Assembly: GCF_001477625.1 (NCBI RefSeq)
Contig: NZ_CP013692.1
Location: 4,526,001-4,590,000 of the forward strand
Source: Paucibacter sp. KCTC 42545
GTDB lineage: Bacteria; Pseudomonadota; Gammaproteobacteria; Burkholderiales; Burkholderiaceae_C
Direction of reading: 5' to 3'
Length of the DNA stretch: 64,000 bases
A model generated the notes under the pieces. The model had not been told where the DNA came from and ran no database searches. It saw only the letters and a list, made by a program, of their open reading frames with translations. Both the position numbers and the translations under genes were made by a program. Shown here piece by piece: positions 1 to 64,000 of the stretch; the first letter of the stretch is position 1, and the number at the start of each line of letters is the position of its first letter.

Positions 1-150
1 CGAGGGATTGTTGGGCGAACAGGCGGCGGGTTGTCGTCATGCGTGGCGGCTTGGGGTTAGCAAGGATTGGGCGTTTAGCGGGATTTCGGCGGGCTTGTCA
101 GGCCAGCGGGGCAGGCGTGTGCGCTGACCGCGCCTTGAGTTCAAACCAGC
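1..150. other. No gene seen at the left edge
   Basis: This short stretch lies downstream of the dipeptidase gene, which reads leftward and stops at 151. I see no convincing coding frame, RNA gene or clear hairpin terminator in it. The one short forward frame has no homology I recognise and is treated as a shadow. Confidence 0.5.
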
Positions 151-771
151 TCAAAGCACGCGCGGCAAATCCCGGCGCACCGCCTCGCGGTCGCCAAAGT
201 CGAAATGCCACCATTCGGTGCTGATGGTTTGAAAGCCGGCCTGACGCATGGCGGCGCGCAGCCATCCGCGCTCGATCAGATGCTCGTGGCGCAAAAGGCC
301 CAGGGCCAGGTGCTCGGCTTCATGATCGGTGTGCGAGATCAGGCTCATTTCGTCGAAGGCCGCGCCCATATCGACCTCGCGGCCTTGCGGGTCGAGCAGG
401 CTCACGTCCACCGCCATGCCCCAGCTGTGGATGGAGCCGCGCGCCGGGTTGGCCAGGTAAAGCGTCAGCGGCGTGCCGGCCAGCTCGGCCCACAGCAGCT
501 CTTGCACGCGTTGCGGGCGCAGCGCGTCCAGCACCAGCAGCCGATAGCCGGGGCGGTGGCGTGTCAGCCATTGCGCGGCTTGGGCCAGGGCGTCGGCGGC
601 CTCGCGGCGCAGCCAGCTGCAGTCCAGGCCGCCGTAGATATTGCGGCTGACGAAGTTGTCCGGGGTGGCGTAGCGCAGGTCGACGGCGATGCCTTCGATG
701 CTCAGCAGGGCGCGAAAGTCGGGGTGCTGGGCGATGTCCTCGCAATCAATCATCGGTGGCGTCGGGCTCAT
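151..771 (-). CDS. ddpX: D-alanyl-D-alanine dipeptidase (peptidase M15D, VanX/DdpX type)
   Basis: A 206-residue zinc dipeptidase expected to hydrolyse D-Ala-D-Ala released or imported during peptidoglycan turnover. M15D hallmarks are visible: a YATPDNF segment near the N-terminus, SxHxxGxAxD in the form SIHSWGMAVDVSL (zinc His and Asp), and EWWHFDF near the C-terminus (catalytic Glu and zinc His). I chose the ATG at 771 because it overlaps the stop of the upstream LysR gene as ATGA, indicating translational coupling, and because residues further upstream do not resemble the family. The gene is last in a dppA-lysR-ddpX minus-strand run, which supports a role in dipeptide salvage. Length fits VanX and DdpX. 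The periplasmic or cytoplasmic location is unclear; no signal peptide is evident. Confidence 0.9.
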   Translation of the reverse strand: MSPTPPMIDCEDIAQHPDFRALLSIEGIAVDLRYATPDNFVSRNIYGGLDCSWLRREAADALAQAAQWLTRHRPGYRLLVLDALRPQRVQELLWAELAGTPLTLYLANPARGSIHSWGMAVDVSLLDPQGREVDMGAAFDEMSLISHTDHEAEHLALGLLRHEHLIERGWLRAAMRQAGFQTISTEWWHFDFGDREAVRRDLPRVL

Positions 772-1670
772 GGGGCAAGGCTTTCCAGGCTCAGGCGAGC
801 GGCTTCGCCCAGGTACTTGACCAGGCGGCGTGAGGTTTGGGCCAGCGGTGCATTGGCGGCGCTGAGCAGATAAAGATGCACCGGCACGGCGGGTGCCAGC
901 GGCCGCAGGCTCAGGCGGCTGCGGTCGGCCGAAGCGGCGGTAAAGGGGTCCACCACCGTCATGCCCACACCGGCTTCCACCAAGGCGCGGGCCAGCTGAT
1001 AGGTCTGCACGGTCAGGCGGCTGTGCAGCGGCCGGCCCTGGGCTTCGGCCGCGCTTTGCACCACATCGGAGAGCGGATCGTCGGCGCCCAGGCCGATCAG
1101 CTCGGTCTGGATATCGTTCACGCTCAAGGGTCCGACACCGGCGGCCTCGGGGCTGCCCAGCGGGCACAAGGCCATCATCGCGCCGCTGGCCAGCACCTCG
1201 GCCTTGATGCCGGGGTGATGCGGGTCTTGCAGCGACAGGGCCAGATCGGCCTCGCCTAGCAAAAGCGCCGAGACGATCTCACGCGTGTGGTGGGTGGCCA
1301 GCGAGCAATGGCTGTCGGGGAAAGCAGCGCACCAGCGCGTCATGGCTGCGGGGATCACCGCCGCACCCAAGGTCGGGGTAGCGACCAGGCGCACCCGTTC
1401 CGACTCACCGCTGCGCAAGCTGGCCGCCAGGCGCCGGATGCTGACCAAATCGCGGTTGAGCTTGTCGATCTCGACGAAGAGCCGGTGCGCCTCGGGCGTG
1501 GGGTAGAGCTTGCCGCGCACGCGGTCGAACAGAGGCAGGCCGAGCTGCAGCTCGCAATGCTGCAGCACTTTGGTGACGGCGGGTTGGGAGATATGCAGCA
1601 GCTGGGCGGCACCACTGATGGTGCCGGCCTGCATGATGGCGTGGAAGACTTCGATGTGTCTGAGTCGCAT
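768..1670 (-). CDS. LysR-family transcriptional regulator
   Basis: A 300-residue LysR regulator. The N-terminal winged helix-turn-helix is clear: MRLRHIEVFHAIMQAGTISG, then AAQLLHISQPAVTKVLQHCE, which is the classic LTTR recognition region. The remainder is a periplasmic-binding-protein-like effector domain. The ATG at 1670 begins the canonical LTTR start; the longer upstream frame is just the antisense of the end of the binding-protein gene. It lies 34 bp after the dppA-like gene and overlaps the dipeptidase gene by 4 bp, so it probably regulates this dipeptide operon. The effector is unknown. An inverted repeat of LTTR-box type lies upstream of the operon at 3399-3417. Confidence 0.92.
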   Translation of the reverse strand: MRLRHIEVFHAIMQAGTISGAAQLLHISQPAVTKVLQHCELQLGLPLFDRVRGKLYPTPEAHRLFVEIDKLNRDLVSIRRLAASLRSGESERVRLVATPTLGAAVIPAAMTRWCAAFPDSHCSLATHHTREIVSALLLGEADLALSLQDPHHPGIKAEVLASGAMMALCPLGSPEAAGVGPLSVNDIQTELIGLGADDPLSDVVQSAAEAQGRPLHSRLTVQTYQLARALVEAGVGMTVVDPFTAASADRSRLSLRPLAPAVPVHLYLLSAANAPLAQTSRRLVKYLGEAARLSLESLAP

Positions 1671-1704
1671 GGGCCTTGGCTCTGGCTGACTGGCTGGAGC
1701 GCCC

Positions 1705-3318
1705 TTACTTGCGGTAGACGTCTTCGAAGTCCACCGTGCCGTTGGGCGCCATGATGAAGCCCTGCACATCCTTGCGCACCGGGATGTAGACGGTGGAGTG
1801 GGCCATGGTGATCCAGGGCCGCTCGCGCTTGAAGATCACTTGCGCCTGCTCGTACAAGGCATTGCGCTTCTTGGCGTCCGGGGTGGCGCGGGCCTCGTCG
1901 ATCAGTTTTTCAAACTCTGGATTGCAGAACTTGACGCCGCTGCGGTTGGCCGCGCAGCTGAGGTTGGGGGTCAGGAACTCGTCGGCATCGCCGGTCTCGC
2001 CGCCCCAGCCGCTCATATAGACGTTGTGCTCGCCGTTGTTGGCGCGCTTGAGGTATTCGCCCCACTCATAGGTCTTGATATTGGCTTTGACGCCGATCTT
2101 GGCCCAGTCCTGCTGGATCAGCTGGGCCATCAGCTGGCCATTGGGGTTGGTGGGGCGGCTGACCGGCAGCGCCCACAGGTCGATCTCCAGGCCCTTGGCA
2201 AAGCCTGCCTTGGCAAGGAGCTGCTTGGCGCGCTCGGGGTTGTATTCGTTCTTGAGCTGCTTGTTGTAGCCGGGAATGGCGGGTGGGAAGGCGCTGATGG
2301 CCTGCGTTGCATCACCACGCGGGAACAGGGCCTTGAAGATGGCATTGCGGTCCACCGCGATGTCCAGCGCCTCGCGCACCTCGCGTTTGTCGGTGGGGGC
2401 CTTCTTCATATTGAAGGACAGATAGGAGATGTTCAGCGCCTGAATCTTCATCACCGTGATGTCGGCCCGGCCGTCCATGGCCGACACATCTACATCGCGG
2501 ATCGCCGAGGCCACCTGGCATTCACCCGCCAGGAGCTTTTGCACCCGCACATTGGGTTCACGGCTGATGCTGAAAATCAGCGCTGGCGTCTGCTGCTTCT
2601 TGCCCCAGGTGTCGGGGTTGGCCGTCATGCGCAGCACATCGTCCTTGGCATAGGACTTGAATACATAAGGCCCGGTGCCCACCGGCTGGTTGTTGATCTG
2701 GGCGGCTTGGCCGGCCTTGAGCAACTGTGCGCCGTATTCGGCCGAGTGGATGCCCGACCAGGCCATGGCCAGATTGGTGGCGAAAGTGACGTTGGGCGAC
2801 TTCAGGCGAAAGCGCACCGTCATGTCATCGACCCGGTCAATCCCGTCCAGCAGCTTGGCCAGACCCATGTTCTGCGGGTAAATGAAATTGGCCGGGAAGG
2901 CCTTGTTGAAGGGGTGCTGCGGGTCGATGAAGCGCTGGAAGGTGAACAGCACATCGTCCGCATTGAGCGTGCGGCTGGGCTTGAAGTAGGGCGTGCTGTG
3001 GAACTTCACACCCGGCCGCAGGGTGAAGGTGAAGGTTTTGGCGTCGGGCGAAATCTGCCAGGCGGTGGCCAGCTGCGGGATCAATTCCGTCGTGCCGCGC
3101 TTGAAGGCCAGCAGGCCTTGGAACATCTGGCTATTGGCCGTGTTGGTGCTGGCGCTGTCCCACAGACCGGGGTCAAAGCCTTCGGGGCTGGCATCGGCGC
3201 AGTAGACCAGGGGTTTGGCGGCCTGCGCTGCCAGGCCGGTACTGGCCAGCACAGCGGCAAGCGCCAGGCTGATGAAGGGGGTTCTGGGCAGGGTCGACAG
3301 GGGCGGCAGGGTCGGCAT
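1705..3318 (-). CDS. dppA: Dipeptide/oligopeptide ABC transporter substrate-binding protein (DppA-like)
   Basis: A 537-residue exported solute-binding protein of SBP family 5. The N-terminus has a signal peptide (hydrophobic stretch FISLALAAVLASTGLAAQA, cleavage near residue 34), followed by KPLVYCADASPEGFDPGLW, the characteristic DppA start with a conserved cysteine. The rest keeps the family pattern, including LNADDVLFTFQRF and NPERAKQLLAKAG. It would deliver dipeptides to the inner-membrane permease. Matching permease and ATPase genes lie apart, at 9786-13816, in the same orientation. It heads a minus-strand operon with lysR and ddpX, pointing to D-Ala-D-Ala or muropeptide-derived dipeptides as substrate, by analogy with the ddp operon of E. 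coli; that substrate is inferred. Confidence 0.93.
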   Translation of the reverse strand: MPTLPPLSTLPRTPFISLALAAVLASTGLAAQAAKPLVYCADASPEGFDPGLWDSASTNTANSQMFQGLLAFKRGTTELIPQLATAWQISPDAKTFTFTLRPGVKFHSTPYFKPSRTLNADDVLFTFQRFIDPQHPFNKAFPANFIYPQNMGLAKLLDGIDRVDDMTVRFRLKSPNVTFATNLAMAWSGIHSAEYGAQLLKAGQAAQINNQPVGTGPYVFKSYAKDDVLRMTANPDTWGKKQQTPALIFSISREPNVRVQKLLAGECQVASAIRDVDVSAMDGRADITVMKIQALNISYLSFNMKKAPTDKREVREALDIAVDRNAIFKALFPRGDATQAISAFPPAIPGYNKQLKNEYNPERAKQLLAKAGFAKGLEIDLWALPVSRPTNPNGQLMAQLIQQDWAKIGVKANIKTYEWGEYLKRANNGEHNVYMSGWGGETGDADEFLTPNLSCAANRSGVKFCNPEFEKLIDEARATPDAKKRNALYEQAQVIFKRERPWITMAHSTVYIPVRKDVQGFIMAPNGTVDFEDVYRK

Positions 3319-3398
3319 GGGGCGTAAATGCTGGCAGCAAGGGTGCTGGGATTGTGCGGGACGAGGTCAGTGCGGAGCAGTGACGAAGCGAGTTTTAA

Positions 3399-3417
3399 CC
3401 ATAACATGAGCTTATGG
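3399..3417. promoter_or_regulatory. Candidate LysR-type operator upstream of dppA-lysR-ddpX
   Basis: CCATAA and TTATGG form a perfect 6-bp inverted repeat separated by 7 bp. This fits the T-N11-A dyad that LysR regulators bind. It lies in the divergent intergenic region, about 80 bp upstream of the dppA start. Binding is inferred from position and symmetry only. Confidence 0.4.
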
Positions 3418-3594
3418 GCTGGAGCCCTGGCGGGCCTGCTTCGGCGCTGCTGGTGCCATCGCCGTCAAGATTCACCCCATGCGTTTGAGACTTCTGGCAT
3501 CCCCACTTTTCTGTCCTAGACTGCGGCGGCAAGTTTTTGAGCCGGCTCAGCTGAGTTGCCGGCATTTCATGAATCTATTGGGGAGGGGAAGGCC

Positions 3595-4395
3595 ATGTTT
3601 AAAAAAATAGCAGCTTCCAGCGTCGGCGCGCGTCGTCGCCAATGGCTGGCGCTGGCGGCCGGCTTGCTCGTGGCCGGCCAGGCGTCGGCCGCTGGTGAGG
3701 CCGCGGCACGCAAATATGTGGCGGTGTCCTTGCTGGGCGACACGGTGCATGTGGTGACGCGCCAGGATCAGACGGGTAGCCGCCTGGACGCCAATCTGCG
3801 TGAGTCTTTTGAGTTCAACGGTGGCGTGTTCGACCAAGCCGCGCTGGCCGCCCTGGACGCGGCCGTGCGCAAAGCGGACACAAGCGCACAGTTCTTTGGC
3901 CTCAAGCTGCCCTCGGCCAAGGTCTTCGGTGACCCGCAAGCGTTGATCGACGGTGAGCGCTTTGTCACGCCTGCCGCCTTGGCGCCGGTGTTCAAGCAAA
4001 TTCAGGCCACGCATTTGCTGCTGATCACCAGCTATCGAACCGACAACAAGATCAAGTCCCTGGATGACAATGTGGGCCGTGGCTATCTGGAAGGCCAGGG
4101 TTTCTATATTGGGGACCGCATGGTCAAGGCTGCGGCCGAGAATGAGCGCTACAAGGGCTTCTTGGCACCTTACACCTACTTCAAAATCTCGCTGATCGAC
4201 GTGGCCAGTGGCAAGGTCGAGGGACGGAGTATGGTGACGCGTGGCGAGGCCTTGATCAGCAAGCGCAAGGAGGCGGCCGCCAATCCGTGGGAGTACCTCA
4301 CCACCGAGCAGAAGGTGGAGACCTTGCGCACGCAAATTCGCGAAGAAGTCACCGACGCTGTGCCTGCGCTACTGAAGCCACTTCGGGTGCAATAA
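3595..4395 (+). CDS. Exported protein of unknown function
   Basis: A 266-residue protein with a clear signal peptide: Lys/Arg-rich start MFKKIAASSVGARRRQ, hydrophobic WLALAAGLLVAG, and AXA-type cleavage QASAAG near residue 30. The mature part alternates strands and helices, contains no cysteine pair or known catalytic motif, and ends in a charged helix. The ATG at 3595 was chosen because a purine-rich ribosome-binding site (GGGGAGGGG) lies just upstream and the signal peptide begins there; an earlier TTG in frame adds nothing recognisable. It is divergent from dppA and convergent with the ureohydrolase gene. I do not recognise the family. Confidence 0.8.
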   Translation: MFKKIAASSVGARRRQWLALAAGLLVAGQASAAGEAAARKYVAVSLLGDTVHVVTRQDQTGSRLDANLRESFEFNGGVFDQAALAALDAAVRKADTSAQFFGLKLPSAKVFGDPQALIDGERFVTPAALAPVFKQIQATHLLLITSYRTDNKIKSLDDNVGRGYLEGQGFYIGDRMVKAAAENERYKGFLAPYTYFKISLIDVASGKVEGRSMVTRGEALISKRKEAAANPWEYLTTEQKVETLRTQIREEVTDAVPALLKPLRVQ

Positions 4396-4442
4396 GGGCA
4401 GGAGCCGGGGCAGCAACAGCGCCCTGGCCTTTGTCCTTCACA

Positions 4443-5372
4443 TCAGACCTTGTTCGCGGCGATGCGCCCGCACAGATAGGTCCACACCAATTGCGCCGCT
4501 GCATAGCTGGTCAGTTCGGCGTGGTCGTAAGGGGGCGCAACTTCCACGCAGTCCATGCCGACGAAGTTGAGACCGGGCACCAGCTCTTCGAGGATGCTGA
4601 AGAGCTGATTGGTGTTCATGCCGCCTGGTTCGGGCGTGCCGGTGCCGGGCGCGAAAGCGGGGTCTAGGCAGTCGATGTCCAGGCTCAGGTAGAGCGGCGG
4701 GTGGCCCAGCGCGGCCATGCGTTCGCGCACGCGGTTCAGAATCGGCGCCAACTGGCTGGCATTGTCTAGGCCGCGCAGGCTGCGGGCATCGAAGATCATG
4801 CCGCCCTGGTCGGCCACATACTCGCGCGCCTCGCGCAGGCCGGCCGAGCGGATGCCGAACTGCACAAAGCCCTCTTTCAGCACCAAGCCCTCCTGGATCG
4901 CTTCATAAACCCAGGTGCCGTGGCCGCTGGGCTCGCCGAAATGGTCTTCCCAGGTGTCGCAATGGGCGTCGAAGTGGATCACCGCCAGGGGCTGGCCGTA
5001 ATGCGCCCGGTAGGCGCGCAGCAAGGGTAGGGTGATGGAGTGATCGCCCCCCAGCCAGGTCATGTGATGTTGGGCCAGCAAGGGCGCCACCAGGGGCAGC
5101 ATGGCCGCGCGCATGGCATCCAGATTGGTATTGGGCAGCACCAAGTCGCCCAGATCTGTCAGCTGGCCCTCGGGCGTGGTGTTGAAGAAGGGGTGGATGC
5201 CGTCGCACAGCATATGGCTGGCTTCGCGCACGGCGCGCGGGCCGAAGCGGGCGCCGGGGCGGTTGGTGACGCAGCCATCCCAGGCAATGCCGGCCAGACC
5301 GAAGGGCTTGTTGGCGTCGCCACGGGCGAGCTTCATGAAGGCGTTGTCGGCGTTGAAGGCGAAGGTGCTCAT
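4443..5372 (-). CDS. speB: Ureohydrolase, agmatinase-like
   Basis: A 309-residue manganese ureohydrolase of the arginase/agmatinase superfamily. All metal-binding motifs are present in order: GGDHSITLP (His), IHFDAHCDTWE (Asp-x-His-x-x-x-Asp) and LSLDIDCLDPAFAPGTGTPE (Asp-x-Asp, plus the substrate-loop Glu region). The N-terminal GIAWDGCVTNRPGARFGP is typical of agmatinases, so conversion of agmatine to putrescine and urea is the best guess. Guanidinobutyrate or guanidinopropionate hydrolysis cannot be excluded, since these paralogues share the same motifs. The start at 5372 (MSTFAFN) matches family length. The gene is divergent from the DHH phosphoesterase and stands alone. Confidence 0.88.
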   Translation of the reverse strand: MSTFAFNADNAFMKLARGDANKPFGLAGIAWDGCVTNRPGARFGPRAVREASHMLCDGIHPFFNTTPEGQLTDLGDLVLPNTNLDAMRAAMLPLVAPLLAQHHMTWLGGDHSITLPLLRAYRAHYGQPLAVIHFDAHCDTWEDHFGEPSGHGTWVYEAIQEGLVLKEGFVQFGIRSAGLREAREYVADQGGMIFDARSLRGLDNASQLAPILNRVRERMAALGHPPLYLSLDIDCLDPAFAPGTGTPEPGGMNTNQLFSILEELVPGLNFVGMDCVEVAPPYDHAELTSYAAAQLVWTYLCGRIAANKV

Positions 5373-5504
5373 GCGGAGGCAACGGTGGAGTGGTGAAAGT
5401 TTGATTGTGGACCCAGCGGGGCGGGTAATTTGTCGCTTAAGTGTGCGGCCAGTGTTCCGAAAGGTGAGGGTGCGATGCCATTCACTCAAGCCAAGGAGTC
5501 AGCG

Positions 5505-6130
5505 ATGAGCCTGGAAAGCAGCAAGTCCGAAGCCGGTCAAAGCAATGCCAAGTTCCGCCTCGTCACCCGCAGTGACTTTGACGGCCTGGTTTGCGCCGTG
5601 CTTTTGAATGAGTTGAAGCTGATCGACGACATCAGCTTCGTCCACCCCAAGGACATGCAAGACGGCAAGATCGCCATCACCCCGCGCGACATCACCACCA
5701 ATCTGCCCTATGTGGCAGCCGCGCATTTGGTGTTCGACCACCACGCCTCGGAAACCGTGCGCAATACCGGCGAGCGGCTCAATCACATCATCGTGGCCGA
5801 TGCGCCCTCGGCGGCGCGGGTGGTCTACCAGCACTACGGCGGCAAGAAGGCTTTTCCGCGCATCAGTGACGAGATGATGGACGCGGTGGACAAGGCCGAC
5901 TCGGCCCAGTTCACGCGCGAGGAAATCCTCGACCCCAAGGGCTGGCCGCTGCTGAACTACCTGATGGACTCACGCACCGGCCTCGGGCGCTTCCGTGAGT
6001 TCCGCATCAGCAACTACACGCTGATGATGGACTTGATCAAGTACTGCGCCGACCACGACATCGACGACATCCTCGACCTGCCCGATGTGAAAGAGCGAGT
6101 CGACCTCTACTTCGAGCACGAACGCCATGC
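5505..6130 (+). pseudogene. DHH-family phosphoesterase, 5' part, interrupted by an IS3-family element
   Basis: This is the first 209 codons of a DHH phosphoesterase (annotated in related bacteria as exopolyphosphatase-like). It begins at ATG 5505 behind AAGGAG. Motif I is TRSDFDGLVCAVLL (the DxDG metal site) and the signature DHH motif is LVFDHHASE. The frame is broken at 6130/6131 by an insertion sequence; the ORF then runs only 10 codons into the element. Dropping one copy of the 4-bp target duplication ATGC rejoins this part to 7433-7772 in frame, giving ERHAKEQ across the junction and a 321-residue protein. The truncated piece lacks the C-terminal DHHA1 domain and is probably inactive. 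Confidence 0.9.
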
Positions 6131-6169
6131 TGACCTTGCCCCTCTTCCCCGGAGTTCTTAGCAACCTTG

Positions 6170-7045
6170 TTACGCGGCTTTATCCTGCTGGGCCGCGTGC
6201 CAGTTTTTCTCAAACGTCATGGGGCTGACGTAGCCCAGGGTCGAGTGAATTCGACTGTGGTTGTAGAAGGTCAACCAGGCAATCACTTCATCCTTGGCCT
6301 GCCGTTTTGTGCTGAACTTCTGACCGTGTAGCCGGCCCACTTTCAGTCGCCCCCACAGGCTCTCCGTCGGCGCATTGTCCCAGCAATCACCCTTGCCGCT
6401 CATCGATGAGCGCATGCCGAATTTCTTCAAGTCGCCTTGAAATTCTCGGCTGCAATACTGGCTTCCGCGGTCGCTGTGGAAAATCAGCCCAGGCGCCGGT
6501 CGACGCCGAAACCAGGCCATGCGCAGGGCGTCCGTGATCAGGCTGGTTTGCATATGGTCCTGCATGCTCCAGCCCACCACTTGCCGGCTGTGCAGGTCGA
6601 CGACCGCCGCCAGATAGAGCCAGCCTTCAGCCGTCTCGATGTAGGTGATGTCACTGGTCCACTTCTGATTCGGAGCCTGCGCCTTAAAGTCCCGCCGCAG
6701 CAGATTTGGCGCCACCGGCAGGCTGTGCTTGCTGTCCGTGGTCACAACAAATTTGCGCTGGCCGCGCGCACGAATCCCGTGACGCTGCATCAACTTGCGC
6801 ACCCGTTCCTTGCCCACTCGATGTCCACGCGCAACCAGCTCCTTGGCCATGCGAGGCCAGCCGTACTCCTGACCCACTTCGCCATGGACTGCGCGGATGT
6901 GGGTCAGCACCGCTTCATCGCTCAAACGCGGCGTGGCGGCCTTGCTGGGCCTTCTGGCGGCCTTGGCCTTCTGGTGTTCGAAATAGCCGCTCACGCTCAC
7001 ATCCAGGACCTTGCAGCTCAGGCTAACCGGCCACTGAGTCTTCAT
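6170..7045 (-). CDS. IS3-family transposase OrfB (DDE integrase domain)
   Basis: A 291-residue catalytic transposase subunit. The rve-type DDE core is intact: WTSDITYIETAEGWLYLAAV (first Asp), IFHSDRGSQYCSREF (second Asp) and GDCWDNAPTESLWGRLK (Glu). An HTH_21-like region precedes it (ILTHIRAVHGEVGQ-like residues near 50-110). It overlaps the orfA stop by 4 bp (ATGA), so expression may rely on coupling or on frameshifting to an OrfAB fusion as in other IS3 elements; I did not see a classic A6G slippery run at this junction. Confidence 0.95.
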   Translation of the reverse strand: MKTQWPVSLSCKVLDVSVSGYFEHQKAKAARRPSKAATPRLSDEAVLTHIRAVHGEVGQEYGWPRMAKELVARGHRVGKERVRKLMQRHGIRARGQRKFVVTTDSKHSLPVAPNLLRRDFKAQAPNQKWTSDITYIETAEGWLYLAAVVDLHSRQVVGWSMQDHMQTSLITDALRMAWFRRRPAPGLIFHSDRGSQYCSREFQGDLKKFGMRSSMSGKGDCWDNAPTESLWGRLKVGRLHGQKFSTKRQAKDEVIAWLTFYNHSRIHSTLGYVSPMTFEKNWHAAQQDKAA

Positions 7046-7365
7046 TTCTTGAATCCAGGCGTACCTTGCAGAAGATCCTGCGCAAAGTACGCCGCCGCTT
7101 TTTTTGCGATGTCTCGCTCCATCGTCATCCGAGCCAATTCGGCCCTCAAGCGCGCTAACTCCATCTGCTCAGGCGTCACAGGCTTGTCGCCGGCTCCGCT
7201 CAACTTCCCGTCCTCGCTGAGCCGTACCCAGTTGCTCAGACTGGCCTTGGGTATGCCCAAAATCTGCGCCGTCACCGCGGCCGACTGCCCGCCCTTGACC
7301 AGGCGAACCGCCTCCATCTTGAACTCCAGCGTGTACTTGCCACGCACCTGCTTTTGCTGACTCAT
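7042..7365 (-). CDS. IS3-family transposase OrfA (helix-turn-helix)
   Basis: A 107-residue protein that binds the element ends. Its N-terminus, YTLEFKMEAVRLVKGGQS, followed by AVTAQILGIPKASLSNWV, is the transposase-8 helix-turn-helix; the rest is a leucine-rich coiled coil (ELARLRAELARMTMERDIAK) used for oligomerisation. Length is normal for OrfA. It lies directly upstream of and overlaps orfB. Confidence 0.95.
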   Translation of the reverse strand: MSQQKQVRGKYTLEFKMEAVRLVKGGQSAAVTAQILGIPKASLSNWVRLSEDGKLSGAGDKPVTPEQMELARLRAELARMTMERDIAKKAAAYFAQDLLQGTPGFKK

Positions 7366-7432
7366 TTCATCGTTCCTCGCTCTGATTTCATCACGAGCTA
7401 AGAACTCCGTTTTTTGGGGACAAGGTCAATGC

Positions 7433-7772
7433 CAAGGAGCAGCTCAAGCGCTGCGGCACCGTGCACGGCAATCTGGTGGTGCTGGATCTGCGCGGCGAGG
7501 AGACCATCTGGGCCGTCAACCGATTCATGATTTACGCCATGTACCCGCGCTGCAATATCTCCATCCACCTGATGTGGGGTGTGCAGAAGCAAAACATCGT
7601 CTTCGCCACCGGCAAGTCGATTCTGGACCGCAGCAGCAAGACCAATATCGGCGAGCTGATGCTGGCCTACGGTGGCGGCGGCCACCATGCGGCCGGCACT
7701 TGTCAGGTTGGCATAGACCGCGCCGCCACGGTGTTGCAGGAATTGATCAGCAAGATCAACGCGGACGGTTGA
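7433..7772 (+). pseudogene. DHH-family phosphoesterase, 3' part (DHHA1 domain)
   Basis: This is the C-terminal 112 codons of the gene that begins at 5505, separated from it by the IS3 element. It reads AKEQLKRCGTVHGNLVVLDL from the junction and contains the DHHA1 signature GGGGHHAAGTCQV near the end. It has no start codon of its own at the junction; an internal ATG at 7461 could at most give a domain fragment. Its last 17 bp overlap the end of the convergent lipoprotein gene. Confidence 0.9.
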
Positions 7773-9216
7773 GCCAGCGCTGCTCGGCCGCCTGCACGCT
7801 GGCCTCCAGCTCGGCGGCCAGCACCGGCCCGCCCGCTCCGTCATTGCCGGGCAATTCCACCATCACCAAATAGCCTTTGACCATGGGGTCCAGGCCGCCC
7901 GGGTTGCGCTCCTGCGCCTGCCTGTAGGCGCGCGCAAAGGCCTGGGCCAGCTGCAGCTGGCCGCTGGCCAGCAAGCGGCCGTTGGCGGGGTCCCATTGCT
8001 CCGGCGCGGTGAGGCAACCAGCGGTGGGCGTGGCGGGGTAGTAGCTGGCGCCGCGGTAGTAGTCGGGGTTGACCACGCTGCCGTGCATCAAGATTTCGTC
8101 ACGCCCGGCGCGCCCGGCCAGCCAAGCTTCCTTGATCGGCTCCCAGGCCTGCCAGCTCTGCGGCAGCAAGGCGGCGTAAAGCGGCTCGCTCCAATCGAGG
8201 TCGCTGCCGTCGACTTGGAAGAACTCAGAGACGCTGGCCTCGATGGGCAGCTTGGTTTCCAGAAACGGCGTCGGCCCGATGCTGGGGTTGCTGGCCGTGC
8301 TGCTGCCGCGCACCGCAAAAATGCCTTGCGGCGTATTGCCCAAGGTGATGGTGCCCGGCAGGTTCGACAGCGCGCGGGCCAGCTGCGGCACCTGGAACAG
8401 CCGGCCATCAGCCTCACGCACAAAGCGGCCGTCGGCGCCGCGCAGCAGGGCCAGGCCCAGCACCTCGCGGCCGGGCCGCTGCAGGCTGAACACCACCGGG
8501 TAGCCGGGGCGCAGGGGCGCGGCCAGCAACTCGGCTAGGGGCGGGGCGGCGTTTGGCGCACTGGGCTGCAAGGCCTGATCGAGCGGCCAGCTCAAGGCGC
8601 GCAGCCTGGGCTCATCGGTCCAAGTGGTGGGGAAGCTCAGCTGCATCTGCGCCTTGATTTGCGCGGCGGCACTTTGGCGCGCCGGGCCCGTCAGGGGTTT
8701 GAGCAAGGCATTGGCAGCGATGGCGAATTCACGCGGGCTGCTCAGCTTGGGTAGCAGGGCCCACAGCTGTGCGCTCGCCTCCGGCGCGTAAAAGCGGTAG
8801 ACGGCGGACAGCACCGCGCGCTGCACGTCGGCAGGCCTGGCCTCCAGGCCTGCTAGGCCGCTCAGGGCCGGCGCGCGTGCAGCGTCGATCTCGGTGTTGT
8901 AGTGCAGCACGGCGGCCAGAATGTCGGGCAGCGCCGCCTGTGCCTCGGCCGAGCCAGGGGCCAGGCTCAGGCGCTGGCGCAGCAGGCTCAAGTCGCGCTC
9001 ACGGGCGGCTTCTTCGGCGCTGGCCCGGGTGGGCTGCCAGCGGAAGTCGGCCGGTTGATAGCTCAGCAACTCCTGGGTGCTGTGGCGCTTGCCGGGGATG
9101 GCATCGGGCGCTGTGGCGCAGCCGGTCAACAGAGCCAGCAGGGCTGCCAGCAGGGCGGGTGCGCGCAGCGCGGCGTGGTGAGCGTTCAAGTTCAGGTCCT
9201 CAGGGCTTGGGAGCAT
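7756..9216 (-). CDS. Lipoprotein with an L,D-transpeptidase-like C-terminal motif
   Basis: A 486-residue lipoprotein. The N-terminus has a lipoprotein signal peptide ending in LLALLTGCATAP, with the lipobox cysteine near residue 34, so it should be anchored to the outer membrane or its periplasmic face. Most of the chain is helical and unknown to me. Near residues 390-430 it has ILMHGSVVNPDYYRGASYY followed by PATPTAGCLTAPE. This HG...GC spacing resembles the catalytic His and Cys of L,D-transpeptidases, although the usual S/T-x-G-C context is altered to TAGC. Peptidoglycan remodelling is plausible given nearby cell-wall genes but is inferred. The start at 9216 was chosen for the signal peptide. 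Confidence 0.7.
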   Translation of the reverse strand: MLPSPEDLNLNAHHAALRAPALLAALLALLTGCATAPDAIPGKRHSTQELLSYQPADFRWQPTRASAEEAARERDLSLLRQRLSLAPGSAEAQAALPDILAAVLHYNTEIDAARAPALSGLAGLEARPADVQRAVLSAVYRFYAPEASAQLWALLPKLSSPREFAIAANALLKPLTGPARQSAAAQIKAQMQLSFPTTWTDEPRLRALSWPLDQALQPSAPNAAPPLAELLAAPLRPGYPVVFSLQRPGREVLGLALLRGADGRFVREADGRLFQVPQLARALSNLPGTITLGNTPQGIFAVRGSSTASNPSIGPTPFLETKLPIEASVSEFFQVDGSDLDWSEPLYAALLPQSWQAWEPIKEAWLAGRAGRDEILMHGSVVNPDYYRGASYYPATPTAGCLTAPEQWDPANGRLLASGQLQLAQAFARAYRQAQERNPGGLDPMVKGYLVMVELPGNDGAGGPVLAAELEASVQAAEQRWLNRPR

Positions 9217-9335
9217 GGGCGTCTTCTGAGTCGGCGAATTGGCGAAGTGGCTCAAGTATGCTGGACCCATCCATGCCGGCTTGTATCAACCACGCCATCA
9301 TCTCGTCACGATTGAATCAAGGGAGCGACAAAGCT

Positions 9336-9722
9336 ATGAACTGGGCAGATCTGGTCATCGTCTTGGCACTATGCCAATTTTTCTTCTTCGGCATTTTGGT
9401 CGGCAGTGCACGCGGCAAGTATGGCGTCAACGCGCCTGCGGTCAGCGGTCATGAGATGTTTGAGCGCATCTACCGCGTGCAGATGAACACGCTGGAAATG
9501 CTGGTGATCTTCGTCCCCGCCCTGGCGCTTGCCGCCAAGTATTGGTCGCCCACCTGGAGCGGCGCACTGGGCGCGGTGTTCCTGCTCGGCCGCTTCATAT
9601 ACTGGCGCGCTTATGTGTCCAAGCCCTCTAGCCGCACCCTGGGTTTCGCGCTCAGCGTCACGCCAACCATTGGCCTGCTGATTGCGGCGGTGGTGGGCAT
9701 GCTGCGCCAGGCCGCGGTTTGA
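9336..9722 (+). CDS. MAPEG-family membrane protein
   Basis: A 128-residue integral membrane protein of the MAPEG superfamily (microsomal glutathione transferase-like). Four hydrophobic segments are visible, starting with ADLVIVLALCQFFFFGILVG, and the family signature is present as FERIYRVQMNTLEML, with the conserved Glu-Arg and Asn, followed by FLLGRFIYWRAYV. The ATG at 9336 lies behind a weak GGGAG site and gives the normal family length. Substrate is unknown. It is divergent from the lipoprotein gene and convergent with dppF. Confidence 0.88.
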   Translation: MNWADLVIVLALCQFFFFGILVGSARGKYGVNAPAVSGHEMFERIYRVQMNTLEMLVIFVPALALAAKYWSPTWSGALGAVFLLGRFIYWRAYVSKPSSRTLGFALSVTPTIGLLIAAVVGMLRQAAV

Positions 9723-9745
9723 ACTGACGCCGCAAGCGATCACGC

Positions 9746-9776
9746 AGCAGGCCTCGCGATCAGGGCGAAGCCTGCT
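9746..9776. terminator. Hairpin between the convergent MAPEG and dppF genes
   Basis: AGCAGGC (9746-9752) and GCCTGCT (9770-9776) form a 7-bp perfect stem that extends inward with TCGC/GCGA. It lies in the 63-bp gap between two convergent genes and could terminate transcription from either side. No T-run follows, so intrinsic termination is uncertain. Confidence 0.45.
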
Positions 9777-9785
9777 GGCTAGCCC

Positions 9786-10754
9786 TCAAACCAGGTGGCA
9801 AGCCACCTGCCGCCCGGCCACTTCGCGCAGCAGTGGCTGCTCCGCGGCGCAGCGGCTTTGCGCCATCGGGCAGCGCTTATGGAAGGCGCAGCCTGAGGGG
9901 GGATTGAGGGGGCTGGGCAATTCGCCATGAATCGGGATGCGCTCGCGCCGGTCGGCCGCGCGCAGGGCCGGGGTGGCGCTCATCAAGGCCCGGGTGTAGG
10001 GATGTAAGGGCTGCGCGAACAAGTTGGCTTTGGGGCCGATTTCCACCGCGCGGCCCAGGTACATCACCATCACCTCATCGGCCACATGCTCCACCACGCT
10101 GAGGTTGTGGCTGATGAAGACATAGGCGCAGCCGAATTCGGCTTGCAGGTCCATGAAGAGGTTGAGGATCTGCGCCTGGATGGACACGTCTAGGGCCGAT
10201 ACCGGCTCATCCGCCACGACGATCTTCGGGTTCAGAATCATCGCCCGCGCGATGGCGATGCGCTGGCGCTGGCCGCCCGAGAACATATGCGGGTAACGGC
10301 GCAAATGCTCGCTGCGCAAGCCGACTTTGGTGACCAGGGCTTCGATGCGCTCCAGCCGCTCGGCCTTGCTCAAGCGGGTGTTGATCAGCAAGGGCTCATC
10401 CAGCGTGGCGGCAATCGTCTTGCGTGGATTGAGCGAGGCGAATGGGTTCTGGAACACCATCTGCACCTGCTGGCGCAAGGCCTTGAGCGTGGCCTTGTCG
10501 GCGCTGGCCGCATCGGTGGTGCCGAAGTGCAGGGCGCCGGCGCTGGGTGGCTCGATCAGGGTCAGCTGGCGTGCCAGGGTGGACTTGCCGCAACCCGATT
10601 CGCCCACCACAGCAAGCGTCTGACGCGGCTTGAGGCTGAAGCTGACGCCGTCCAGCGCCTTGACCGTGGCCTTGGGTGCGAACAGGCCGCGGCTGACGCG
10701 GTAGTGGCGTGCCAGGTCTTGCGCCTGGAGCAAAACGTCCTGTGGCTCAGCCAT
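9786..10754 (-). CDS. dppF: Dipeptide ABC transporter ATP-binding protein (DppF-like)
   Basis: A 322-residue ATPase of the oligopeptide subfamily. Walker A is [15 protein letters not shown]-loop [15 protein letters not shown] signature [16 protein letters not shown], Walker [15 protein letters not shown], and switch His in [12 protein letters not shown]. The C-terminal OppF/DppF extension with the cysteine motif [14 protein letters not shown], a probable Fe-S or zinc site, is present. The ATG at 10754 overlaps the end of dppD by 8 bp, marking a coupled pair. It is last in the dppBCDF operon and would energise dipeptide uptake together with DppD. Confidence 0.95.
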
Positions 10755-11718
10755 GGGCCACCTCTGCTTGGACCTGTACAGGGAAGAAGCAACGCACGCC
10801 GTCCACCAGGGCGGGCCGCTCGGCGCGGCAGCGCGGCTGCACATAGCGGCAGCGCGGTGACAGCAGGCAGCCCACCGGCCGGTCCAGCGCGCCGGGCACG
10901 ATGCCGGGCAGGGCCGAGAGCCGATGCGCGCCGCGGTTGTGCTCAGGGATGGCGGCCAGCAAGGCCTCGGTATAGGGCTGGCGTGGAGTCTCGAAAAGCT
11001 CGGGCACCGGGCCGCATTCCACCGCCTGGCCGGCATACATCACGGTGACTGAGTTGCGGCCGGCTTGGGCCAACTCGGCCACGATGGCCAGGTCATGCGT
11101 GATCAGAATCAGGCCCATGCCTTGCTCGCGCTGCAGGCGCAGCAGCAAGGCCATGATTTGCGCCTGTATGGTCACGTCCAGCGCGGTGGTGGGCTCGTCG
11201 GCAATCAAAAGCTTGGGCTTGCAGGCGATGGCCATGGCGATCATCACGCGCTGATTCATGCCGCCGCTGAGTTGGTGCGGGTAGGCGTCCAGGCGGCTGG
11301 CGGGGTCGGGAATCTCCACCAGCTGCAGCAGCTCCAGCGCACGCTGCGTGGCCGCCGCGCCGCGCAGGCCCAGGTGTTCGCGCAGCACTTCCTTGATTTG
11401 ATAACCCACGGTGTAGCTGGGGTTGAGGCTGGCCAGCGCGTCCTGAAACACCATGGCGATGTCTTTGCCGATCAGCTGGCGGCGCTGCTTGGGCGTGAGC
11501 TGCAGCAAGTCCTGACCTTGAAATTCGACGGCATCGGCGCTGACCTTGCCGGGCGCGTCGATCAAGCCCATCAAGGCCAGCATGGCCACCGATTTGCCCG
11601 AACCCGATTCGCCCACGATGCCGGCTAGATCGCCCGCCTCCAGGCACAGATCCAGCCCTTCCACGGCGGGGAAGGCGCCGAAGCTGACGCGCAGGTTTTT
11701 GATATTCAGCAAGGGCAT
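10747..11718 (-). CDS. dppD: Dipeptide ABC transporter ATP-binding protein (DppD-like)
   Basis: A 323-residue ATPase partner of DppF. Walker A is [17 protein letters not shown]-loop [14 protein letters not shown], signature [16 protein letters not shown], Walker [15 protein letters not shown] and switch [13 protein letters not shown]. The C-terminus has the cysteine cluster [14 protein letters not shown] typical of the family. It starts 3 bp after dppC ends and overlaps dppF, so all are co-transcribed on the minus strand. Confidence 0.95.
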
Positions 11719-11721
11719 GGT

Positions 11722-12639
11722 TCAGCCCACCTTCTTCAGCTTCGGGTCCAGCGCATCGCGCAGGCCGTCGCCCATCAGATTGATGGACAAGACAGTGATC
11801 AAAATCGTCAGGCCCGGCAGCGTCACCACCCAGGGCGCGCGCTGGATGTAGTCGCGCGCGGCCGACAGCATGGTGCCCCACTCGGGCGTGGGCGCTTGCA
11901 CGCCCAGGCCCAGAAAGCCCAGGCCTGCAGTTTCCAGAATCGCCGAGGAAAAGCTCAGCGAGGCATTGACGATCAGCGGGGCCATGCAGTTAGGCAGCAC
12001 GGCGTCGAACATCAGGCGCAGATTTCCGGCGCCGGCCACGCGGCTGGCGGTGACGTAATCCTTGCCGATTTCCGCCAACGCCGCCGCGCGGGTCAGGCGG
12101 GTGTAGCCGGGCAGGGCGCCGATGGCGATGGCGATCACGGTATTGATCAGGCCGGGGCCCAGGATGGTGATGACGCAGATCGCCAGCAGCAAGCCGGGCA
12201 GGGCCAGCATGATGTCCATCACCCGCATGATCAGCGGCGAGGCCAGGCGCTGGTAGAAGGCCGCCAGCAGACCCAGCAGCACGCCGGGCAGCAGGGACAG
12301 CAGCACCGAGGCCAGGCCAATACCCATGGACACCCGCCCGCCATACAGCAGGCGCGACAACATGCAGCGGCCCAGCTCGTCGGTGCCCAGCAGAAACTGC
12401 GAGCTGCCGCCAGCGGCCCAGACGGGCGGGACCAGCATGTGCTCGCGGAACTGCTCGATCGGGCTATGCGGAGCCAGCCAGGGCGCCAGCAGCGAGGCCA
12501 GGGCGATCAGGCTGAACAGCAGCAGGGCGGCCAGCGCGCCGCGGTTGGCGCTGAAGCCGCGCCAGAATTCCTGCAGCGGCGTGGGGTGGGGCGCGAGTGG
12601 GGTCAGGTCTTGTCTGTCCAGGGAGTCGGCTGGGCTCAT
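11722..12639 (-). CDS. dppC: Dipeptide ABC transporter permease (DppC-like)
   Basis: A 305-residue inner-membrane permease with an N-terminal cytoplasmic arm and about six transmembrane segments. FLLGTDELGRCMLSRLLYG is the OppC/DppC signature, and the EAA loop appears as AALAEIGKDYVTASRVAGA. I chose ATG 12639 (MSPADSLD); an 18-codon upstream extension runs into the hairpin-containing spacer and looks non-coding. It follows dppB after an unusual 169-bp gap. Confidence 0.93.
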   Translation of the reverse strand: MSPADSLDRQDLTPLAPHPTPLQEFWRGFSANRGALAALLLFSLIALASLLAPWLAPHSPIEQFREHMLVPPVWAAGGSSQFLLGTDELGRCMLSRLLYGGRVSMGIGLASVLLSLLPGVLLGLLAAFYQRLASPLIMRVMDIMLALPGLLLAICVITILGPGLINTVIAIAIGALPGYTRLTRAAALAEIGKDYVTASRVAGAGNLRLMFDAVLPNCMAPLIVNASLSFSSAILETAGLGFLGLGVQAPTPEWGTMLSAARDYIQRAPWVVTLPGLTILITVLSINLMGDGLRDALDPKLKKVG

Positions 12640-12706
12640 GTCAGGTGTCCATAGCGCGTTGGAGTATTCGGGCCGAGCGCCGGGCCGTCCCAAGCCGGCC
12701 CGCGTT

Positions 12707-12758
12707 GGCGATGTGCTTGTCGGTCAATCCGACAAGCATCGCCGTCCCCTCTGGGGAC
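12707..12758. repeat. Tandem hairpins in the dppB-dppC spacer
   Basis: Two adjacent stem-loops lie inside the operon. GCTTGTCGG (12715-12723) pairs with CCGACAAGC (12729-12737) across a 5-nt loop, and GTCCCC (12744-12749) pairs with GGGGAC (12753-12758) across a 3-nt loop. They resemble REP-type intergenic palindromes and may set the ratio of dppB to dppC transcript, or may simply be dispersed repeats. No second copy in the window was found by eye. Confidence 0.5.
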
Positions 12759-12808
12759 CGACCGGGCTCGCCCGCGTTCAGCGTGGCGAGATTGGGCGAG
12801 GGGCATCT

Positions 12809-13816
12809 TCATTGCGAACGGATGCGTGGGTTAACGACGCCGTACAGAATGTCCACCAGCAAATTCACGCCGATGAAGGTCAGGGCCGAGATCAGGATGC
12901 CGGCCTGCACGACGGGGTAGTCGCGCCGGGCGATCGAGTCGATCAGCCATTTGCCGATGCCGGGCCAGGAGAAGATGGTTTCCGTCAGCACCGCGCCGGC
13001 CAGCAAGCTGCCGGTTTGCATGCCCACCACGGTCAGCACCGGGATCAAGGCATTGCGCAGGGCATGAATGATCACCACCCGGCTGGGCGAGAGGCCTTTG
13101 GCGCGGGCGGTGCGGATGTAGTCCTCGCGCAGCACTTCCAGCATCGAAGAGCGGGTCATGCGCGCCACCACGGCCATGGTGCTGGTGCCCAGCACGATGG
13201 CCGGCAGCAGCAGATGCAGGCAGGCGGATTGGAAGGCGCCGGGCTCGCCCGAAGCCCAAGCGTCGACCAGCAAGAAGCCGGTGACGGGCGCCACGTCGTA
13301 CTCGATGCTGATGCGGCCGGATACCGGCGTCCAGTCCAGGCCCACCGAGAAGAACATGATCAGGATCAGGCCCCACCAGAACACCGGCATTGAGTAGCCC
13401 ACTGTGGCCACGCCCATCACGCCCTGATCCAGCAGCGAGCCGCGCTTGAGCCCGGCCAACATGCCCAGCAGTAGCCCTAGGCTCACCGCCAGCAGCAGGG
13501 CGGCCAGGGCCAGCTCCACCGTGGCCGGGAAGAGCACGGCGAACTCCTTGGCCACCGGCTCACGGCTGACCAGGCTCAGGCCCAGATCACCCTGAGCCAG
13601 CTTGCTGATGTAGTCGAGGTATTGCACATGCAGGGGCTGATCCAGGCCCATGCGCTGCACCAGGGCGGCGTGGGCCTCGGGGTCGAGCCGGCGCTCGCCC
13701 ATCATCACTTCGATGGGGTCACCCGGAATCAGGCGGATCAGGCCAAAGGCCACCAGGGTGATGCCGATCAGCGTCGGAATCAGGGTGGCCAGCTTTTTGA
13801 GCAGGAAAGTGAACAC
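12809..13816 (-). CDS. dppB: Dipeptide ABC transporter permease (DppB-like)
   Basis: A 335-residue permease, the first gene of the dppBCDF run. It has the typical start MFTFLLKKLATLIPTLIGIT, the GDPIEVMMGER loop, about six membrane segments, and the EAA motif EDYIRTARAKGLSPSRVVII. It follows the amidase gene by 22 bp, so the amidase and transporter are probably one transcript. The cognate binding protein is presumed to be the DppA-like product at 1705-3318, since none is encoded here. Confidence 0.95.
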   Translation of the reverse strand: MFTFLLKKLATLIPTLIGITLVAFGLIRLIPGDPIEVMMGERRLDPEAHAALVQRMGLDQPLHVQYLDYISKLAQGDLGLSLVSREPVAKEFAVLFPATVELALAALLLAVSLGLLLGMLAGLKRGSLLDQGVMGVATVGYSMPVFWWGLILIMFFSVGLDWTPVSGRISIEYDVAPVTGFLLVDAWASGEPGAFQSACLHLLLPAIVLGTSTMAVVARMTRSSMLEVLREDYIRTARAKGLSPSRVVIIHALRNALIPVLTVVGMQTGSLLAGAVLTETIFSWPGIGKWLIDSIARRDYPVVQAGILISALTFIGVNLLVDILYGVVNPRIRSQ

Positions 13817-13838
13817 GGCGCGGTGGCTGGCTTCAGAT

Positions 13839-14711
13839 TCAGAACTTGGAACCGCCGGCCTTGACCGGTGGCGCGGGGAAAGGCGACTTGGCCAGCAGCA
13901 TGCCGCCGGGGGTGTTGGCCACGTCCAGCAAGGCGGCGGTTTCGGCGTCCAGCACGCCGCTGTAGTCGCTGGGGCGGTACTTCATCTGGAAGGTGCTGAC
14001 GACATCCTTGGTCGCTTGATCCAGCTCGCCATGGCGCGGCACGCTGTAGCCGAAGCGGGCCAACTTGTCTTGGAACCAGGCCGCGTCGGGCGGCAGCGTT
14101 TCATACAGCGGGCGGCGCGCGGCCACCTGGGCGCTGTCGGGCCAGGGGATCAGGCCGGCATCGGCCAGTTGCTTCCATGGGAAGAGCGGGCCGGGGTCTT
14201 GCTTGCGGCCGGGGGCGATGTCGGCGTGGCCGATGATGCGCTCGGGCTTGATCTGGTGGCGGGTCTGGATGTCGCGCACCAGCTTGATCACCTCGTCGAT
14301 CTGCTTTTGCGGGAAGGGTGCATAGACGCGGCCGCTGGGCGTGTCGACGAAGCCGGGGTTGACGATCTCGATGCCGATGGAGCCGGCGTTCAGGTTCTGG
14401 CTATTGCCCCAGCTGCTATTGCCCGCATGCCAGGCGCGGCGGTTCTCATCGACGATGTAGTAGCTGATGGGGGGCTCGTCACGCACCAGGTAATGGCTGC
14501 TGACCTGGCCGCCGGTGGTCAGCACCTTGAGCGACTTCTCGAAGTTCAAGACCGTGTAGTGCAGGATCAGGAACTGCGCCCGGCTGTCCTGGTTCAGCGA
14601 GGTGTAGGTCTTGTCGATGGTGGGTGGCGGCGCCGTCGGGGTGCGCGGGGCACTGGCGCAAGCGCTCATCAAGAGGACGGAGGCGGTGCTGATCAGGAGA
14701 TTTTTCTTCAT
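13839..14711 (-). CDS. Lipoprotein N-acetylmuramoyl-L-alanine amidase (AmiD/AmpD-like)
   Basis: A 290-residue lipoprotein amidase. The signal peptide MKKNLLISTASVLLMSACAS ends in a lipobox, with Cys18 as the anchor. The amidase_2 domain follows: LILHYTVLNFEKSLKVL (zinc His), SIGIEIVNPGF (conserved Glu region), IIGHADIAPGRKQDPGPLFP (second zinc His, catalytic and third-ligand region). A C-terminal peptidoglycan-binding-like domain (AWFQDKLARFGYSVP onward) matches E. coli AmiD architecture. It would release stem peptides from murein or anhydro-muropeptides in the periplasm. Its position just ahead of dppBCDF suggests it feeds the transporter. Confidence 0.9.
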   Translation of the reverse strand: MKKNLLISTASVLLMSACASAPRTPTAPPPTIDKTYTSLNQDSRAQFLILHYTVLNFEKSLKVLTTGGQVSSHYLVRDEPPISYYIVDENRRAWHAGNSSWGNSQNLNAGSIGIEIVNPGFVDTPSGRVYAPFPQKQIDEVIKLVRDIQTRHQIKPERIIGHADIAPGRKQDPGPLFPWKQLADAGLIPWPDSAQVAARRPLYETLPPDAAWFQDKLARFGYSVPRHGELDQATKDVVSTFQMKYRPSDYSGVLDAETAALLDVANTPGGMLLAKSPFPAPPVKAGGSKF

Positions 14712-14865
14712 ACCGTGGCGGTGGTGGCAGCAAGTGCGCAGTGCCGCATTGTTGCAGGCCTGGCAGGTTCCTTGGCGCGGGGGCTGCATTGCAATGCCGA
14801 CGCGGGGTATAGCTTTTGCACATGGGCGAGGGCCGCTCACCCCGCCGGCGGCCGTGTTGGGCGCA

Positions 14866-15453
14866 TCAGTCCTTCAACCAGCCAATGCGGCCCTGCCCCG
14901 CTTCATTCAAACGCAGCACCAGATCGGCGGCGGCGCTTTGCGGCAGGCTGAAGGAGGCTTCCACCTGGCTGCCGTGCGCCACCGCCAGCAGTTGGGCGCC
15001 GGCGTTTTCCAGTTCGCGCCGCAGCAGGCCTTCAAAGGCGTAGGGCAGGGTGCAGCGCAGGGTTTGCTGGCGCACCAGGGGGATCTTTTCGGCCTTCAGC
15101 AGCGCTTGGGCCACCGCATCGGTATAGGCCCGCACCAGCCCGCCCGCGCCCAGCTTGCAGCCGCCCCAGTAGCGCACCACGGTGGCCAGCACGCCTTCCA
15201 GATCTTGGTGCCGCAAGACGTCCAGCATGGGCCGGCCGGCCGTGCCGCTGGGTTCACCATCGTCCACCGCGGCCGATTGCCCGCCGGCCAACAGGGCCCA
15301 GCAGACATGCACGGCGCCGGGGTGCTCGGCGCGCAGGGCGGCGACGCGCTCGGTGGCGCTTTGCCGATCCGCCATGCGCTCGACGCAGGCGATGAAGCGG
15401 CTTTTCTTGATGATGACTTCGCTATGAACCGGCGCGGCGAGGGAAAAGGGCAT
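14866..15453 (-). CDS. yigZ: IMPACT/YigZ family protein
   Basis: A 195-residue protein with the UPF0029 (IMPACT) domain. Diagnostic pieces are SRFIACVERMADRQSA, DDGEPSGTAGRPMLDVL and VVRYWGGCKLGAGGLVRAY, followed by a C-terminal DUF1949-like ferredoxin fold. Family members are linked to translation control or nucleotide binding, but the bacterial role is poorly defined. It is probably independently expressed; the amidase gene lies about 150 bp downstream on the same strand. Confidence 0.92.
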   Translation of the reverse strand: MPFSLAAPVHSEVIIKKSRFIACVERMADRQSATERVAALRAEHPGAVHVCWALLAGGQSAAVDDGEPSGTAGRPMLDVLRHQDLEGVLATVVRYWGGCKLGAGGLVRAYTDAVAQALLKAEKIPLVRQQTLRCTLPYAFEGLLRRELENAGAQLLAVAHGSQVEASFSLPQSAAADLVLRLNEAGQGRIGWLKD

Positions 15454-15495
15454 GGCGCCATTCTCGCCGGACCTCGGCGGGCCTCGCTGGGCCGC

Positions 15496-17607
<2,112 letters not shown>

Positions 17608-17679
17608 CCCCCCCTTGAGTCGCCCGCCCGCCGCCATGTCTTTTGGCAGCGGCCGGGCGCTCGGCCATGATGGCCGCTC

Positions 17680-18168
17680 ATGCTGAAAACCTTGCTCACG
17701 CCCCTGCGCTGGCTGATTCGCGTTCTGCTGGCGCTGCTGATCCTGTTCGAGGAATGGGGTTGGGCGCCGCTCTCGCGGGCCATGGCGCGGCTAGGGCAGC
17801 TGCCCCTGCTGCGGCGCCTGGGGCCGCTGATTCGCGGCCTGCCGCCTTATGCGGCGCTGTGCCTGCTCTTGCTGCCCAGCTTGCTGATCATTCCGGTCAA
17901 GCTGCTGGCGCTGTGGCTGGTGCTGCAGGGCCGCACCTTGTTGGGCCTGGCGGTGGTGGTGCTGGCCAAGCTGGCCGGCACGGCCTTGCTGGCGCGCTTG
18001 TTTGAGCTGATTCAGCCGGCCTTGATGCGCCTAAGCTGGTTCGAGCGCCTTTACCGGCGCTGGATCGGCTGGAAGCAAGGCCTGATGGATTGGCTGCACC
18101 AACAAGCCCTGTGGCGCAGCGCGCGCCTGCTCAAGCGGCGCTTGCGCAGGATTTGGGCGCGCCACTGA
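17680..18168 (+). CDS. Small integral membrane protein of unknown function
   Basis: A 162-residue hydrophobic protein with about three membrane segments (LIRVLLALLILFEEWGWAPL, AALCLLLLPSLLIIPVKLLA, GLAVVVLAKLAGTALLARLF) and a strongly basic C-terminal tail (LLKRRLRRIWARH). Similar short proteins are common in Burkholderiales without assigned function. It follows tgt by about 70 bp and converges on the broken transporter half at 18172, with only 3 bp between the stops. Confidence 0.8.
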   Translation: MLKTLLTPLRWLIRVLLALLILFEEWGWAPLSRAMARLGQLPLLRRLGPLIRGLPPYAALCLLLLPSLLIIPVKLLALWLVLQGRTLLGLAVVVLAKLAGTALLARLFELIQPALMRLSWFERLYRRWIGWKQGLMDWLHQQALWRSARLLKRRLRRIWARH

Positions 18169-18171
18169 GTT

Positions 18172-18822
18172 TCAAGCGGCTGCGCTTGGTGCGGTGGCGG
18201 CTGCTTCGGCAGGGCTTGGGCCCGATACGTGCAGATCGACCCGGCTGAGCAGGCCATCTGCGCCGCTGAGTTGCAGCGTCAGCACCGGCACATCGGGCCG
18301 GGCTTTGCGCAGTTTTTCCAGCAGTTCGGTGGCACCCGCATCCGCCTGGCCCAGGCAGACCAACTCGCCGGCCGTCAAGCGCTGGCGGGCATGGCGCAAG
18401 GCCAGCTCGGGTGGGGCCAAGGGGCAGGCCAGGGTGGCCCGCCACAGCCAACCCGCGACGGGCCGGGCGACCAGGGGCCGGGCCATGAAGAAGTTGATGC
18501 TGCGCGGGCTGGCCGCCGTCAGCAAGAGGGCATGGCTGGCGCTGACGGGCTTGCTCTCCAGCAGCAGCAAGGCCGCGCCTGTGGCCGGAATGGCGCCAGT
18601 GCCGCTGTGGCCCAGCCGGTAGCGTAGGCGTGAGCAGACAAAAGCGATCGCACGCAGCAGGTATTCCGGCACCAGCACGCAGATATAGACCGCCATGGCC
18701 AGATTGATCAGGCCCACGGTCAGAAAGACCTCGGGGATGCTGAAGCCCGCGCCGATCAGCACGCCCGCGCCCAGCGAGCTAGCAATCATGAACAAGGCGT
18801 TGAGGATATATATAGGATCCAT
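18172..18822 (-). pseudogene. LplT-like MFS transporter gene, 3' half, split off by the island
   Basis: The 216-codon frame begins with MDPIYI, encoded by the island end, and then continues as the C-terminal part of an MFS/LplT-type transporter (ILNALFMIASSLGAGVLIGA, then IPEVFLTVGLINLAMAVYI). The last 130 residues align with the acyltransferase domain of the homologue at 60794-62740, but the HX4D and FPEG catalytic motifs are absent: where the homologue has CVFPEGALTRDGQL this one has CLGQADAGATELL. Joined at GAGGAT to 62806-63984 it gives one continuous reading frame. The start codon at 18822 is probably a chance creation of the insertion. Confidence 0.9.
18802..18807. other. Left attachment-site repeat (attL core GAGGAT)
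   Basis: GAGGAT occurs here and at 62800-62805. The left copy is preceded by transporter sequence and followed by island sequence; the right copy has the reverse order. Collapsing the two restores the codons for NNILNAL in the broken transporter gene, which fixes the insertion point precisely. Whether the repeat is a duplication or a crossover core cannot be decided from one locus. Confidence 0.88.
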
Positions 18823-18827
18823 TCTCT

Positions 18828-19022
18828 GTTCACAGACGGGGTCAGGTCTTGTCTCCCCTGAGCTTCATTTCTCCTGTGCTCAAGCCGCAAGTACCGATCC
18901 AGTGAATTAGTTCACAAGTTAGCATGACTTGTTGCAAAGTGGGTATTTGCTCGGTGTCAAAATGTTCATAATTTTAGCAGATTCATAGGTGAGCGGAATC
19001 TAGTTGCTAATCCAGTGTTCAC
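18828..19022. promoter_or_regulatory. Island left end: repeated GTTCAC boxes and inverted repeat upstream of ginA
   Basis: GTTCAC occurs at 18828-18833, 18910-18915 and 19017-19022, and in inverse as GTGAAC at 62777-62782 near the right end. A 6-bp dyad, ACAAGT (18914-18919) and ACTTGT (18927-18932), lies between. These are candidate recombinase or GinD arm sites and may overlap the gin promoter. The 18.83-19.01 kb stretch is AT-rich and has no other gene. Confidence 0.45.
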
Positions 19023-20385
19023 CGCTAGGAGAAGGCTTCGGGTCGTCGTGAACATAGTTAAGGTCGAGACAATTGCCTTGAAGGCCGTGGAAGGCCTTAG
19101 TTCTGAGGATTTTCTCCACTGTCAGTTGCCTATAGGTTTCCCGTTCCTCGTCGACCGGGACAGCCAGGAAATCATTGAGCCCGTGTTTCGCTTCGTGTGG
19201 ACACGGCACGTCAAGGATGGAAATTTCCGCCGCAACACTGCCAACGCCGAGGTCAGCGACCTGAAGGACTGGTACGTCTACCTTGCGATGTTCGAGAAGG
19301 TCTGGAGCGATGTCTGTCGGGCCGACATTGAGGACTATCGGGACCTGATGTCTAAGCTGGTCAGCCCGAAGACCCACGAGCACTATTCACTGAAGACCGT
19401 CAGCCGCCGGGTGAGCACTATTCAGGAGTTCTACCGCCACTTCAACTTGAGTGGGGAGACGGACGTTGATGTCGGCGACCGTGCTATTGAAGTCAAAGCG
19501 CGACCGCACGACCAGGATGCCTTGACCCACATCCGTGGAGGAGGCTCCAGGAAGAGCAGCGAGGTGCTGCCGGTACAGGAGAACGCTCCGGACGATGAAG
19601 TCCGAGCGATGTCCAGCAGGCAGTACCAGCTCATAGCGAATGTGCTGGGCCCGACACCGGGGCTCGATCCGGAGGACCGTAGGCCTGTTCGGGACCGGCT
19701 CTGGGCGGAGCTTTGCATCCACACTGGCCTACGGCCTGGCGAGCCGGAGAGGCTGACGATCTACGATATCCTCGACCTTAGCCCTCAGAATCCAACGAAC
19801 CCGTTGGGCATCACCTACCTGGGCATTCGTGGCAAGGGGGGCAAGTTCCGCAAGGTCGAACTGCCGAACCAAGTTCTCGTTTGGCTACACGGGTACATCG
19901 AGAACGAGCGTGAAGAGGCCATTGCAGAGGGAGTCCGCCGCGGCCATATCAGCGCAAGGTCGAAGCCGTCCTCGTTGTTCCTCAATCACACAAGCGCTGG
20001 TCAGCATGCTGGCAATCCCATGCGGTACCAAACATTTCATGACGTGTTCGCGAACGCCGTGAAGACGGCGGCAAGCTCGGGCGGGCAGTCTGCCGGCTTG
20101 CTCCGTACGGTGATCAAGACTGACCCAGACACCACCGAGAAGTACACGGTTCGGGAGCCCAACTTCTCGCCTCACTGCCTGCGTCATACCTTCGCAGTCT
20201 GGTACTACCTGGGTGAGCGGGCGGCCGGCAACGCTGAGCCCTGGAAGAAGCTACAGGTGCTCCTTGGCCATGCCCACTTGGAAACCACCACCAACACCTA
20301 TCTGCGGGTCGCGGGCGAGTTTGAGGCGATGGTATCTGATCGCGTGACTGAGCACCTTGCGGGCCTTCTTCGCCTAGCCCGATGA
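19015..20385 (+). CDS. ginA: Tyrosine recombinase, first gene of the gin operon (GinA-like)
   Basis: A 456-residue recombinase with a complete-looking catalytic set: TGLRPGEPERL (first Arg, near residue 240), HCLRHTFAVWY (His-x-x-Arg, near 388) and LLGHAHLETTTNTYLR (His, and the Tyr nucleophile near 429). The N-terminal part is a SAM-like core-binding domain. The start is a GTG at 19015; an alternative GTG at 19048 sits about 12 nt after AGGAGAAGG and could be the true one. The stop overlaps the next gene by 4 bp (ATGA). It should cut and rejoin DNA at the GAGGAT attachment site with its partners. Confidence 0.88.
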   Translation: MFTARRRLRVVVNIVKVETIALKAVEGLSSEDFLHCQLPIGFPFLVDRDSQEIIEPVFRFVWTRHVKDGNFRRNTANAEVSDLKDWYVYLAMFEKVWSDVCRADIEDYRDLMSKLVSPKTHEHYSLKTVSRRVSTIQEFYRHFNLSGETDVDVGDRAIEVKARPHDQDALTHIRGGGSRKSSEVLPVQENAPDDEVRAMSSRQYQLIANVLGPTPGLDPEDRRPVRDRLWAELCIHTGLRPGEPERLTIYDILDLSPQNPTNPLGITYLGIRGKGGKFRKVELPNQVLVWLHGYIENEREEAIAEGVRRGHISARSKPSSLFLNHTSAGQHAGNPMRYQTFHDVFANAVKTAASSGGQSAGLLRTVIKTDPDTTEKYTVREPNFSPHCLRHTFAVWYYLGERAAGNAEPWKKLQVLLGHAHLETTTNTYLRVAGEFEAMVSDRVTEHLAGLLRLAR

Positions 20386-22397
20386 CCAACAAGTCCACCT
20401 CACCCAGCAGACCGAATCGATACGCTCAACTCAAGCTAGGTCGACTCGTCGAAGGCCTAGGGCTGGCGAACTCGGTAGTAGCAGCTCCGGATGAGCCGGT
20501 CATGCCAGTCATGTGCGATGTGCCAGCCGCTGCTGAAGCAAGAGCCAAGCGTGCGACACGGTACGACCAACTCAATTTTGTGGGTCATCCCAAGGTCATG
20601 TCGATACTTGACGCGAAGGCCGCCGTTGTAAGCAGTCGGGCGTTGTTCCTGAGGATCGAACGTACAGTTAGTACGCTCATCATCGTCGGCGACGGTTGGC
20701 AGTTTGACGCCTCGCATTGGCTCACGGAGCCTGAGATTGTGGGCGCCATCCTATGGGGCCTCGAGGCCTGGAGTGCGGGTCAGCAGAGCAACACCGTCGA
20801 CACCCGAGTCGGGGAACTTGATCGAGGGTTCTGGCGCTACTTGGCGCAGGTGAACCGTCAAGGCGCATTGAGCCTCCGGCAGCTCGACACCCGGTGGATT
20901 AGTGGTTTCGTGAAGTGGCTGGATCGCAAGGATGAAGCAGGCACCCCCGTGTGGTCGCCAGCGACCAAAGCAGGCCACCTCACCGCTTTCCGAGTCGTGC
21001 TCAAGAAACTCATGTGCGCCGCGCAATGGGCTGGGCGATTGGCGCCAAATCTGCAGATTCCCAGCTCCACTTGGAAGGGCGGTGGCCGCAGACGTAACCC
21101 TCGCGAGGTGTTGGATGACGCAACAGTCGCTCGGCTGCTTGCGGTATGCCGGGACGAGGTGCTATCGACCGCAACACTGTTGAAATCGGCATGGGCCGAG
21201 ATGGATGCGTCAATGGACCAAGCTGACGTCAATGCCCTGCCACGCAGCGCGGCAGCTTGGCGGGCGATCTTCGCCCGACGCTATTCAGACTCGGTTCCCC
21301 ACGATACCTGGTTACGCCTAAACGACGTCCAACTGCGTTCGGCGCCGAAACGTCTGGGCACGTCCTTCGTGGAGCTGAGGCGTCCCGTGATGCCGCGAGC
21401 GAGAGACTTAGTCCCCTTCGTTCTTCTTTTGGCCTTGCCGACCAGCTTCAATCCGGATTCTCTGCGTGGCCTTAGGCAGTCGCAGATCGACTATCCGGAG
21501 GAGTTCGGCGGACGGCGCATCCGGTTTCGCCCGCCGAAGGGGCGTGCAGGTCGGAAGCAGATTCGAACGTTCGCGGTAGGAGATCCCGTAGGGCCAGAAG
21601 CGCTGGTAGCGATGGTTGAAGCGTGGACAGCCCATATTCGGCGCGTCGCGCCTGCACCGCTTAAGGACAGGCTGTTCATCTTCTTCAGTCCCTTGTCTGA
21701 GACCGCCGAGAGCACGCGCGCGCCAATCGGTGACTTCGTGGGCAACAGTGGGGCTTCAATGCCACGCTCCTGGTACACGGCGCTGCGGCAGTTTGTGGAG
21801 GAACACGATCTTCCCAAGTTCACCCTCGCCCAGGTGCGGCCGACGTCGCTCGACCTTGTTCATGAACTCACAGGAGGCGACCTCAAGGCGGTCCAGGCCG
21901 CAGGCAACCACCGAAGTCCGCAGGTGATTCTGGACCACTACACTTCCGATGCTGCGCGGCTGCGGAACAACGAGAAGTTGGCCGCCGCGATGCAGACTCG
22001 GGACCGGCTAGTTGAGACCCAAGGAATGGTGGCCGATCCGAGGACGGAGCCTCAGGAAGCGGACCGTGGCTGTGCCACGCCTGGCTTCACTTGCCTGGAC
22101 CCGTTTTCCTCACCGATGCCGACGGAGGTGGAAGGACGGCTGTGCAAGGCCTATGGCATGTGCCCGACCTGTCCTCTGGCCTGCGTCAACCTGAAGTCGG
22201 CCTACGTTGGGGCACGACTTCTTCAGTTGCGTGCGACCGTCCAGGTCGCTCAGGCCGAACTGGAGCCGCGGCGATGGCACGAGTGCTGGCGGGCAGTCGG
22301 GGAGCGCCTGGACGTCTACTGGCTGCGCCTATTCGACGATGACGTCTTAGCCGACGCGGGGACGCTCACGCTCTCACCGCTGCCTTCCGTGGAGTAA
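20382..22397 (+). CDS. ginB: Large tyrosine-recombinase-like protein (GinB-like)
   Basis: A 671-residue protein. The C-terminal half has a recombinase fold signature, AGNHRSPQVILDHYTS near residues 507-522, with the expected nucleophilic Tyr. The first catalytic Arg seems replaced: the region usually reading TGLR is TSFNPDSLRGL. After the Tyr there is a cysteine-rich tail (CATPGFTCLDPF, then CKAYGMCPTCPLACV, roughly 565-605), possibly binding zinc. The start overlaps the ginA stop as ATGA and the stop is 3 bp before ginC, so the genes are translated together. It may be a structural rather than catalytic member of the complex. Confidence 0.82.
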   Translation: MTNKSTSPSRPNRYAQLKLGRLVEGLGLANSVVAAPDEPVMPVMCDVPAAAEARAKRATRYDQLNFVGHPKVMSILDAKAAVVSSRALFLRIERTVSTLIIVGDGWQFDASHWLTEPEIVGAILWGLEAWSAGQQSNTVDTRVGELDRGFWRYLAQVNRQGALSLRQLDTRWISGFVKWLDRKDEAGTPVWSPATKAGHLTAFRVVLKKLMCAAQWAGRLAPNLQIPSSTWKGGGRRRNPREVLDDATVARLLAVCRDEVLSTATLLKSAWAEMDASMDQADVNALPRSAAAWRAIFARRYSDSVPHDTWLRLNDVQLRSAPKRLGTSFVELRRPVMPRARDLVPFVLLLALPTSFNPDSLRGLRQSQIDYPEEFGGRRIRFRPPKGRAGRKQIRTFAVGDPVGPEALVAMVEAWTAHIRRVAPAPLKDRLFIFFSPLSETAESTRAPIGDFVGNSGASMPRSWYTALRQFVEEHDLPKFTLAQVRPTSLDLVHELTGGDLKAVQAAGNHRSPQVILDHYTSDAARLRNNEKLAAAMQTRDRLVETQGMVADPRTEPQEADRGCATPGFTCLDPFSSPMPTEVEGRLCKAYGMCPTCPLACVNLKSAYVGARLLQLRATVQVAQAELEPRRWHECWRAVGERLDVYWLRLFDDDVLADAGTLTLSPLPSVE

Positions 22398-22400
22398 CCG

Positions 22401-24440
22401 ATGCGAACACAATCCCAACTGCTAGCGAAGGAGCTTCGCCCAGAAATGAAGGTCTCGTCGCGCAGCTACTGGCGAGACCCAAAGTGGTACCTGGATGTCC
22501 AGAAGGTTGGATTCCGTGACAGCGTAGGCAGGTTCAACTGGGGGATTGACATGGGTAGTGGGTCCACTCTTCTGGACCCCGCGTGGGAGGAGCTGCTGGA
22601 GGACTGCCGTGTCTTGGTGTACTCACTCGTCTATGACCCGCGCATGACGGGCGCGCAAGATGCGTTCACCGTTTCGACCAGGTTCGGTACGCAACTCCGC
22701 AAGCTCCTGACGTGGATGGCTGAGTTTGGCTATGACCACTTCGGCCAACTCGATTCGGAAGCGAGCTGGGAGTTCTACGAGCACGTCCTAAATTCCCATC
22801 GCAAGGCGAAGGCAGAGGTCACTCCGCAGTCCCTGCAGAACGACCTCCAAGTCCTAGTCACGATCCATCGGCATTCGCTGGCCCTACAAGACGCGGGCGC
22901 CCGCGTGATACCCGAGGCGCCCTACAACGGTGAAGCTCCTGGGAAGGTCGCAGACAAGGCTGCAACCGCAGCAGATGGGTGGATACCTCCGCTGCCAGAC
23001 GAGGTCGCGCTAAAAATTCTCGGTACAAGTTTCCGCTGGATCGAGCAGCCGATGGATGACGTGCTGGCTTTGATCGCCTTGCAGCAGCGCGTTGTTCCGT
23101 CTAACGGGACAACTGTTAGGGGCCGTCCCGTGGAAACGGCACTTGCGAGCTTCGTATTCTCCGTTTTGCCGGGCGAAACGGAGCCGTGGCACCCTTCGCT
23201 GAACACGTCCCTCGATGTCGCGTCGCCCCAGGCGTCGCGCGAACTTCGCAAACTGGTCCTCCACGCCGGCGCTGCCTGCGCAGTCCTAGTGCAGGGTACG
23301 ACCGGCATGCGTATCAGCGAACTCGCCGCATTGCGGGGCGGCACCGACGCCGAGACTGGTCTTCCCAGTTGCGTGCGGATTCGACCGTCCAAGACGGGAC
23401 TGAACGAGCTGTTCATGGTGCAGTCGCAGGTCACCAAGATTTATGATGGAACCGTCATGGAATGGGTGATTGGCATGCGCCCCGCCGGCAGCGCCTACAT
23501 CCCCCCAGCAGTACGCGCAATTCAACGGTTGGACGCGCTGTTCAGCCCATGGCGCGATGCAGTGACTGCACCCCAATTGATCCTCACCCCAGCCGGGGTG
23601 ACCACGTTGGGCCGCACGACTGGGGTCAGCGCTACGCTCGAGCAAATCTCAACGAACATGAAGAGATTTGTCGCAGCGTACTGCGGCCTCGAGACTCTCC
23701 CTGACGTCCTGCAGACCCCCTCGGGCAGTTTGGACCTTCGTGTCTACAAGACTGGTGAGGGGTTCAGGACTCATCAGTGGCGAAAGACTTATGCGTTGTA
23801 CGCGCTTCGCACGGATTCGCGAATGCTGCCGGCCATATCTCAACATTTCAAGCATATGTCCATGGCGATGACAGAGCAGGGCTACATCGGAAATGACCCG
23901 GGGCTGCTGGACAGCATTGACTCGGTGCGGAGGCAGCGGACGGTAGCCTTCTTGTTGCAGCAGGCATCGGGAACGACGGTCATTGCAGGTGGCATGGCCG
24001 ACTTGGTGAGGGAGCACCGCCAGCGTCTCAAGGATGTCGTCGGAGACGCCAAAGGAACTGACGCCTATCTACTGATGGAAGAGTGGGTCGTCCAGGGCGA
24101 TGTTCGTATCTGGTTCGCCGAGCATGGGAAGTGCTTCATGAGCCTGACGCCCGGTAGCGCACGTTGCCACTCGATAGCAAAGACTGACCCCTGGCTGATG
24201 CGGCACCCGAACTATGCGAACCGCACCGCCTCAGTGTGCGGTGGCTGCAAGTGCTTTGCCGTAGATGGGGAGCATGTTGAGTTCTGGAAGGAGCGGTACC
24301 AGCGGAATTCGGCGGTGCTTGCCGCGGCCGGCGCGGACCGTAGTGCCGGGTACAAGGTGGCGCAAGAGCGAGTGCGTCAGTCTGAGTCGATCTTGCGGAC
24401 CCTCGGTGCACAGGTGAACGAAGTGGGAGTGGATGAGTGA
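22401..24440 (+). CDS. ginC: Large tyrosine recombinase (GinC-like)
   Basis: A 679-residue protein. Catalytic motifs: TGMRISELAALRGG (first Arg, near 302), FRTHQWRKTYALYAL (His-x-x-Arg-type, here HQWRK, near 457) and ISQHFKHMSMAMTEQGYIG (His and Tyr, near 480-495). A cysteine-rich segment, SVCGGCKCFAVDGEHVEFW near 613, follows and resembles a zinc site. The ATG is 3 bp after the ginB stop. The stop TGA shares its A with the ATG of the next gene. Three such recombinases in one operon define GInt elements, for which all are reported essential. Confidence 0.85.
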   Translation: MRTQSQLLAKELRPEMKVSSRSYWRDPKWYLDVQKVGFRDSVGRFNWGIDMGSGSTLLDPAWEELLEDCRVLVYSLVYDPRMTGAQDAFTVSTRFGTQLRKLLTWMAEFGYDHFGQLDSEASWEFYEHVLNSHRKAKAEVTPQSLQNDLQVLVTIHRHSLALQDAGARVIPEAPYNGEAPGKVADKAATAADGWIPPLPDEVALKILGTSFRWIEQPMDDVLALIALQQRVVPSNGTTVRGRPVETALASFVFSVLPGETEPWHPSLNTSLDVASPQASRELRKLVLHAGAACAVLVQGTTGMRISELAALRGGTDAETGLPSCVRIRPSKTGLNELFMVQSQVTKIYDGTVMEWVIGMRPAGSAYIPPAVRAIQRLDALFSPWRDAVTAPQLILTPAGVTTLGRTTGVSATLEQISTNMKRFVAAYCGLETLPDVLQTPSGSLDLRVYKTGEGFRTHQWRKTYALYALRTDSRMLPAISQHFKHMSMAMTEQGYIGNDPGLLDSIDSVRRQRTVAFLLQQASGTTVIAGGMADLVREHRQRLKDVVGDAKGTDAYLLMEEWVVQGDVRIWFAEHGKCFMSLTPGSARCHSIAKTDPWLMRHPNYANRTASVCGGCKCFAVDGEHVEFWKERYQRNSAVLAAAGADRSAGYKVAQERVRQSESILRTLGAQVNEVGVDE

Positions 24441-24907
24441 TGACTGAACGCAAGCTGCAGCCGCCGGCGCCGGTGGACGACCTAGAGAAGGACTTCCTCG
24501 ATGCGCTGGCCCGGCTACAGGCTGGACGTCCCAAGAACAAGGACTTGGCCGCGAGCGCCAAGAAGGGGACGCTGCGCATCACCCTGGTATCTGTGGCCAA
24601 GGAGGCGGGTCACTCGAGGACCTTGATTGGCCATGACAAGTGCAGGTACCCCAACACTCGCGACTTCATCGTCGCGCTGCGTGAGGACCCGGAGAATCCG
24701 ACGCGACTGCAGGACGTGGTTGCAAAGAAGCGCGTGGAGTCGGTGAGGTTGAGCCGCGAGTTGAGGCTCGCCCAGAGCCTGAATGCCACTTTGCTGTCTC
24801 GTGTTCTTCGGCTGGAGAAGGATGTGGTGCGCCTGCAGCGGGAGAACCAGCGGAGGCGCGAGAACAAACCGGTGGCCAAGTTGGTGCCGATCAGGGGCGG
24901 GGATTAG
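24440..24907 (+). CDS. ginD: Small helical DNA-binding-like protein (GinD-like)
   Basis: A 155-residue protein, last in the gin operon. A basic central region (LRITLVSVAKEAGHSRTLIG) looks like a helix-turn-helix, and the C-terminal 60 residues form a coiled coil rich in Leu and Arg (SLNATLLSRVLRLEKDVVRL). Size, position and shape match GinD of GInts and TnpC-like accessory proteins of Tn554-type recombinase operons. ATG 24440 overlaps the ginC stop (TGATG); a GTG one codon earlier is also possible. Likely role: directing the recombinase complex to the ends. Confidence 0.8.
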   Translation: MTERKLQPPAPVDDLEKDFLDALARLQAGRPKNKDLAASAKKGTLRITLVSVAKEAGHSRTLIGHDKCRYPNTRDFIVALREDPENPTRLQDVVAKKRVESVRLSRELRLAQSLNATLLSRVLRLEKDVVRLQRENQRRRENKPVAKLVPIRGGD

Positions 24908-24979
24908 CCGCTGACACTCGAGGTCCTGTCCAGTGGCTGCGGTGAGAGGCGCAGGTGGCCTTCTACCGCGGCCGCTTCT

Positions 24980-25275
24980 GAGCCTGTCAGAAATTTTGTG
25001 TGTAAGGCGTAGCATGTCGACAAGGGGCATGCATGCCACGCAAGACAGAGACCACCGTAGCGACGGACAGGGCGACGCAGCCGTAATTCACAGCCGAGCT
25101 GGAGGGCAGCTTCCAGCACTTCAAGAAATCAGTGCTTGAGCGGGCGCTGGGCGCCGAGATGAGGCAGCACCTGGGCTACGCGCCTGGCCAGGCCAAGCCC
25201 GAAGGTGGCCCCGCCAATCGCCGCAAAGGCAAGAGCAAAGGCAAGAGCAAGGGCATTGTCCGGAACTGCGAGGAC
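24980..25275 (+). pseudogene. IS256-family (MULE) transposase relic
   Basis: The segment begins with an IS256-like tip (GAGCCTGTCAGAAATTTTGT) and then encodes the start of an IS256 transposase: MPRKTETTVATDRATQ from 25032, a stop codon, then FTAELEGSFQHFKKSVLERA and LGAEMRQHLGYAPGQAKPEG. The family match is to the N-terminal region that carries LERALxAEMxxHLGY. After about residue 75 the match is lost and the frame ends; no catalytic domain or right end is present. From 25276 to 25490 I see no gene or clear repeat. Confidence 0.7.
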
Positions 25276-25494
25276 AAGATCCCAGAGGCACCACTAGCTA
25301 CGGTACTAACCTCCCGTGTAGACATCGGTTGTACCGCCTTGCCTCCACTCATTTTCTATGCGGGTTTGCAGGCCAGTGCCTGAGCTTCCCAAACAAGGCG
25401 CTTTGGTTCCCTTGAATGGCTTGTTTGTGTAGGCAATTCTGAATCGCCTCATCTTTCAGGGAAAATCGTCGCTTGCAACTGGTTGGAGTCGGAC

Positions 25495-26088
25495 ATGATC
25501 GCGAACGAACTCGTGCGACGAATTCGCGCATTGAGCGGGCGGAAAGTCGTGAAAAATCTGCCAGAGATTACAGTCGCGACAACGTCAAATTTCTACAAGG
25601 CGTTTACGTCGCCGTGTCCCGAAATCAAAGCGACGATGCGAAACAGGCATGGTGAGTTAGTGGGGGCGGCGACGTATGCAGTCTCACCTCTTGCGGATCG
25701 TACATATTTGTTTGACATCTTGATTTCCCCTGCTCACAGGCGTCAGGGCTACGGCATTGCAATGCTTAAGTACTTGGCGATCACACACGGTCATCCCATC
25801 ACAACAGTCAAAGAATTGGGAAGTGCGCGCGATTTTTGGGCTGCGGCCCGAAGCCCGGCAGTTGAAGGTATCACATTGACTGAAACCCTGAGCGAGAGCG
25901 AATTACCTGCCGAAAAACAGCGCTGGGCCGTTGCCAAGAAAGCTGAGATTGAGCTACTTGAAAAGGCGATCACCGAGCGGCTCGTGGTGGGGCGGGAGCC
26001 CTGGCTAACTGCCACCAGCCGTGGGCTTTCACAGAAAGAACGAACTCCCGAGGTGAGAAACAGTGATTTGCAGGGGTGTGCCCCGTAA
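25495..26088 (+). CDS. GNAT-family N-acetyltransferase
   Basis: A 197-residue protein. The acetyl-CoA loop is HRRQGYGIAMLKYLA, a good R-x-x-G-x-G/A signature, preceded by the beta-4 strand region RTYLFDILISPA. The ATG at 25495 has GGAG 7 nt upstream. The C-terminal 50 residues are helical and do not look like GNAT core. Codon use is less GC-rich than in the flanks. The substrate is unknown; it lies alone on the plus strand beside a decayed CdiA copy, so it might be an orphan toxin, an immunity factor or a resistance gene. Confidence 0.75.
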   Translation: MIANELVRRIRALSGRKVVKNLPEITVATTSNFYKAFTSPCPEIKATMRNRHGELVGAATYAVSPLADRTYLFDILISPAHRRQGYGIAMLKYLAITHGHPITTVKELGSARDFWAAARSPAVEGITLTETLSESELPAEKQRWAVAKKAEIELLEKAITERLVVGREPWLTATSRGLSQKERTPEVRNSDLQGCAP

Positions 26089-26137
26089 GCTGCTCGACAA
26101 TTGCTGCAGTGCCAATGTCGGAAATAGCCCACGTGTT

Positions 26138-26552
26138 GTGGTCACGCTCTTGGCTGAGCTTGCGGGTGCCCACGGTGAATCTAATGCCGCCCGAGCTCAG
26201 CAGGCCGCTGGTGGTGGTGCTTTGGTCTTGTGAGGTGGTCAGCTTGTTGACGGCGGAGACGATGCTCACATCCCGCCCTGCAGTGAGCTTGGTGCCGGCA
26301 TCGCTGATGACGGTGGAGCCGCTGAGGCTCAGGTCACGCCCTGCGTTCAGTCGAACGGTGTTGCCGCTGATCGTGCTGGCGTTTTGCAGGGTTTCTTCAG
26401 ACCTGCTGGCGGAAGTTTATGTGCTGTGGCTCAGCAAACCGCTGGATTTTTGGCGGCTCGCTGTGCTGGTCTTGTTTTGCGTGGCCAGGGCGTTGACCAA
26501 CAGATCATTGGCAGCGCTGAGTTGCACTGCGCCTAAGCTGCTGTTCAGGCTG
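26138..26552 (-). pseudogene. CdiA fragment, decayed copy 3
   Basis: About 415 bp closely matching the intact effector gene at about 36115-36525 on the same strand. It encodes, in broken frames, ASLNSSLGAVQLSAANDLLV, then LNAGRDLSLSGS, and TSQDQSTTTSGLLSSGGI. It ends at QERDH, where unrelated sequence begins (26089-26137). There is no start codon, and a frameshift lies near 26415. It abuts the stop codon of the flotillin gene within about 10 bp, so one edge of the membrane-stress operon was joined inside this repeat. Confidence 0.85.
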
Positions 26553-26561
26553 GCGCCCCAA

Positions 26562-28265
26562 TCAGTTGCTGGGCTGGGCCTGGTTTGCCGAGCCTGGCTG
26601 CAACATGCTTGCCAGATTGTGAGCAATGCCCGTGATGCCCTCGTTGCTCAGGCCCGCGTCCTTCATCACTGCGTCGACGATGGGCTTGGCAATCTGGTAC
26701 TGCAGGGCCGAGTTCATCACTTGCTCAGGGAAGGTGCCGGCCGGGGCGGTGGTAGCTCCTTCCTGCGCGCTACTTGAGGTGCCACCGTTCATGCCATTGA
26801 CCTGGAAAATGCGGATCGAATCGATCTTCTCCATCGGCCGCACCGCCTGTTCGATGACCTGCGGCAGTTGCTGCAGCAGCAGGGTGCGCACCTGCAGGTC
26901 GATCTGCGCGGCCGACAAGGTGTTCAGCGCCTCGTTGATGGCGCGTTTGCCTTCTGCTTCGGCCAGGGCGGCGGCCTGCTTGGCGCGTGCTTCGATGGTG
27001 ATGGCCTCGGCGCGGTCCAGCGCGGCTTCCTTCTCAGCCGAGGCTGAGACCTTGACTGCAATCGCCAGCTGTTCGGCTTCCTTGCTGGCTTCGATCAGCT
27101 GGATGTTCTTCTCCCGCTCGGCTACGGCCACCTGACGGGCGGTGTTCACGCCTTCCTCGGCCTTGACGGCATCGGCACGTGCCTGGTTGGCCAAGGCGTC
27201 GGCGACCGATTGTTCCTTGCTCTTGTTGGCGATCGCGATCGCCATGTCCTGGCGGGCGATTTCCACCTGCTTGCGTTGTTCGGCGCGCTGCATCTCGGTC
27301 TTGCGCTCGAGCTCGATCTCGCGCGTCTGCACGACCAGGTTCTTCTCGATCTCTGCCGATTTGATCTCGCGCTCGGCCTCGATCTTCTTCTGCCCGACCT
27401 GGCGCTCGGCCTCGATCTTGGCCGCCTCGGCCTCGCGGCTGCGCTCGGCCTGCTGGGTAGCGATCTGGGCCGACTGCTCGGCCCGCGCGGTCTCGACCTG
27501 GCGCTGCTGGGCCAGGGTGGCGAATTCTTGGTCCTGCTCGATGGTCAGCTTCTGGCGCTGCGCTTCCAGGTTCTTGGTGCGCACCTGCATCTCTGTTTCC
27601 TGCTCGACATCGTTGCGCTGCTTGCGCCGCGCCTCGGTCTGCTCGGTCAGGCGGGTGAGGCCCTCGGCGTCGAAGGCGTTGTTGGGGTTGAAGAACTGCT
27701 TGTCGGTCTGGTCCAGGCTGGTCAGCGAGACTGATTCCAGCTCCAGGCCGTTCTTCTCCAGGTCTTCGGCCACGGCGTTCTGCACCGCCTGCACGAAATC
27801 ACGGCGCTTGTCCTGCAGTTCCTGGATGGTCATGGTGGCGGCGGTGGCGCGCAGGGCGTCAACGAATTTGTCCTCCACCAGCGACTTAAGCGCCTCGGGC
27901 GCCAGGGTGCGTGTGCCCAGGGTCTGGGCCGCAGTGCTGACGGCCTCGGCCGTTTGTTGCACGCGCACGAAGAAGGCGGCGGTCACGTCCACGCGCATGC
28001 GGTCCTTGGTGATCAGGCTTTCGCGTTCGCGGCGCATGACTTCGAGCTTCAGCGTGTTCATATTGACCAGCACGCGCTCATGAAACACCGGCAGCACGAT
28101 GGCGCCACCGTCCATGATGACCTTTTGCCCGCCCAGGCCGGTGCGCACAAAAGCGGTTTCCTTGGTCGAGCGCTTGTACAGGCGCGCGAACACTAGGCCG
28201 ATGGCCAAAAGGCCCAGCAGGGCGATGCCGGCGATGCTGCCGAGTTCGATCAGATTGTTGTCCAT
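26562..28265 (-). CDS. yqiK: Flotillin-like SPFH protein (YqiK)
   Basis: A 567-residue inner-membrane protein. One N-terminal membrane segment (SIAGIALLGLLAIGLVFARLY) precedes the SPFH/Band 7 domain (about 35-200, VRTGLGGQKVIMDGGAIVLP) and a very long Ala/Glu-rich coiled coil (about 215-450: EAEAAKIEAERQVGQKKIEA and similar). The C-terminus (QLPQVIEQAVRPMEKIDSIR) matches flotillin family tails. A strong AGGAGGAAGAGG site precedes the ATG. YqiK proteins form membrane microdomains linked to envelope stress. It is the last gene of the operon reading 30139 to 26562 and follows yqiJ by 35 bp. Confidence 0.93.
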   Translation of the reverse strand: MDNNLIELGSIAGIALLGLLAIGLVFARLYKRSTKETAFVRTGLGGQKVIMDGGAIVLPVFHERVLVNMNTLKLEVMRRERESLITKDRMRVDVTAAFFVRVQQTAEAVSTAAQTLGTRTLAPEALKSLVEDKFVDALRATAATMTIQELQDKRRDFVQAVQNAVAEDLEKNGLELESVSLTSLDQTDKQFFNPNNAFDAEGLTRLTEQTEARRKQRNDVEQETEMQVRTKNLEAQRQKLTIEQDQEFATLAQQRQVETARAEQSAQIATQQAERSREAEAAKIEAERQVGQKKIEAEREIKSAEIEKNLVVQTREIELERKTEMQRAEQRKQVEIARQDMAIAIANKSKEQSVADALANQARADAVKAEEGVNTARQVAVAEREKNIQLIEASKEAEQLAIAVKVSASAEKEAALDRAEAITIEARAKQAAALAEAEGKRAINEALNTLSAAQIDLQVRTLLLQQLPQVIEQAVRPMEKIDSIRIFQVNGMNGGTSSSAQEGATTAPAGTFPEQVMNSALQYQIAKPIVDAVMKDAGLSNEGITGIAHNLASMLQPGSANQAQPSN

Positions 28266-28300
28266 GGGTTTCCTCTTCCTCCTTGAATCATATGGGTGGC

Positions 28301-28933
28301 TCAGCGTTCGACCAGGCCCGGGTGCGGGTTGCGGATGGCGCGGTAGATGGCGCCGTTCTTACGCACCAGCAGCAGCTCGCTGCCTTCTTCGAAGACATCG
28401 TCGGCCAGGTCCGGTTCGACCAGCAGATGGTGCACGCGGCCATGCTCGTCGCGCACCCGCGCTTGCCCGGCCAGGCCCCGGCGGGCGTGACCGGCATAGA
28501 CGGTCGCGATCCGGCCCAGCAGGCTCTGGGCACTCACTGCCGTGCTTTCGTCGCGCGGGATGATGTGGGCCACCAGGGCGCCCAGGGCGCGTGTCGTGGT
28601 CAGGCCTGCCGGCACCGCCGCCAGGCCGGCGATCCAGGCCGGCAGGTAGTGGCCGACCAGACCTCGGCTGACCAATTGCAGGCTGTAGCCGAACAGGGCA
28701 TAGCCGGTCAGGAACAGCAGCAGCACGACCAGGGCTGGCACGCGGCCCAGATGCAGCCAGCCCAGCACCCGGTCGAGCGCGCCGTCATGGCCAGCTTCGG
28801 GCAGCCAGTCGTCCAGCCAGTTGCTGGGGCTCATCGAGATCATCATGCCCAGGCCTTCTAGCAAGGCGATGCCAACGATCATCGCGAAGGCGATGCCGAA
28901 GGGCAGGTTCTCCGGGGTGGTGAACAAGCTCAT
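28301..28933 (-). CDS. yqiJ: YqiJ-like OB-fold inner-membrane protein
   Basis: A 210-residue membrane protein with about three hydrophobic segments (FGIAFAMIVGIALLEGLG, ALVVLLLFLTGYALFGYSL, WIAGLAAVPAGLTTTRALGA) and a C-terminal OB-fold like that of NfeD proteins (GRIATVYAGHARRGLAGQAR). YqiJ and YqiK are encoded as a pair in many Proteobacteria. ATG 28933 overlaps the PspA gene by 4 bp (ATGA). Confidence 0.9.
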   Translation of the reverse strand: MSLFTTPENLPFGIAFAMIVGIALLEGLGMMISMSPSNWLDDWLPEAGHDGALDRVLGWLHLGRVPALVVLLLFLTGYALFGYSLQLVSRGLVGHYLPAWIAGLAAVPAGLTTTRALGALVAHIIPRDESTAVSAQSLLGRIATVYAGHARRGLAGQARVRDEHGRVHHLLVEPDLADDVFEEGSELLLVRKNGAIYRAIRNPHPGLVER

Positions 28934-29616
28934 GCCTGGCCGTCCGTGCCGGGTAGCTTCAGCTGGGCCAGTCGGGCCTCGATCTGCTTCTGCCGCACCA
29001 GTTCCTCCAGCGTCTGCAGCTTGCTGGCATCCTCCAGCCGACCGGCGCGGGCGACGCCACCGAGCCCGGTCTGGCGCTCATAGATGCGGTCAAAAGCGCC
29101 GGTGGCGCCGGCCATGCGCTGCTCGATCTGGGCCGCGCTGCTGCCTGGGCTGGCGGCCGTGCCCGCGCTACTGGCCCGGCTCTGGCGGAACTGGCTCAGC
29201 GCCGCCTCCATCTCTCGCCGCTTGGCCAGCAGGGCGTCGACATAGCCGCGGTGCTCGCCTTCCTGCTGGGCCAGCTCGGCCAGGCTTGCTTCCAGCAAGG
29301 GCAGCTGGGCCTCGATGTCCAGCTGGCGGCCCACGGCAGCGCGCGCCAGGTCCTCGCGGCTCTGGCCCAGTGCGGTGTCGATCTGGGCTTTCAGCGTGTC
29401 GTGCTGGCGATTCAGCTCGGCATGGCGTTGCTGGGCCAGGTGCCGGTTGGCGGTGACCGTGCCCAACTCGTGGCGCACCTCGTCGACCACCTGGTCGAGC
29501 TCGCGCAGCGCCTGCTCCATCATCGCCTCGGGCGCGCGGTCCTCGATGCGGTCCAGCAAGGCATGCACGCCGCTAGCCATTGCGCGGGTGACGCGGGATC
29601 TCAGGGTCTCGGCCAT
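28930..29616 (-). CDS. PspA/IM30-family protein
   Basis: A 228-residue, almost entirely helical protein: MAETLRSRVTRAMASGVHAL, a helix of amphipathic type as in PspA, then DRIEDRAPEAMMEQALREL and long coiled coils (ELDQVVDEVRHELGTVTANR). The family binds stressed membranes as ESCRT-III-like assemblies. A good AAAGGAGAC site precedes ATG 29616, which lies 1 bp after the upstream gene stop. Together with YqiJ and YqiK it suggests a membrane-integrity operon. Confidence 0.88.
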   Translation of the reverse strand: MAETLRSRVTRAMASGVHALLDRIEDRAPEAMMEQALRELDQVVDEVRHELGTVTANRHLAQQRHAELNRQHDTLKAQIDTALGQSREDLARAAVGRQLDIEAQLPLLEASLAELAQQEGEHRGYVDALLAKRREMEAALSQFRQSRASSAGTAASPGSSAAQIEQRMAGATGAFDRIYERQTGLGGVARAGRLEDASKLQTLEELVRQKQIEARLAQLKLPGTDGQA

Positions 29617-29617
29617 A

Positions 29618-30139
29618 TCAGTCTCCTTTGGGGCTGCTGTGTTGCAGACGTTGGATGGCTTGCGCCAATTGCAGGGTGCCGCTCAAGTGACGCTGCACCA
29701 CATCGGGGTCGAACGCCGCCGCGCTCGGCGTGGTGGCTTGGCGCATCAGCGATTCGGTGTGGGCCAAGCTGCGGCGCACAAGCTTGTCTTCCAACTTGGC
29801 TGCCTGCTCGAGGCTGCCGACCTCGGCGCTGATTAGCAGCGCCATGGCATGGCTGATGTGTTCCAGGGCCTGGCTCAGCACCTCGGAGTGCCGGCCAGTT
29901 CCGGCCTCCAACAAAGCCAGGGCATTGCGTGGCCGGGCGGCCAGATCGCGGCACCAGGCCAAGGCGGCGACGAAGTCGAAGGCTCCGTCATGCTGGCGCT
30001 TCAGCTGGCCCAGCAGCACGCGCAGCTTGTCGCTGTTGGTGCTGGCGCCCTCGACCTTCAGCTGGGCCAGCCAGAGGTAGAGGTCGCTAGGGATGCGTGC
30101 CGACAGCGGCTCCATCGTCGTGCTCGTCGATTGCGTCAT
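29618..30139 (-). CDS. RHH-like protein heading the PspA-YqiJ-YqiK operon
   Basis: A 173-residue protein. The N-terminus, PLSARIPSDLYLWLAQLKVE then GASTNSDKLRVLLGQL, has the strand-helix-helix look of a ribbon-helix-helix DNA-binding domain; the remainder is helical and unfamiliar. It has a CAGGAGCAGG ribosome-binding site. A 16-bp perfect palindrome lies 49 bp upstream, so autoregulation is a reasonable inference. It might act as repressor of the membrane-stress operon. Confidence 0.72.
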   Translation of the reverse strand: MTQSTSTTMEPLSARIPSDLYLWLAQLKVEGASTNSDKLRVLLGQLKRQHDGAFDFVAALAWCRDLAARPRNALALLEAGTGRHSEVLSQALEHISHAMALLISAEVGSLEQAAKLEDKLVRRSLAHTESLMRQATTPSAAAFDPDVVQRHLSGTLQLAQAIQRLQHSSPKGD

Positions 30140-30187
30140 GGTCCTGCTCCTGCGGGGCTGAAACGACCCGATGCGAGGCAGTATATT

Positions 30188-30203
30188 CGTTTGAATTCAA
30201 ACG
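30188..30203. promoter_or_regulatory. 16-bp perfect palindrome, probable operator
   Basis: CGTTTGAATTCAAACG is its own reverse complement. It lies 49 bp upstream of the RHH-like gene start at 30139, in the expected promoter region of the minus-strand operon. Ribbon-helix-helix regulators usually bind such short dyads. It is A/T-rich against a GC-rich background, which makes a chance origin less likely. Confidence 0.6.
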
Positions 30204-30206
30204 ACA

Positions 30207-30226
30207 ACACCCCCGAAAGGGGGTGT
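30207..30226. terminator. Hairpin with GAAA loop between a CdiA fragment and the stress operon
   Basis: ACACCCCC (30207-30214) pairs perfectly with GGGGGTGT (30219-30226) around a GAAA tetraloop. No T-run follows on either strand. It lies just upstream of the palindrome, so it may insulate the operon from transcription entering from the CdiA side. Confidence 0.5.
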
Positions 30227-30274
30227 CGAGCGCGGCCGGGGGCGCGACGGCTGTACCGCCGCAACCTCAACGCA

Positions 30275-31154
30275 TCAGTGCTTCAACCCCGCCTTAATCA
30301 GCAACAGCAGCTGCCGCTGGTGCTGCAGCTGCTCGGGGTTGGCTTTGCTAACGCCCACGGTCAGGCTCAGGCTGATGCCTGTGTTGTCGGACTTTTCTTC
30401 AGCGTCTTTGGCGAGCTTGGCCAGATCCTTGGCGGCTTCGACGGCCTTGAGGGCCGCTGTGGCTGCCGCAAGCGCCTTCATGCGCGGGTCTTCGGCTTGT
30501 GCTGCCATCTTGGCGGCGCTGGCCGCAGTCATCGCACTGTCCAGACCGGGCCCGCTCAAGGCCAGGGTCAAGCCGCTTTGGCTGAAGGCGGTCTTGTTGA
30601 CGTCACTGGCCTTTTGCTGGGCCTCGGTGATGGCCTCGCTTTGCGCCAGGATGTCGACGTTGCCGCTCAGGGACTGCACCGCAGAGCCGGTTTGGGTGTA
30701 GCCCTTGCCGGCTTGGATCAAGACATCTCCACCCAGGCTGGCCACGGTGCTGGCCGCCGCTCTGTCGCCCTGTTGGTCTCGCTCTTGCCCACGGTAAAAC
30801 CAATGCCGCCCGAGCTGAGCAGGCCGCTGGTGGTGGTGCTTTGGTCTTGTGAGGTGGTGAGGTTGTTGATGGCGGAAACGACACTCACATCCCGCCCGGC
30901 AATGAGCTGGGTGCCGGCATCGCTGATGACCTGGGAGCCGCTGAGGCTCAGGTCTCGCCCTGCGTTCAGGTGAACGGTGTTGCCGCTGATCGTGCTGGCG
31001 TTTTGCAGGGTTTCTTCAGACCTGCTGGCGGAGGTTTGTGTGCTGTGGCTCAGCAAACCGCTGCACTCTTGGCGGCTCGCCGTGCTGGTCTTGTTTTGCG
31101 TGGCCAGGGCGTTGACCAACAGATCATTGGCGGCGCTGAGTTGCACTGCGCTTA
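30275..31154 (-). pseudogene. CdiA fragment, decayed copy 2 (part downstream of the IS5 element)
   Basis: About 815 bp (30340-31154) matches the intact effector gene at about 35690-36510; the last 65 bp down to the stop at 30275 are unrelated. Encoded pieces include TLQNASTISGNTVHLNAGRD and KGYTQTGSAVQSLSGNVD. A 16-bp deletion near 30780, relative to the intact copy, shifts the frame. No start is present. The frame ends as SKANPEQLQHQRQ with a stop, so no toxin domain remains. Confidence 0.88.
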
Positions 31155-32379
31155 GAGACCGCTGCATAACTTCCCTAATGCGCGGAACACGAAGATGCGG
31201 TGCAATACCGGGCATGGACAGTTTCTTCCTGATGGGTGCCAAGCCCCTGGTTCAAGACTCGCCGACGATGAAGTTGCACGAGTTGCTGGATTGGGTTGAG
31301 ATCAGCCACAAGCTCAAAGGGCTGTACAAACGGGAGATCAGCAATGGCGGCGGACCTGAGCCCTATGCGCCGCTGGCGATGTTCAAGCTGATGCTGCTGG
31401 GCCAGTGGCATGGTCTGTCGGACACGCAGTTGGAGCATGCGCTCAAGGTTCGACTGGACTTTATGGTGTTCACTGGCTTCGAGCCCGGTGACGACAGCTT
31501 TCCTGATGCCACCACCATCTGCCGCTTCCGCAACCGATTGGTGACGGCCAAGCTCGATCAAGTGCTGCTGCGCCGGGTCAATGTGCAACTTGAAGGCCAG
31601 GGGCTCAAGGTGGCCGGCAGCCGGGGCGCCATCATCGACGCCACGATCATCGAGAGCGCGGCTCGGCCGAATCAACACATCGAAGTCGATGAGGACGGCC
31701 AGGCCGATGTGGTGGACAGTGCAGACGACGAAGCCCGCTGGGTCAAGAAAGGCAAGGACGCCTTCTTCGGCTATCGCGGCTACAGCGCGGTGGACACAGA
31801 GGATGGCTATGTCGAGCACGTCGAAGTCCACTCCGCCAACCAAGCCGAAGTCAACAAGTTGCCCGGCATCGTGGAGGCGCTCGCAGCGCAAGGCGTCCAG
31901 CCTGAGGGTGTGCTGGCCGACAAGGGCTACGCGAGCGCAGCCAACCGGGAGTACCTCAAGAACAAGGTCATCGGCGACCTGATCCAGTTCAAGGGGAGCC
32001 GAGGCAACCCGGTGCATCCTTTGCAGACGCAGATGAACCGGGCCATCGCCACGCTGCGCTACAAGGTCGAGCAAGGCTTCGGGACAATGAAGAGAAAGTT
32101 CCACTTGAGCCGAGCACGGTACTTTGGCGCGGCCAAAACGCAGGCGCAAATGGCGTGGGCGGCGCTGGGTGTCAACCTGCTCAAGGCGATGAGGAAGCTG
32201 CAAAGCGGGCGGCTGCAGCCGTGTGCAGGGAGTAGTCCGTCTTGATGGGCCAAAGGGCCCGAAGGAAGGGCCGAAAACCCTTCAAAACGCTCTAAAACCG
32301 AGCGATTTTTTCCGCATCATGGAATCCTCGGCTGCCGCTGAGGTGCGCGAGTTTGCGGAACGGGTTATGCAGCGGTCTC
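31155..32379 (+). mobile_element. IS5-family insertion sequence inside the decayed CdiA copy
   Basis: A 1225-bp element with terminal inverted repeats GAGACCGCTGCATAAC at both ends (31155 onward and, inverted, up to 32379). It carries one transposase gene on the plus strand. No target duplication is visible: the left flank ends CTTA and the right begins AGGG. Compared with the intact CdiA gene, about 26 bp of target are missing at the junction, indicating an adjacent deletion. The stretch from 32246 to 32379 is the non-coding element end. Confidence 0.9.
31214..32245 (+). CDS. IS5-family transposase
   Basis: A 343-residue DDE transposase. The N-terminal DUF772-type domain (PYAPLAMFKLMLLGQWHGLS) precedes the catalytic core: GAIIDATIIESA (Asp), GVLADKGYASAAN (Asp) and VEQGFGTMKRKFHLSRARYF (Glu with the K/R-rich Y-like signature). 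Length and motifs suggest a functional enzyme. Translation starts at ATG 31214; a longer in-frame extension upstream reads through the inverted repeat into CdiA sequence. Confidence 0.95.
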   Translation: MDSFFLMGAKPLVQDSPTMKLHELLDWVEISHKLKGLYKREISNGGGPEPYAPLAMFKLMLLGQWHGLSDTQLEHALKVRLDFMVFTGFEPGDDSFPDATTICRFRNRLVTAKLDQVLLRRVNVQLEGQGLKVAGSRGAIIDATIIESAARPNQHIEVDEDGQADVVDSADDEARWVKKGKDAFFGYRGYSAVDTEDGYVEHVEVHSANQAEVNKLPGIVEALAAQGVQPEGVLADKGYASAANREYLKNKVIGDLIQFKGSRGNPVHPLQTQMNRAIATLRYKVEQGFGTMKRKFHLSRARYFGAAKTQAQMAWAALGVNLLKAMRKLQSGRLQPCAGSSPS

Positions 32380-32690
32380 AGGGTGATGTCGCCCGTCTTG
32401 GCGATGACGGTGAGGTCTTTGCCGGCGGTGAGTGTGCCGCCACTCAAGCTTTGTTGGCTGCTGGCCGCTTGGGAGAAGCCGCTGCTTTGCACCCCTTGCA
32501 TGTCTGAGCTTTGGGTGTTGAGGCCGGCGGCGATGTTGACGCTGGCGCCTTGCAGGCCCAGCGTGTTACCGGCGCTCACTTGGCTGGCTTTGAGATCCAG
32601 GGCGGCGCCTGCGATCAGTGTGGCGTTTCCTTCTGCACTGAGCTGGCTGCCGAACTGGGCGGTGCTGGCGGACTGGGCATAGCGGTAACC
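32380..32690 (-). pseudogene. CdiA fragment, decayed copy 2 (part upstream of the IS5 element)
   Basis: About 310 bp matching the intact effector gene at about 36535-36845. It encodes GYRYAQSASTAQFGSQLSAE, then VSAGNTLGLQGASVNIAAGL, and SLSGGTLTAGKDLTVIAKTG. It is interrupted at 32379 by the IS5 element and continues at 31154. Its upper edge lies about 30 bp below the stop of the immunity gene, so the duplicated segment follows directly after the intact toxin-immunity pair. Confidence 0.85.
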
Positions 32691-32717
32691 CGTGAGGGCT
32701 GCGACTTGTTCGCCTGG

Positions 32718-33056
32718 TCAAGAGCCATCAACCACGCCATCTTCGTCTATCTTGTTATAAGGGAAACCTTTAATTGCCAGCATAAACTTGCTCAGTAGTT
32801 CTAATCCCTCAAGGTTACTCCATTCCTGCAGATTGGTTTCAAAATACCAATAGTTCATGTTTGGAACCACAAATGGTTTATCGATTTTCTTTTCCTTGGC
32901 AAGCCGCAGGGCGTCAACAAAAGGTGGGTACTGAGAAAATATTCCCAGGTCCTTAAACTTATTGCTATCGGCTGCTATCCGCCGCTCGAGCGCGAATGCA
33001 ATCATCTGGAATTGGTTTTTGTCTTCTTCGCTGAAAACAATATCAGGCCAGCTCAT
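32718..33056 (-). CDS. Candidate CdiI-type immunity protein
   Basis: A 112-residue acidic, soluble protein (MSWPDIVFSEEDKNQFQMIA, then NMNYWYFETNLQEWSNLEGL). Its ATG overlaps the stop of the giant effector gene as ATGA. It is distinctly more AT-rich than its neighbours, as usual for horizontally exchanged toxin-immunity modules. I do not recognise the family; the role is inferred from position, size and composition. It should neutralise the C-terminal domain of the effector in the cytoplasm. Confidence 0.75.
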   Translation of the reverse strand: MSWPDIVFSEEDKNQFQMIAFALERRIAADSNKFKDLGIFSQYPPFVDALRLAKEKKIDKPFVVPNMNYWYFETNLQEWSNLEGLELLSKFMLAIKGFPYNKIDEDGVVDGS

Positions 33057-36000
33057 TTGTTACCTCCAATCGTGCCAATCGGCTTTGGCTCAGTCCACAA
33101 CGAACGGTTGGGGACGATGGTTTGTTGTGCTCCACCAACTGCTTTGTATGCGTTTTGTTCCACAGGCGCGACTGTGCTGGTAAATACCTTGGGTGCAGTG
33201 CCCGGTTTTGGCGCGATGGCGTACGCCTCAAACCCCAGTTGCGCACCACGAACGCTTTGCTCTGCTGGCAGTCCCAGGCGCTGACTAATTTCGGCAGGGC
33301 TGAGTTTGCTCAATGCGTCGTACTCTGATCGTGTCATGAAATAGGGTGAAAACGCACCAACACCATCACTGCCTACAACATTTTTCGGCACCACCTTGAT
33401 CAGCTCTTCGTTGACCGAGACAGTCCGAACAACAGGTAAAGCATTGCCGGTTTTCAACACATCCGTTGCATAGTCGAGCGCTCGATCTGCTGTTACCCCC
33501 GCCGCCTGATACTCAGCAATCAACGCCTTTGCCTGAGGTGTCTGCATCACCTCAGGCGTAACGTTCACGCCCTTCGCACCAAACTTGCTGATGTCCTCGT
33601 AAGACAATTTGGCTGCTGCGCTGTTAGCTGCTTGCTGCGCAGTCGCGGCGCTCACCACACTGCCAGCTTTGGCCGCAGCACCAATGCCCAGCGCTGCTTC
33701 CGCGTAACTAGCTGCCTCTGGGCTTAGGCCCACAGCTTGTAAAGTGGCGTTCAGTGCAGTGTTTTCCGGCTGACCCGACACCAATTGCTTTGCTCCGGTC
33801 AAAGCCGCATCTGCACTGAATGTTGCTACAGCTGCATTGGCGACGCAGCCAATGCCCGTGGCGCAACTGACTGGGGCAGTTGCAGCGCTTGCAGCTACTC
33901 CCAATCCTCCCAATACAGCTTGTCCAGCGCCTACTGCGCGAGTGGTGAGCTGGTAGGTGTTATTCAGTTGCTTGGCTGAGTCAATGTTCTTGTCACTCAA
34001 CACCCCTTGTGTGCTGTAGTTGAACAGTCCCTGCTGCGCCTGTAGCTGCTGACGTTCGGCAGCGAAGGCATCACTACTCCCGGCATCGGCTAACGCTTTG
34101 AGCGCGGTGTAGGTAGAACTGCCTTCGGGGTACTCGGCGTAGCACTGCACGAGAGCACAAGCTACTGCGGTCAGGCGCGCCTCTTTTTGTGGATCGCCTT
34201 TAGCTAAATCCTTGATTCGAAGGGTTTCCTTCGAATGCAACTGCCGGTTGTTCAAATCCTGATTGAAACCCGCCGCCGCACCGGCCACGCCCCCCACCGC
34301 TGCACCTGCCGCCGCTGCCACAGCGCCCGCGCTCAGTTGGGCCACACCCTTGGCCGCTTCCGGACTCATCCCCGCCGCCACAAGCTTGTCTTGCAGGCCA
34401 GCTTGCATCTTTTCCAGTGCCGGCGCTGACGCTGCGCTCAGCCCGGCGCCCACGGCACCGCCTACATTGCCAGTTAGCCCACCAACGACCGCGTGCGCAG
34501 CCACCCGGTAGACGCCGCCTTCATCCCACTTCTTGGCCTCATCCAGCAAGGCTTGCTTCTTGTCTTGGTCATCTTCCTTGTTGGCTTGGGCTTTGAGTTC
34601 GTCCGTCTTGGTTTTGAAGCGGTCCCCCACCGCCTTGCTCGCAGCACTCCCGAACTGCTGCACGATCTGCGCATTCAGGCCCGCCTGCTCCTGCAGCTTC
34701 TGCCCATCCCAGCCTTGCTGGAGGCCATTGCCCGTGCTTTGGCTGCTGACGCTGCGGTCTAGTTTGCTCAGGGCGCTGGTGTCGCCATGGGTGATGGTCA
34801 GCTGGCCTTGGCTGATGCCGGCTTTGCTCGTGCTGCTGTCATCCCCGCTGGTCTTGAAGGCCCCGGCGCTGTTGCCGCTGCCAACGCTGGTGCCCACAGT
34901 GAGGCTCACAGACTCGGCCTTGTACTGGCTGTAGTTGTTGAGGTCACTGGCAGTGAGGCTGCCGGTGCTCAAGCTGTTTTTGTTGTCCGTGATGGCGGCC
35001 TGACTGCTGGAGATGACGCCGCCCTTGAGGTCGGTGTTGCCTTTGACCTTGACTTGGAAGCCGCCGTCCCCCGCCTTGATGCCGCTTTGCTCGGCCACGC
35101 TCAAGAAGTCTGCGCTGACCTGGGTCTGGCTGGCGCTCAGGCTGCCACTGAAGCTGCCGGGGGAGACGGTCACGCTGCCCGAGAGGCTTTGGTCCTTGCT
35201 GGCGAACTTGGCGCTGTCTTGCAAACTCTGAACCTTCAGATCCCCACCCACATCGGCCTTGACTTGCTGGCCTTGCACCACGGCGCCTTGCAAGACGGTG
35301 TCCCCACCCGACTGGAGGCTGACCTGCTCGCGGGCCTTGATGTGGGTGTTGGCATAGCTTTGATCGCTGCCGTCGCTATTGCCTCGCGCCATGCTGGCGT
35401 TGGCGGTGAAGCCGTCTTTGCTGCCTTCGCCCAGACCTATGGACAGACCAGCAGCTCCGCTGACGCTTTGGTTGTCGGATTGCTGGCTGCTGCTGTTGGC
35501 GGCCGCTTGCAGGCTGAGTTGGTTTTGTGCGCTGAGTTGGACGTTCCGCGCGCTGAGCTCGCTGCCGCGGATCAGCACATTGCTGTCTGGCCCGGCGCCT
35601 TGGGCGCTGATGTTGACTCGGCCGCCTGCCGTGACCGAGCTGCCAGCCCCTTGCTCGCTTTGATTGGTTTGCTGGCTGGTGGCTTTGCTGCCGCCCACGG
35701 TCAGGCTCAGGCTGATGCCTTTGTTGTCGGACTTTTCTTCGATGTCTTTGGCGAGCTTGGCCAGATCCTTGGCCGCTTCGATGGCCTTGAGGGCCGCTGT
35801 GGCTGCCGCGAGGGCCTTCATGCGCGGGTCTTCGGCTTGTGTGGCTTGTCTTGCGGCGCTCGCTGCACTCATGGCTCCGTCCAGGCCTGGCACGCTCAAG
35901 GCCAGGGTCAAGCCGCTTTGGGTGAAGGCGGTCTTGTTGACGTCAGTGGCCTTTTGCTGGGCCTCGGTGATGGCTACGCTTTGCGCCAGGATGTCGACGT

Positions 36001-39000
36001 TGCCGCCCAATGCTTGCACGGCCGAGCCGGTTTGGGTGTAGCCCTTGCCGGTTTGGATCAACACATCTCCCCCCAGGCTGGCCACGGTGCTGGCTGCAGC
36101 ACTGTCGCCCTGGTGGTCTCTCTCTTGGCTGAGCTTGCGGGTGCCCACGGTGAAGCCAATGCCGCCCGAGCTGAGCAGGCCGCTGGTGGTGGTGCTTTGG
36201 TCTTGTGAGGTGGTGAGGTTGTTGATGGCGGAAACGACACTCACATCCCGCCCGGCAATGAGCTGGGTGCCGGCATCGCTGATGACCTGGGAGCCACTGA
36301 GGCTCAGATCTCGCCCTGCGTTCAGGTGAACGGTGTTGCCGCTGATCGTGCTGGCGTTTTGCAGGGTTTCTTCAGACCTGCTGGCGGAGGTTTGTGTGCT
36401 GTGGCTCAGCAAACCGCTGGACTCTTGGCGGCTCGCCGTGCTGGTCTTGTTTTGCGTGGCCAGGGCGTTGACCAACAGATCGTTGGCAGCGCTGAGTTGC
36501 ACTGCGCCTAAGCTGCTGTTCAGGCTTGCGCCTTGCAGGGTGATGTCGCCTGTCTTGGCGATGACGGTGAGGTCTTTGCCGGCGGTGAGTGTGCCGCCAC
36601 TCAGGCTTTGCTGGCTGATGGCCGCTTGGGAGAAGCCGCTGCTGTGCACCCCTTGCATGTCTGAGCTTTGGGTGTTGAGTCCGGCGGCGATGTTGACGCT
36701 GGCGCCTTGCAGGCCCAGCGTGTTTCCGGCACTCACTTGGCTGGCTTTGAGATCCAGGGCAGCACCTGCAATCAGCGTGGCTTTGCCTTCTGCGCTGAGT
36801 TGGCTGCCGAACTGGGCCGTGCCGGCGGACTGGGCATAGCTGCCCGTGCCATTCAGGCCTCCCGCGTTGACTTGTTGCGGGCTGAGTTTGAGTGCCAAGC
36901 TGTCGCTGGTTTGCACGGCGCTCACGCTCAAGTTTCTTCCGGCCAGGCCTTGCAGGTCTGCGCTGGCTTGGACTTGGGCCCCGGCGGCCAGCAGGTCGCG
37001 CGCGGCTTGCAGGGTGACGTTCCCGCCTTGCACGGTGGCGATGCGGTCGATGCTGGTGTGGCCGATGGCGCCGGCTGCGAAGTCGCTGGCTGTGGTTTGG
37101 GTGGTGGTTTGCAAGATGATGTCGCGCCCCGCGCTGGCCATCAAAACGCCGTTGTTGCTGGCCTGCCGGCCGTCGCCCGTGGCGATGAGGCTGCCGCCCA
37201 TGTTGACCAGGTCTTGCCCAGCGGACAGCAGCAGGTCTTGCCCTCGGAGGCTGCCACCGGTGTTGCGCAAGTCTTTGGCGGCGCTCACGTTCAACGTGCC
37301 ACTGCTTTGCAGGGCGGCGTTGTCGTTGACGATGTCGCCGCTGCTCTTGAGGGTGATGCTGCTGGCCGCGATCAAGGCGCCACCGCTTTGCAAGTCGCCC
37401 GACTGGGGTCGACGCAGGTAAACCTGCGGCACCAGCACTTCTTGGCTGCTGCCGTCTGCCAAGGTGACGGTTTGAGTGGTCAGCCAGACGATGTCGGTGG
37501 TGAGCTGCGCCATCAACTCAGGCGACAGGCTCACGCCAGGGGTGAGCTGGTAGCGCTTGGCGAAGGCGACACCTGCTTGCATGAGCGCTTGATACTCGGT
37601 TTGCGTGTCGCTGTAGCCGCTCAGGAAGCGCTGGCCGGTGAGCGCAAGAATGGCGTCGGCCACTTGGCGTTGCTCGTAAAAACCGTCGCCCAAACGCTTC
37701 ATGCTGTGGCTGGGGTCAGCGGTCAGTTGCTGCAGCATGTAGTCGCTGGAGACAAAGGTCTTGTAGTTGGTGAAGCGCGGGTCAGTCTCTACCAAGGCTT
37801 TGCTGCCAGGAGCAGCGTCGATCTTAAAAACAGCGTTCTGCGGCAGCGCCAAGCTGGGCCGCGTCGTCAAGATGACGTCTCGCGCACGCTCTAAAGTACC
37901 GGGCAGGCGGAGCAGTTGAATGTCTTGAGGCTTGTTTGCGCCCACCGTGGTCGTACGACCGGGCGCAGAAGCATCCGATGCGCCAACAGTCGCTCGCTTA
38001 TCGCTATTGAGAGCTGCCAGGTTCGCCGAGACGGAGCTGGCCTGTTGCTCGGGCTGAGCGATGTTTGCCGGTGTGTTCGGCTGCGTTGGGCGAACGGGCT
38101 GGACCGGTGTTTTAGCGTGATCAGGGAACCCGGGCCGCACAGGCTGCACAGAAGGCTCGGGCCGATCTGCGAGTCCGGGTCGTGTGGGGTTCACCGTGCC
38201 ATCGGGCAACTCGGGGTGATCAGGCCTCACTGGGCGCACGGGGGCCACGGTTTGATCGGCCAAGCCGGGTTGATCTGGACTGTTGGGACCCACAGGGCGA
38301 ATGGCAGGAACAGTCAGATCGGGGCCTTGAGTGCCCTTGTCGAGTTTTGCCGTCGATGGCGCCCCCGGACCTTGCCCCGAAGCACTGCCACTGGCCGAGA
38401 GTTGAGCTTGCTGCAAGGACGCCGGACCGGCAGCCCCTGCAACACCCACTTGAGCGCTGGCGTTCAAGCCACTCACTTGGCTCTGATGCGTCGCAGCGCG
38501 TTGACTGGCCCCTTCAAGGACTGCGGCGGCTGCCGCCGCCGCGACCTGGGCCTGCGTGACACCGCGCACCTCGGTGTTGCCCCCATCGACAGCTTCGGTT
38601 CGCACTTGGGACTGAACCGCACCAGCGAGCTCTGCTCGGGAGTCATTGGCCTTGGCAAGGCCTTTTCCGACGACTTGGTTGACTGCAGCGCCACCCAGTT
38701 CCGTATAGGTGTAGCTCATCACGCTGGAAGTCGTGGTCGTACCCGGATCGCTGTAGGCGGTGACATCACTCGCCGACTTAATCCCTGAGTGCTTACCGCC
38801 ACCCCAGAAGTCGGTGTAAAGCGCTTGAGCCGTCCCGCTGCTGGCGACAGTCTTGGAGCCTTGCACGCCTTGATTGACGATACTTTCTACGTTGCCGGTG
38901 ATGGCTCCACCGGCCACCACGCGGCTGCTGCTGTTGAGCAGGCTGCCCCCATTGAGCACGATGTTGCCGCCGGCCAGGATTTGCCCCTGCACGCCCGGGT

Positions 39001-42000
39001 CTTGCACCACGGTTTCCGTGATGGTCTGCTGGGTGACTTTGCGTTCTACCCAATTGTGGTCATTGCGTCGAGCCAGATCTTCGTTGTACGCATAGATGGC
39101 CGAGCCCAACTGGTCGTAGCGCGCCTGAAACGCAGAGTGGTAGTTCTCCAGTGCCGTCCAGTAGGTGCCGCACGCACCGGTGGTGTCCTTGACGTTGCCG
39201 CCATCATTGTCGGACAAGGTGCATCCGTCCAGTTGCCGATCCGACGGCATGGCGGGAGTCACAAGATCAGTCGGGGCCGCAACTTTGAGGCGCGCCCAGA
39301 TTGGGTTGTTCGCGTCGTAGTTGTAGACCTTGGTGCATTCATTGTCCCGGTAGCACTCGTAGCCCCAGCTGTCCGTTGTGATGAAACGCCAACCGTTGGC
39401 CACCGCGTTGATGTCATCAATGAAGGGGTATTGCTTGCTGGGCAGGACCCAGCCGCTGATGCGATGGTTTTGACCGTTGTCACCCAAGGACAGCCGCATG
39501 GTCGAGGTGTCGCACCAGGTTTGGCCGCACAGATCCATGCCGTCACTGCTGCTGATGAAGGTCAGGTTGACGGCTTCTGTGTAGGTGCGAGTCCCGGTCT
39601 GCAAGCCCACGTTCAGGTTGCTCACCGCCGTGTTGTTGAAGTTGATATGGCCACCCGCTTCGATCCGACTGGCTGAGTTGCTCAGGGTCTGCGCGCCGCC
39701 GTCACCGAACGTCAAATTTCCGTCGGCATAAATCAAGGCGCCGCGATTGTTTTGAATGCTGGGCGCATGGAGTTGCATGTCGCCCCGCGACATGAGCGCG
39801 CCTGTGCCTTCGTTGGTCAAGCTCTGGGATGCGCGAATCAGCAGTCCCGTGCCATAAACCGCCCCCTTGTTGCTGAAGGTCGCGGCCGTGATGCGTGTAT
39901 CTCCCGTGGATGCATCAACAACGCCCGAATTGTTGAACTCGCCTGCCGTCAGCACGGTGTTGCGTCCGGCGCTGATTTCTCCGGTGTTGGTCAAACGCCC
40001 TGTTGTGGCGTCGAGGGTACTGAGCGTCAGGTCTTGTGCAGCATGCAGCGTGCCGCTATTGGTGATGTGGGTCGCGTTGAGCGTGAGGTTGCGAGAAGCG
40101 CTGACGTTGGAGGTGTTGTTGTAATCCCCGCTGATGTTCAGGGTCAGGTCACTGGCGCTGACCAGGCTTCCGGCCAAGCTCTGGCTTTGGGTGTTGATGG
40201 TCAGTGCCTGATTGGCAATCACCGTTCCACCCGCGTTGCTGAGCGTGGGCGCGTTGAGCGTCAAGGCGTTTTGAGCCTGCAAGAGGCCCGCATCGTTGAT
40301 GAGGTTTTGCGCGTTCGCCTGCAAGTCCAGATTGGCCGTGACCTTGCCGCCGGTGTTATCAAAACTTCGCAGCGCCTGGTCCTGACTTCCCAGATTCACG
40401 ATCTGGGCGGAGATCGTGCCAGCTTGGCCCTCACTGCCACTCAAGATGGCCGCTCTGCCGGCGCCTGCGGCGCCGCTGGTAACGGCCCCTGACGCCCGGT
40501 TGATCAAAGCATCTGCCGAGACACTCAGCGTGCCATCACTCGCAAGTTGTCCCCCTGTGTTGTTGATCGTGCCGGCGACCGTCAAGTCCAGGTTGCCGTG
40601 CGTGGCAATGCGGCCACCGGCCGAGTTGTCCAACTCATGGGCATTGATCTTCGCCGCGGCGGCTCCACTGGCCAGGATGGCGCCTTCATGGCTGTTGTCC
40701 AAGACCTGGCCCACATTGACCGCTAAAGCGCCACCGGCCCCAACGTAGCCGCCTTGGTTGTTGAAGGACTGGCTGACGTTGAGCGTCATGTCGCCTGCAG
40801 AGATCAGACCGCCGGAGGCGCTGCTTCCTCCGTTGTTTGATGTATTGGTCAACGTATTGTTCAAGGACTCAGCGATCAGCCTCATGCTGCCGCTGGACTG
40901 CAGCAAGCCGCCCGCGTTGTTCACCTGCTGGGCTTGGATGCTGAGCACGCCAGCGGCTGCACTGGCAGCCGTCCCGACCGCAGCAGTGAGCCCGCCCGCG
41001 TTGCTGAAATCCGTGCTCACGATATCAATCGTGCTGGCGCGCAGTACGCCCGCTTTGGCACTGGGAAGATGCTGTTGATTGCTCAAGGTGCCACTGCGAA
41101 TCGTCAAGACGTTTGCGGCCAGGATCTGCCCGCCGTCATTCAGCAAACTCTGACCTTGGGTGTCGATCAGCACCTGACCTTGACTGCTGCCGATTTGCCC
41201 CTGGGTGTTGTCCAGGGCTTGGCTGCTGACCCGCAGGTCGCCCACCGCGCCCACCTTGCCTGAGGCGGTGTTGAGCATGCCGGTCGCATTCAGCGTCAAT
41301 GCGCCCAAGCTGTTGATACTGCCGGACTGGTTGTTGCTGAGGCTGCCCAGATTGAGTTGGGCCGCCTGGGCACTCGCGATCTGACCGCGCTGATTGTTCA
41401 AATCTGCGCTCACGGTCAGGTTCAAACCTGCATAAGAACTGCCAATCTGACCGCCCGTGTTGTCCAGGTTTTGTGCGCTCACCTCCAGCGCTCCGTCAGC
41501 GATGACCCGTCCGCCCGCATTCTTGAACGCCGTCGCATGGAGTGTGGCCGCTTTGAGACTTTGCAAACTGCCCGCGACATTGCCCAACACACCATTGGTG
41601 AGGGTTGTGGCACTCACTTGCAATTGCTCGGCACTGGCGATGCTGCCGCCGCTGTTGTCCAACTCGCCGGCCTGGGCACTCAACGAGCCCCCAGCGACGA
41701 CTTTGCCGCCCTGGTTGTTCACGCTTCCCGAGCCAGTGTTCAAGCGAACATTGGCGCGACTGCTGATGCTGCCGCTACGGTTGTCCAGACTGCCTGACTC
41801 TAGGCTGAGCGCCTCCACGGCTTGAACCGTGCCGCCAGCATTCTGGAAAAGGCCCTCCGTCTTGATCTTGAGATCAGCCAAGCTGGCCAGGGCGCCGCCG
41901 CTGTTGTCGACGCTGGCAGCGGACAGGTCCAGCGCGCCTTGCGTCTGGAGCTTGCTGCCATCTTGGTTGCTGAGAGCTGCGCTCACATGAACCGTCGCAA

Positions 42001-45000
42001 TGCCTCCTGACTGCAGCAAGGCTTGACGCGTTTGGCTGAGGTTTTGCGCATCGATGTTCAGCCGACCCTGGGCCAGGATCTGGCCGCCCAGGTTTTGCAT
42101 TTCCTGCCCGGTGAAGCTGAGGCCTGCTCCACTCTGCACTCGACCCGAATTCAGCAACGTCGGACTGCTGATGAGCATCTCTTGCGCACTGGCGATGTCA
42201 CCCGCGTTGATCAGGCTGTGCTGAGCGTTGACCTTGAGTGCACCGCCGCTGACCAGTTGGCCACCCAGCGCGACGCTCAAATCTTGGCTGTTCAGCGTCA
42301 AGACGCTCGCATCGCCAGCGGTGTTCATGACGCCGGTGCCATTGCTGAGTTGTGCTGCAGTGACCGTCAAAGCCTCACCACCGAGGATACGGCCTTGGTC
42401 GTTGAAGAGGCTTTGCGAGCTCAGCGTCAAGGATGTTTTGGCTTGCAGCAGGCCTTGCGCGTTATTGACGCGTCCGGCAGCTGTGTCGCTGCTTTGCACG
42501 GTCAGTCCAGCGTTGCTGGCAATCACACCGCCCACATTGGTACGAAGACTGCCCAGCGTCAGATCAGCGTTTTGCGCGCTGTGGATGGTGCCGGCGTCAT
42601 TGCTCAGGTCTTGCGTGAGGTTCAGCGTCAACGCTGCACCGCTGCTGAGCAGGCCGCTCTTGTTTTGAAGACTTTGCGCGTTCAACAACAGCGATTGATT
42701 GGCCCCCAGTTGACCTTGGGTGTTGTCGATGGCCTCGGCATTCACGCTCAACGCACCTTGGCTGCTCAACTTGCCCTGGACATTATTCATGGAGGACGCG
42801 CTGATCTGCATCGCGCCCACGCTGACCCATTGGCCCAAGCTGTTGTCCACCGAGCCCGCACGTGCCTGCAACTCCCCACCCGCAACGATGCGGCCGGCAT
42901 GGTTCACCAGGGCGCCCGCCGCATGTGCGGCACCGTCCTGAACGTCCAGCTTGAGGTTTTGCTGCGCGCTGATCAGGCCCGTGTTTTGCAAGCCGCCGCC
43001 CAAGATGCTGAGGCTTTGATCGGCTGCCACAGTGCCACTGTTTTGGATTGGTCCGCTAGCGCTCAGGCTCAGCGCCGCATGGCTGGCGATACTGCCAGCG
43101 TTGTCCATGCGATCAGCAGTCACGCCGAGTTCACCCATTGCGGCAATGCTGCTGCCGACCTGGTTGTTCAAAGCGCCGCTCAGCGTGAGCGTGGCTTGGC
43201 CCGCACTGGCCAAGCTGGCGGTCTGTTGAGCTCTACTGTCTTGGGTGAACGAGGCTGCCTTGAGCACCAGATTGCCGCCAGCCCCGATGCTGCTGCCGCT
43301 GTTGGAGACCCCATCGCGAATATCTAAATGGGTGTCTGCGCCAGATTGCAGAACGGCGCCCGCGCTTTGGCTCAGACTGCCGGCGCTCACGCGGAACTGA
43401 TTTGCGGCGACGAGTTTGCCGCCCACATTGTTCAAAGCACCACTCACCTGCAGGGCCGCGTCGGCGCCACTTTGCAGCATGCCTTGGTTGTCGACGTGGT
43501 CTGCGGTGAGACTCAGTCCTCCAAGGGCAGCAACACTGCCTTTGTTTTGCAGCGAGTTGACCGTCAGGGTGAGCGTGGCCGATGAAGGTGAATCGGTGTT
43601 TTGAGCGTAGATCACGCCGCCTTGGCTACCCCCTTGGCTCCGCGCTTGACCGACGAGTTCTCCGTTATTCAAGGCTTTCGCACGAAGATTGACTGAACCG
43701 GCTGAGGCACTGATTTCTCCACCGGAATTGTCCACATCCCCCGCGGTGATCTGTGTCGACTTGGCACTCAGAACACGGCCGCCCACATTGCTCAAATCTG
43801 CGGACTGAACTGCCAAACTGCCCTGCGCCTGAATGATGCCGCCGTCATTGACCAGGCGCTGTCCGGCGCTGTTGATGCGCACATCAGCACGGCTGATCAA
43901 ACGGCCGCCTTGATTGTTGATCTGGCCGGTCAACTCCAAGGGGCCGCCGATGATTTGACCGCCGGCGAAGTCGCCGGGCTGCAGCACAGCTTGGCTGGTG
44001 TCGGTGCTGTTATTCAGGGTCTGGGTGTCGAGTTTCACCGCCCCTAGAGCGCTGATTTGCCCGCCAAGGTTCTGCAGGTCCGTGGCGATGGCGCGCAGGT
44101 CGGCTTGGCTGGCAATGACACCTCGGCGGTTGCTCAAGGTTTGGGCGCTCAGCTCGGCCGTGCCGGCAGCGGTCAGCACGCCGCGGTCATTGTTCAAACT
44201 GCTGTCAACACTCAGCATCGCGGTGCCTAGCGCCTGCACAGTGCCTTGCGCGTTCGTGAAGTCGCGCGCATGCAGTTTGAGCGCCTGATTGCTAGCAATG
44301 AGACCTTGGGTGTTGGTGACCTCCCCGCTGGCGGTCAAGGTCAAACCGGTCGTACCCAACAACTTGCCCTGGCTGTTGTTCAGTGAACTCAGGTTCAATT
44401 GCGCGCTGCTGGCGCTACTGCCGATTTGGCCGCCCGTGTTGTCGAGCGCCCCCGCTTGCAACTGCAGAGCGCCCGCAGAAACAATTTGACCGCCGATGTT
44501 CTGGTGCTTGGCGCTCAAGTCCGTTGCTTCTAGGGTCAGGCCAAGACCTGCACCGATCGCTCCGCTGTTGTTGAAGCTGCTGACCTTGAGTTCGGCTTGC
44601 CCCCCGGCCTGCACGGTGCCGCCCAGATTGCTGAGTTGACCGGCGTTGTTCAGGGTCAGGCTGCCAGCCGTGGCGATGGTGGCCCCCTCATTACTCAGGG
44701 TCTGCGTGCTCAGCTTCAACGGCCCCTGGGCCTGGATGGCGCTCGAGCCGGAATTGCTCAGCGATCCGGCAATGGTGGTGGTGAGCGCTGCACCGCTGGC
44801 CAGAACGGCGCCATGACTTTGGGTGAGACGGTCTGCGCTGACTTCGGCATCGCCCCCGCTGACGATGCGCCCCCCCACGCTATTCAGGGCTTGCGACACA
44901 GTCAGGTTCAAGGCACCGCCGCTTTGCAACAGGCCGCTGTGATCCAAGTGTTGCGCTTTGATCGTCGCTTTGGCGTCGCTGCTCAAGGTGCCGGCGTTGA

Positions 45001-48000
45001 GCACGTCACCGGAAGTGATCAGTTGCAAATCACCATGACTGCTGATCAAGCCCAAGACCTTGTTGTTGATGCCGTTGTTCAAGCCCGTCAGCGTCAAGCT
45101 TGCCGCGCCGCCACTGCTGCCAATTTGACCGCCGGAGTTATCGAGCGCACCGGCTTGCACAAGCAGTGCACCGGTCGAGACGATTTGACCGCCAATGTTT
45201 TGATTCTTGGCGCTGAGGTCCCTGGCTTCGAGGCTCAGGGTTTGAGCTGCGTTGATGACGCCACTGTTGCTGAAGCTTGCGACTTGGAGCTCGGCCTTGC
45301 CTCCCGCCTGGATACGGCCTGTCTGGTTAGGTCCGGCCAGATTGCTGAGCTGACCGACACTGCTGAGGAACAAGTGCCCTTCGGTGACGATGGCGCTGTC
45401 GTTACTCAAGGTTTGCGCGCTCACCGTCATAGGCCCTTTGGCCTGGATCGCACTCGCACCGGTGTTGCTCAGGGATCCTGCAACGCTTGCCGTGAGCGCA
45501 GCACCGCTGGCCAGGACCGCACCCCGGCTCTGGGCAAGACTGCCCGCTGTGAGTTCGGTGTCTCCAACACTGAGGATGCGCCCGCCCGTGCTGTTCACGG
45601 CGTTCGTCACGCTCAGGCTCAGTGAACTGCCGCTTTGCAAGACGCCGCTGTGATCCAAGGTTTGTGCTTTGACCGTGGTGTTGGCATCACTGCTCACGGT
45701 GCCCGCATTGAGCAGCTCACCTGTGCTGATCAGTTGCAAGTCGCCATGACTGCTGATGAGGCCCCGGATGCCCTTGTTCAGGCCATTTTTCAAGCCCGTC
45801 AGCGCCAAGTCGGCCGAACCGGCGCTGCTGCCAATTTGCCCGCCCGAGTTGTCGAGCGCCCCGGCTTGAAGCACAAGGGCACCGGTCGAGACGATTTGGC
45901 CACCGATGTTTTGATTCTTCGCGCTGATCTCAGTCGCTTGGAGGGTCAGGTTTTGCGCCGCACTGATCGAACCGCTGTTGCTGAAGCTGCCGACCTTGAG
46001 CTCCGCCTGTCCACCCGCCTGCACGCGTCCCCCCAAGTTGCTGAGTTGACCCGTGCTACTGAGGGTCAAGCGGCCTTCGGTGGCGATCGAGCCGTCGTTA
46101 CTCAAGCTTTGCGCGCTCACCGCCAGCGGCCCCTTGGCCTGGATGGCACTCAAGCCGGTGTTGCTCAATGAGCGCGCCACGCTTGCGCTGAGCGCGCCAC
46201 CGCTGGCAAGCACCGCACCCTGACTTTGATTCAAGGTGCCAGCGCTGAGTTCCGTGTCACCCACGCTGAGGATGCGCCCGCCGGTACTGTCCAAGGCTTG
46301 CGCCACATTCAGGCTCAGCGCACTGCCGCTTTGCACCACGCCGCTGAGATCCAAGGTTTGTGCCTTGACTGTGGCCTTCGCGTCGCTGCTCAACGTGCCC
46401 GCATTGATCAGCTCACCGGTGCTGATCAGTTGCAAGTCACCGTGACTGCTGATCAAGCCCTGGGTGACTTTGTTAGTGCTGCCGCTGTTGTTGCCGATAT
46501 TGATACCGTTATTCAAGCCAGTCAGTGTCAGGCTTGCCGTTCCAGAACTGCTGCCGATTTGACCGCCCGAGTTGTCGAGCGCTCCGCCTTGCAGCAGGAG
46601 CGTCCCGGTCGACACAATTTGGCCGCCGATGTTGAGATTCTTCGCACTGAGGTCTGTTGCCTCTAGGTTCAGGCTTTGACCCGCACTGATCGTGCCGCTG
46701 TTGTTGAAACTGCTGACTTTGATCGCGGCCTGCCCCCCTGCCTGCAAGCGGCCATTCAAGTTGCTGAGTTGCCCGGCGATCAGCGCCGTATTCCCCGCAC
46801 TGATGATGCTTCCGCCGGAGTTGTTCAGGGCTTGCGCGACGTCCAGGTTCAGCGCCGCCCCACTTTGCAACACACCGCTGTTTTGAAGAACGGAGGCCTT
46901 GACCACGGCCTTGGCATCACTATTCAGGGTGCCTGCATTGAGCAACTCACCGCTGCTCAGATTCAAGTCACCATGGCTGCTGATCAGGCCCGCGCTGCCG
47001 TTCTTGATGCCGCTGCTGACTCCGTTGTTCAGGCGGCTGAGCGTCAAGCTGGCCGCGCCGCCACTGCTGCCGATCTGACCGGCTGTATTGTCGAGAACAC
47101 CGGCTTGCAACTGAAGTGCGCCGGCCGAGACGATTTTGCCGCCGATGTTTTGATTCCTCGCGGCTGTGTCAGTTGCCTCCAGGGTCAACCTTTGTGCCGC
47201 GCTGATCGCGCCGCTGTTGTTGAAGCTGCCAACCGTCAGTTCCGCCTGGCCACGTGCTTGCACACTGCCGCTCAGGTTACTGAGTTGACCCGCACTGCTC
47301 AGGAACAAATTGCCCTCAGTAGCAATGGCACCGCCATCATTGCTTACGGTCTGCGCCGTCACTCGCAACGGCCCCTGGGCCTGGATGGCACTCGCGCCTG
47401 TGTTGCTCAAGGCTCCGGAGATATTGGTGGCGAGCGCCGCACCGCTGACCAAAGCGGCGCCGCGGCTTTGCGCAAAGCTGCCTGCACTGATGTCGCTATC
47501 ACCCGCACTGAGAATACGGCCGGCGCTGTTGCTCAAGGCTTGGGCCACATCCAGCTTCAGGGTGCTGCCGCTTTGCAACAGGCCGCTGTGATCCAAGGTT
47601 TGCGCTTTGATGACGGCCTTGGCATCGCTGTTCAGAGTGCCCTCATTGAGCAGAGCACCGTGGCTACTGATCTGCAACTCACCCTGGCTGCTGATCAAGC
47701 CTTTAGCGCCAGTGCTTTGATTCTTGGCGGCACTGTCCGTAGCTTCAAGGGTCAAGCTTTGACCCGAGGTGATCGCACCGCTGTTGTTGAAGCTGCCAAC
47801 CGTCAGTTGCGCGGGGCCTCGTGCCTGGACGCTGCCGCTCGAATTGCTGAGGTGCCCAGTACTGCTCAGGTTCAACGCCGCGTTGCTGACGATGGTGCCC
47901 CCGTCATTGCTGAGGGCTTGAGTCGTCACACTCAGGGGACCCTGAGACTGGATGACGCTTGCCTCCGTGTTGCTCAGTGCTCCGGCAACGTGGGTGGTGA

Positions 48001-51000
48001 GCGCCGCTCCACTGGCCAGCAGAGCTCCACCGCTTTGGGTCAATCGCCCCGCGACGAGGTCGATGTCGCCCGCGCTGATGATGCGTCCGGCCGAGTTTTT
48101 GAGGGCTTGCGCTACGTTCAGCCTCAAGTGAGTGCCGCTCTGCAGCACACCGCTGTGCTCCAGGGTTTGCGCACTCACCGTGGTCGCGGCATCACTGCTC
48201 AAGGTGCCTGCGTTCAGCAGCTCGCCACTCACGCTGAGCTGCAAATCGCCATGGCTGCTGATTAAACCCTTGGTGCCGCTTTTCGCTCCGCTGGCTCCTG
48301 TGTTGACTCCCGTGACGGCGCCAAAGCCACTCAAGGTGGGCAACTCGCCATTGATCAAGCGGCTCAATTCCACGCGAGCCGTGCCAGCACTGCTCCCCAC
48401 TTGGCCGCCCGAGTTGTCGAGCGCCCCGGCTTGCAGCACAAGCGCACCGGTCGAGACAATTTGCCCACCGGTGTTTTGATTCTTGGCACTGCGGTCCGTT
48501 ACGTCCAGCGTCAAGCCTTGACCCGAGGTGATCGCGCCGCTGTTGTTGAAACTACCGACCTGGAGCTCGGACTGGCCCCGCGACTGCACGCGACCACTCA
48601 AGTTGCTGAGCTGGTCCGCGCTGAGGAGCCTCAGTTCAGCGTTGCTAGCGATGGTCCCGCTGTCATTGATGAGAGTTTGGGCGGCCACACCCAGCGGCCC
48701 CTCGGACTGCATGACGCTAGCGCCGGTGTTGCTCAGAGTGCCTGCAATGCTTGTCGTGAGTGCTGCGCCGCTGGCCATGACTGCACCACGGCTTTGGCTG
48801 AAGCTGCCGGCGCTGAGTTCGGTATCGCCGGCGCTGATGATGCGACCCGCCGTGCTGCTCAAGCCTTGTTCCACGTTCAGGCGCAAGGTGCCGCCGCTTT
48901 GCAGCAGGCCACTGTGATCCAAAGTTTGCGCGTTGACCGTGGTGTTGGCATCACTGCTCAGGGTGCCGGCATTCACCAGAGTGCCGCTGCTGTTCAGCTG
49001 CAACTCACCTTGGCTGCTGATCAGGCCCTGCTTGCCATTGTTCTGACCATTGTTCAAGCCGGCCAGCGACAAGGTCGCACGGCCCGACTTGCTGGAGATC
49101 TCGCCTGCGGTGTTGTTGACATCTGTCGCGCGCAGGTCGATCTGTTGCGCACCGAGAAGTTGCCCTTGGCTGTTGTCCAGCACGTCCGCCGCAAGGCTGA
49201 GCTTGCCGCCAGCGGACACCTGACCCGCCTGGTTCAGAAACTCTTTGCCTCGGGTGTCTAGAGTCAGGTCGCCGCCTGTGAGCAGTTTTCCTGCTCGGTT
49301 GTCGATTTGGGCAGCCGAAAGCGTCAAGGTCTGACTGCCGATAACCTGGCCTGACTTATTGATCAGGGCACCGGGCGTGCCAGCGCGCTTGTTGAGTTCA
49401 AGGACGGTGTTAGCTGAAGCGACTTGACCGGCGCTGTTGTCCAGGTCGCTGGCGTGCACATTTAGGCTTTGGCCGCTCAGCAACTGACCTTGTGCGTTGT
49501 TCACGCCTCCTGCGCTGACGATCGCGAGTTGACTCGCAGCGCTCACAATGCCCTGCGCATTGTTCAGGGGACGATCCAAGGAATTGCTCAAATCGCCATC
49601 TGCACGCACTTCGATTGAGGCGTTGCTGAGGATTCGGCCAGCTTGGTTGTTGACCTGCGCCGCGTGCAGGCTTAGATCCCCTTGAGCGCTGAGACGACCT
49701 TGCGTGTTGTCGAGCGAGCCGGTGGTGATGCTCAGACCTTGCCCTGAAGCGATCTCCGCACGGTTGGTGAGACTTGAAGCAGTGATGCTCAGCGCCTTTG
49801 CGCTGCTGATGGTGGCGCCCTTGCTGCCGATATTGCCGCCGCCCTTACCGATGATGTCTGCTTGGTTGCTCACTGACTGGGCCGAGAGCACCAAGTCCCC
49901 CTGAGATGAAATGCTGCCGCCTGTGTTCGTCAGTACGTTGGCCTGAAGCGTCAGGCCAGCTGCACTCACCAAACTGGCTTGGTTGTTCAAGTTAAGCGTC
50001 TGAATCTGCCCCAAGCCTTCGGCGGCGATCTGCGCCCCATTGAGGTTGTTCAGCGTGGAGGCACTCAGCTGTAAGCCGCCTGCACTGTGAATCACGCCTG
50101 CATCGTTTTGCAAGGTCGCGGTCTTCAGCGTCAAGCCACTGGCACCCGCACTTAAAGTTCCCGCAGCGTTGCTGAAGGTGTTGTCCAAATTGAGGACGGC
50201 CGCACCGGCGGCGCTGATCCAGGCATGGTCGTTGACCAGGCTGCGAGCGCTGATGTCGAGCGTGCCTCCCTCTTTACCGCGCGAGACGATTTGCCCATGG
50301 TCGGACTGAAGGTCTCCTGCTTTGAGAGAGAGTTGGCCGTCAGAAACCAAGAGTCCGGAACCATTGTTCAACACCTGGCCGCGTGCATCGATGTCCAGAA
50401 CGCTCTTGCCTGATATCACACCGCCCCGGTTGCCCAATACCGCCGCTTGGATGGAACTGGTCTGGTCGCTGGCGATCAACGCGGGATTGGTACTGCTGGC
50501 GTTATTGATCAGGCCTGATGCTTGGAGCTGCAAGGCACTGGCGCCCAGCAGCTTGCCACCAGTGTTGTCCACCACACCAGGACTGCTGATCAAGAGCTGA
50601 CCATTGGCAAGGAAGGTGCCATCTCGATTCGAGATGTTGGCGCCTTGCACGTTGACATCATGCTGAGCCAACCAGAGTCCCCGCGTGTTGCTGAGTTCAG
50701 TGCCGGCACTCAGTTGGAGGTCTAGGCTGTTGCTGCGTGTATCACTTGCGACCAGTGCACCGCCATTGGCATTCAAATGTGTCGCGGCACCGCTGGTGAG
50801 CTGCGTTTGCGTCAAGTTCAGTTGTTGAGCGCTCAAGTTCAGCTGGCCTTGCGCCTGCCATTGACCTGCGTTATCGATCAACTCTTGAGCGTTCAACTGA
50901 AGGTCGCCGGCACTGGCGATGAGCCCGCTGGTGTGCGCCAAGCCCTTGACTCGGAGGTCCAGCGCTGAGCTCGACCCATGCTGAACCAGGGTCCCACGCT

Positions 51001-52249
51001 GATCCAAGCCGGCACTGCTCACTTGCAGGCCGCCCGCACTCTCCACACGCCCAGTGACGGTCAAATCGCCAGCGGTACTCAGGGCCAGGTCGCCAGGCGC
51101 TGTCGCATTGACAGTGGGAGCAGTCTGAATCAGGCCAGACAGGTGCATGTCGCTTGCGCTGTCCAGTCGCATGGCCTGACTGGCGTAGGCGTCTTTGAGG
51201 GTCAAATGGCCGCTGCTGCTCAGGCGCAAGTCCCCTTGCAGCGCGGCGAGTCGTCCTGTGGAATTGACGCCCAGGCCGCGTTCAGTCGAGACCAGATAGA
51301 TCTGGCGCGCGTACATGCCTCCCAGGTCTTTGATATCGATTGCAAAGCTGGGGGCGCTTGTCGAGCTCTGAGTGCCGGCATTGGCCTGCGACTCCACCGT
51401 CGGCAATTGGCCGGGTCGCGCATAGCTGATCGAGTTGACGCCGCTCACCACTTGAAGCGCCTGCGCCCAAACCTCGCCCTCGACCCGCAAATTGCGCGCA
51501 AAAAGATCCAGTTGTTCAAGTTGCGCAGCATTGAGGCCGCCGCTGGCAATCTGCAGTTGGCCCTGCTGCACATCAAACCCTTGCAGCCCGCCCTGTGCAG
51601 CGTAGGTGGGGAGCCCTGTCGTCAGTGTGGCTCTGCCTGCGTTGGTGAAGCCCAAGCCATCGACAAGCAGCCCGTTGGGATTGCTGATGACGATGTCCGC
51701 TCGGCGGCCGGCGACTTCGATGACGCCTTTGAGTTGGCTGGCCTGAGTGCCGAGTACCTCATTGACGATGACACGGGCTGGCACATAGCCCAGTTGTGGA
51801 TTGGCCGCAATCCAGCCCCCCAGCTGAGGCTGCACAGCGCTTGAACTGTTATTCAGAATCAAGCCCTGCGCGTCAACGTTGAAGTGACTAAATTGATTGC
51901 GGCTAACGCCCGCTGTGCTCGGCGCGACAATGTGCACCACCGGTACGCCATTGGCCGCTGCGTCAACAATGGGTCGCGCTTTTACCCCCGTGCTCGCGGA
52001 GGTCGGTGCCGATTGGATGCCTTGAGCCCAGCTCTGTGGGGAGACCCATAAGGTCAAGCCTATGGTGCACAAGGCTGCGAACGCAACTGTTTGCCACGGC
52101 CTAGCGGGGCCGCCCTGCGCACCCGCACCTCGGGTTTGCCCCGTCGCGCCAGCGCTGCCGCCTCCGCCCGAGCTGCTGGCCACCTCTTGCACCGCCATGA
52201 GTTGCTGACGATGGCGATTGAAGACAATACGAAAACACTTCTTGTTCAT
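33053..52249 (-). CDS. Giant CdiA/FHA-like two-partner secreted effector
   Basis: A 6398-residue exoprotein. An extended signal peptide (MNKKCFRIVFNRHRQQLMAV, then hydrophobic WQTVAFAALCTIGLTLWV) leads into a TPS domain with the NPNGLLVDGLGF motif near 190. A long beta-helix of FHA repeats follows, including seven related units of about 220-250 residues near 1060-2630. A cysteine-containing insert (about 4240-4360), a proline-rich linker (about 4630-4735) and a conserved segment DPRFTNYKTFVSSDYMLQQL (near 4825) precede a second repeat region. The pretoxin boundary FNQDLNNRQLHSKE lies near 6000, leaving about 400 C-terminal residues ending in an unassigned domain (VFTSTVAPVEQNAYKAVGG). It is encoded 27 bp after tpsB, with immunity downstream. 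Contact-dependent inhibition is the likely role. Confidence 0.92.
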   Translation of the reverse strand: MNKKCFRIVFNRHRQQLMAVQEVASSSGGGGSAGATGQTRGAGAQGGPARPWQTVAFAALCTIGLTLWVSPQSWAQGIQSAPTSASTGVKARPIVDAAANGVPVVHIVAPSTAGVSRNQFSHFNVDAQGLILNNSSSAVQPQLGGWIAANPQLGYVPARVIVNEVLGTQASQLKGVIEVAGRRADIVISNPNGLLVDGLGFTNAGRATLTTGLPTYAAQGGLQGFDVQQGQLQIASGGLNAAQLEQLDLFARNLRVEGEVWAQALQVVSGVNSISYARPGQLPTVESQANAGTQSSTSAPSFAIDIKDLGGMYARQIYLVSTERGLGVNSTGRLAALQGDLRLSSSGHLTLKDAYASQAMRLDSASDMHLSGLIQTAPTVNATAPGDLALSTAGDLTVTGRVESAGGLQVSSAGLDQRGTLVQHGSSSALDLRVKGLAHTSGLIASAGDLQLNAQELIDNAGQWQAQGQLNLSAQQLNLTQTQLTSGAATHLNANGGALVASDTRSNSLDLQLSAGTELSNTRGLWLAQHDVNVQGANISNRDGTFLANGQLLISSPGVVDNTGGKLLGASALQLQASGLINNASSTNPALIASDQTSSIQAAVLGNRGGVISGKSVLDIDARGQVLNNGSGLLVSDGQLSLKAGDLQSDHGQIVSRGKEGGTLDISARSLVNDHAWISAAGAAVLNLDNTFSNAAGTLSAGASGLTLKTATLQNDAGVIHSAGGLQLSASTLNNLNGAQIAAEGLGQIQTLNLNNQASLVSAAGLTLQANVLTNTGGSISSQGDLVLSAQSVSNQADIIGKGGGNIGSKGATISSAKALSITASSLTNRAEIASGQGLSITTGSLDNTQGRLSAQGDLSLHAAQVNNQAGRILSNASIEVRADGDLSNSLDRPLNNAQGIVSAASQLAIVSAGGVNNAQGQLLSGQSLNVHASDLDNSAGQVASANTVLELNKRAGTPGALINKSGQVIGSQTLTLSAAQIDNRAGKLLTGGDLTLDTRGKEFLNQAGQVSAGGKLSLAADVLDNSQGQLLGAQQIDLRATDVNNTAGEISSKSGRATLSLAGLNNGQNNGKQGLISSQGELQLNSSGTLVNAGTLSSDANTTVNAQTLDHSGLLQSGGTLRLNVEQGLSSTAGRIISAGDTELSAGSFSQSRGAVMASGAALTTSIAGTLSNTGASVMQSEGPLGVAAQTLINDSGTIASNAELRLLSADQLSNLSGRVQSRGQSELQVGSFNNSGAITSGQGLTLDVTDRSAKNQNTGGQIVSTGALVLQAGALDNSGGQVGSSAGTARVELSRLINGELPTLSGFGAVTGVNTGASGAKSGTKGLISSHGDLQLSVSGELLNAGTLSSDAATTVSAQTLEHSGVLQSGTHLRLNVAQALKNSAGRIISAGDIDLVAGRLTQSGGALLASGAALTTHVAGALSNTEASVIQSQGPLSVTTQALSNDGGTIVSNAALNLSSTGHLSNSSGSVQARGPAQLTVGSFNNSGAITSGQSLTLEATDSAAKNQSTGAKGLISSQGELQISSHGALLNEGTLNSDAKAVIKAQTLDHSGLLQSGSTLKLDVAQALSNSAGRILSAGDSDISAGSFAQSRGAALVSGAALATNISGALSNTGASAIQAQGPLRVTAQTVSNDGGAIATEGNLFLSSAGQLSNLSGSVQARGQAELTVGSFNNSGAISAAQRLTLEATDTAARNQNIGGKIVSAGALQLQAGVLDNTAGQIGSSGGAASLTLSRLNNGVSSGIKNGSAGLISSHGDLNLSSGELLNAGTLNSDAKAVVKASVLQNSGVLQSGAALNLDVAQALNNSGGSIISAGNTALIAGQLSNLNGRLQAGGQAAIKVSSFNNSGTISAGQSLNLEATDLSAKNLNIGGQIVSTGTLLLQGGALDNSGGQIGSSSGTASLTLTGLNNGINIGNNSGSTNKVTQGLISSHGDLQLISTGELINAGTLSSDAKATVKAQTLDLSGVVQSGSALSLNVAQALDSTGGRILSVGDTELSAGTLNQSQGAVLASGGALSASVARSLSNTGLSAIQAKGPLAVSAQSLSNDGSIATEGRLTLSSTGQLSNLGGRVQAGGQAELKVGSFSNSGSISAAQNLTLQATEISAKNQNIGGQIVSTGALVLQAGALDNSGGQIGSSAGSADLALTGLKNGLNKGIRGLISSHGDLQLISTGELLNAGTVSSDANTTVKAQTLDHSGVLQSGSSLSLSVTNAVNSTGGRILSVGDTELTAGSLAQSRGAVLASGAALTASVAGSLSNTGASAIQAKGPMTVSAQTLSNDSAIVTEGHLFLSSVGQLSNLAGPNQTGRIQAGGKAELQVASFSNSGVINAAQTLSLEARDLSAKNQNIGGQIVSTGALLVQAGALDNSGGQIGSSGGAASLTLTGLNNGINNKVLGLISSHGDLQLITSGDVLNAGTLSSDAKATIKAQHLDHSGLLQSGGALNLTVSQALNSVGGRIVSGGDAEVSADRLTQSHGAVLASGAALTTTIAGSLSNSGSSAIQAQGPLKLSTQTLSNEGATIATAGSLTLNNAGQLSNLGGTVQAGGQAELKVSSFNNSGAIGAGLGLTLEATDLSAKHQNIGGQIVSAGALQLQAGALDNTGGQIGSSASSAQLNLSSLNNSQGKLLGTTGLTLTASGEVTNTQGLIASNQALKLHARDFTNAQGTVQALGTAMLSVDSSLNNDRGVLTAAGTAELSAQTLSNRRGVIASQADLRAIATDLQNLGGQISALGAVKLDTQTLNNSTDTSQAVLQPGDFAGGQIIGGPLELTGQINNQGGRLISRADVRINSAGQRLVNDGGIIQAQGSLAVQSADLSNVGGRVLSAKSTQITAGDVDNSGGEISASAGSVNLRAKALNNGELVGQARSQGGSQGGVIYAQNTDSPSSATLTLTVNSLQNKGSVAALGGLSLTADHVDNQGMLQSGADAALQVSGALNNVGGKLVAANQFRVSAGSLSQSAGAVLQSGADTHLDIRDGVSNSGSSIGAGGNLVLKAASFTQDSRAQQTASLASAGQATLTLSGALNNQVGSSIAAMGELGVTADRMDNAGSIASHAALSLSASGPIQNSGTVAADQSLSILGGGLQNTGLISAQQNLKLDVQDGAAHAAGALVNHAGRIVAGGELQARAGSVDNSLGQWVSVGAMQISASSMNNVQGKLSSQGALSVNAEAIDNTQGQLGANQSLLLNAQSLQNKSGLLSSGAALTLNLTQDLSNDAGTIHSAQNADLTLGSLRTNVGGVIASNAGLTVQSSDTAAGRVNNAQGLLQAKTSLTLSSQSLFNDQGRILGGEALTVTAAQLSNGTGVMNTAGDASVLTLNSQDLSVALGGQLVSGGALKVNAQHSLINAGDIASAQEMLISSPTLLNSGRVQSGAGLSFTGQEMQNLGGQILAQGRLNIDAQNLSQTRQALLQSGGIATVHVSAALSNQDGSKLQTQGALDLSAASVDNSGGALASLADLKIKTEGLFQNAGGTVQAVEALSLESGSLDNRSGSISSRANVRLNTGSGSVNNQGGKVVAGGSLSAQAGELDNSGGSIASAEQLQVSATTLTNGVLGNVAGSLQSLKAATLHATAFKNAGGRVIADGALEVSAQNLDNTGGQIGSSYAGLNLTVSADLNNQRGQIASAQAAQLNLGSLSNNQSGSINSLGALTLNATGMLNTASGKVGAVGDLRVSSQALDNTQGQIGSSQGQVLIDTQGQSLLNDGGQILAANVLTIRSGTLSNQQHLPSAKAGVLRASTIDIVSTDFSNAGGLTAAVGTAASAAAGVLSIQAQQVNNAGGLLQSSGSMRLIAESLNNTLTNTSNNGGSSASGGLISAGDMTLNVSQSFNNQGGYVGAGGALAVNVGQVLDNSHEGAILASGAAAAKINAHELDNSAGGRIATHGNLDLTVAGTINNTGGQLASDGTLSVSADALINRASGAVTSGAAGAGRAAILSGSEGQAGTISAQIVNLGSQDQALRSFDNTGGKVTANLDLQANAQNLINDAGLLQAQNALTLNAPTLSNAGGTVIANQALTINTQSQSLAGSLVSASDLTLNISGDYNNTSNVSASRNLTLNATHITNSGTLHAAQDLTLSTLDATTGRLTNTGEISAGRNTVLTAGEFNNSGVVDASTGDTRITAATFSNKGAVYGTGLLIRASQSLTNEGTGALMSRGDMQLHAPSIQNNRGALIYADGNLTFGDGGAQTLSNSASRIEAGGHINFNNTAVSNLNVGLQTGTRTYTEAVNLTFISSSDGMDLCGQTWCDTSTMRLSLGDNGQNHRISGWVLPSKQYPFIDDINAVANGWRFITTDSWGYECYRDNECTKVYNYDANNPIWARLKVAAPTDLVTPAMPSDRQLDGCTLSDNDGGNVKDTTGACGTYWTALENYHSAFQARYDQLGSAIYAYNEDLARRNDHNWVERKVTQQTITETVVQDPGVQGQILAGGNIVLNGGSLLNSSSRVVAGGAITGNVESIVNQGVQGSKTVASSGTAQALYTDFWGGGKHSGIKSASDVTAYSDPGTTTTSSVMSYTYTELGGAAVNQVVGKGLAKANDSRAELAGAVQSQVRTEAVDGGNTEVRGVTQAQVAAAAAAAVLEGASQRAATHQSQVSGLNASAQVGVAGAAGPASLQQAQLSASGSASGQGPGAPSTAKLDKGTQGPDLTVPAIRPVGPNSPDQPGLADQTVAPVRPVRPDHPELPDGTVNPTRPGLADRPEPSVQPVRPGFPDHAKTPVQPVRPTQPNTPANIAQPEQQASSVSANLAALNSDKRATVGASDASAPGRTTTVGANKPQDIQLLRLPGTLERARDVILTTRPSLALPQNAVFKIDAAPGSKALVETDPRFTNYKTFVSSDYMLQQLTADPSHSMKRLGDGFYEQRQVADAILALTGQRFLSGYSDTQTEYQALMQAGVAFAKRYQLTPGVSLSPELMAQLTTDIVWLTTQTVTLADGSSQEVLVPQVYLRRPQSGDLQSGGALIAASSITLKSSGDIVNDNAALQSSGTLNVSAAKDLRNTGGSLRGQDLLLSAGQDLVNMGGSLIATGDGRQASNNGVLMASAGRDIILQTTTQTTASDFAAGAIGHTSIDRIATVQGGNVTLQAARDLLAAGAQVQASADLQGLAGRNLSVSAVQTSDSLALKLSPQQVNAGGLNGTGSYAQSAGTAQFGSQLSAEGKATLIAGAALDLKASQVSAGNTLGLQGASVNIAAGLNTQSSDMQGVHSSGFSQAAISQQSLSGGTLTAGKDLTVIAKTGDITLQGASLNSSLGAVQLSAANDLLVNALATQNKTSTASRQESSGLLSHSTQTSASRSEETLQNASTISGNTVHLNAGRDLSLSGSQVISDAGTQLIAGRDVSVVSAINNLTTSQDQSTTTSGLLSSGGIGFTVGTRKLSQERDHQGDSAAASTVASLGGDVLIQTGKGYTQTGSAVQALGGNVDILAQSVAITEAQQKATDVNKTAFTQSGLTLALSVPGLDGAMSAASAARQATQAEDPRMKALAAATAALKAIEAAKDLAKLAKDIEEKSDNKGISLSLTVGGSKATSQQTNQSEQGAGSSVTAGGRVNISAQGAGPDSNVLIRGSELSARNVQLSAQNQLSLQAAANSSSQQSDNQSVSGAAGLSIGLGEGSKDGFTANASMARGNSDGSDQSYANTHIKAREQVSLQSGGDTVLQGAVVQGQQVKADVGGDLKVQSLQDSAKFASKDQSLSGSVTVSPGSFSGSLSASQTQVSADFLSVAEQSGIKAGDGGFQVKVKGNTDLKGGVISSSQAAITDNKNSLSTGSLTASDLNNYSQYKAESVSLTVGTSVGSGNSAGAFKTSGDDSSTSKAGISQGQLTITHGDTSALSKLDRSVSSQSTGNGLQQGWDGQKLQEQAGLNAQIVQQFGSAASKAVGDRFKTKTDELKAQANKEDDQDKKQALLDEAKKWDEGGVYRVAAHAVVGGLTGNVGGAVGAGLSAASAPALEKMQAGLQDKLVAAGMSPEAAKGVAQLSAGAVAAAAGAAVGGVAGAAAGFNQDLNNRQLHSKETLRIKDLAKGDPQKEARLTAVACALVQCYAEYPEGSSTYTALKALADAGSSDAFAAERQQLQAQQGLFNYSTQGVLSDKNIDSAKQLNNTYQLTTRAVGAGQAVLGGLGVAASAATAPVSCATGIGCVANAAVATFSADAALTGAKQLVSGQPENTALNATLQAVGLSPEAASYAEAALGIGAAAKAGSVVSAATAQQAANSAAAKLSYEDISKFGAKGVNVTPEVMQTPQAKALIAEYQAAGVTADRALDYATDVLKTGNALPVVRTVSVNEELIKVVPKNVVGSDGVGAFSPYFMTRSEYDALSKLSPAEISQRLGLPAEQSVRGAQLGFEAYAIAPKPGTAPKVFTSTVAPVEQNAYKAVGGAQQTIVPNRSLWTEPKPIGTIGGNK
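44370..49080 (-). repeat. Seven-unit higher-order repeat array inside the effector gene
   Basis: Seven successive units share the order ISSHGDLQL, LLNAGTLSSDAK, LDHSGLLQSG, GAALTTSIAG, SNTGASAIQAQGPL, SFNNSGAI, NQNIGGQIVSTGALVLQAGA and LDNSGGQIGSS. Full units are about 220-250 codons; unit 4 lacks the central block and another lacks the GGQIGSS block. Residue variation between units is modest, consistent with unequal recombination producing length variation of the beta-helix stalk. Confidence 0.85.
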
Positions 52250-52276
52250 GGGGCTTCAGCTCGAAACGAATGGGAG

Positions 52277-54139
52277 TCAAAGAGCGCAACTGGCGCTCAA
52301 ATACAGGCTGGCACGGGCTGTTTTGAAGCCTTCAGGCCTGTACAGGGGTGCTCCTGCAGCGATGTCCAAAAGCAGGGCAGGCCAAGACTTGAATTTGCTG
52401 CGCGTGCCCAGCGTCAAGCCAGCCAAGTGATGACCGGGCAGGTGAGTGGCACTGGGCCCCCAAACCTTGCCGGCATCTGCGCCGATATAAACCGAGCCCT
52501 CCACCTCACTTAAACGAAATGCGCGAGACAGCTCATTGCGCCAGGTCCAGCCGCTCTCAGCCATCAAGACCGCGTCGCCATCAAAGCCCCGAACACTGCT
52601 GCGCCCACCAATGGCGATCTGGTCTGCGCTCAGGCTCAGGCGGCCGCCAAACTGCGCGCGCCATTGACTGCTCCACTGCCAGTCCCGAGATTCGGAAAGC
52701 GGCAGGTTGAGCGTCAAGCCCGTCAACCACAAGTGCGGGCGCAGCGTCGGTACTCCACCGGGGTTCAATGGATCTTGGGCGAGATCCTCCTCGGCCCCCA
52801 GCCAAGAAACGCCTCGCTTGTAGGCTGCCTCACCCTCCAAGGTCCCGTGCTGGCCAAGGATGCGCTTGAAGCTCAGGCCGCTTTCAAAAAAACGTGTCCG
52901 GCGGCGCTGCGTCTCCAGCGCGATGTCTTCCAAAAATCCTTGCGACTGGCGACTGGAAAGCGCCACAGTGAGCCCCACTTTGCTGGCCTCGCCACGCAAA
53001 AGAACACGTTGCCAACGCAGCTCTCCGCTGTCCGAGACGCCACTGGAGAGGATCGTCGTGCTCGTGAGTTGCACGCGCTGGGCAAACCGGCTGTGGTTGA
53101 GGTTGATGCTGAAGGTGTCGTATCCCCAAGGCACGCTGTACGCGATCGACAGCCCTTGTGACCTGTGTTCAGGACTGAGCCGCTCAAGATTGCTGTTGAC
53201 ATTGACGCTGACAAGATCGTTCCACCCGAACGGGTTGTCCAGGGCCAAGTTGGCCGCCACTTGCGCGCGACCCAAGGTCGGCCCGCCCGAGTTATCTAAA
53301 GAGAACCCGCCGCGCAAGCGCTCCTGCCAGTCGCCACTTTGGCGAACAATCGTCAGCACGCTGGTCTCAGGTTTGCTCCCCGGACTCAGGGAGGTTTTGA
53401 CATCCTGACTGGGAAGGCGCTTCATCTGCTCAATGCCTTGCTCGAGGTCTCGGGCATTGAGACGGTCACCAGCCGCCAACGGGAAAGCGTTGCGCCATGT
53501 TCCCCATTCGCGGTCTGCTTGTGGCTGGGCTGATTGAGGGGCGGCGCGTAGCATCTGCACTTGCTCAATGCGTCCGACGTACAACTCAAAGGCCAGTCGC
53601 CCTTGGCTCATGTCCTGCTGACCCACACCGACCCGACTGGTCACCCAGCCTTCGCCGATGAGCAATCCGTCCAGGTAAGCCGCTATGACGGCAATCCCTT
53701 GCGCACCAATGCACTGTTGCTCAAACTGCTGCGCATAGGACTGCAGCCAACGAAAGCGCACGGCGTCCCCACCCAAGATCGCAATATCCTGAATCTGGAA
53801 GCATGGGGTTTCTTTGGGCAGTTCCGGCGCCTGGGCGCCGGGACGAGCCTGCTTCAAGTTGTCAGCGCGCGGGAGGGTTGATTCTTGCTGCGCACGATCT
53901 CTCTGGGCTTGGCGGCGAAGTCCTTCATCCACGGTACCTGCCAAAGAAGCCAAGCCTTGACCGTAGGCATTGCGGCTGAGCCCTAGAAGAAGAGCCAACA
54001 CCCCAATGGAGAGCACCGCTGCGCTCGGATGCCCAACATATTGCTTACTACGTCTCACTTGGAACGAACTATCTTGATCGCCTTCGATTCTGGGACGATC
54101 GGTCAACACGTTGGCGCATTTGAGACGAAGCCATGCCAT
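52277..54139 (-). CDS. Two-partner secretion outer-membrane transporter (TpsB/ShlB/CdiB family)
   Basis: A 620-residue transporter for the giant effector. After a long leader with hydrophobic segment AAVLSIGVLALLLGLSRNAY (cleavage near AYGQG) there is a linker, POTRA domains (CFQIQDIAILGGDAVRFRWL, then LLIGEGWVTSRVGVGQQ) and a 16-strand barrel. Barrel marker motifs are GFSLDNSGGPTLGR and SSVRGFDGDAVLM, the latter carrying the VRGF tip motif of the L6 loop. ATG 54139 was preferred to a TTG at 54175. It lies 27 bp upstream of the effector gene, forming a tpsB-tpsA operon. The last residue is Leu rather than the frequent Phe. Confidence 0.93.
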   Translation of the reverse strand: MAWLRLKCANVLTDRPRIEGDQDSSFQVRRSKQYVGHPSAAVLSIGVLALLLGLSRNAYGQGLASLAGTVDEGLRRQAQRDRAQQESTLPRADNLKQARPGAQAPELPKETPCFQIQDIAILGGDAVRFRWLQSYAQQFEQQCIGAQGIAVIAAYLDGLLIGEGWVTSRVGVGQQDMSQGRLAFELYVGRIEQVQMLRAAPQSAQPQADREWGTWRNAFPLAAGDRLNARDLEQGIEQMKRLPSQDVKTSLSPGSKPETSVLTIVRQSGDWQERLRGGFSLDNSGGPTLGRAQVAANLALDNPFGWNDLVSVNVNSNLERLSPEHRSQGLSIAYSVPWGYDTFSINLNHSRFAQRVQLTSTTILSSGVSDSGELRWQRVLLRGEASKVGLTVALSSRQSQGFLEDIALETQRRRTRFFESGLSFKRILGQHGTLEGEAAYKRGVSWLGAEEDLAQDPLNPGGVPTLRPHLWLTGLTLNLPLSESRDWQWSSQWRAQFGGRLSLSADQIAIGGRSSVRGFDGDAVLMAESGWTWRNELSRAFRLSEVEGSVYIGADAGKVWGPSATHLPGHHLAGLTLGTRSKFKSWPALLLDIAAGAPLYRPEGFKTARASLYLSASCAL

Positions 54140-54159
54140 TGCGTATTGAGATGCCCTTA

Positions 54160-54174
54160 GGAGGGGGCAGGTCA
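54160..54174. repeat. Solo end matching the nested IS3-type element
   Basis: The 15 bp are the exact reverse complement of the left tip of the IS3-family element at 58288 (TGACCTGCCCCCTCC). No element body is attached on either side. It lies just upstream of tpsB and may be a scar of deletion or one-ended event. It is GC-rich and short, so coincidence cannot be fully excluded. Confidence 0.4.
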
Positions 54175-55269
54175 ATTTAGCAGAGCCATCTCTTGGCTGG
54201 CAATTTCGCCCGCCAACGATTGATACCCAGTTCCACCTGAGCTTGTCGCTGCTCGACTCTTCAACCGCAAGAGGTCAGGATGGCGCACCATTGGCCGTTG
54301 TCGCTGGTGAGACTGAATCAAAGAAACCTCACCGGTGCAAGAGGTCGGCGGCGTTGTGCCCAAGTTGGGGCAGTGGGCAACGCCATATCTCCGTCAGCCT
54401 TTGGTCGCTCACTTTGCAGCAACATCACCGATCGGCCCATTGCGAGCCAAGGGCCTTCCTTCGGCCCCCAAGTAAAGCGGTGCGCACGGCTAATGCGGGT
54501 GCCGCCCAGCCATTGAGTTTGGCGTGCGTGCATCACCTCGTGCCTGTACAACGTTTGTGTCATGGACATGCTCTGTGAATACTCAAGGGATTCAAAGGCG
54601 AGCCGACAAACGCTGAGCTTGATGACGACCTGAGGAACTCAGACCGGCAACCCCGCTATCTTGGGAGGGCTCCTCGTATAAAAGGGGAGCCCGCCAACAC
54701 CGGAGGCTTTGCGTCGCCGGCTCGCGCCGGGTTTGCTATTCAGGCCGCCCCAGATGGGGACATGGGCCTAGTCTTGATCTCAAAGCTGCCGTAGCAGCTT
54801 TGATGGCAATTCATGACTTTGTTCATGAACTGATGACCGAGAGCGAACTCTAGCGGCGATATTTGCAACTTGATACTCCCCAAAATGACGGGGGTAGTCA
54901 GATCACTATTTTTATAGTACCGAAGCAATTGAAGTTGCGTCCTCAGCAATGCGCAGATGCCGGCCGAGCGGGCGCATGGTGAGACCGCTTCATTCTCCTA
55001 CTCTCAACCGCGCCCATCGCCGCTATTGCAGAGGATGGCAGCCTGGCACAGTTGAGGAGGGCGGGTTCTCACCACCCCGCACAAGCACGACGAGCGAGTT
55101 TGAAAGATAGGGGCCAGCCCATGATTCGGTGGTCATGTCGACATCATGCCTAGGCCGGAGCTTCCATGACTCCTGGCGGAGTCTCGATGTACAAGACTCA
55201 TTCAGGCCTCGAAACGACATAACCCCCTGTGCTTTGGCGTTATCCTGGGCAAAAAACCAGGGAGGTAAG
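54175..55269. other. Long intergenic region between tpsB and the three-gene operon
   Basis: Apart from the possible HlyD relic I find no supported gene. A hairpin is visible at 54667-54692: GGGCTCC and GGAGCCC, 12-nt loop. The stretch from about 54750 to 54960 is notably AT-rich. Divergent promoters for tpsB and for the operon starting at 55270 must lie here, but no clear -35/-10 pair could be assigned by eye. Confidence 0.5.
54470..54569 (-). pseudogene. Possible N-terminal relic of an HlyD-type secretion adaptor
   Basis: The first 33 residues of a minus-strand frame (MSMTQTLYRHEVMHARQTQW, then LGGTRISRAHRF) resemble the cytoplasmic start of HlyD-family membrane-fusion proteins of peptide exporters (pattern LFRQEVxxARQxxWLG). 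After that the match stops and no membrane helix or periplasmic domain follows. The frame continues to 54318 without recognisable content. Family assignment is from memory of the pattern and is tentative. Confidence 0.3.
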
Positions 55270-55983
55270 GTGATTGAGATCAATGTTCCGCGCGAGGAGC
55301 GCGAGGCGATCAAGGCCGTCGATGTCACTCGATTGCTGCACTTGGTCGATCAGTGCATGCGCGAGGAGCGTCTATCTGCACTGATAGAGCTGCGGCTTGA
55401 GGATTGCGGCACCTACGTCGGATCTAAATATCGAGTCTACGCGCAATCGCTGGCCGACCATGCGGCAGCGAAGGCAGCCAAGAAGCGGTCGATGACGGAT
55501 CACAGGGCACGTTCCGCCGGTAGCGATCTGGTAGCTGCGATCCACGAGATGAAACATCGGGTGGCGACCGAAGAGACGGAAGACCAACTCTTTCAAGTGG
55601 AAGACTGCGTCTCACCGCCACACGTCCTCGATGAGCGTATCAACGTACGCGTGGGCTACCGTTGGCGGCGATCTGTAGACGACGATTGGACCCGCGGCAG
55701 CATCACATTTGTCCACGACGTCGACATGCAACCCGATTTCCGCATGCCGCCGCCTAATCGCAAGCCCAGCGCCGCAAAGCAGGCTGAGGCGCGGAGGGAG
55801 GAGCTCTACCGCACTTGGGAACACCTCACGATGCTGGCACTTCACGCCGTGAAAAGGTACTTCCGCGACGGTGGTCGGGCTGACGCCATCCCGCGGGTGT
55901 TCCTGGCCAAACTTGACTCGCATTCACGTGGGCTGAACAACTTCAGTGCCAACTTCTGGCCCGAGCCCACCCTCGGCGGCTGA
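55270..55983 (+). CDS. Unknown protein, first gene of a three-gene operon
   Basis: A 237-residue soluble protein without signal peptide or membrane segments. It begins with VIEINVPREEREAIKAVDVT at a GTG directly behind GGAGG (55261-55265), which decides the start. The central part is basic (KAAKKRSMTDHRARSAGSDL); later there is a beta-rich part (NVRVGYRWRRSVDDDWTRGS, then ITFVHDVDMQPDF). The C-terminal 70 residues are helical. No family recognised. The next gene begins 4 bp after its stop, so the two are co-translated or at least co-transcribed. Confidence 0.75.
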   Translation: MIEINVPREEREAIKAVDVTRLLHLVDQCMREERLSALIELRLEDCGTYVGSKYRVYAQSLADHAAAKAAKKRSMTDHRARSAGSDLVAAIHEMKHRVATEETEDQLFQVEDCVSPPHVLDERINVRVGYRWRRSVDDDWTRGSITFVHDVDMQPDFRMPPPNRKPSAAKQAEARREELYRTWEHLTMLALHAVKRYFRDGGRADAIPRVFLAKLDSHSRGLNNFSANFWPEPTLGG

Positions 55984-55987
55984 TCCT

Positions 55988-57151
55988 ATGGCAACCGCCG
56001 TTCGCGTCGTCACAAGTGGCGAGGCCGCACGACTGCAGATCAAAACGGCTCAGTGGCCGTTCCAGAGTACACAATCATCCGTCAACATTCACCTGTCAAC
56101 GGACGATTGGCACCCTGGAAATATCAAAGCGCGATGGTCAAATGGAATATTGTATCGTCGACCAGCGCACGCTGCCCACAACTATACTTTCAGGGTTATG
56201 AAAACTAGAGAACGAACGATTTACTTCTACGACACCCGGGTTCAGGCCAAAACTCGATCGGATGGTATCGAAACCCCGAGCTGTATCTCCATGCGAGAAG
56301 TGCTCACGCTGATCTCGAAGCTGGACTTGAAGGGACGGCATGGTGCATTCCAGCGCGCGGAAACCGAGCTGTTTCAGATTCAGGATTTCCATTTCAATCC
56401 TGCCACGTGCGAATTGCAACTGCTGATCAATCATGCTGACAAGGCCCTGGCTGACCCGGTCTTCAAGAATTTCGAGAATCGTCGGGTTCGAAACGCAGGC
56501 AAGGAAGCCATTGAAGGCATCGATGTTTCCGCTCATGTGCTTATCCGGCCCTCAACAATGGACACGCACGAGGCCCTGCTGCTGGTCACTTATGGCTCGG
56601 GGGTGACGGCCAAGCTAATCGAATGGCTGCTGGGGAAACTGATGGGTCTCGCTGGCGGTGATGTGCGGAACAAATCGTTTTTCGAATTTCGCCACCCCTC
56701 GGGCGAGGCGGGGAAGTTCTATTCGGTTAAGTACAGATTCGAGTGCGTGGGCCACAAGAGCCAGAAACTCAGCGACGATCTGGTCCGAGGCAACCTCCAG
56801 AGCGTGGAACTGATCAGCAAAGAACCGTCCAGCATCGATGCGGGCAGTTCATTCTTCGTCGCCACTCGAACGCTCAACATCAAGCCGGTTTCTACGGCGC
56901 ATCCCACGCTGGGCGCTGTCATCAGTGCGGTTCGAACCGTCACCAAATCCACCCATGAGCGCTACGATTCCGTGCGGGTCCGCTTCAAGGATGCCAACGA
57001 CACGCAGCGCGAAGAACTCTTCGCCGCCAATGACTTAGAGGCAGCCTTTGTTCGCAAGGAACGCCTTAAGTTCGATACTGACCTACCATCTCAACAGATT
57101 CGAATCAACCGAACGATCATGACCGCGATGCGCGAACTCTGCGATGAATAG
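55988..57151 (+). CDS. Unknown protein, second gene of the three-gene operon
   Basis: A 387-residue protein predicted to be cytosolic. Sections include YTFRVMKTRERTIYFYDTRV, ELFQIQDFHFNPATCELQLL, and TKLIEWLLGK-like helical part (AKLIEWLLGKLMGLAGGDV); the C-terminus is basic and helical (QIRINRTIMTAMRELCDE). No nuclease, helicase or NTPase motif is evident. ATG 55988 follows the first gene by 4 bp. The organisation, two soluble proteins followed by a four-helix membrane protein on a mobile island, is reminiscent of small antiphage systems such as Kiwa, but I do not see sequence identity to KwaB and do not claim it. Confidence 0.75.
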   Translation: MATAVRVVTSGEAARLQIKTAQWPFQSTQSSVNIHLSTDDWHPGNIKARWSNGILYRRPAHAAHNYTFRVMKTRERTIYFYDTRVQAKTRSDGIETPSCISMREVLTLISKLDLKGRHGAFQRAETELFQIQDFHFNPATCELQLLINHADKALADPVFKNFENRRVRNAGKEAIEGIDVSAHVLIRPSTMDTHEALLLVTYGSGVTAKLIEWLLGKLMGLAGGDVRNKSFFEFRHPSGEAGKFYSVKYRFECVGHKSQKLSDDLVRGNLQSVELISKEPSSIDAGSSFFVATRTLNIKPVSTAHPTLGAVISAVRTVTKSTHERYDSVRVRFKDANDTQREELFAANDLEAAFVRKERLKFDTDLPSQQIRINRTIMTAMRELCDE

Positions 57152-57161
57152 GTAGCCGACC

Positions 57162-57743
57162 GTGCTTACCGAACTCAGCCGCCCATTCTCCTACCTGAGC
57201 ATCCGCCATCCTGCGGAGGGCGTGCGGTGGGTGAACTGGTGGCTACCCCTCCTGGCAAGCATCGCATTGGTTGCCCTTTGTGGCTCCATGGAGCGACGCG
57301 TCGACCTTTTCGGCGCGTCCGGAGTAATCAATAAGGTCCTGGGCTTCATTCAGAGCCTGCCAGGCTTCTACCTCGCAGCACTGGCGGCAGTCGCCACCTT
57401 CAACAATCCGGATATGGACAGGCTAATGCCTGGTACGCCGCCGACCGCAAGGATTCTCTACAACGGCAAGCTGATCACGGTTGAACTCACCAGGCGGCGC
57501 ATGCTTTGCATCATGTTCGCCTACCTTACGGTACTGAGTTTTGTCTTGACCATGAGCTCGATCGCGGCCATGACGTTTGCTGAAGATATCAAGGCGGCGA
57601 TTCAGGAAAATTCACCGCTGTTGATCCGCTGGATAAAGGCTGCCTTCACGTCTATCTATTTCGGGGCCTTGTTCCAGATGCTCACCATAACCATGTGGGG
57701 ATTATTCTATCTTGGCGAGCGAATGCATACGCCGGATCGCTGA
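57162..57743 (+). CDS. Four-helix membrane protein, third gene of the operon
   Basis: A 193-residue protein with four predicted membrane helices: WWLPLLASIALVALCG, FIQSLPGFYLAALAAVATF, MLCIMFAYLTVLSFVLTM, and SIYFGALFQMLTITMWGLFY. Short cytoplasmic or periplasmic loops contain the charged DRLMPGTPPTARILYNGKLI. It starts at GTG 57162, 10 bp after the second gene, with GGTAG as weak ribosome-binding site. It could be a membrane effector or sensor partner. No family recognised. Confidence 0.75.
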   Translation: MLTELSRPFSYLSIRHPAEGVRWVNWWLPLLASIALVALCGSMERRVDLFGASGVINKVLGFIQSLPGFYLAALAAVATFNNPDMDRLMPGTPPTARILYNGKLITVELTRRRMLCIMFAYLTVLSFVLTMSSIAAMTFAEDIKAAIQENSPLLIRWIKAAFTSIYFGALFQMLTITMWGLFYLGERMHTPDR

Positions 57744-57820
57744 TGCCCACAGATGGCGGCTGCTCGTTCGGTCCCCCAAAACCAAGCGATTCGAGGTATC
57801 CTGATACGGCTTGATAAGTC

Positions 57821-58253
57821 TCAGTAGTCCATATTTTCATAGTGATTCTGGATTTCATTCCACAACAAAATCTGCGCCTCGATCTCCTCGATTGAACGCC
57901 TGCCGAGCCCTCGGTACTCCTCTAGTTGGTATTCCGTCCAAACCGGATGGATACCACCAACAGCGATGAAGGAAAAATTGGCGCTCATGGCGCCTACCGC
58001 GGCCAGCGCCATATACAGCCACCATTAAAGGGTAGTGCCACATTGGCGAATCCCGCCACCCCCGGCCGTCGTTGATCTTGACAGGTAATCCCGCTTTTTC
58101 GGTGGGGCAACTCCTACCCATCGGCCCATCTGGATACAAGGGAACTGGTGGCGGTGAATTCGTGTTTTGGCATGCCCAAGCTACGCCGATAAACCTGCGT
58201 GTGTGAAATAGCCTAAATGAATCTGTTGCATTCAACGGATCCTCCCACCACAC
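57821..58253 (-). pseudogene. Frameshifted small membrane protein
   Basis: Two overlapping minus-strand frames make one sensible protein if a shift near 58012 is corrected: WHYPLMVAVY from the upstream frame joins MALAAVGAMSANFSFIAVGG from the downstream frame, forming one membrane helix. The C-terminal tail is charged (RRSIEEIEAQILLWNEIQNH). The upstream part reads PPPVPLYPDGPMGRSCPTEK. No family recognised. The segment 57744-57820 holds nothing I can name. The shift could also be two unrelated short frames. Confidence 0.35.
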
Positions 58254-58337
58254 ACATATGCGAAAGTGTTGATACCACCCGCCAACCTGACCTGCCCCCT
58301 CCCGCCGTACCAGCCATGCGGAAGTCCCGGTTGAAGG

Positions 58338-58635
58338 TTACTTGATCTCGTTGCGTGTAGCCGGTGGCGCCTGGTTCTTGGTGCGGTGGCGCTGCGCGAA
58401 CTCGGCCGGCGGTATCCGACCCAGGCTGCTGTGCGGCCTCACCTCGTTGTAGTCCTGCCGCCAGATGGCGATCTCCGAGCGCGCCTGCGGCAGCGTCTGG
58501 AACCAGTGCTCGTTCAAGCACTCGTCGCGGAACTTGCCGTTGAAGCTCTCGATGTAGCCGTTCTGCATGGGCCGCCCTGGCTGGATGAGGATGTGCCGCA
58601 CGTCGTGAGCTTGCGCCCAAGCGATGAAGGCCCGG
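58338..58635 (-). pseudogene. Outer IS3 element OrfB, 3' part
   Basis: C-terminal part of the DDE transposase, separated from its 5' part by the inner element. It reads from [20 protein letters not shown] and includes [20 protein letters not shown], which carries the catalytic Glu. The stop is at 58338. Joined to 59827 onward it restores [12 protein letters not shown] in frame. Confidence 0.9.
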
Positions 58636-58677
58636 GGTAATCCCCCCGTTTTACATTGAATCGAGAAGTAGAAAGGG

Positions 58678-59478
58678 TCATGCAACGTTGGCCAGTCGCT
58701 GCTTGGGGGTGATGCCGCCCAAGGCCATATTTGGGCGGTCGTGATTGTATTTCCACATCCACTGGGTGGCGAACAGCTGAGCCTCTTGCAAATCGGACCA
58801 CAGGTATTGCGACAACCACTCATAGCGCACCGTCCTGTTGAAGCGCTCGACATAGGCGTTTTGCTGCGGGTTACCCGGCTGGATGTGGTCGAGTTTGATG
58901 CCCCAGTCATGTGCCCAACGCTGGATGGTTGCGCTGATGTACTCGGGGCCGTTATCGCAACGAATGACCTGTGGTTTGCCACGCCAAGCAATGATCTGCT
59001 TGAGTGCCCGGATGACGCGCTCTGAGGGCAGCGAGAAATCTATTTCGATGCCCAACGCTTCTCGGTTGAAGTCGTCAATGACGTTGAACAACCGGAAGCT
59101 GCGCCCGTCCTCAAGTTGATCGTGCATGAAGTCCATGGACCAGACTTCGTTGATGGCCTGCGGCACGCTCAAGGGCTCAGGCTTGCCCCGCACCTGCCGT
59201 TTACGCGGTTTGATGCGCAAGTTCAGCTCCAACGCCCGGTAAACCCTGTAAACGCGCTTGTGATTCCATGGGAAGCCTTTGACGTTGCGCAAGTACAGGT
59301 AACACAGGCCAAAGCCCCAGTGGCGATTGTTGTCCGTCAGCCGCATCAGCCAATCGGCGATTTGATCGTCCTGGTCATTCTTCTTGACCTCGTAGCGGTA
59401 GCATGACTCGCTGACTGTGAAGATGTTGCAGGCCAGCCGGATGCTGGTGCCACGCTGGGCCACCACTTCTTTGGCCAT
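58678..59478 (-). CDS. Inner IS3 element transposase OrfB
   Basis: A 266-residue (from the first ATG) DDE transposase: [20 protein letters not shown] (Asp), [18 protein letters not shown] (Asp) and [19 protein letters not shown] (Glu). It probably has no independent start: an AAAAAAG slippery run at 59505-59511, just before the orfA stop, would give an OrfAB fusion by -1 frameshift, as is usual in this family. Confidence 0.95.
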
Positions 59479-59501
59479 CTCGCGGCGGCGAGACGGCCAC
59501 G

Positions 59502-59765
59502 TTACTTTTTTGCAAGGTACTCCGCAGCAATCTCGGCCTTGAGCTTTTCCTCAATGTACATCTTCTTGAGGCGCCGATTCTCCTCTTCGAGTTCCTTCAT
59601 GCGGGCCATGAGGGAGGTGTCCATGCCTCCAAATTTGGCTCGCCATTTGTAAAACGTGGCGGTGCTGATGCCGACCTCTCGGCATAGGTCGGGAACGGGC
59701 AAGCCTGCCTCAGCGCGTTTGAGCGCATCCATGATCTGGCTGTCGGAAAACTTGGACTTCTTCAT
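59502..59765 (-). CDS. Inner IS3 element OrfA
   Basis: An 87-residue transposase-8 helix-turn-helix protein: [20 protein letters not shown], then [20 protein letters not shown], and a leucine-rich coiled coil ([20 protein letters not shown]). The A6G slippery run lies at its 3' end (59505-59511), allowing the OrfAB fusion. Confidence 0.95.
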
Positions 59766-59826
59766 GTAGAAATTCTCTTCGAGAAATTTCTACTTCTCGC
59801 GCCAGTGGTTTGACGGGAGGGTTACC

Positions 59827-60410
59827 CCGGCAGGTGAACTCCGGCCCGTTGTCGGTTCTCACCGCCGCAGGGTAGCCCCTGAAGATCGCGGCCCGGTCCA
59901 GCAACCGCGTCACGTACTGGCCCGAGATGCCGTAGTCCACGGCGATGTCCACACACTCGTGCGTGAAGTCGTCGGCCACAGTCAGGCACTTGATACGCCG
60001 GCCATTGGCCAGGCTGTCGGAAACGAAGTCCATGCTCCACACCTCATTGACTCGGGTCGGCACGGTGAGCGGAACGCGCTCGCTGGCTGCCCGTCTGATC
60101 TTCTTGCGCTTGCGCACCGCCAACTGCGCCTGGCTGTACAACCGATAGACGCGCTTGTGATTGACGCCTGGGAACTGTGGGCGCAGCAGGTCATGGATGC
60201 GGCGATAGCCGAAGCGGCGCCGCACCTGTGCGATCTCGACGATCTTGGCGCTGAGTTGCTGCGTGGCCTCATCGACCACGGGCGGGTTGCGATAGCTGTC
60301 TCTGGAGAGCCCCACCAGGCGGCACGCGCGGCGTTCGGACAGATGGTGCTGGGCAATCATCTGGGTCGCCGCGTCGCGCCTGACCTGCGGGGCTAGGGCT
60401 TTACGCCGAA
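59827..60410 (-). pseudogene. Outer IS3 element OrfB, 5' part
   Basis: N-terminal part of the DDE transposase. It reads RRACRLVGLSRDSYR, GYRRIHDLLRPQFPGVNHKR, then [20 protein letters not shown] with the first catalytic Asp, and VRTDNGPEFTCR with the second, ending at the insertion point. Expression would rely on frameshifting from orfA; the exact upstream limit near 60410 is approximate. Confidence 0.88.
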
Positions 60411-60668
60411 GACGTCCTTGAGCGCGTGGATGTCCAGGTGGGCCTCTGCCAGCAGGCGCTTGAGCTTGGCGTTCTCGCCTTCGAGCTCGCGCAGTCGCTT
60501 GGCATCCGTGGCCTGCATGCCGCCGTACTTGGCCCGCCACTTGTAGAACGTGGCGTCGCTGAAGCCGCCTTGCCGGCACAGCTCCTTGATCGGCATGCCG
60601 GCCTCGGCCTGCTTCAGGAACCCAATGATTTGTTCCTCAGTGAATCTGCTCTTTTTCATGTCCATCAT
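60393..60668 (-). CDS. Outer IS3 element OrfA
   Basis: A 91-residue transposase-8 protein: MMDMKKSRFTEEQIIGFLKQ, then [20 protein letters not shown], and a coiled coil (RLRELEGENAKLKRLLAEAH). Intact, but its OrfB partner is disrupted, so this copy cannot transpose by itself. Confidence 0.93.
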   Translation of the reverse strand: MMDMKKSRFTEEQIIGFLKQAEAGMPIKELCRQGGFSDATFYKWRAKYGGMQATDAKRLRELEGENAKLKRLLAEAHLDIHALKDVFGVKP

Positions 60669-60730
60669 TCTCCTGGTTGATGGACTTCCTCTCCATTACG
60701 CTGGTACGGCTGGGAGGGTGCAGGTCAAAC

Positions 60731-60760
60731 CCGATAGGGTCAGATTGGGTGTACTGCCTA
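60731..60760. terminator. Inverted repeat downstream of the MFS-acyltransferase gene
   Basis: CCGATAGG and CCTATCGG form an 8-bp perfect stem with a 14-nt loop, about 35 bp beyond the stop of the minus-strand gene ending at 60794. It could end that transcript. No U-run follows, and the outer IS3 element inserted right beside it. Confidence 0.4.
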
Positions 60761-60793
60761 TCGGCCATTCGCATGGGCCTTGGCCGGAGTGGC

Positions 60794-62740
60794 TCAGAGC
60801 AGGCCCTGAACCTTGGACCGAAGCTCATCTACGCTTACTTCGTGTGGCAGCGGGAGGCCGACGTGCACATCCACCGGGCGCCTGGGATACAAGCTGACCA
60901 GGCGAGCACCCAGGCCCTTGCGGTTCCGGGCGAAGGCTGACTCCCACAGGCCTGTCAACCCAATTGGGATAACCGGCACGGCGTTGGTGTCGAGCATCCG
61001 GCGGACACCGGGCTTGAACTCAGCCAGTTGACCATCGCGGGTGAGCGCGCCCTCGGGGAAGACGCACACCAGCTCACCGTTGCGGAGCGCCTCGTTGACG
61101 GCCGCCATGGCACGTTCGAGGGCCTCCGGCTCCTCCTTCGCCGATGCGATGGGGATGGCGTTGACCTGGCGGAAGAGCCAAGACAGCACGGGAACACGGA
61201 AGATACGCGCGTCCATCACGAAACGGATTGGTCGCGGGCACAGCGCGCTCAGCACCAGCGCATCCACATACGATACGTGGTTGGGCGTGAGGAGCGCCGG
61301 CCCTTCCTCAGGGATGTTGTGGGTACCGGTGGTTCGGAGCCGGTAGATCGCGTGAACCACGAACCAACTCACAAAGCGCCACAGGAACTCGGGCACCGTC
61401 CGATAGATGTAGGCAGCGACCAGTGCATTCAGGCCGGCGCAAACCCAGATGAGCCCGGTAATTGAGATGCCGTATGCGAGCAGGCCGGCGGACATGCCCG
61501 CGGCGATAACCATAGCCACCGCATTAAGTACGTTATTCGAACTTATGATGCGCGACTGACGTGCCGGGGCTGTACGCAGTTGGACGAAGGCGTACAGCGG
61601 GACGATGAACAGGCCTCCGAACAGACCCAGCAGGGTAACGCCGCTGAGTACCCGGATGCTTCCAGTGGTGGCGAGGAACTGTGTCCAGCTCAATGGCATG
61701 TTCAAGGTTGAGGCATGCAGCGCTGCAGCGAAGCGGTCGCAAGACCAGGCCAGGTCTGCGGTGAAGAGCGACAAGCCGATGGAGCCAATTGGCACCAAGC
61801 CAATCTCTACCTTGTGTCCAGACAGGCGCTCACACAGCAGCGAGCCCGCAGCGATGCCTACGGAGAACGTGGCCAGCAGAACCGTCACGACCGTGGTGTC
61901 CCCTTGCAGCACGTCCTTGCCAAGCGCGGGAATCTGCGAAAGGACCACAGCGCCAACGAACCAGAACCATGAGATGGCGAGGAGACTGTTCCAGACGCCT
62001 TCACCTTCGCGTTTGCCCATCTTCACGGTTGCGATGGTCTCGGAAACCACGCTGAAGCGGAGCTTCAAGTCAGGGGCCGCTTCGCCAGTGGCCGGGATGA
62101 AGAGGCTCGAGGCGAGACCGAGGAGAGCGAAGCCCAGGAGAGCGATGAACAGCCATAGGGGGTTGATCGTCATAGCAGCAATGACGCCAGCCGCCAGCGT
62201 GCCCATGAGGATGCTGAGGAACGTGCCCATCTCCAGCAGGCCGTTTCCGCCGGTCAGCTCCTCCTTGGCCAGGACCTTCGGGAGCAGCGAATACTTGACC
62301 GGGCCGAAGAAGGCGGAGTGGCACCCCATCGCGAAGATGGAAGAGAGCAACACCGGCAGGCTTTTCATGTAGAAGCCTACGCTGGCTATCACCATGATGG
62401 CGACCTCGGCGGTCTTCACGGCGCGGATGACCCTGGCCTTGTCGAACCGGTCGGCTAGCTGGCCAGCGTAGGCCGAGAAAAGCACGAACGGAAGGATGAA
62501 AAAACCGGCCGCCATGTTCGCGACCAGCCCGGCGGACAGCGTCGTGTACTCGGTGGCGTGGAACGTTACCAGCAGGATGACCAATTGCTTCAGGAACGCG
62601 TCGTTGAACGCTCCAGTCAGTTGAGTCGCGAAGAACGGCCCGAACCTGCGCTGACCGAGCAGGCGGAACTGGGATGGCGATGCTCCGTCGTTCGAAGTGT
62701 GGTGGTTCATGTCCGGCCCGTTCATGTTGTTGTGGCTCAT
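60794..62740 (-). CDS. MFS lysophospholipid transporter fused to acyltransferase (LplT-Aas-like)
   Basis: A 648-residue inner-membrane protein. Residues about 20-430 form the LplT-type MFS domain: RFGPFFATQLTGAFNDAFLK, then GPVKYSLLPKVLAKEELTGG. Residues 440-648 are a PlsC-type acyltransferase with HVSYVD (HX4D) and CVFPEGALTRDGQL, so catalysis looks intact. It would flip and reacylate lysophospholipids. It is homologous to the gene broken by the island, lies just inside the right end in the same orientation, and its ATG at 62740 overlaps the stop of the truncated host gene (ATGA). At the residue position of the attachment site it has NNVLNA, encoded by different, AT-rich codons that do not contain GAGGAT. 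In-frame ATGs at 62725 and 62710 are alternative starts. Confidence 0.92.
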   Translation of the reverse strand: MSHNNMNGPDMNHHTSNDGASPSQFRLLGQRRFGPFFATQLTGAFNDAFLKQLVILLVTFHATEYTTLSAGLVANMAAGFFILPFVLFSAYAGQLADRFDKARVIRAVKTAEVAIMVIASVGFYMKSLPVLLSSIFAMGCHSAFFGPVKYSLLPKVLAKEELTGGNGLLEMGTFLSILMGTLAAGVIAAMTINPLWLFIALLGFALLGLASSLFIPATGEAAPDLKLRFSVVSETIATVKMGKREGEGVWNSLLAISWFWFVGAVVLSQIPALGKDVLQGDTTVVTVLLATFSVGIAAGSLLCERLSGHKVEIGLVPIGSIGLSLFTADLAWSCDRFAAALHASTLNMPLSWTQFLATTGSIRVLSGVTLLGLFGGLFIVPLYAFVQLRTAPARQSRIISSNNVLNAVAMVIAAGMSAGLLAYGISITGLIWVCAGLNALVAAYIYRTVPEFLWRFVSWFVVHAIYRLRTTGTHNIPEEGPALLTPNHVSYVDALVLSALCPRPIRFVMDARIFRVPVLSWLFRQVNAIPIASAKEEPEALERAMAAVNEALRNGELVCVFPEGALTRDGQLAEFKPGVRRMLDTNAVPVIPIGLTGLWESAFARNRKGLGARLVSLYPRRPVDVHVGLPLPHEVSVDELRSKVQGLL

Positions 62741-63984
62741 GCGAAGCTTGGACGCGCTGCGTTGAAGCCCTGCGCCGTGAACAACTTGACCCGATATAAG
62801 AGGATGTTGTTGGCGGCAATGATGCGGGCGCGGTGTGAGGGTTGCGAGCGCAGCTGGATCAGCGCGTACATGGGCACGCTGTAAAGCCCGGCGGACAAGG
62901 CCAGCATGCCCAGGTCCAGCAGCACGCGCCAATGGGCGGGTAGGCTGAGGAACTCGGCCACGCCCAGCAGCGGCGCGGCGGGCAGGCCGCGCGAAGCGAA
63001 GTAGAGGTCCACCGCAAACACCGTCATGCCCAGCGCGCCCAGCGGCGCCAGGCCGATCTCCACATGGCGGCGCGAGAGCAGCTCGCACAGCAGCGCGCCA
63101 ATGCCCACGCCCACCGAAAACACCACCATCAGCAGCGAGGCCACGGCGCTCTGGCCGTGCAACACCTCTTTGGCAAAACTGGGGAAGTTGGCCAGGAACA
63201 CGACGCCGAAGAACCACATCCACGAAATGCCCACCAGCGAGCGGAATACCACCTTGTCCTGGTAGGCCAGCTTGAGGTTGTTCCAGGTCTCGGTGAAGGG
63301 GTTCCAGTTGATGCGCAGCTGGGGGTCGGTGGCGGGGCTGTGAGGCACGAACTGCGCGGCGATGCGGCCGGCCACGGCCACCGCCAGGCAGGCCAGGCCG
63401 GTGGCGATGGCGCCCACCTCGGGCAGGCCAATCAGCAGGCCGCCCAGCACATTGCCCAGGATGATGGCCACAAACGTGCCCATCTCCACCATGCCGTTGC
63501 CGCCGGTGAGTTCACGCTCGCTCAGCTGCTGCGGCAGATAGGCAAACTTGACCGGGCCGAACAAGGTGGAATGCATGCCCATCATGAACACGCAGGCCAG
63601 CAGCAGCGGCACTTGCGCATGCCAGAAGCCCCACAGGGCCAGGGCCATGATGGCGATCTCGAAGTTTTTCACCAGGCGCATCAGGCCGCCTTTTTCGAAC
63701 TTGTCGGCCAGCTGCCCGCTGGTGGCTGAGAACAGCACAAAGGGCAGGATGAACAGCGCCGCGATGACGACCCCGGCCTGCGCCGCCGGCAACCACTGCA
63801 GCTGCAGCTGGTAGGTCACCATCACAGTCAGCGCGAATTTGGAGATATTGTCATTCGCCGCGCCGAGGAACTGAGTCCAGAAGAAAGGCGCGAAGCGGCG
63901 CTGCTTGAGCAGGCCGAACTGGCTGGTGTGCTGGCTTGGGGGATTCACCGCGGGGGCTTTCTTGTCATGGAATGTGGACGGCAT
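62737..63984 (-). pseudogene. LplT-like MFS transporter gene, 5' half, ending in an island-encoded tail
   Basis: The first 393 codons (63984 to 62806) encode an LplT-like MFS protein: RFAPFFWTQFLGAANDNISK, GPVKFAYLPQQLSERELTGG, and RARIIAANNIL. At GAGGAT the frame enters the island and adds LYRVKLFTAQGFNAARPSFA before a TGA. The missing part is at 18172-18807. The truncated protein lacks the last membrane helices and is probably inactive, but translation up to its stop places ribosomes at the overlapping start of the island homologue. ATG 63984 gives the usual N-terminus; the promoter lies outside the window. Confidence 0.92.
62800..62805. other. Right attachment-site repeat (attR core GAGGAT)
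   Basis: Second copy of GAGGAT. Sequence to the right is transporter gene, to the left island. The adjoining island bases (ending in CCCGATATAA) mirror those at the left end imperfectly: read inward, both ends show TATAT, then GG, then TC, and GTTCAC about 20 bp in. Confidence 0.88.
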
Positions 63985-64000
63985 TCTGGCTGAATGAAGC

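Follow-up and report, generated by a model that had tools for sequence, protein, structure and literature searches.

The closest described relatives of the locus presented here are the GInts, genomic islands with three integrases (ginABCD), which have a four-gene recombinase operon at one end, a single insertion site, a 6-bp core at both ends and variable cargo (PMC5385486). According to Bardaji et al. (PMC5385486), GInt insertions lie in intergenic positions or at either end (5' or 3') of a gene and are probably not fully inactivating, as altered C-termini or outward promoters limit the damage; the host range of related elements is treated in PMC10214605. Unlike in our locus, neither a full-length copy of the target gene nor a recoded site is mentioned in the sections of the GInt report used here (PMC5385486).

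Another similar system is the recA mobile element (RME) of Vibrio cholerae S24, in which a conserved gene is split internally, an integrase is located at one end and, as in our window, a complete divergent copy of the split gene stands at the end opposite to the recombinase (PMC4405046). Rapa et al. (PMC4405046) describe the RME's own recA as functional, argue that the copy spares the host, and cite a thymidylate-synthase case in C. difficile. The RME differs in its mobility genes (one phage integrase and XerS), in its target (recA, while ours is an MFS-PlsC gene) and in the LexA-box promoter of its recA copy; the copy's own site and immunity are not discussed in the sections used here (PMC4405046). 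Islands with tyrosine integrases that restore a split tRNA gene (Islander, PMC4383910) also repair their own insertional damage, but there the same gene is restored, whereas in our window the fusion remains broken and a diverged full-length gene stands in for the split one. The general break-and-replace idea is already in print for the recA island carrying its own recA (PMC4405046), so the opinion of an earlier sequence-only reading of this DNA, that such a strategy was not known to be described, has to be narrowed: in our literature search, in which few subscription journals were covered, we found neither recoded target copies nor replacement of the target by gin elements described.

The window (the whole analysed stretch of 64,000 nucleotides, bases 4,526,001-4,590,000 of a single-contig genome labelled G000) contains an island (Table 1) that was delimited by comparison with the sister species G695 and by composition, the GC content being 0.61 in the island and 0.66 in the left flank. 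The corresponding locus of G695 (L062) is an empty site with the target gene unsplit. Window positions 9749-18807 match L062 283-9311 on the left side (94.8%) and positions 62800-64000 match 9306-10506 on the right side (95.9%), and these two matches overlap on L062 by exactly 6 bp, GAGGAT. Much of the island cargo is unrelated to the target gene.

Table 1 Features of the island and of the split host gene (window positions)
Feature	Position	Strand	Remarks
Host target gene, 3' part	18172..18807	-	degenerate PlsC domain; in frame with island ATG 18822
attL	18802..18807		left copy of the 6-bp crossover core GAGGAT; from G695 comparison
Island	18808..62805		43,998 bp; G695 comparison and composition
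Possible left terminal inverted repeat	18827..18833		TGTTCAC, 7 bp only; about 0.5 chance matches expected
ginA-like tyrosine recombinase	19015..20385	+	Phage_integrase PF00589
ginB-like protein	20382..22397	+	no Pfam match; homologous to second gene of other gin loci
ginC-like protein	22401..24440	+	no Pfam match; homologues at other gin loci
ginD-like small protein	24437..24907	+	no Pfam match; homologues at other gin loci
Replacement gene, MFS-PlsC	60794..62740	-	648 aa; same orientation as split gene, just inside right end
Recoded target-site copy (NNVLNA)	61520..61537	-	AAT AAC GTA CTT AAT GCG; native AAC AAC ATC CTC AAC GCC
Host target gene, 5' part	62737..63984	-	395 native residues and 20-residue tail from island
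Right-end leader	62741..62805	-	65 bp, crossover to ATG of the copy; GC 0.57
Possible right terminal inverted repeat	62777..62783		GTGAACA, within leader, 7 bp only; about 0.5 chance matches expected
attR	62800..62805		right copy of the 6-bp crossover core GAGGAT; from G695 comparison

At the left end of the island lies a four-gene recombinase operon (19015-24907), which encodes three recombinase-like proteins and a small fourth protein and in this agrees with the recombinase-trio element that the sequence-only reading had assumed. Homologues of all four genes occur in the same order at other gin-type loci, e.g. L076 and L082-L087. The assignment as GInt-like is based on the operon make-up and the 6-bp core. 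Since the AT-rich 3' end of 0.2-0.4 kb reported for GInts (PMC5385486) is absent, its place being taken by the 65-bp leader and then the replacement gene with GC of 0.62, we use the name gin-type or GInt-like rather than GInt. Relatives of GinC were found in 12 of 298 other genomes of the family (E 1e-10), in one of 398 other genomes of the order (E 1e-30) and in none of 368 other genomes of the class (E 1e-30), while an alignment query gave one among 306 other genomes of the class (E 1e-15); in the order and class scans, as well as in the scan for relatives of the full-length copy, at most three candidates per genome were scored and second copies may be missed. These GinC-relative scans of family, order and class genomes revealed no second copy of the window's island, and no relative could be confirmed in three scans of IMG/VR with gin queries.

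The gene split by the island encodes an lplT-like protein, an MFS transporter fused to a PlsC-type acyltransferase; the best NCBIfam models for it are those of acyl-[ACP]--phospholipid O-acyltransferase, with scores under their cut-offs. Amino acid identity to the unsplit G695 gene amounts to 98.7% for the 5' part and 95.6% for the 3' part, and we infer that the latter holds the last membrane helices. The insertion does not restore the gene, as the fusion ORF at the junction stops 20 residues past the crossover.

Just inside the right end a full homologue of the broken gene is present in the same orientation, as had been claimed before. It is 42% identical to the MFS part of the native gene and 34% to its 3' part, and it has the acyltransferase motifs NHVSYVD, of the HX4D type, and FPEG. 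The native 3' part is devoid of HX4D and FPEG motifs in G000 and in the island-free G695 alike, the G695 gene being without the NHVSFVD-type and FPEG-type motifs that its genus relatives have, and several members of the genus keep the MFS half only. Judging from these motifs, the native acyltransferase domain was already dead before the island arrived. As this domain was already without catalytic motifs, the island brings more than it removes, and in this host it may add a function besides replacing one.

The full-length copy is of foreign ancestry and was acquired horizontally. G695 gives one MFS-PlsC-type match, which is the unsplit gene, and no second copy at E 1e-12; since in the sister species the gene is unsplit and single, the second copy came with the island. 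The opposite possibility, that the copy is a normal chromosomal neighbour of the target, fails, as G695 has no such neighbour. In a tree of 59 rows, the 29 rows belonging to the host family make up a clade that excludes the copy (100/100). The copy itself groups (100/97) with a gene of G381, a genome from a different family within the order; its branch is long (1.72), and the tree tool flagged the placement as unsure. The best ten relatives of the copy among 398 other genomes of the order are 49-55% identical to it.

The TGA of the truncated host ORF overlaps the ATG of the copy (ATGA, 62740-62737), exactly as noticed in the sequence-only reading. Two further in-frame ATGs, at 62725 and 62710, could serve as alternative starts, so translational coupling of the copy to the truncated host gene, deduced from this overlap, is plausible only. 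No Shine-Dalgarno sequence was seen before any of the three ATGs, and a consensus scan of 60,500-64,000 found no sigma-70-like site (0.6 expected). The copy would probably be expressed from the host promoter through the ATGA overlap, and, with a fixed insertion site, both fusion and overlap should be identical in any host with this site. The overlap is a property of the window's island and is not common to the other replacement cases described below.

No 8-codon window of the gene is more conserved than the site chosen by the island (rank 1 of 641, calculated with 46 other full-length orthologues). In the copy, the windows around this site have the lowest codon adaptiveness (also rank 1 of 641); both ranks are post hoc and their windows overlap. 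The sequence-only reading had pointed out that the copy encodes NNVLNA by different, AT-rich codons, and indeed the lowest-GC 30-mer of the gene is found there; it had also stated that the copy lacks GAGGAT, which is true for the homologous site, but a single GAGGAT is present in another part of the copy (62207-62212). Among 58 other copies of the site, ATCCTC is used in 23 and ATCCTG in 16, while GTACTT is used in none. When the 56 windows with at least 0.8 amino acid conservation are compared, the three worst-matching ones in the copy are all situated on the site. In comparison with the G695 site the copy has 6 differences over 18 bp and 15 over 30 bp. Over all windows, the nucleotide deficit of the copy at the site ranks 9 of 641, not first; part of the site divergence could be general fast evolution, given the long branch of the copy. 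When the gene was shuffled synonymously 2,000 times, the low GC3 was reached at the site in 12 shuffles and somewhere in the gene in 1,709.

For the survey of other gin-type loci, 19 of the 24 others known from chromosomes and draft genomes were screened; the other five are on a short contig or near a contig end, have a partial operon or have no left flank. Of 51 plasmid records with a GinC match, 14 were opened and screened, which gives 33 other loci in total. In G283, G136, G125, G030, G1070b and G862 the left flank was estimated, there being no GinA match to fix the left end. Nine of the 33 loci contain a full-length homologue of the split gene and represent three further target families: radical-SAM (one locus), SbcC/SMC-like ATPase (four) and DUF736 (four). 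Together with the island-free sister G695, these loci back the target-gene replacement proposed from the sequence alone. Pieces of MFS-PlsC genes were not found at those gin loci that were searched for them, ten of which were covered for only about 1.5 kb either side of the match, and on three plasmids with MFS-PlsC genes the annotation shows no gin operon. G687, with MFS and MFS-PlsC genes in tandem, was rejected as a counter-example, because two other genes separate them and no gin gene was found in the 19.9 kb covered.

In G206, a PA0069-family radical-SAM gene is split at the GCEH/GCIYC motif, with its fragments 43 kb apart, and a full radical-SAM homologue adjoins ginD on the opposite strand; the congener G111 has this gene unsplit with one match only and represents the empty site. 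In G053, G046, G267a and G267b, an element of about 12 kb splits an SbcC/SMC-like ATPase gene directly past the P-loop and carries a full ATPase homologue of 826-830 aa. We treat this group as one element family with four insertions. The elements of G053 and G046 are 98.9% identical, yet they are inserted in different ATPase alleles; G053:C5 has an undisrupted version of the allele that is interrupted in G046 (99.5% over 2,352 bp and 95.8% over 649 bp). At one more of the 33 loci, G183, the ATPase copy survives as a remnant only, 94 residues from its C-terminus. On plasmids of Ancylobacter, Mesorhizobium and Bradyrhizobium (L211, L214, L218 and L220), a DUF736 gene is split at AACGGCTT, and a full DUF736 gene is located just inside the right end. 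Two of these four loci contain the same element (98.3%); they lie on separate plasmids of a single strain, and the DUF736 allele hit is a different one in each. The position of the copy within the element can vary in other gin families: besides the opposite strand in G206, merA, which is also on the ATPase element of G053, stands between there, and in the DUF736 elements the copy is downstream of gin. The ATPase and DUF736 targets seem to be accessory genes.

Not every gin element needs to bring a replacement: at three of the 33 loci (L209, L210 and L217) a plasmid ParB-like gene is split without any copy. The ParB-like genes following ginD on these three plasmids were considered as replacements and rejected, being the 3' halves of the split target. 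For the remaining 20 of the 33, no homologue of a presumed target turned up; some left-flank genes there look complete by eye and would need no replacement. Across all these screens, left-flank genes other than the targets (up to 5 kb on chromosomes, 2.5-5 kb on plasmids) had no persuasive long counterpart in the cargo; the exceptions are a weak match of regulator type in G136 (27.6%), presumably LysR, and scattered weak or short matches.

The crossover sites of the other families were compared in the same manner. In the ATPase copies the residue after DNL/DCL is V, V, T and V (four copies, two of them near-identical), whereas the natural or split ATPase genes have H or Q at the crossover in 10 of 10 cases, two of which are alleles of one gene. 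All four DUF736 copies have NEDGSF with the core GACGGTTCG or GACGGCTCT in place of AACGGCTT. Among ten natural DUF736 copies the exact core AACGGCTT is present in two and absent in eight, several having extra residues there; as the site varies among natural copies, this family speaks neither for nor against recoding. The radical-SAM copy differs at one of six bases around the crossover and at three of 24 over a wider stretch, and its codons at the site are ordinary (rank 324 of 390). As far as sequence comparison goes, recoding at an otherwise (nearly) invariant site is clear in two of the four target families. The self-immunity suggested by the sequence-only reading has sequence support in the window and in the ATPase family, the DUF736 family being uninformative and the radical-SAM case weak.

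We consider it quite probable that this gin-type island destroys the MFS-PlsC gene and carries a foreign homologue that takes over its function and whose target site is recoded. One alternative is that the second copy belongs to the normal cargo and is only by chance a paralogue of the target, its site having drifted. The large share of unrelated cargo, the long branch of the copy, the 20 loci without a target homologue and the uninformative (DUF736) or slight (radical-SAM) site changes are all in line with it. On the other hand, chance would have to provide a homologue of exactly the split gene at nine loci of three further families, while no other left-flank gene has a convincing long homologue in the cargo (the G136 match being weak), and it would have to change the ATPase copies at the crossover while leaving the natural genes as they are, which makes this explanation improbable. 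Still less credible to us, and in fact very improbable, is the capture of a host gene by imprecise excision or by recombination of allelic islands, without any selection for replacement. The att sites of GInts are known to change on excision (PMC5385486), but excision at the site would capture only half a gene, while full-length genes are found; the altered core is unlike attI by eye, and near-identical elements (the ATPase and DUF736 pairs described above) keep the same copy in different target alleles.

It may also be asked whether the island is kept for its active acyltransferase, with the replacement of the broken gene being incidental. The HX4D and FPEG motifs, missing from the native 3' part in G000 and G695 and both present in the copy, fit such a gain of function, as does the retention of the MFS half only in several members of the genus. 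It leaves the recoded site unexplained, and equally the ATPase, radical-SAM and DUF736 cases; we regard it as rather unlikely, and it is compatible with replacement. With targets that seem accessory in the ATPase and DUF736 families and a native acyltransferase domain that was already dead here, the rescue of a needed function is a presumption.

Under the replacement reading, the recombinases would integrate site-specifically into the most conserved codons of the MFS-PlsC gene and break it. Sites in conserved codons, as in three of the four target families, would widen the host range at the cost of breaking the gene, and a divergent full-length homologue on the element would remove this cost. 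The mutated site in the homologue may block recombination of the attI of the circular element with its own cargo gene, and the recoded homologue would leave no site for the insertion of a second element. Whether recoded target-gene replacement is a recurrent module of gin elements, in which the least variable codons are targeted, a foreign copy compensates and its site is kept mutated, is a wider proposal that we hold to be about evenly balanced; the motifs hit would then be the MFS-PlsC signature, the P-loop and the radical-SAM cysteine motif, chosen as common to many hosts.

Synthetic cleave-and-rescue gene drives likewise destroy a conserved gene and deliver a recoded substitute; they are designed nuclease systems, not site-specific integrases. 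Break-and-rescue looks like a natural strategy of gin-type islands, and, if this is true, these islands would be the natural counterpart of the engineered drives, and host genes would be turned over by xenologous replacement driven by the element itself. It would also make clear how conserved gene motifs can harbour a site-specific element at no heavy cost. The self-immunity of integrases would become testable via single codon changes, and the combination of a gin operon, a split gene and a full copy would provide a search rule for elements, their exact ends and their att sites.

The left end of the island (window 18808-18822) provides an ATG at 18822 in frame with the 3' fragment of the split host MFS-PlsC gene, so that this fragment may be translated too. 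In our comparison of native gene loci in the host genus (L052, L034, L053-L057, L059-L061), the PlsC half was found to be degenerate in the island-free sister species (G695) and absent in some members: of the 17 remaining genomes, at least 8 have an MFS-only gene. Two genomes (G687 and G688) each contain both an MFS-only gene and a full MFS-PlsC gene.

Most of the island cargo is made up of a giant exoprotein and its partner transporter (Table); the N-terminal piece of the exoprotein that was searched carries ESPR and TPS domains. Fragments around the DDE transposase gene resemble, by eye, part of this exoprotein and are apparently a broken duplicate of it. The flotillin, YqiJ and PspA/IM30 cluster is membrane-related, as is the replacement gene, immediately to the left of which lie two transposase remnants of IS3 type.

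Table. Coordinates of gin-type loci, the further ATPase gene match and island genes
Feature	Sequence	Position	Strand	Basis or remark
gin operon	L120, Methylomonas plasmid pUP202	8818-14560		between traU and traN; without annotated cargo
Second gin-like operon	L208, Sphingobium plasmid	29154-34361		annotation
Tandem tyrosine-recombinase trio near gin locus	plasmid L211	29254-32389		annotation
Tandem tyrosine-recombinase trio near gin locus	plasmid L217	19134-22590		annotation
ATPase gene match	L199 (G118:C78)	16353-16667		starts at same split point as ATPase-element targets
Flotillin, YqiJ, PspA/IM30 cluster (cargo)	window	26562-29616	-	
DDE transposase gene	window	30275-32245		within exoprotein-like fragments
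Two-partner-secretion exoprotein, 6,398 aa	window	33053-52249	-	domain search of 416-aa N-terminal piece
ShlB/FhaC-type transporter, exoprotein partner	window	52277-54175	-	
Two transposase remnants	window	58678-60668	-	rve and HTH_Tnp_1 domains

Operons of the gin type were also noticed on plasmids, and pUP202 encodes the closest GinC relative found (38-40%). In L199, the split point at which the ATPase gene match starts lies approximately 120 bp before the contig end; the assembly may have lost another insertion here. Intact genes at L197 (G053:C5), L213 (21625-21936) and L221 still contain the ATPase- or DUF736-element crossover sequence in full, and both G053 and the strain of L221 possess an element of the corresponding kind elsewhere.

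At three loci (L209, L210 and L217) a plasmid ParB-like gene is split by gin-type elements which carry no copy of it; two others (L216 and L219), matching one half of the gene only, may be further cases. The three former loci constitute natural controls for the idea that gin-type elements replace the gene which they split.
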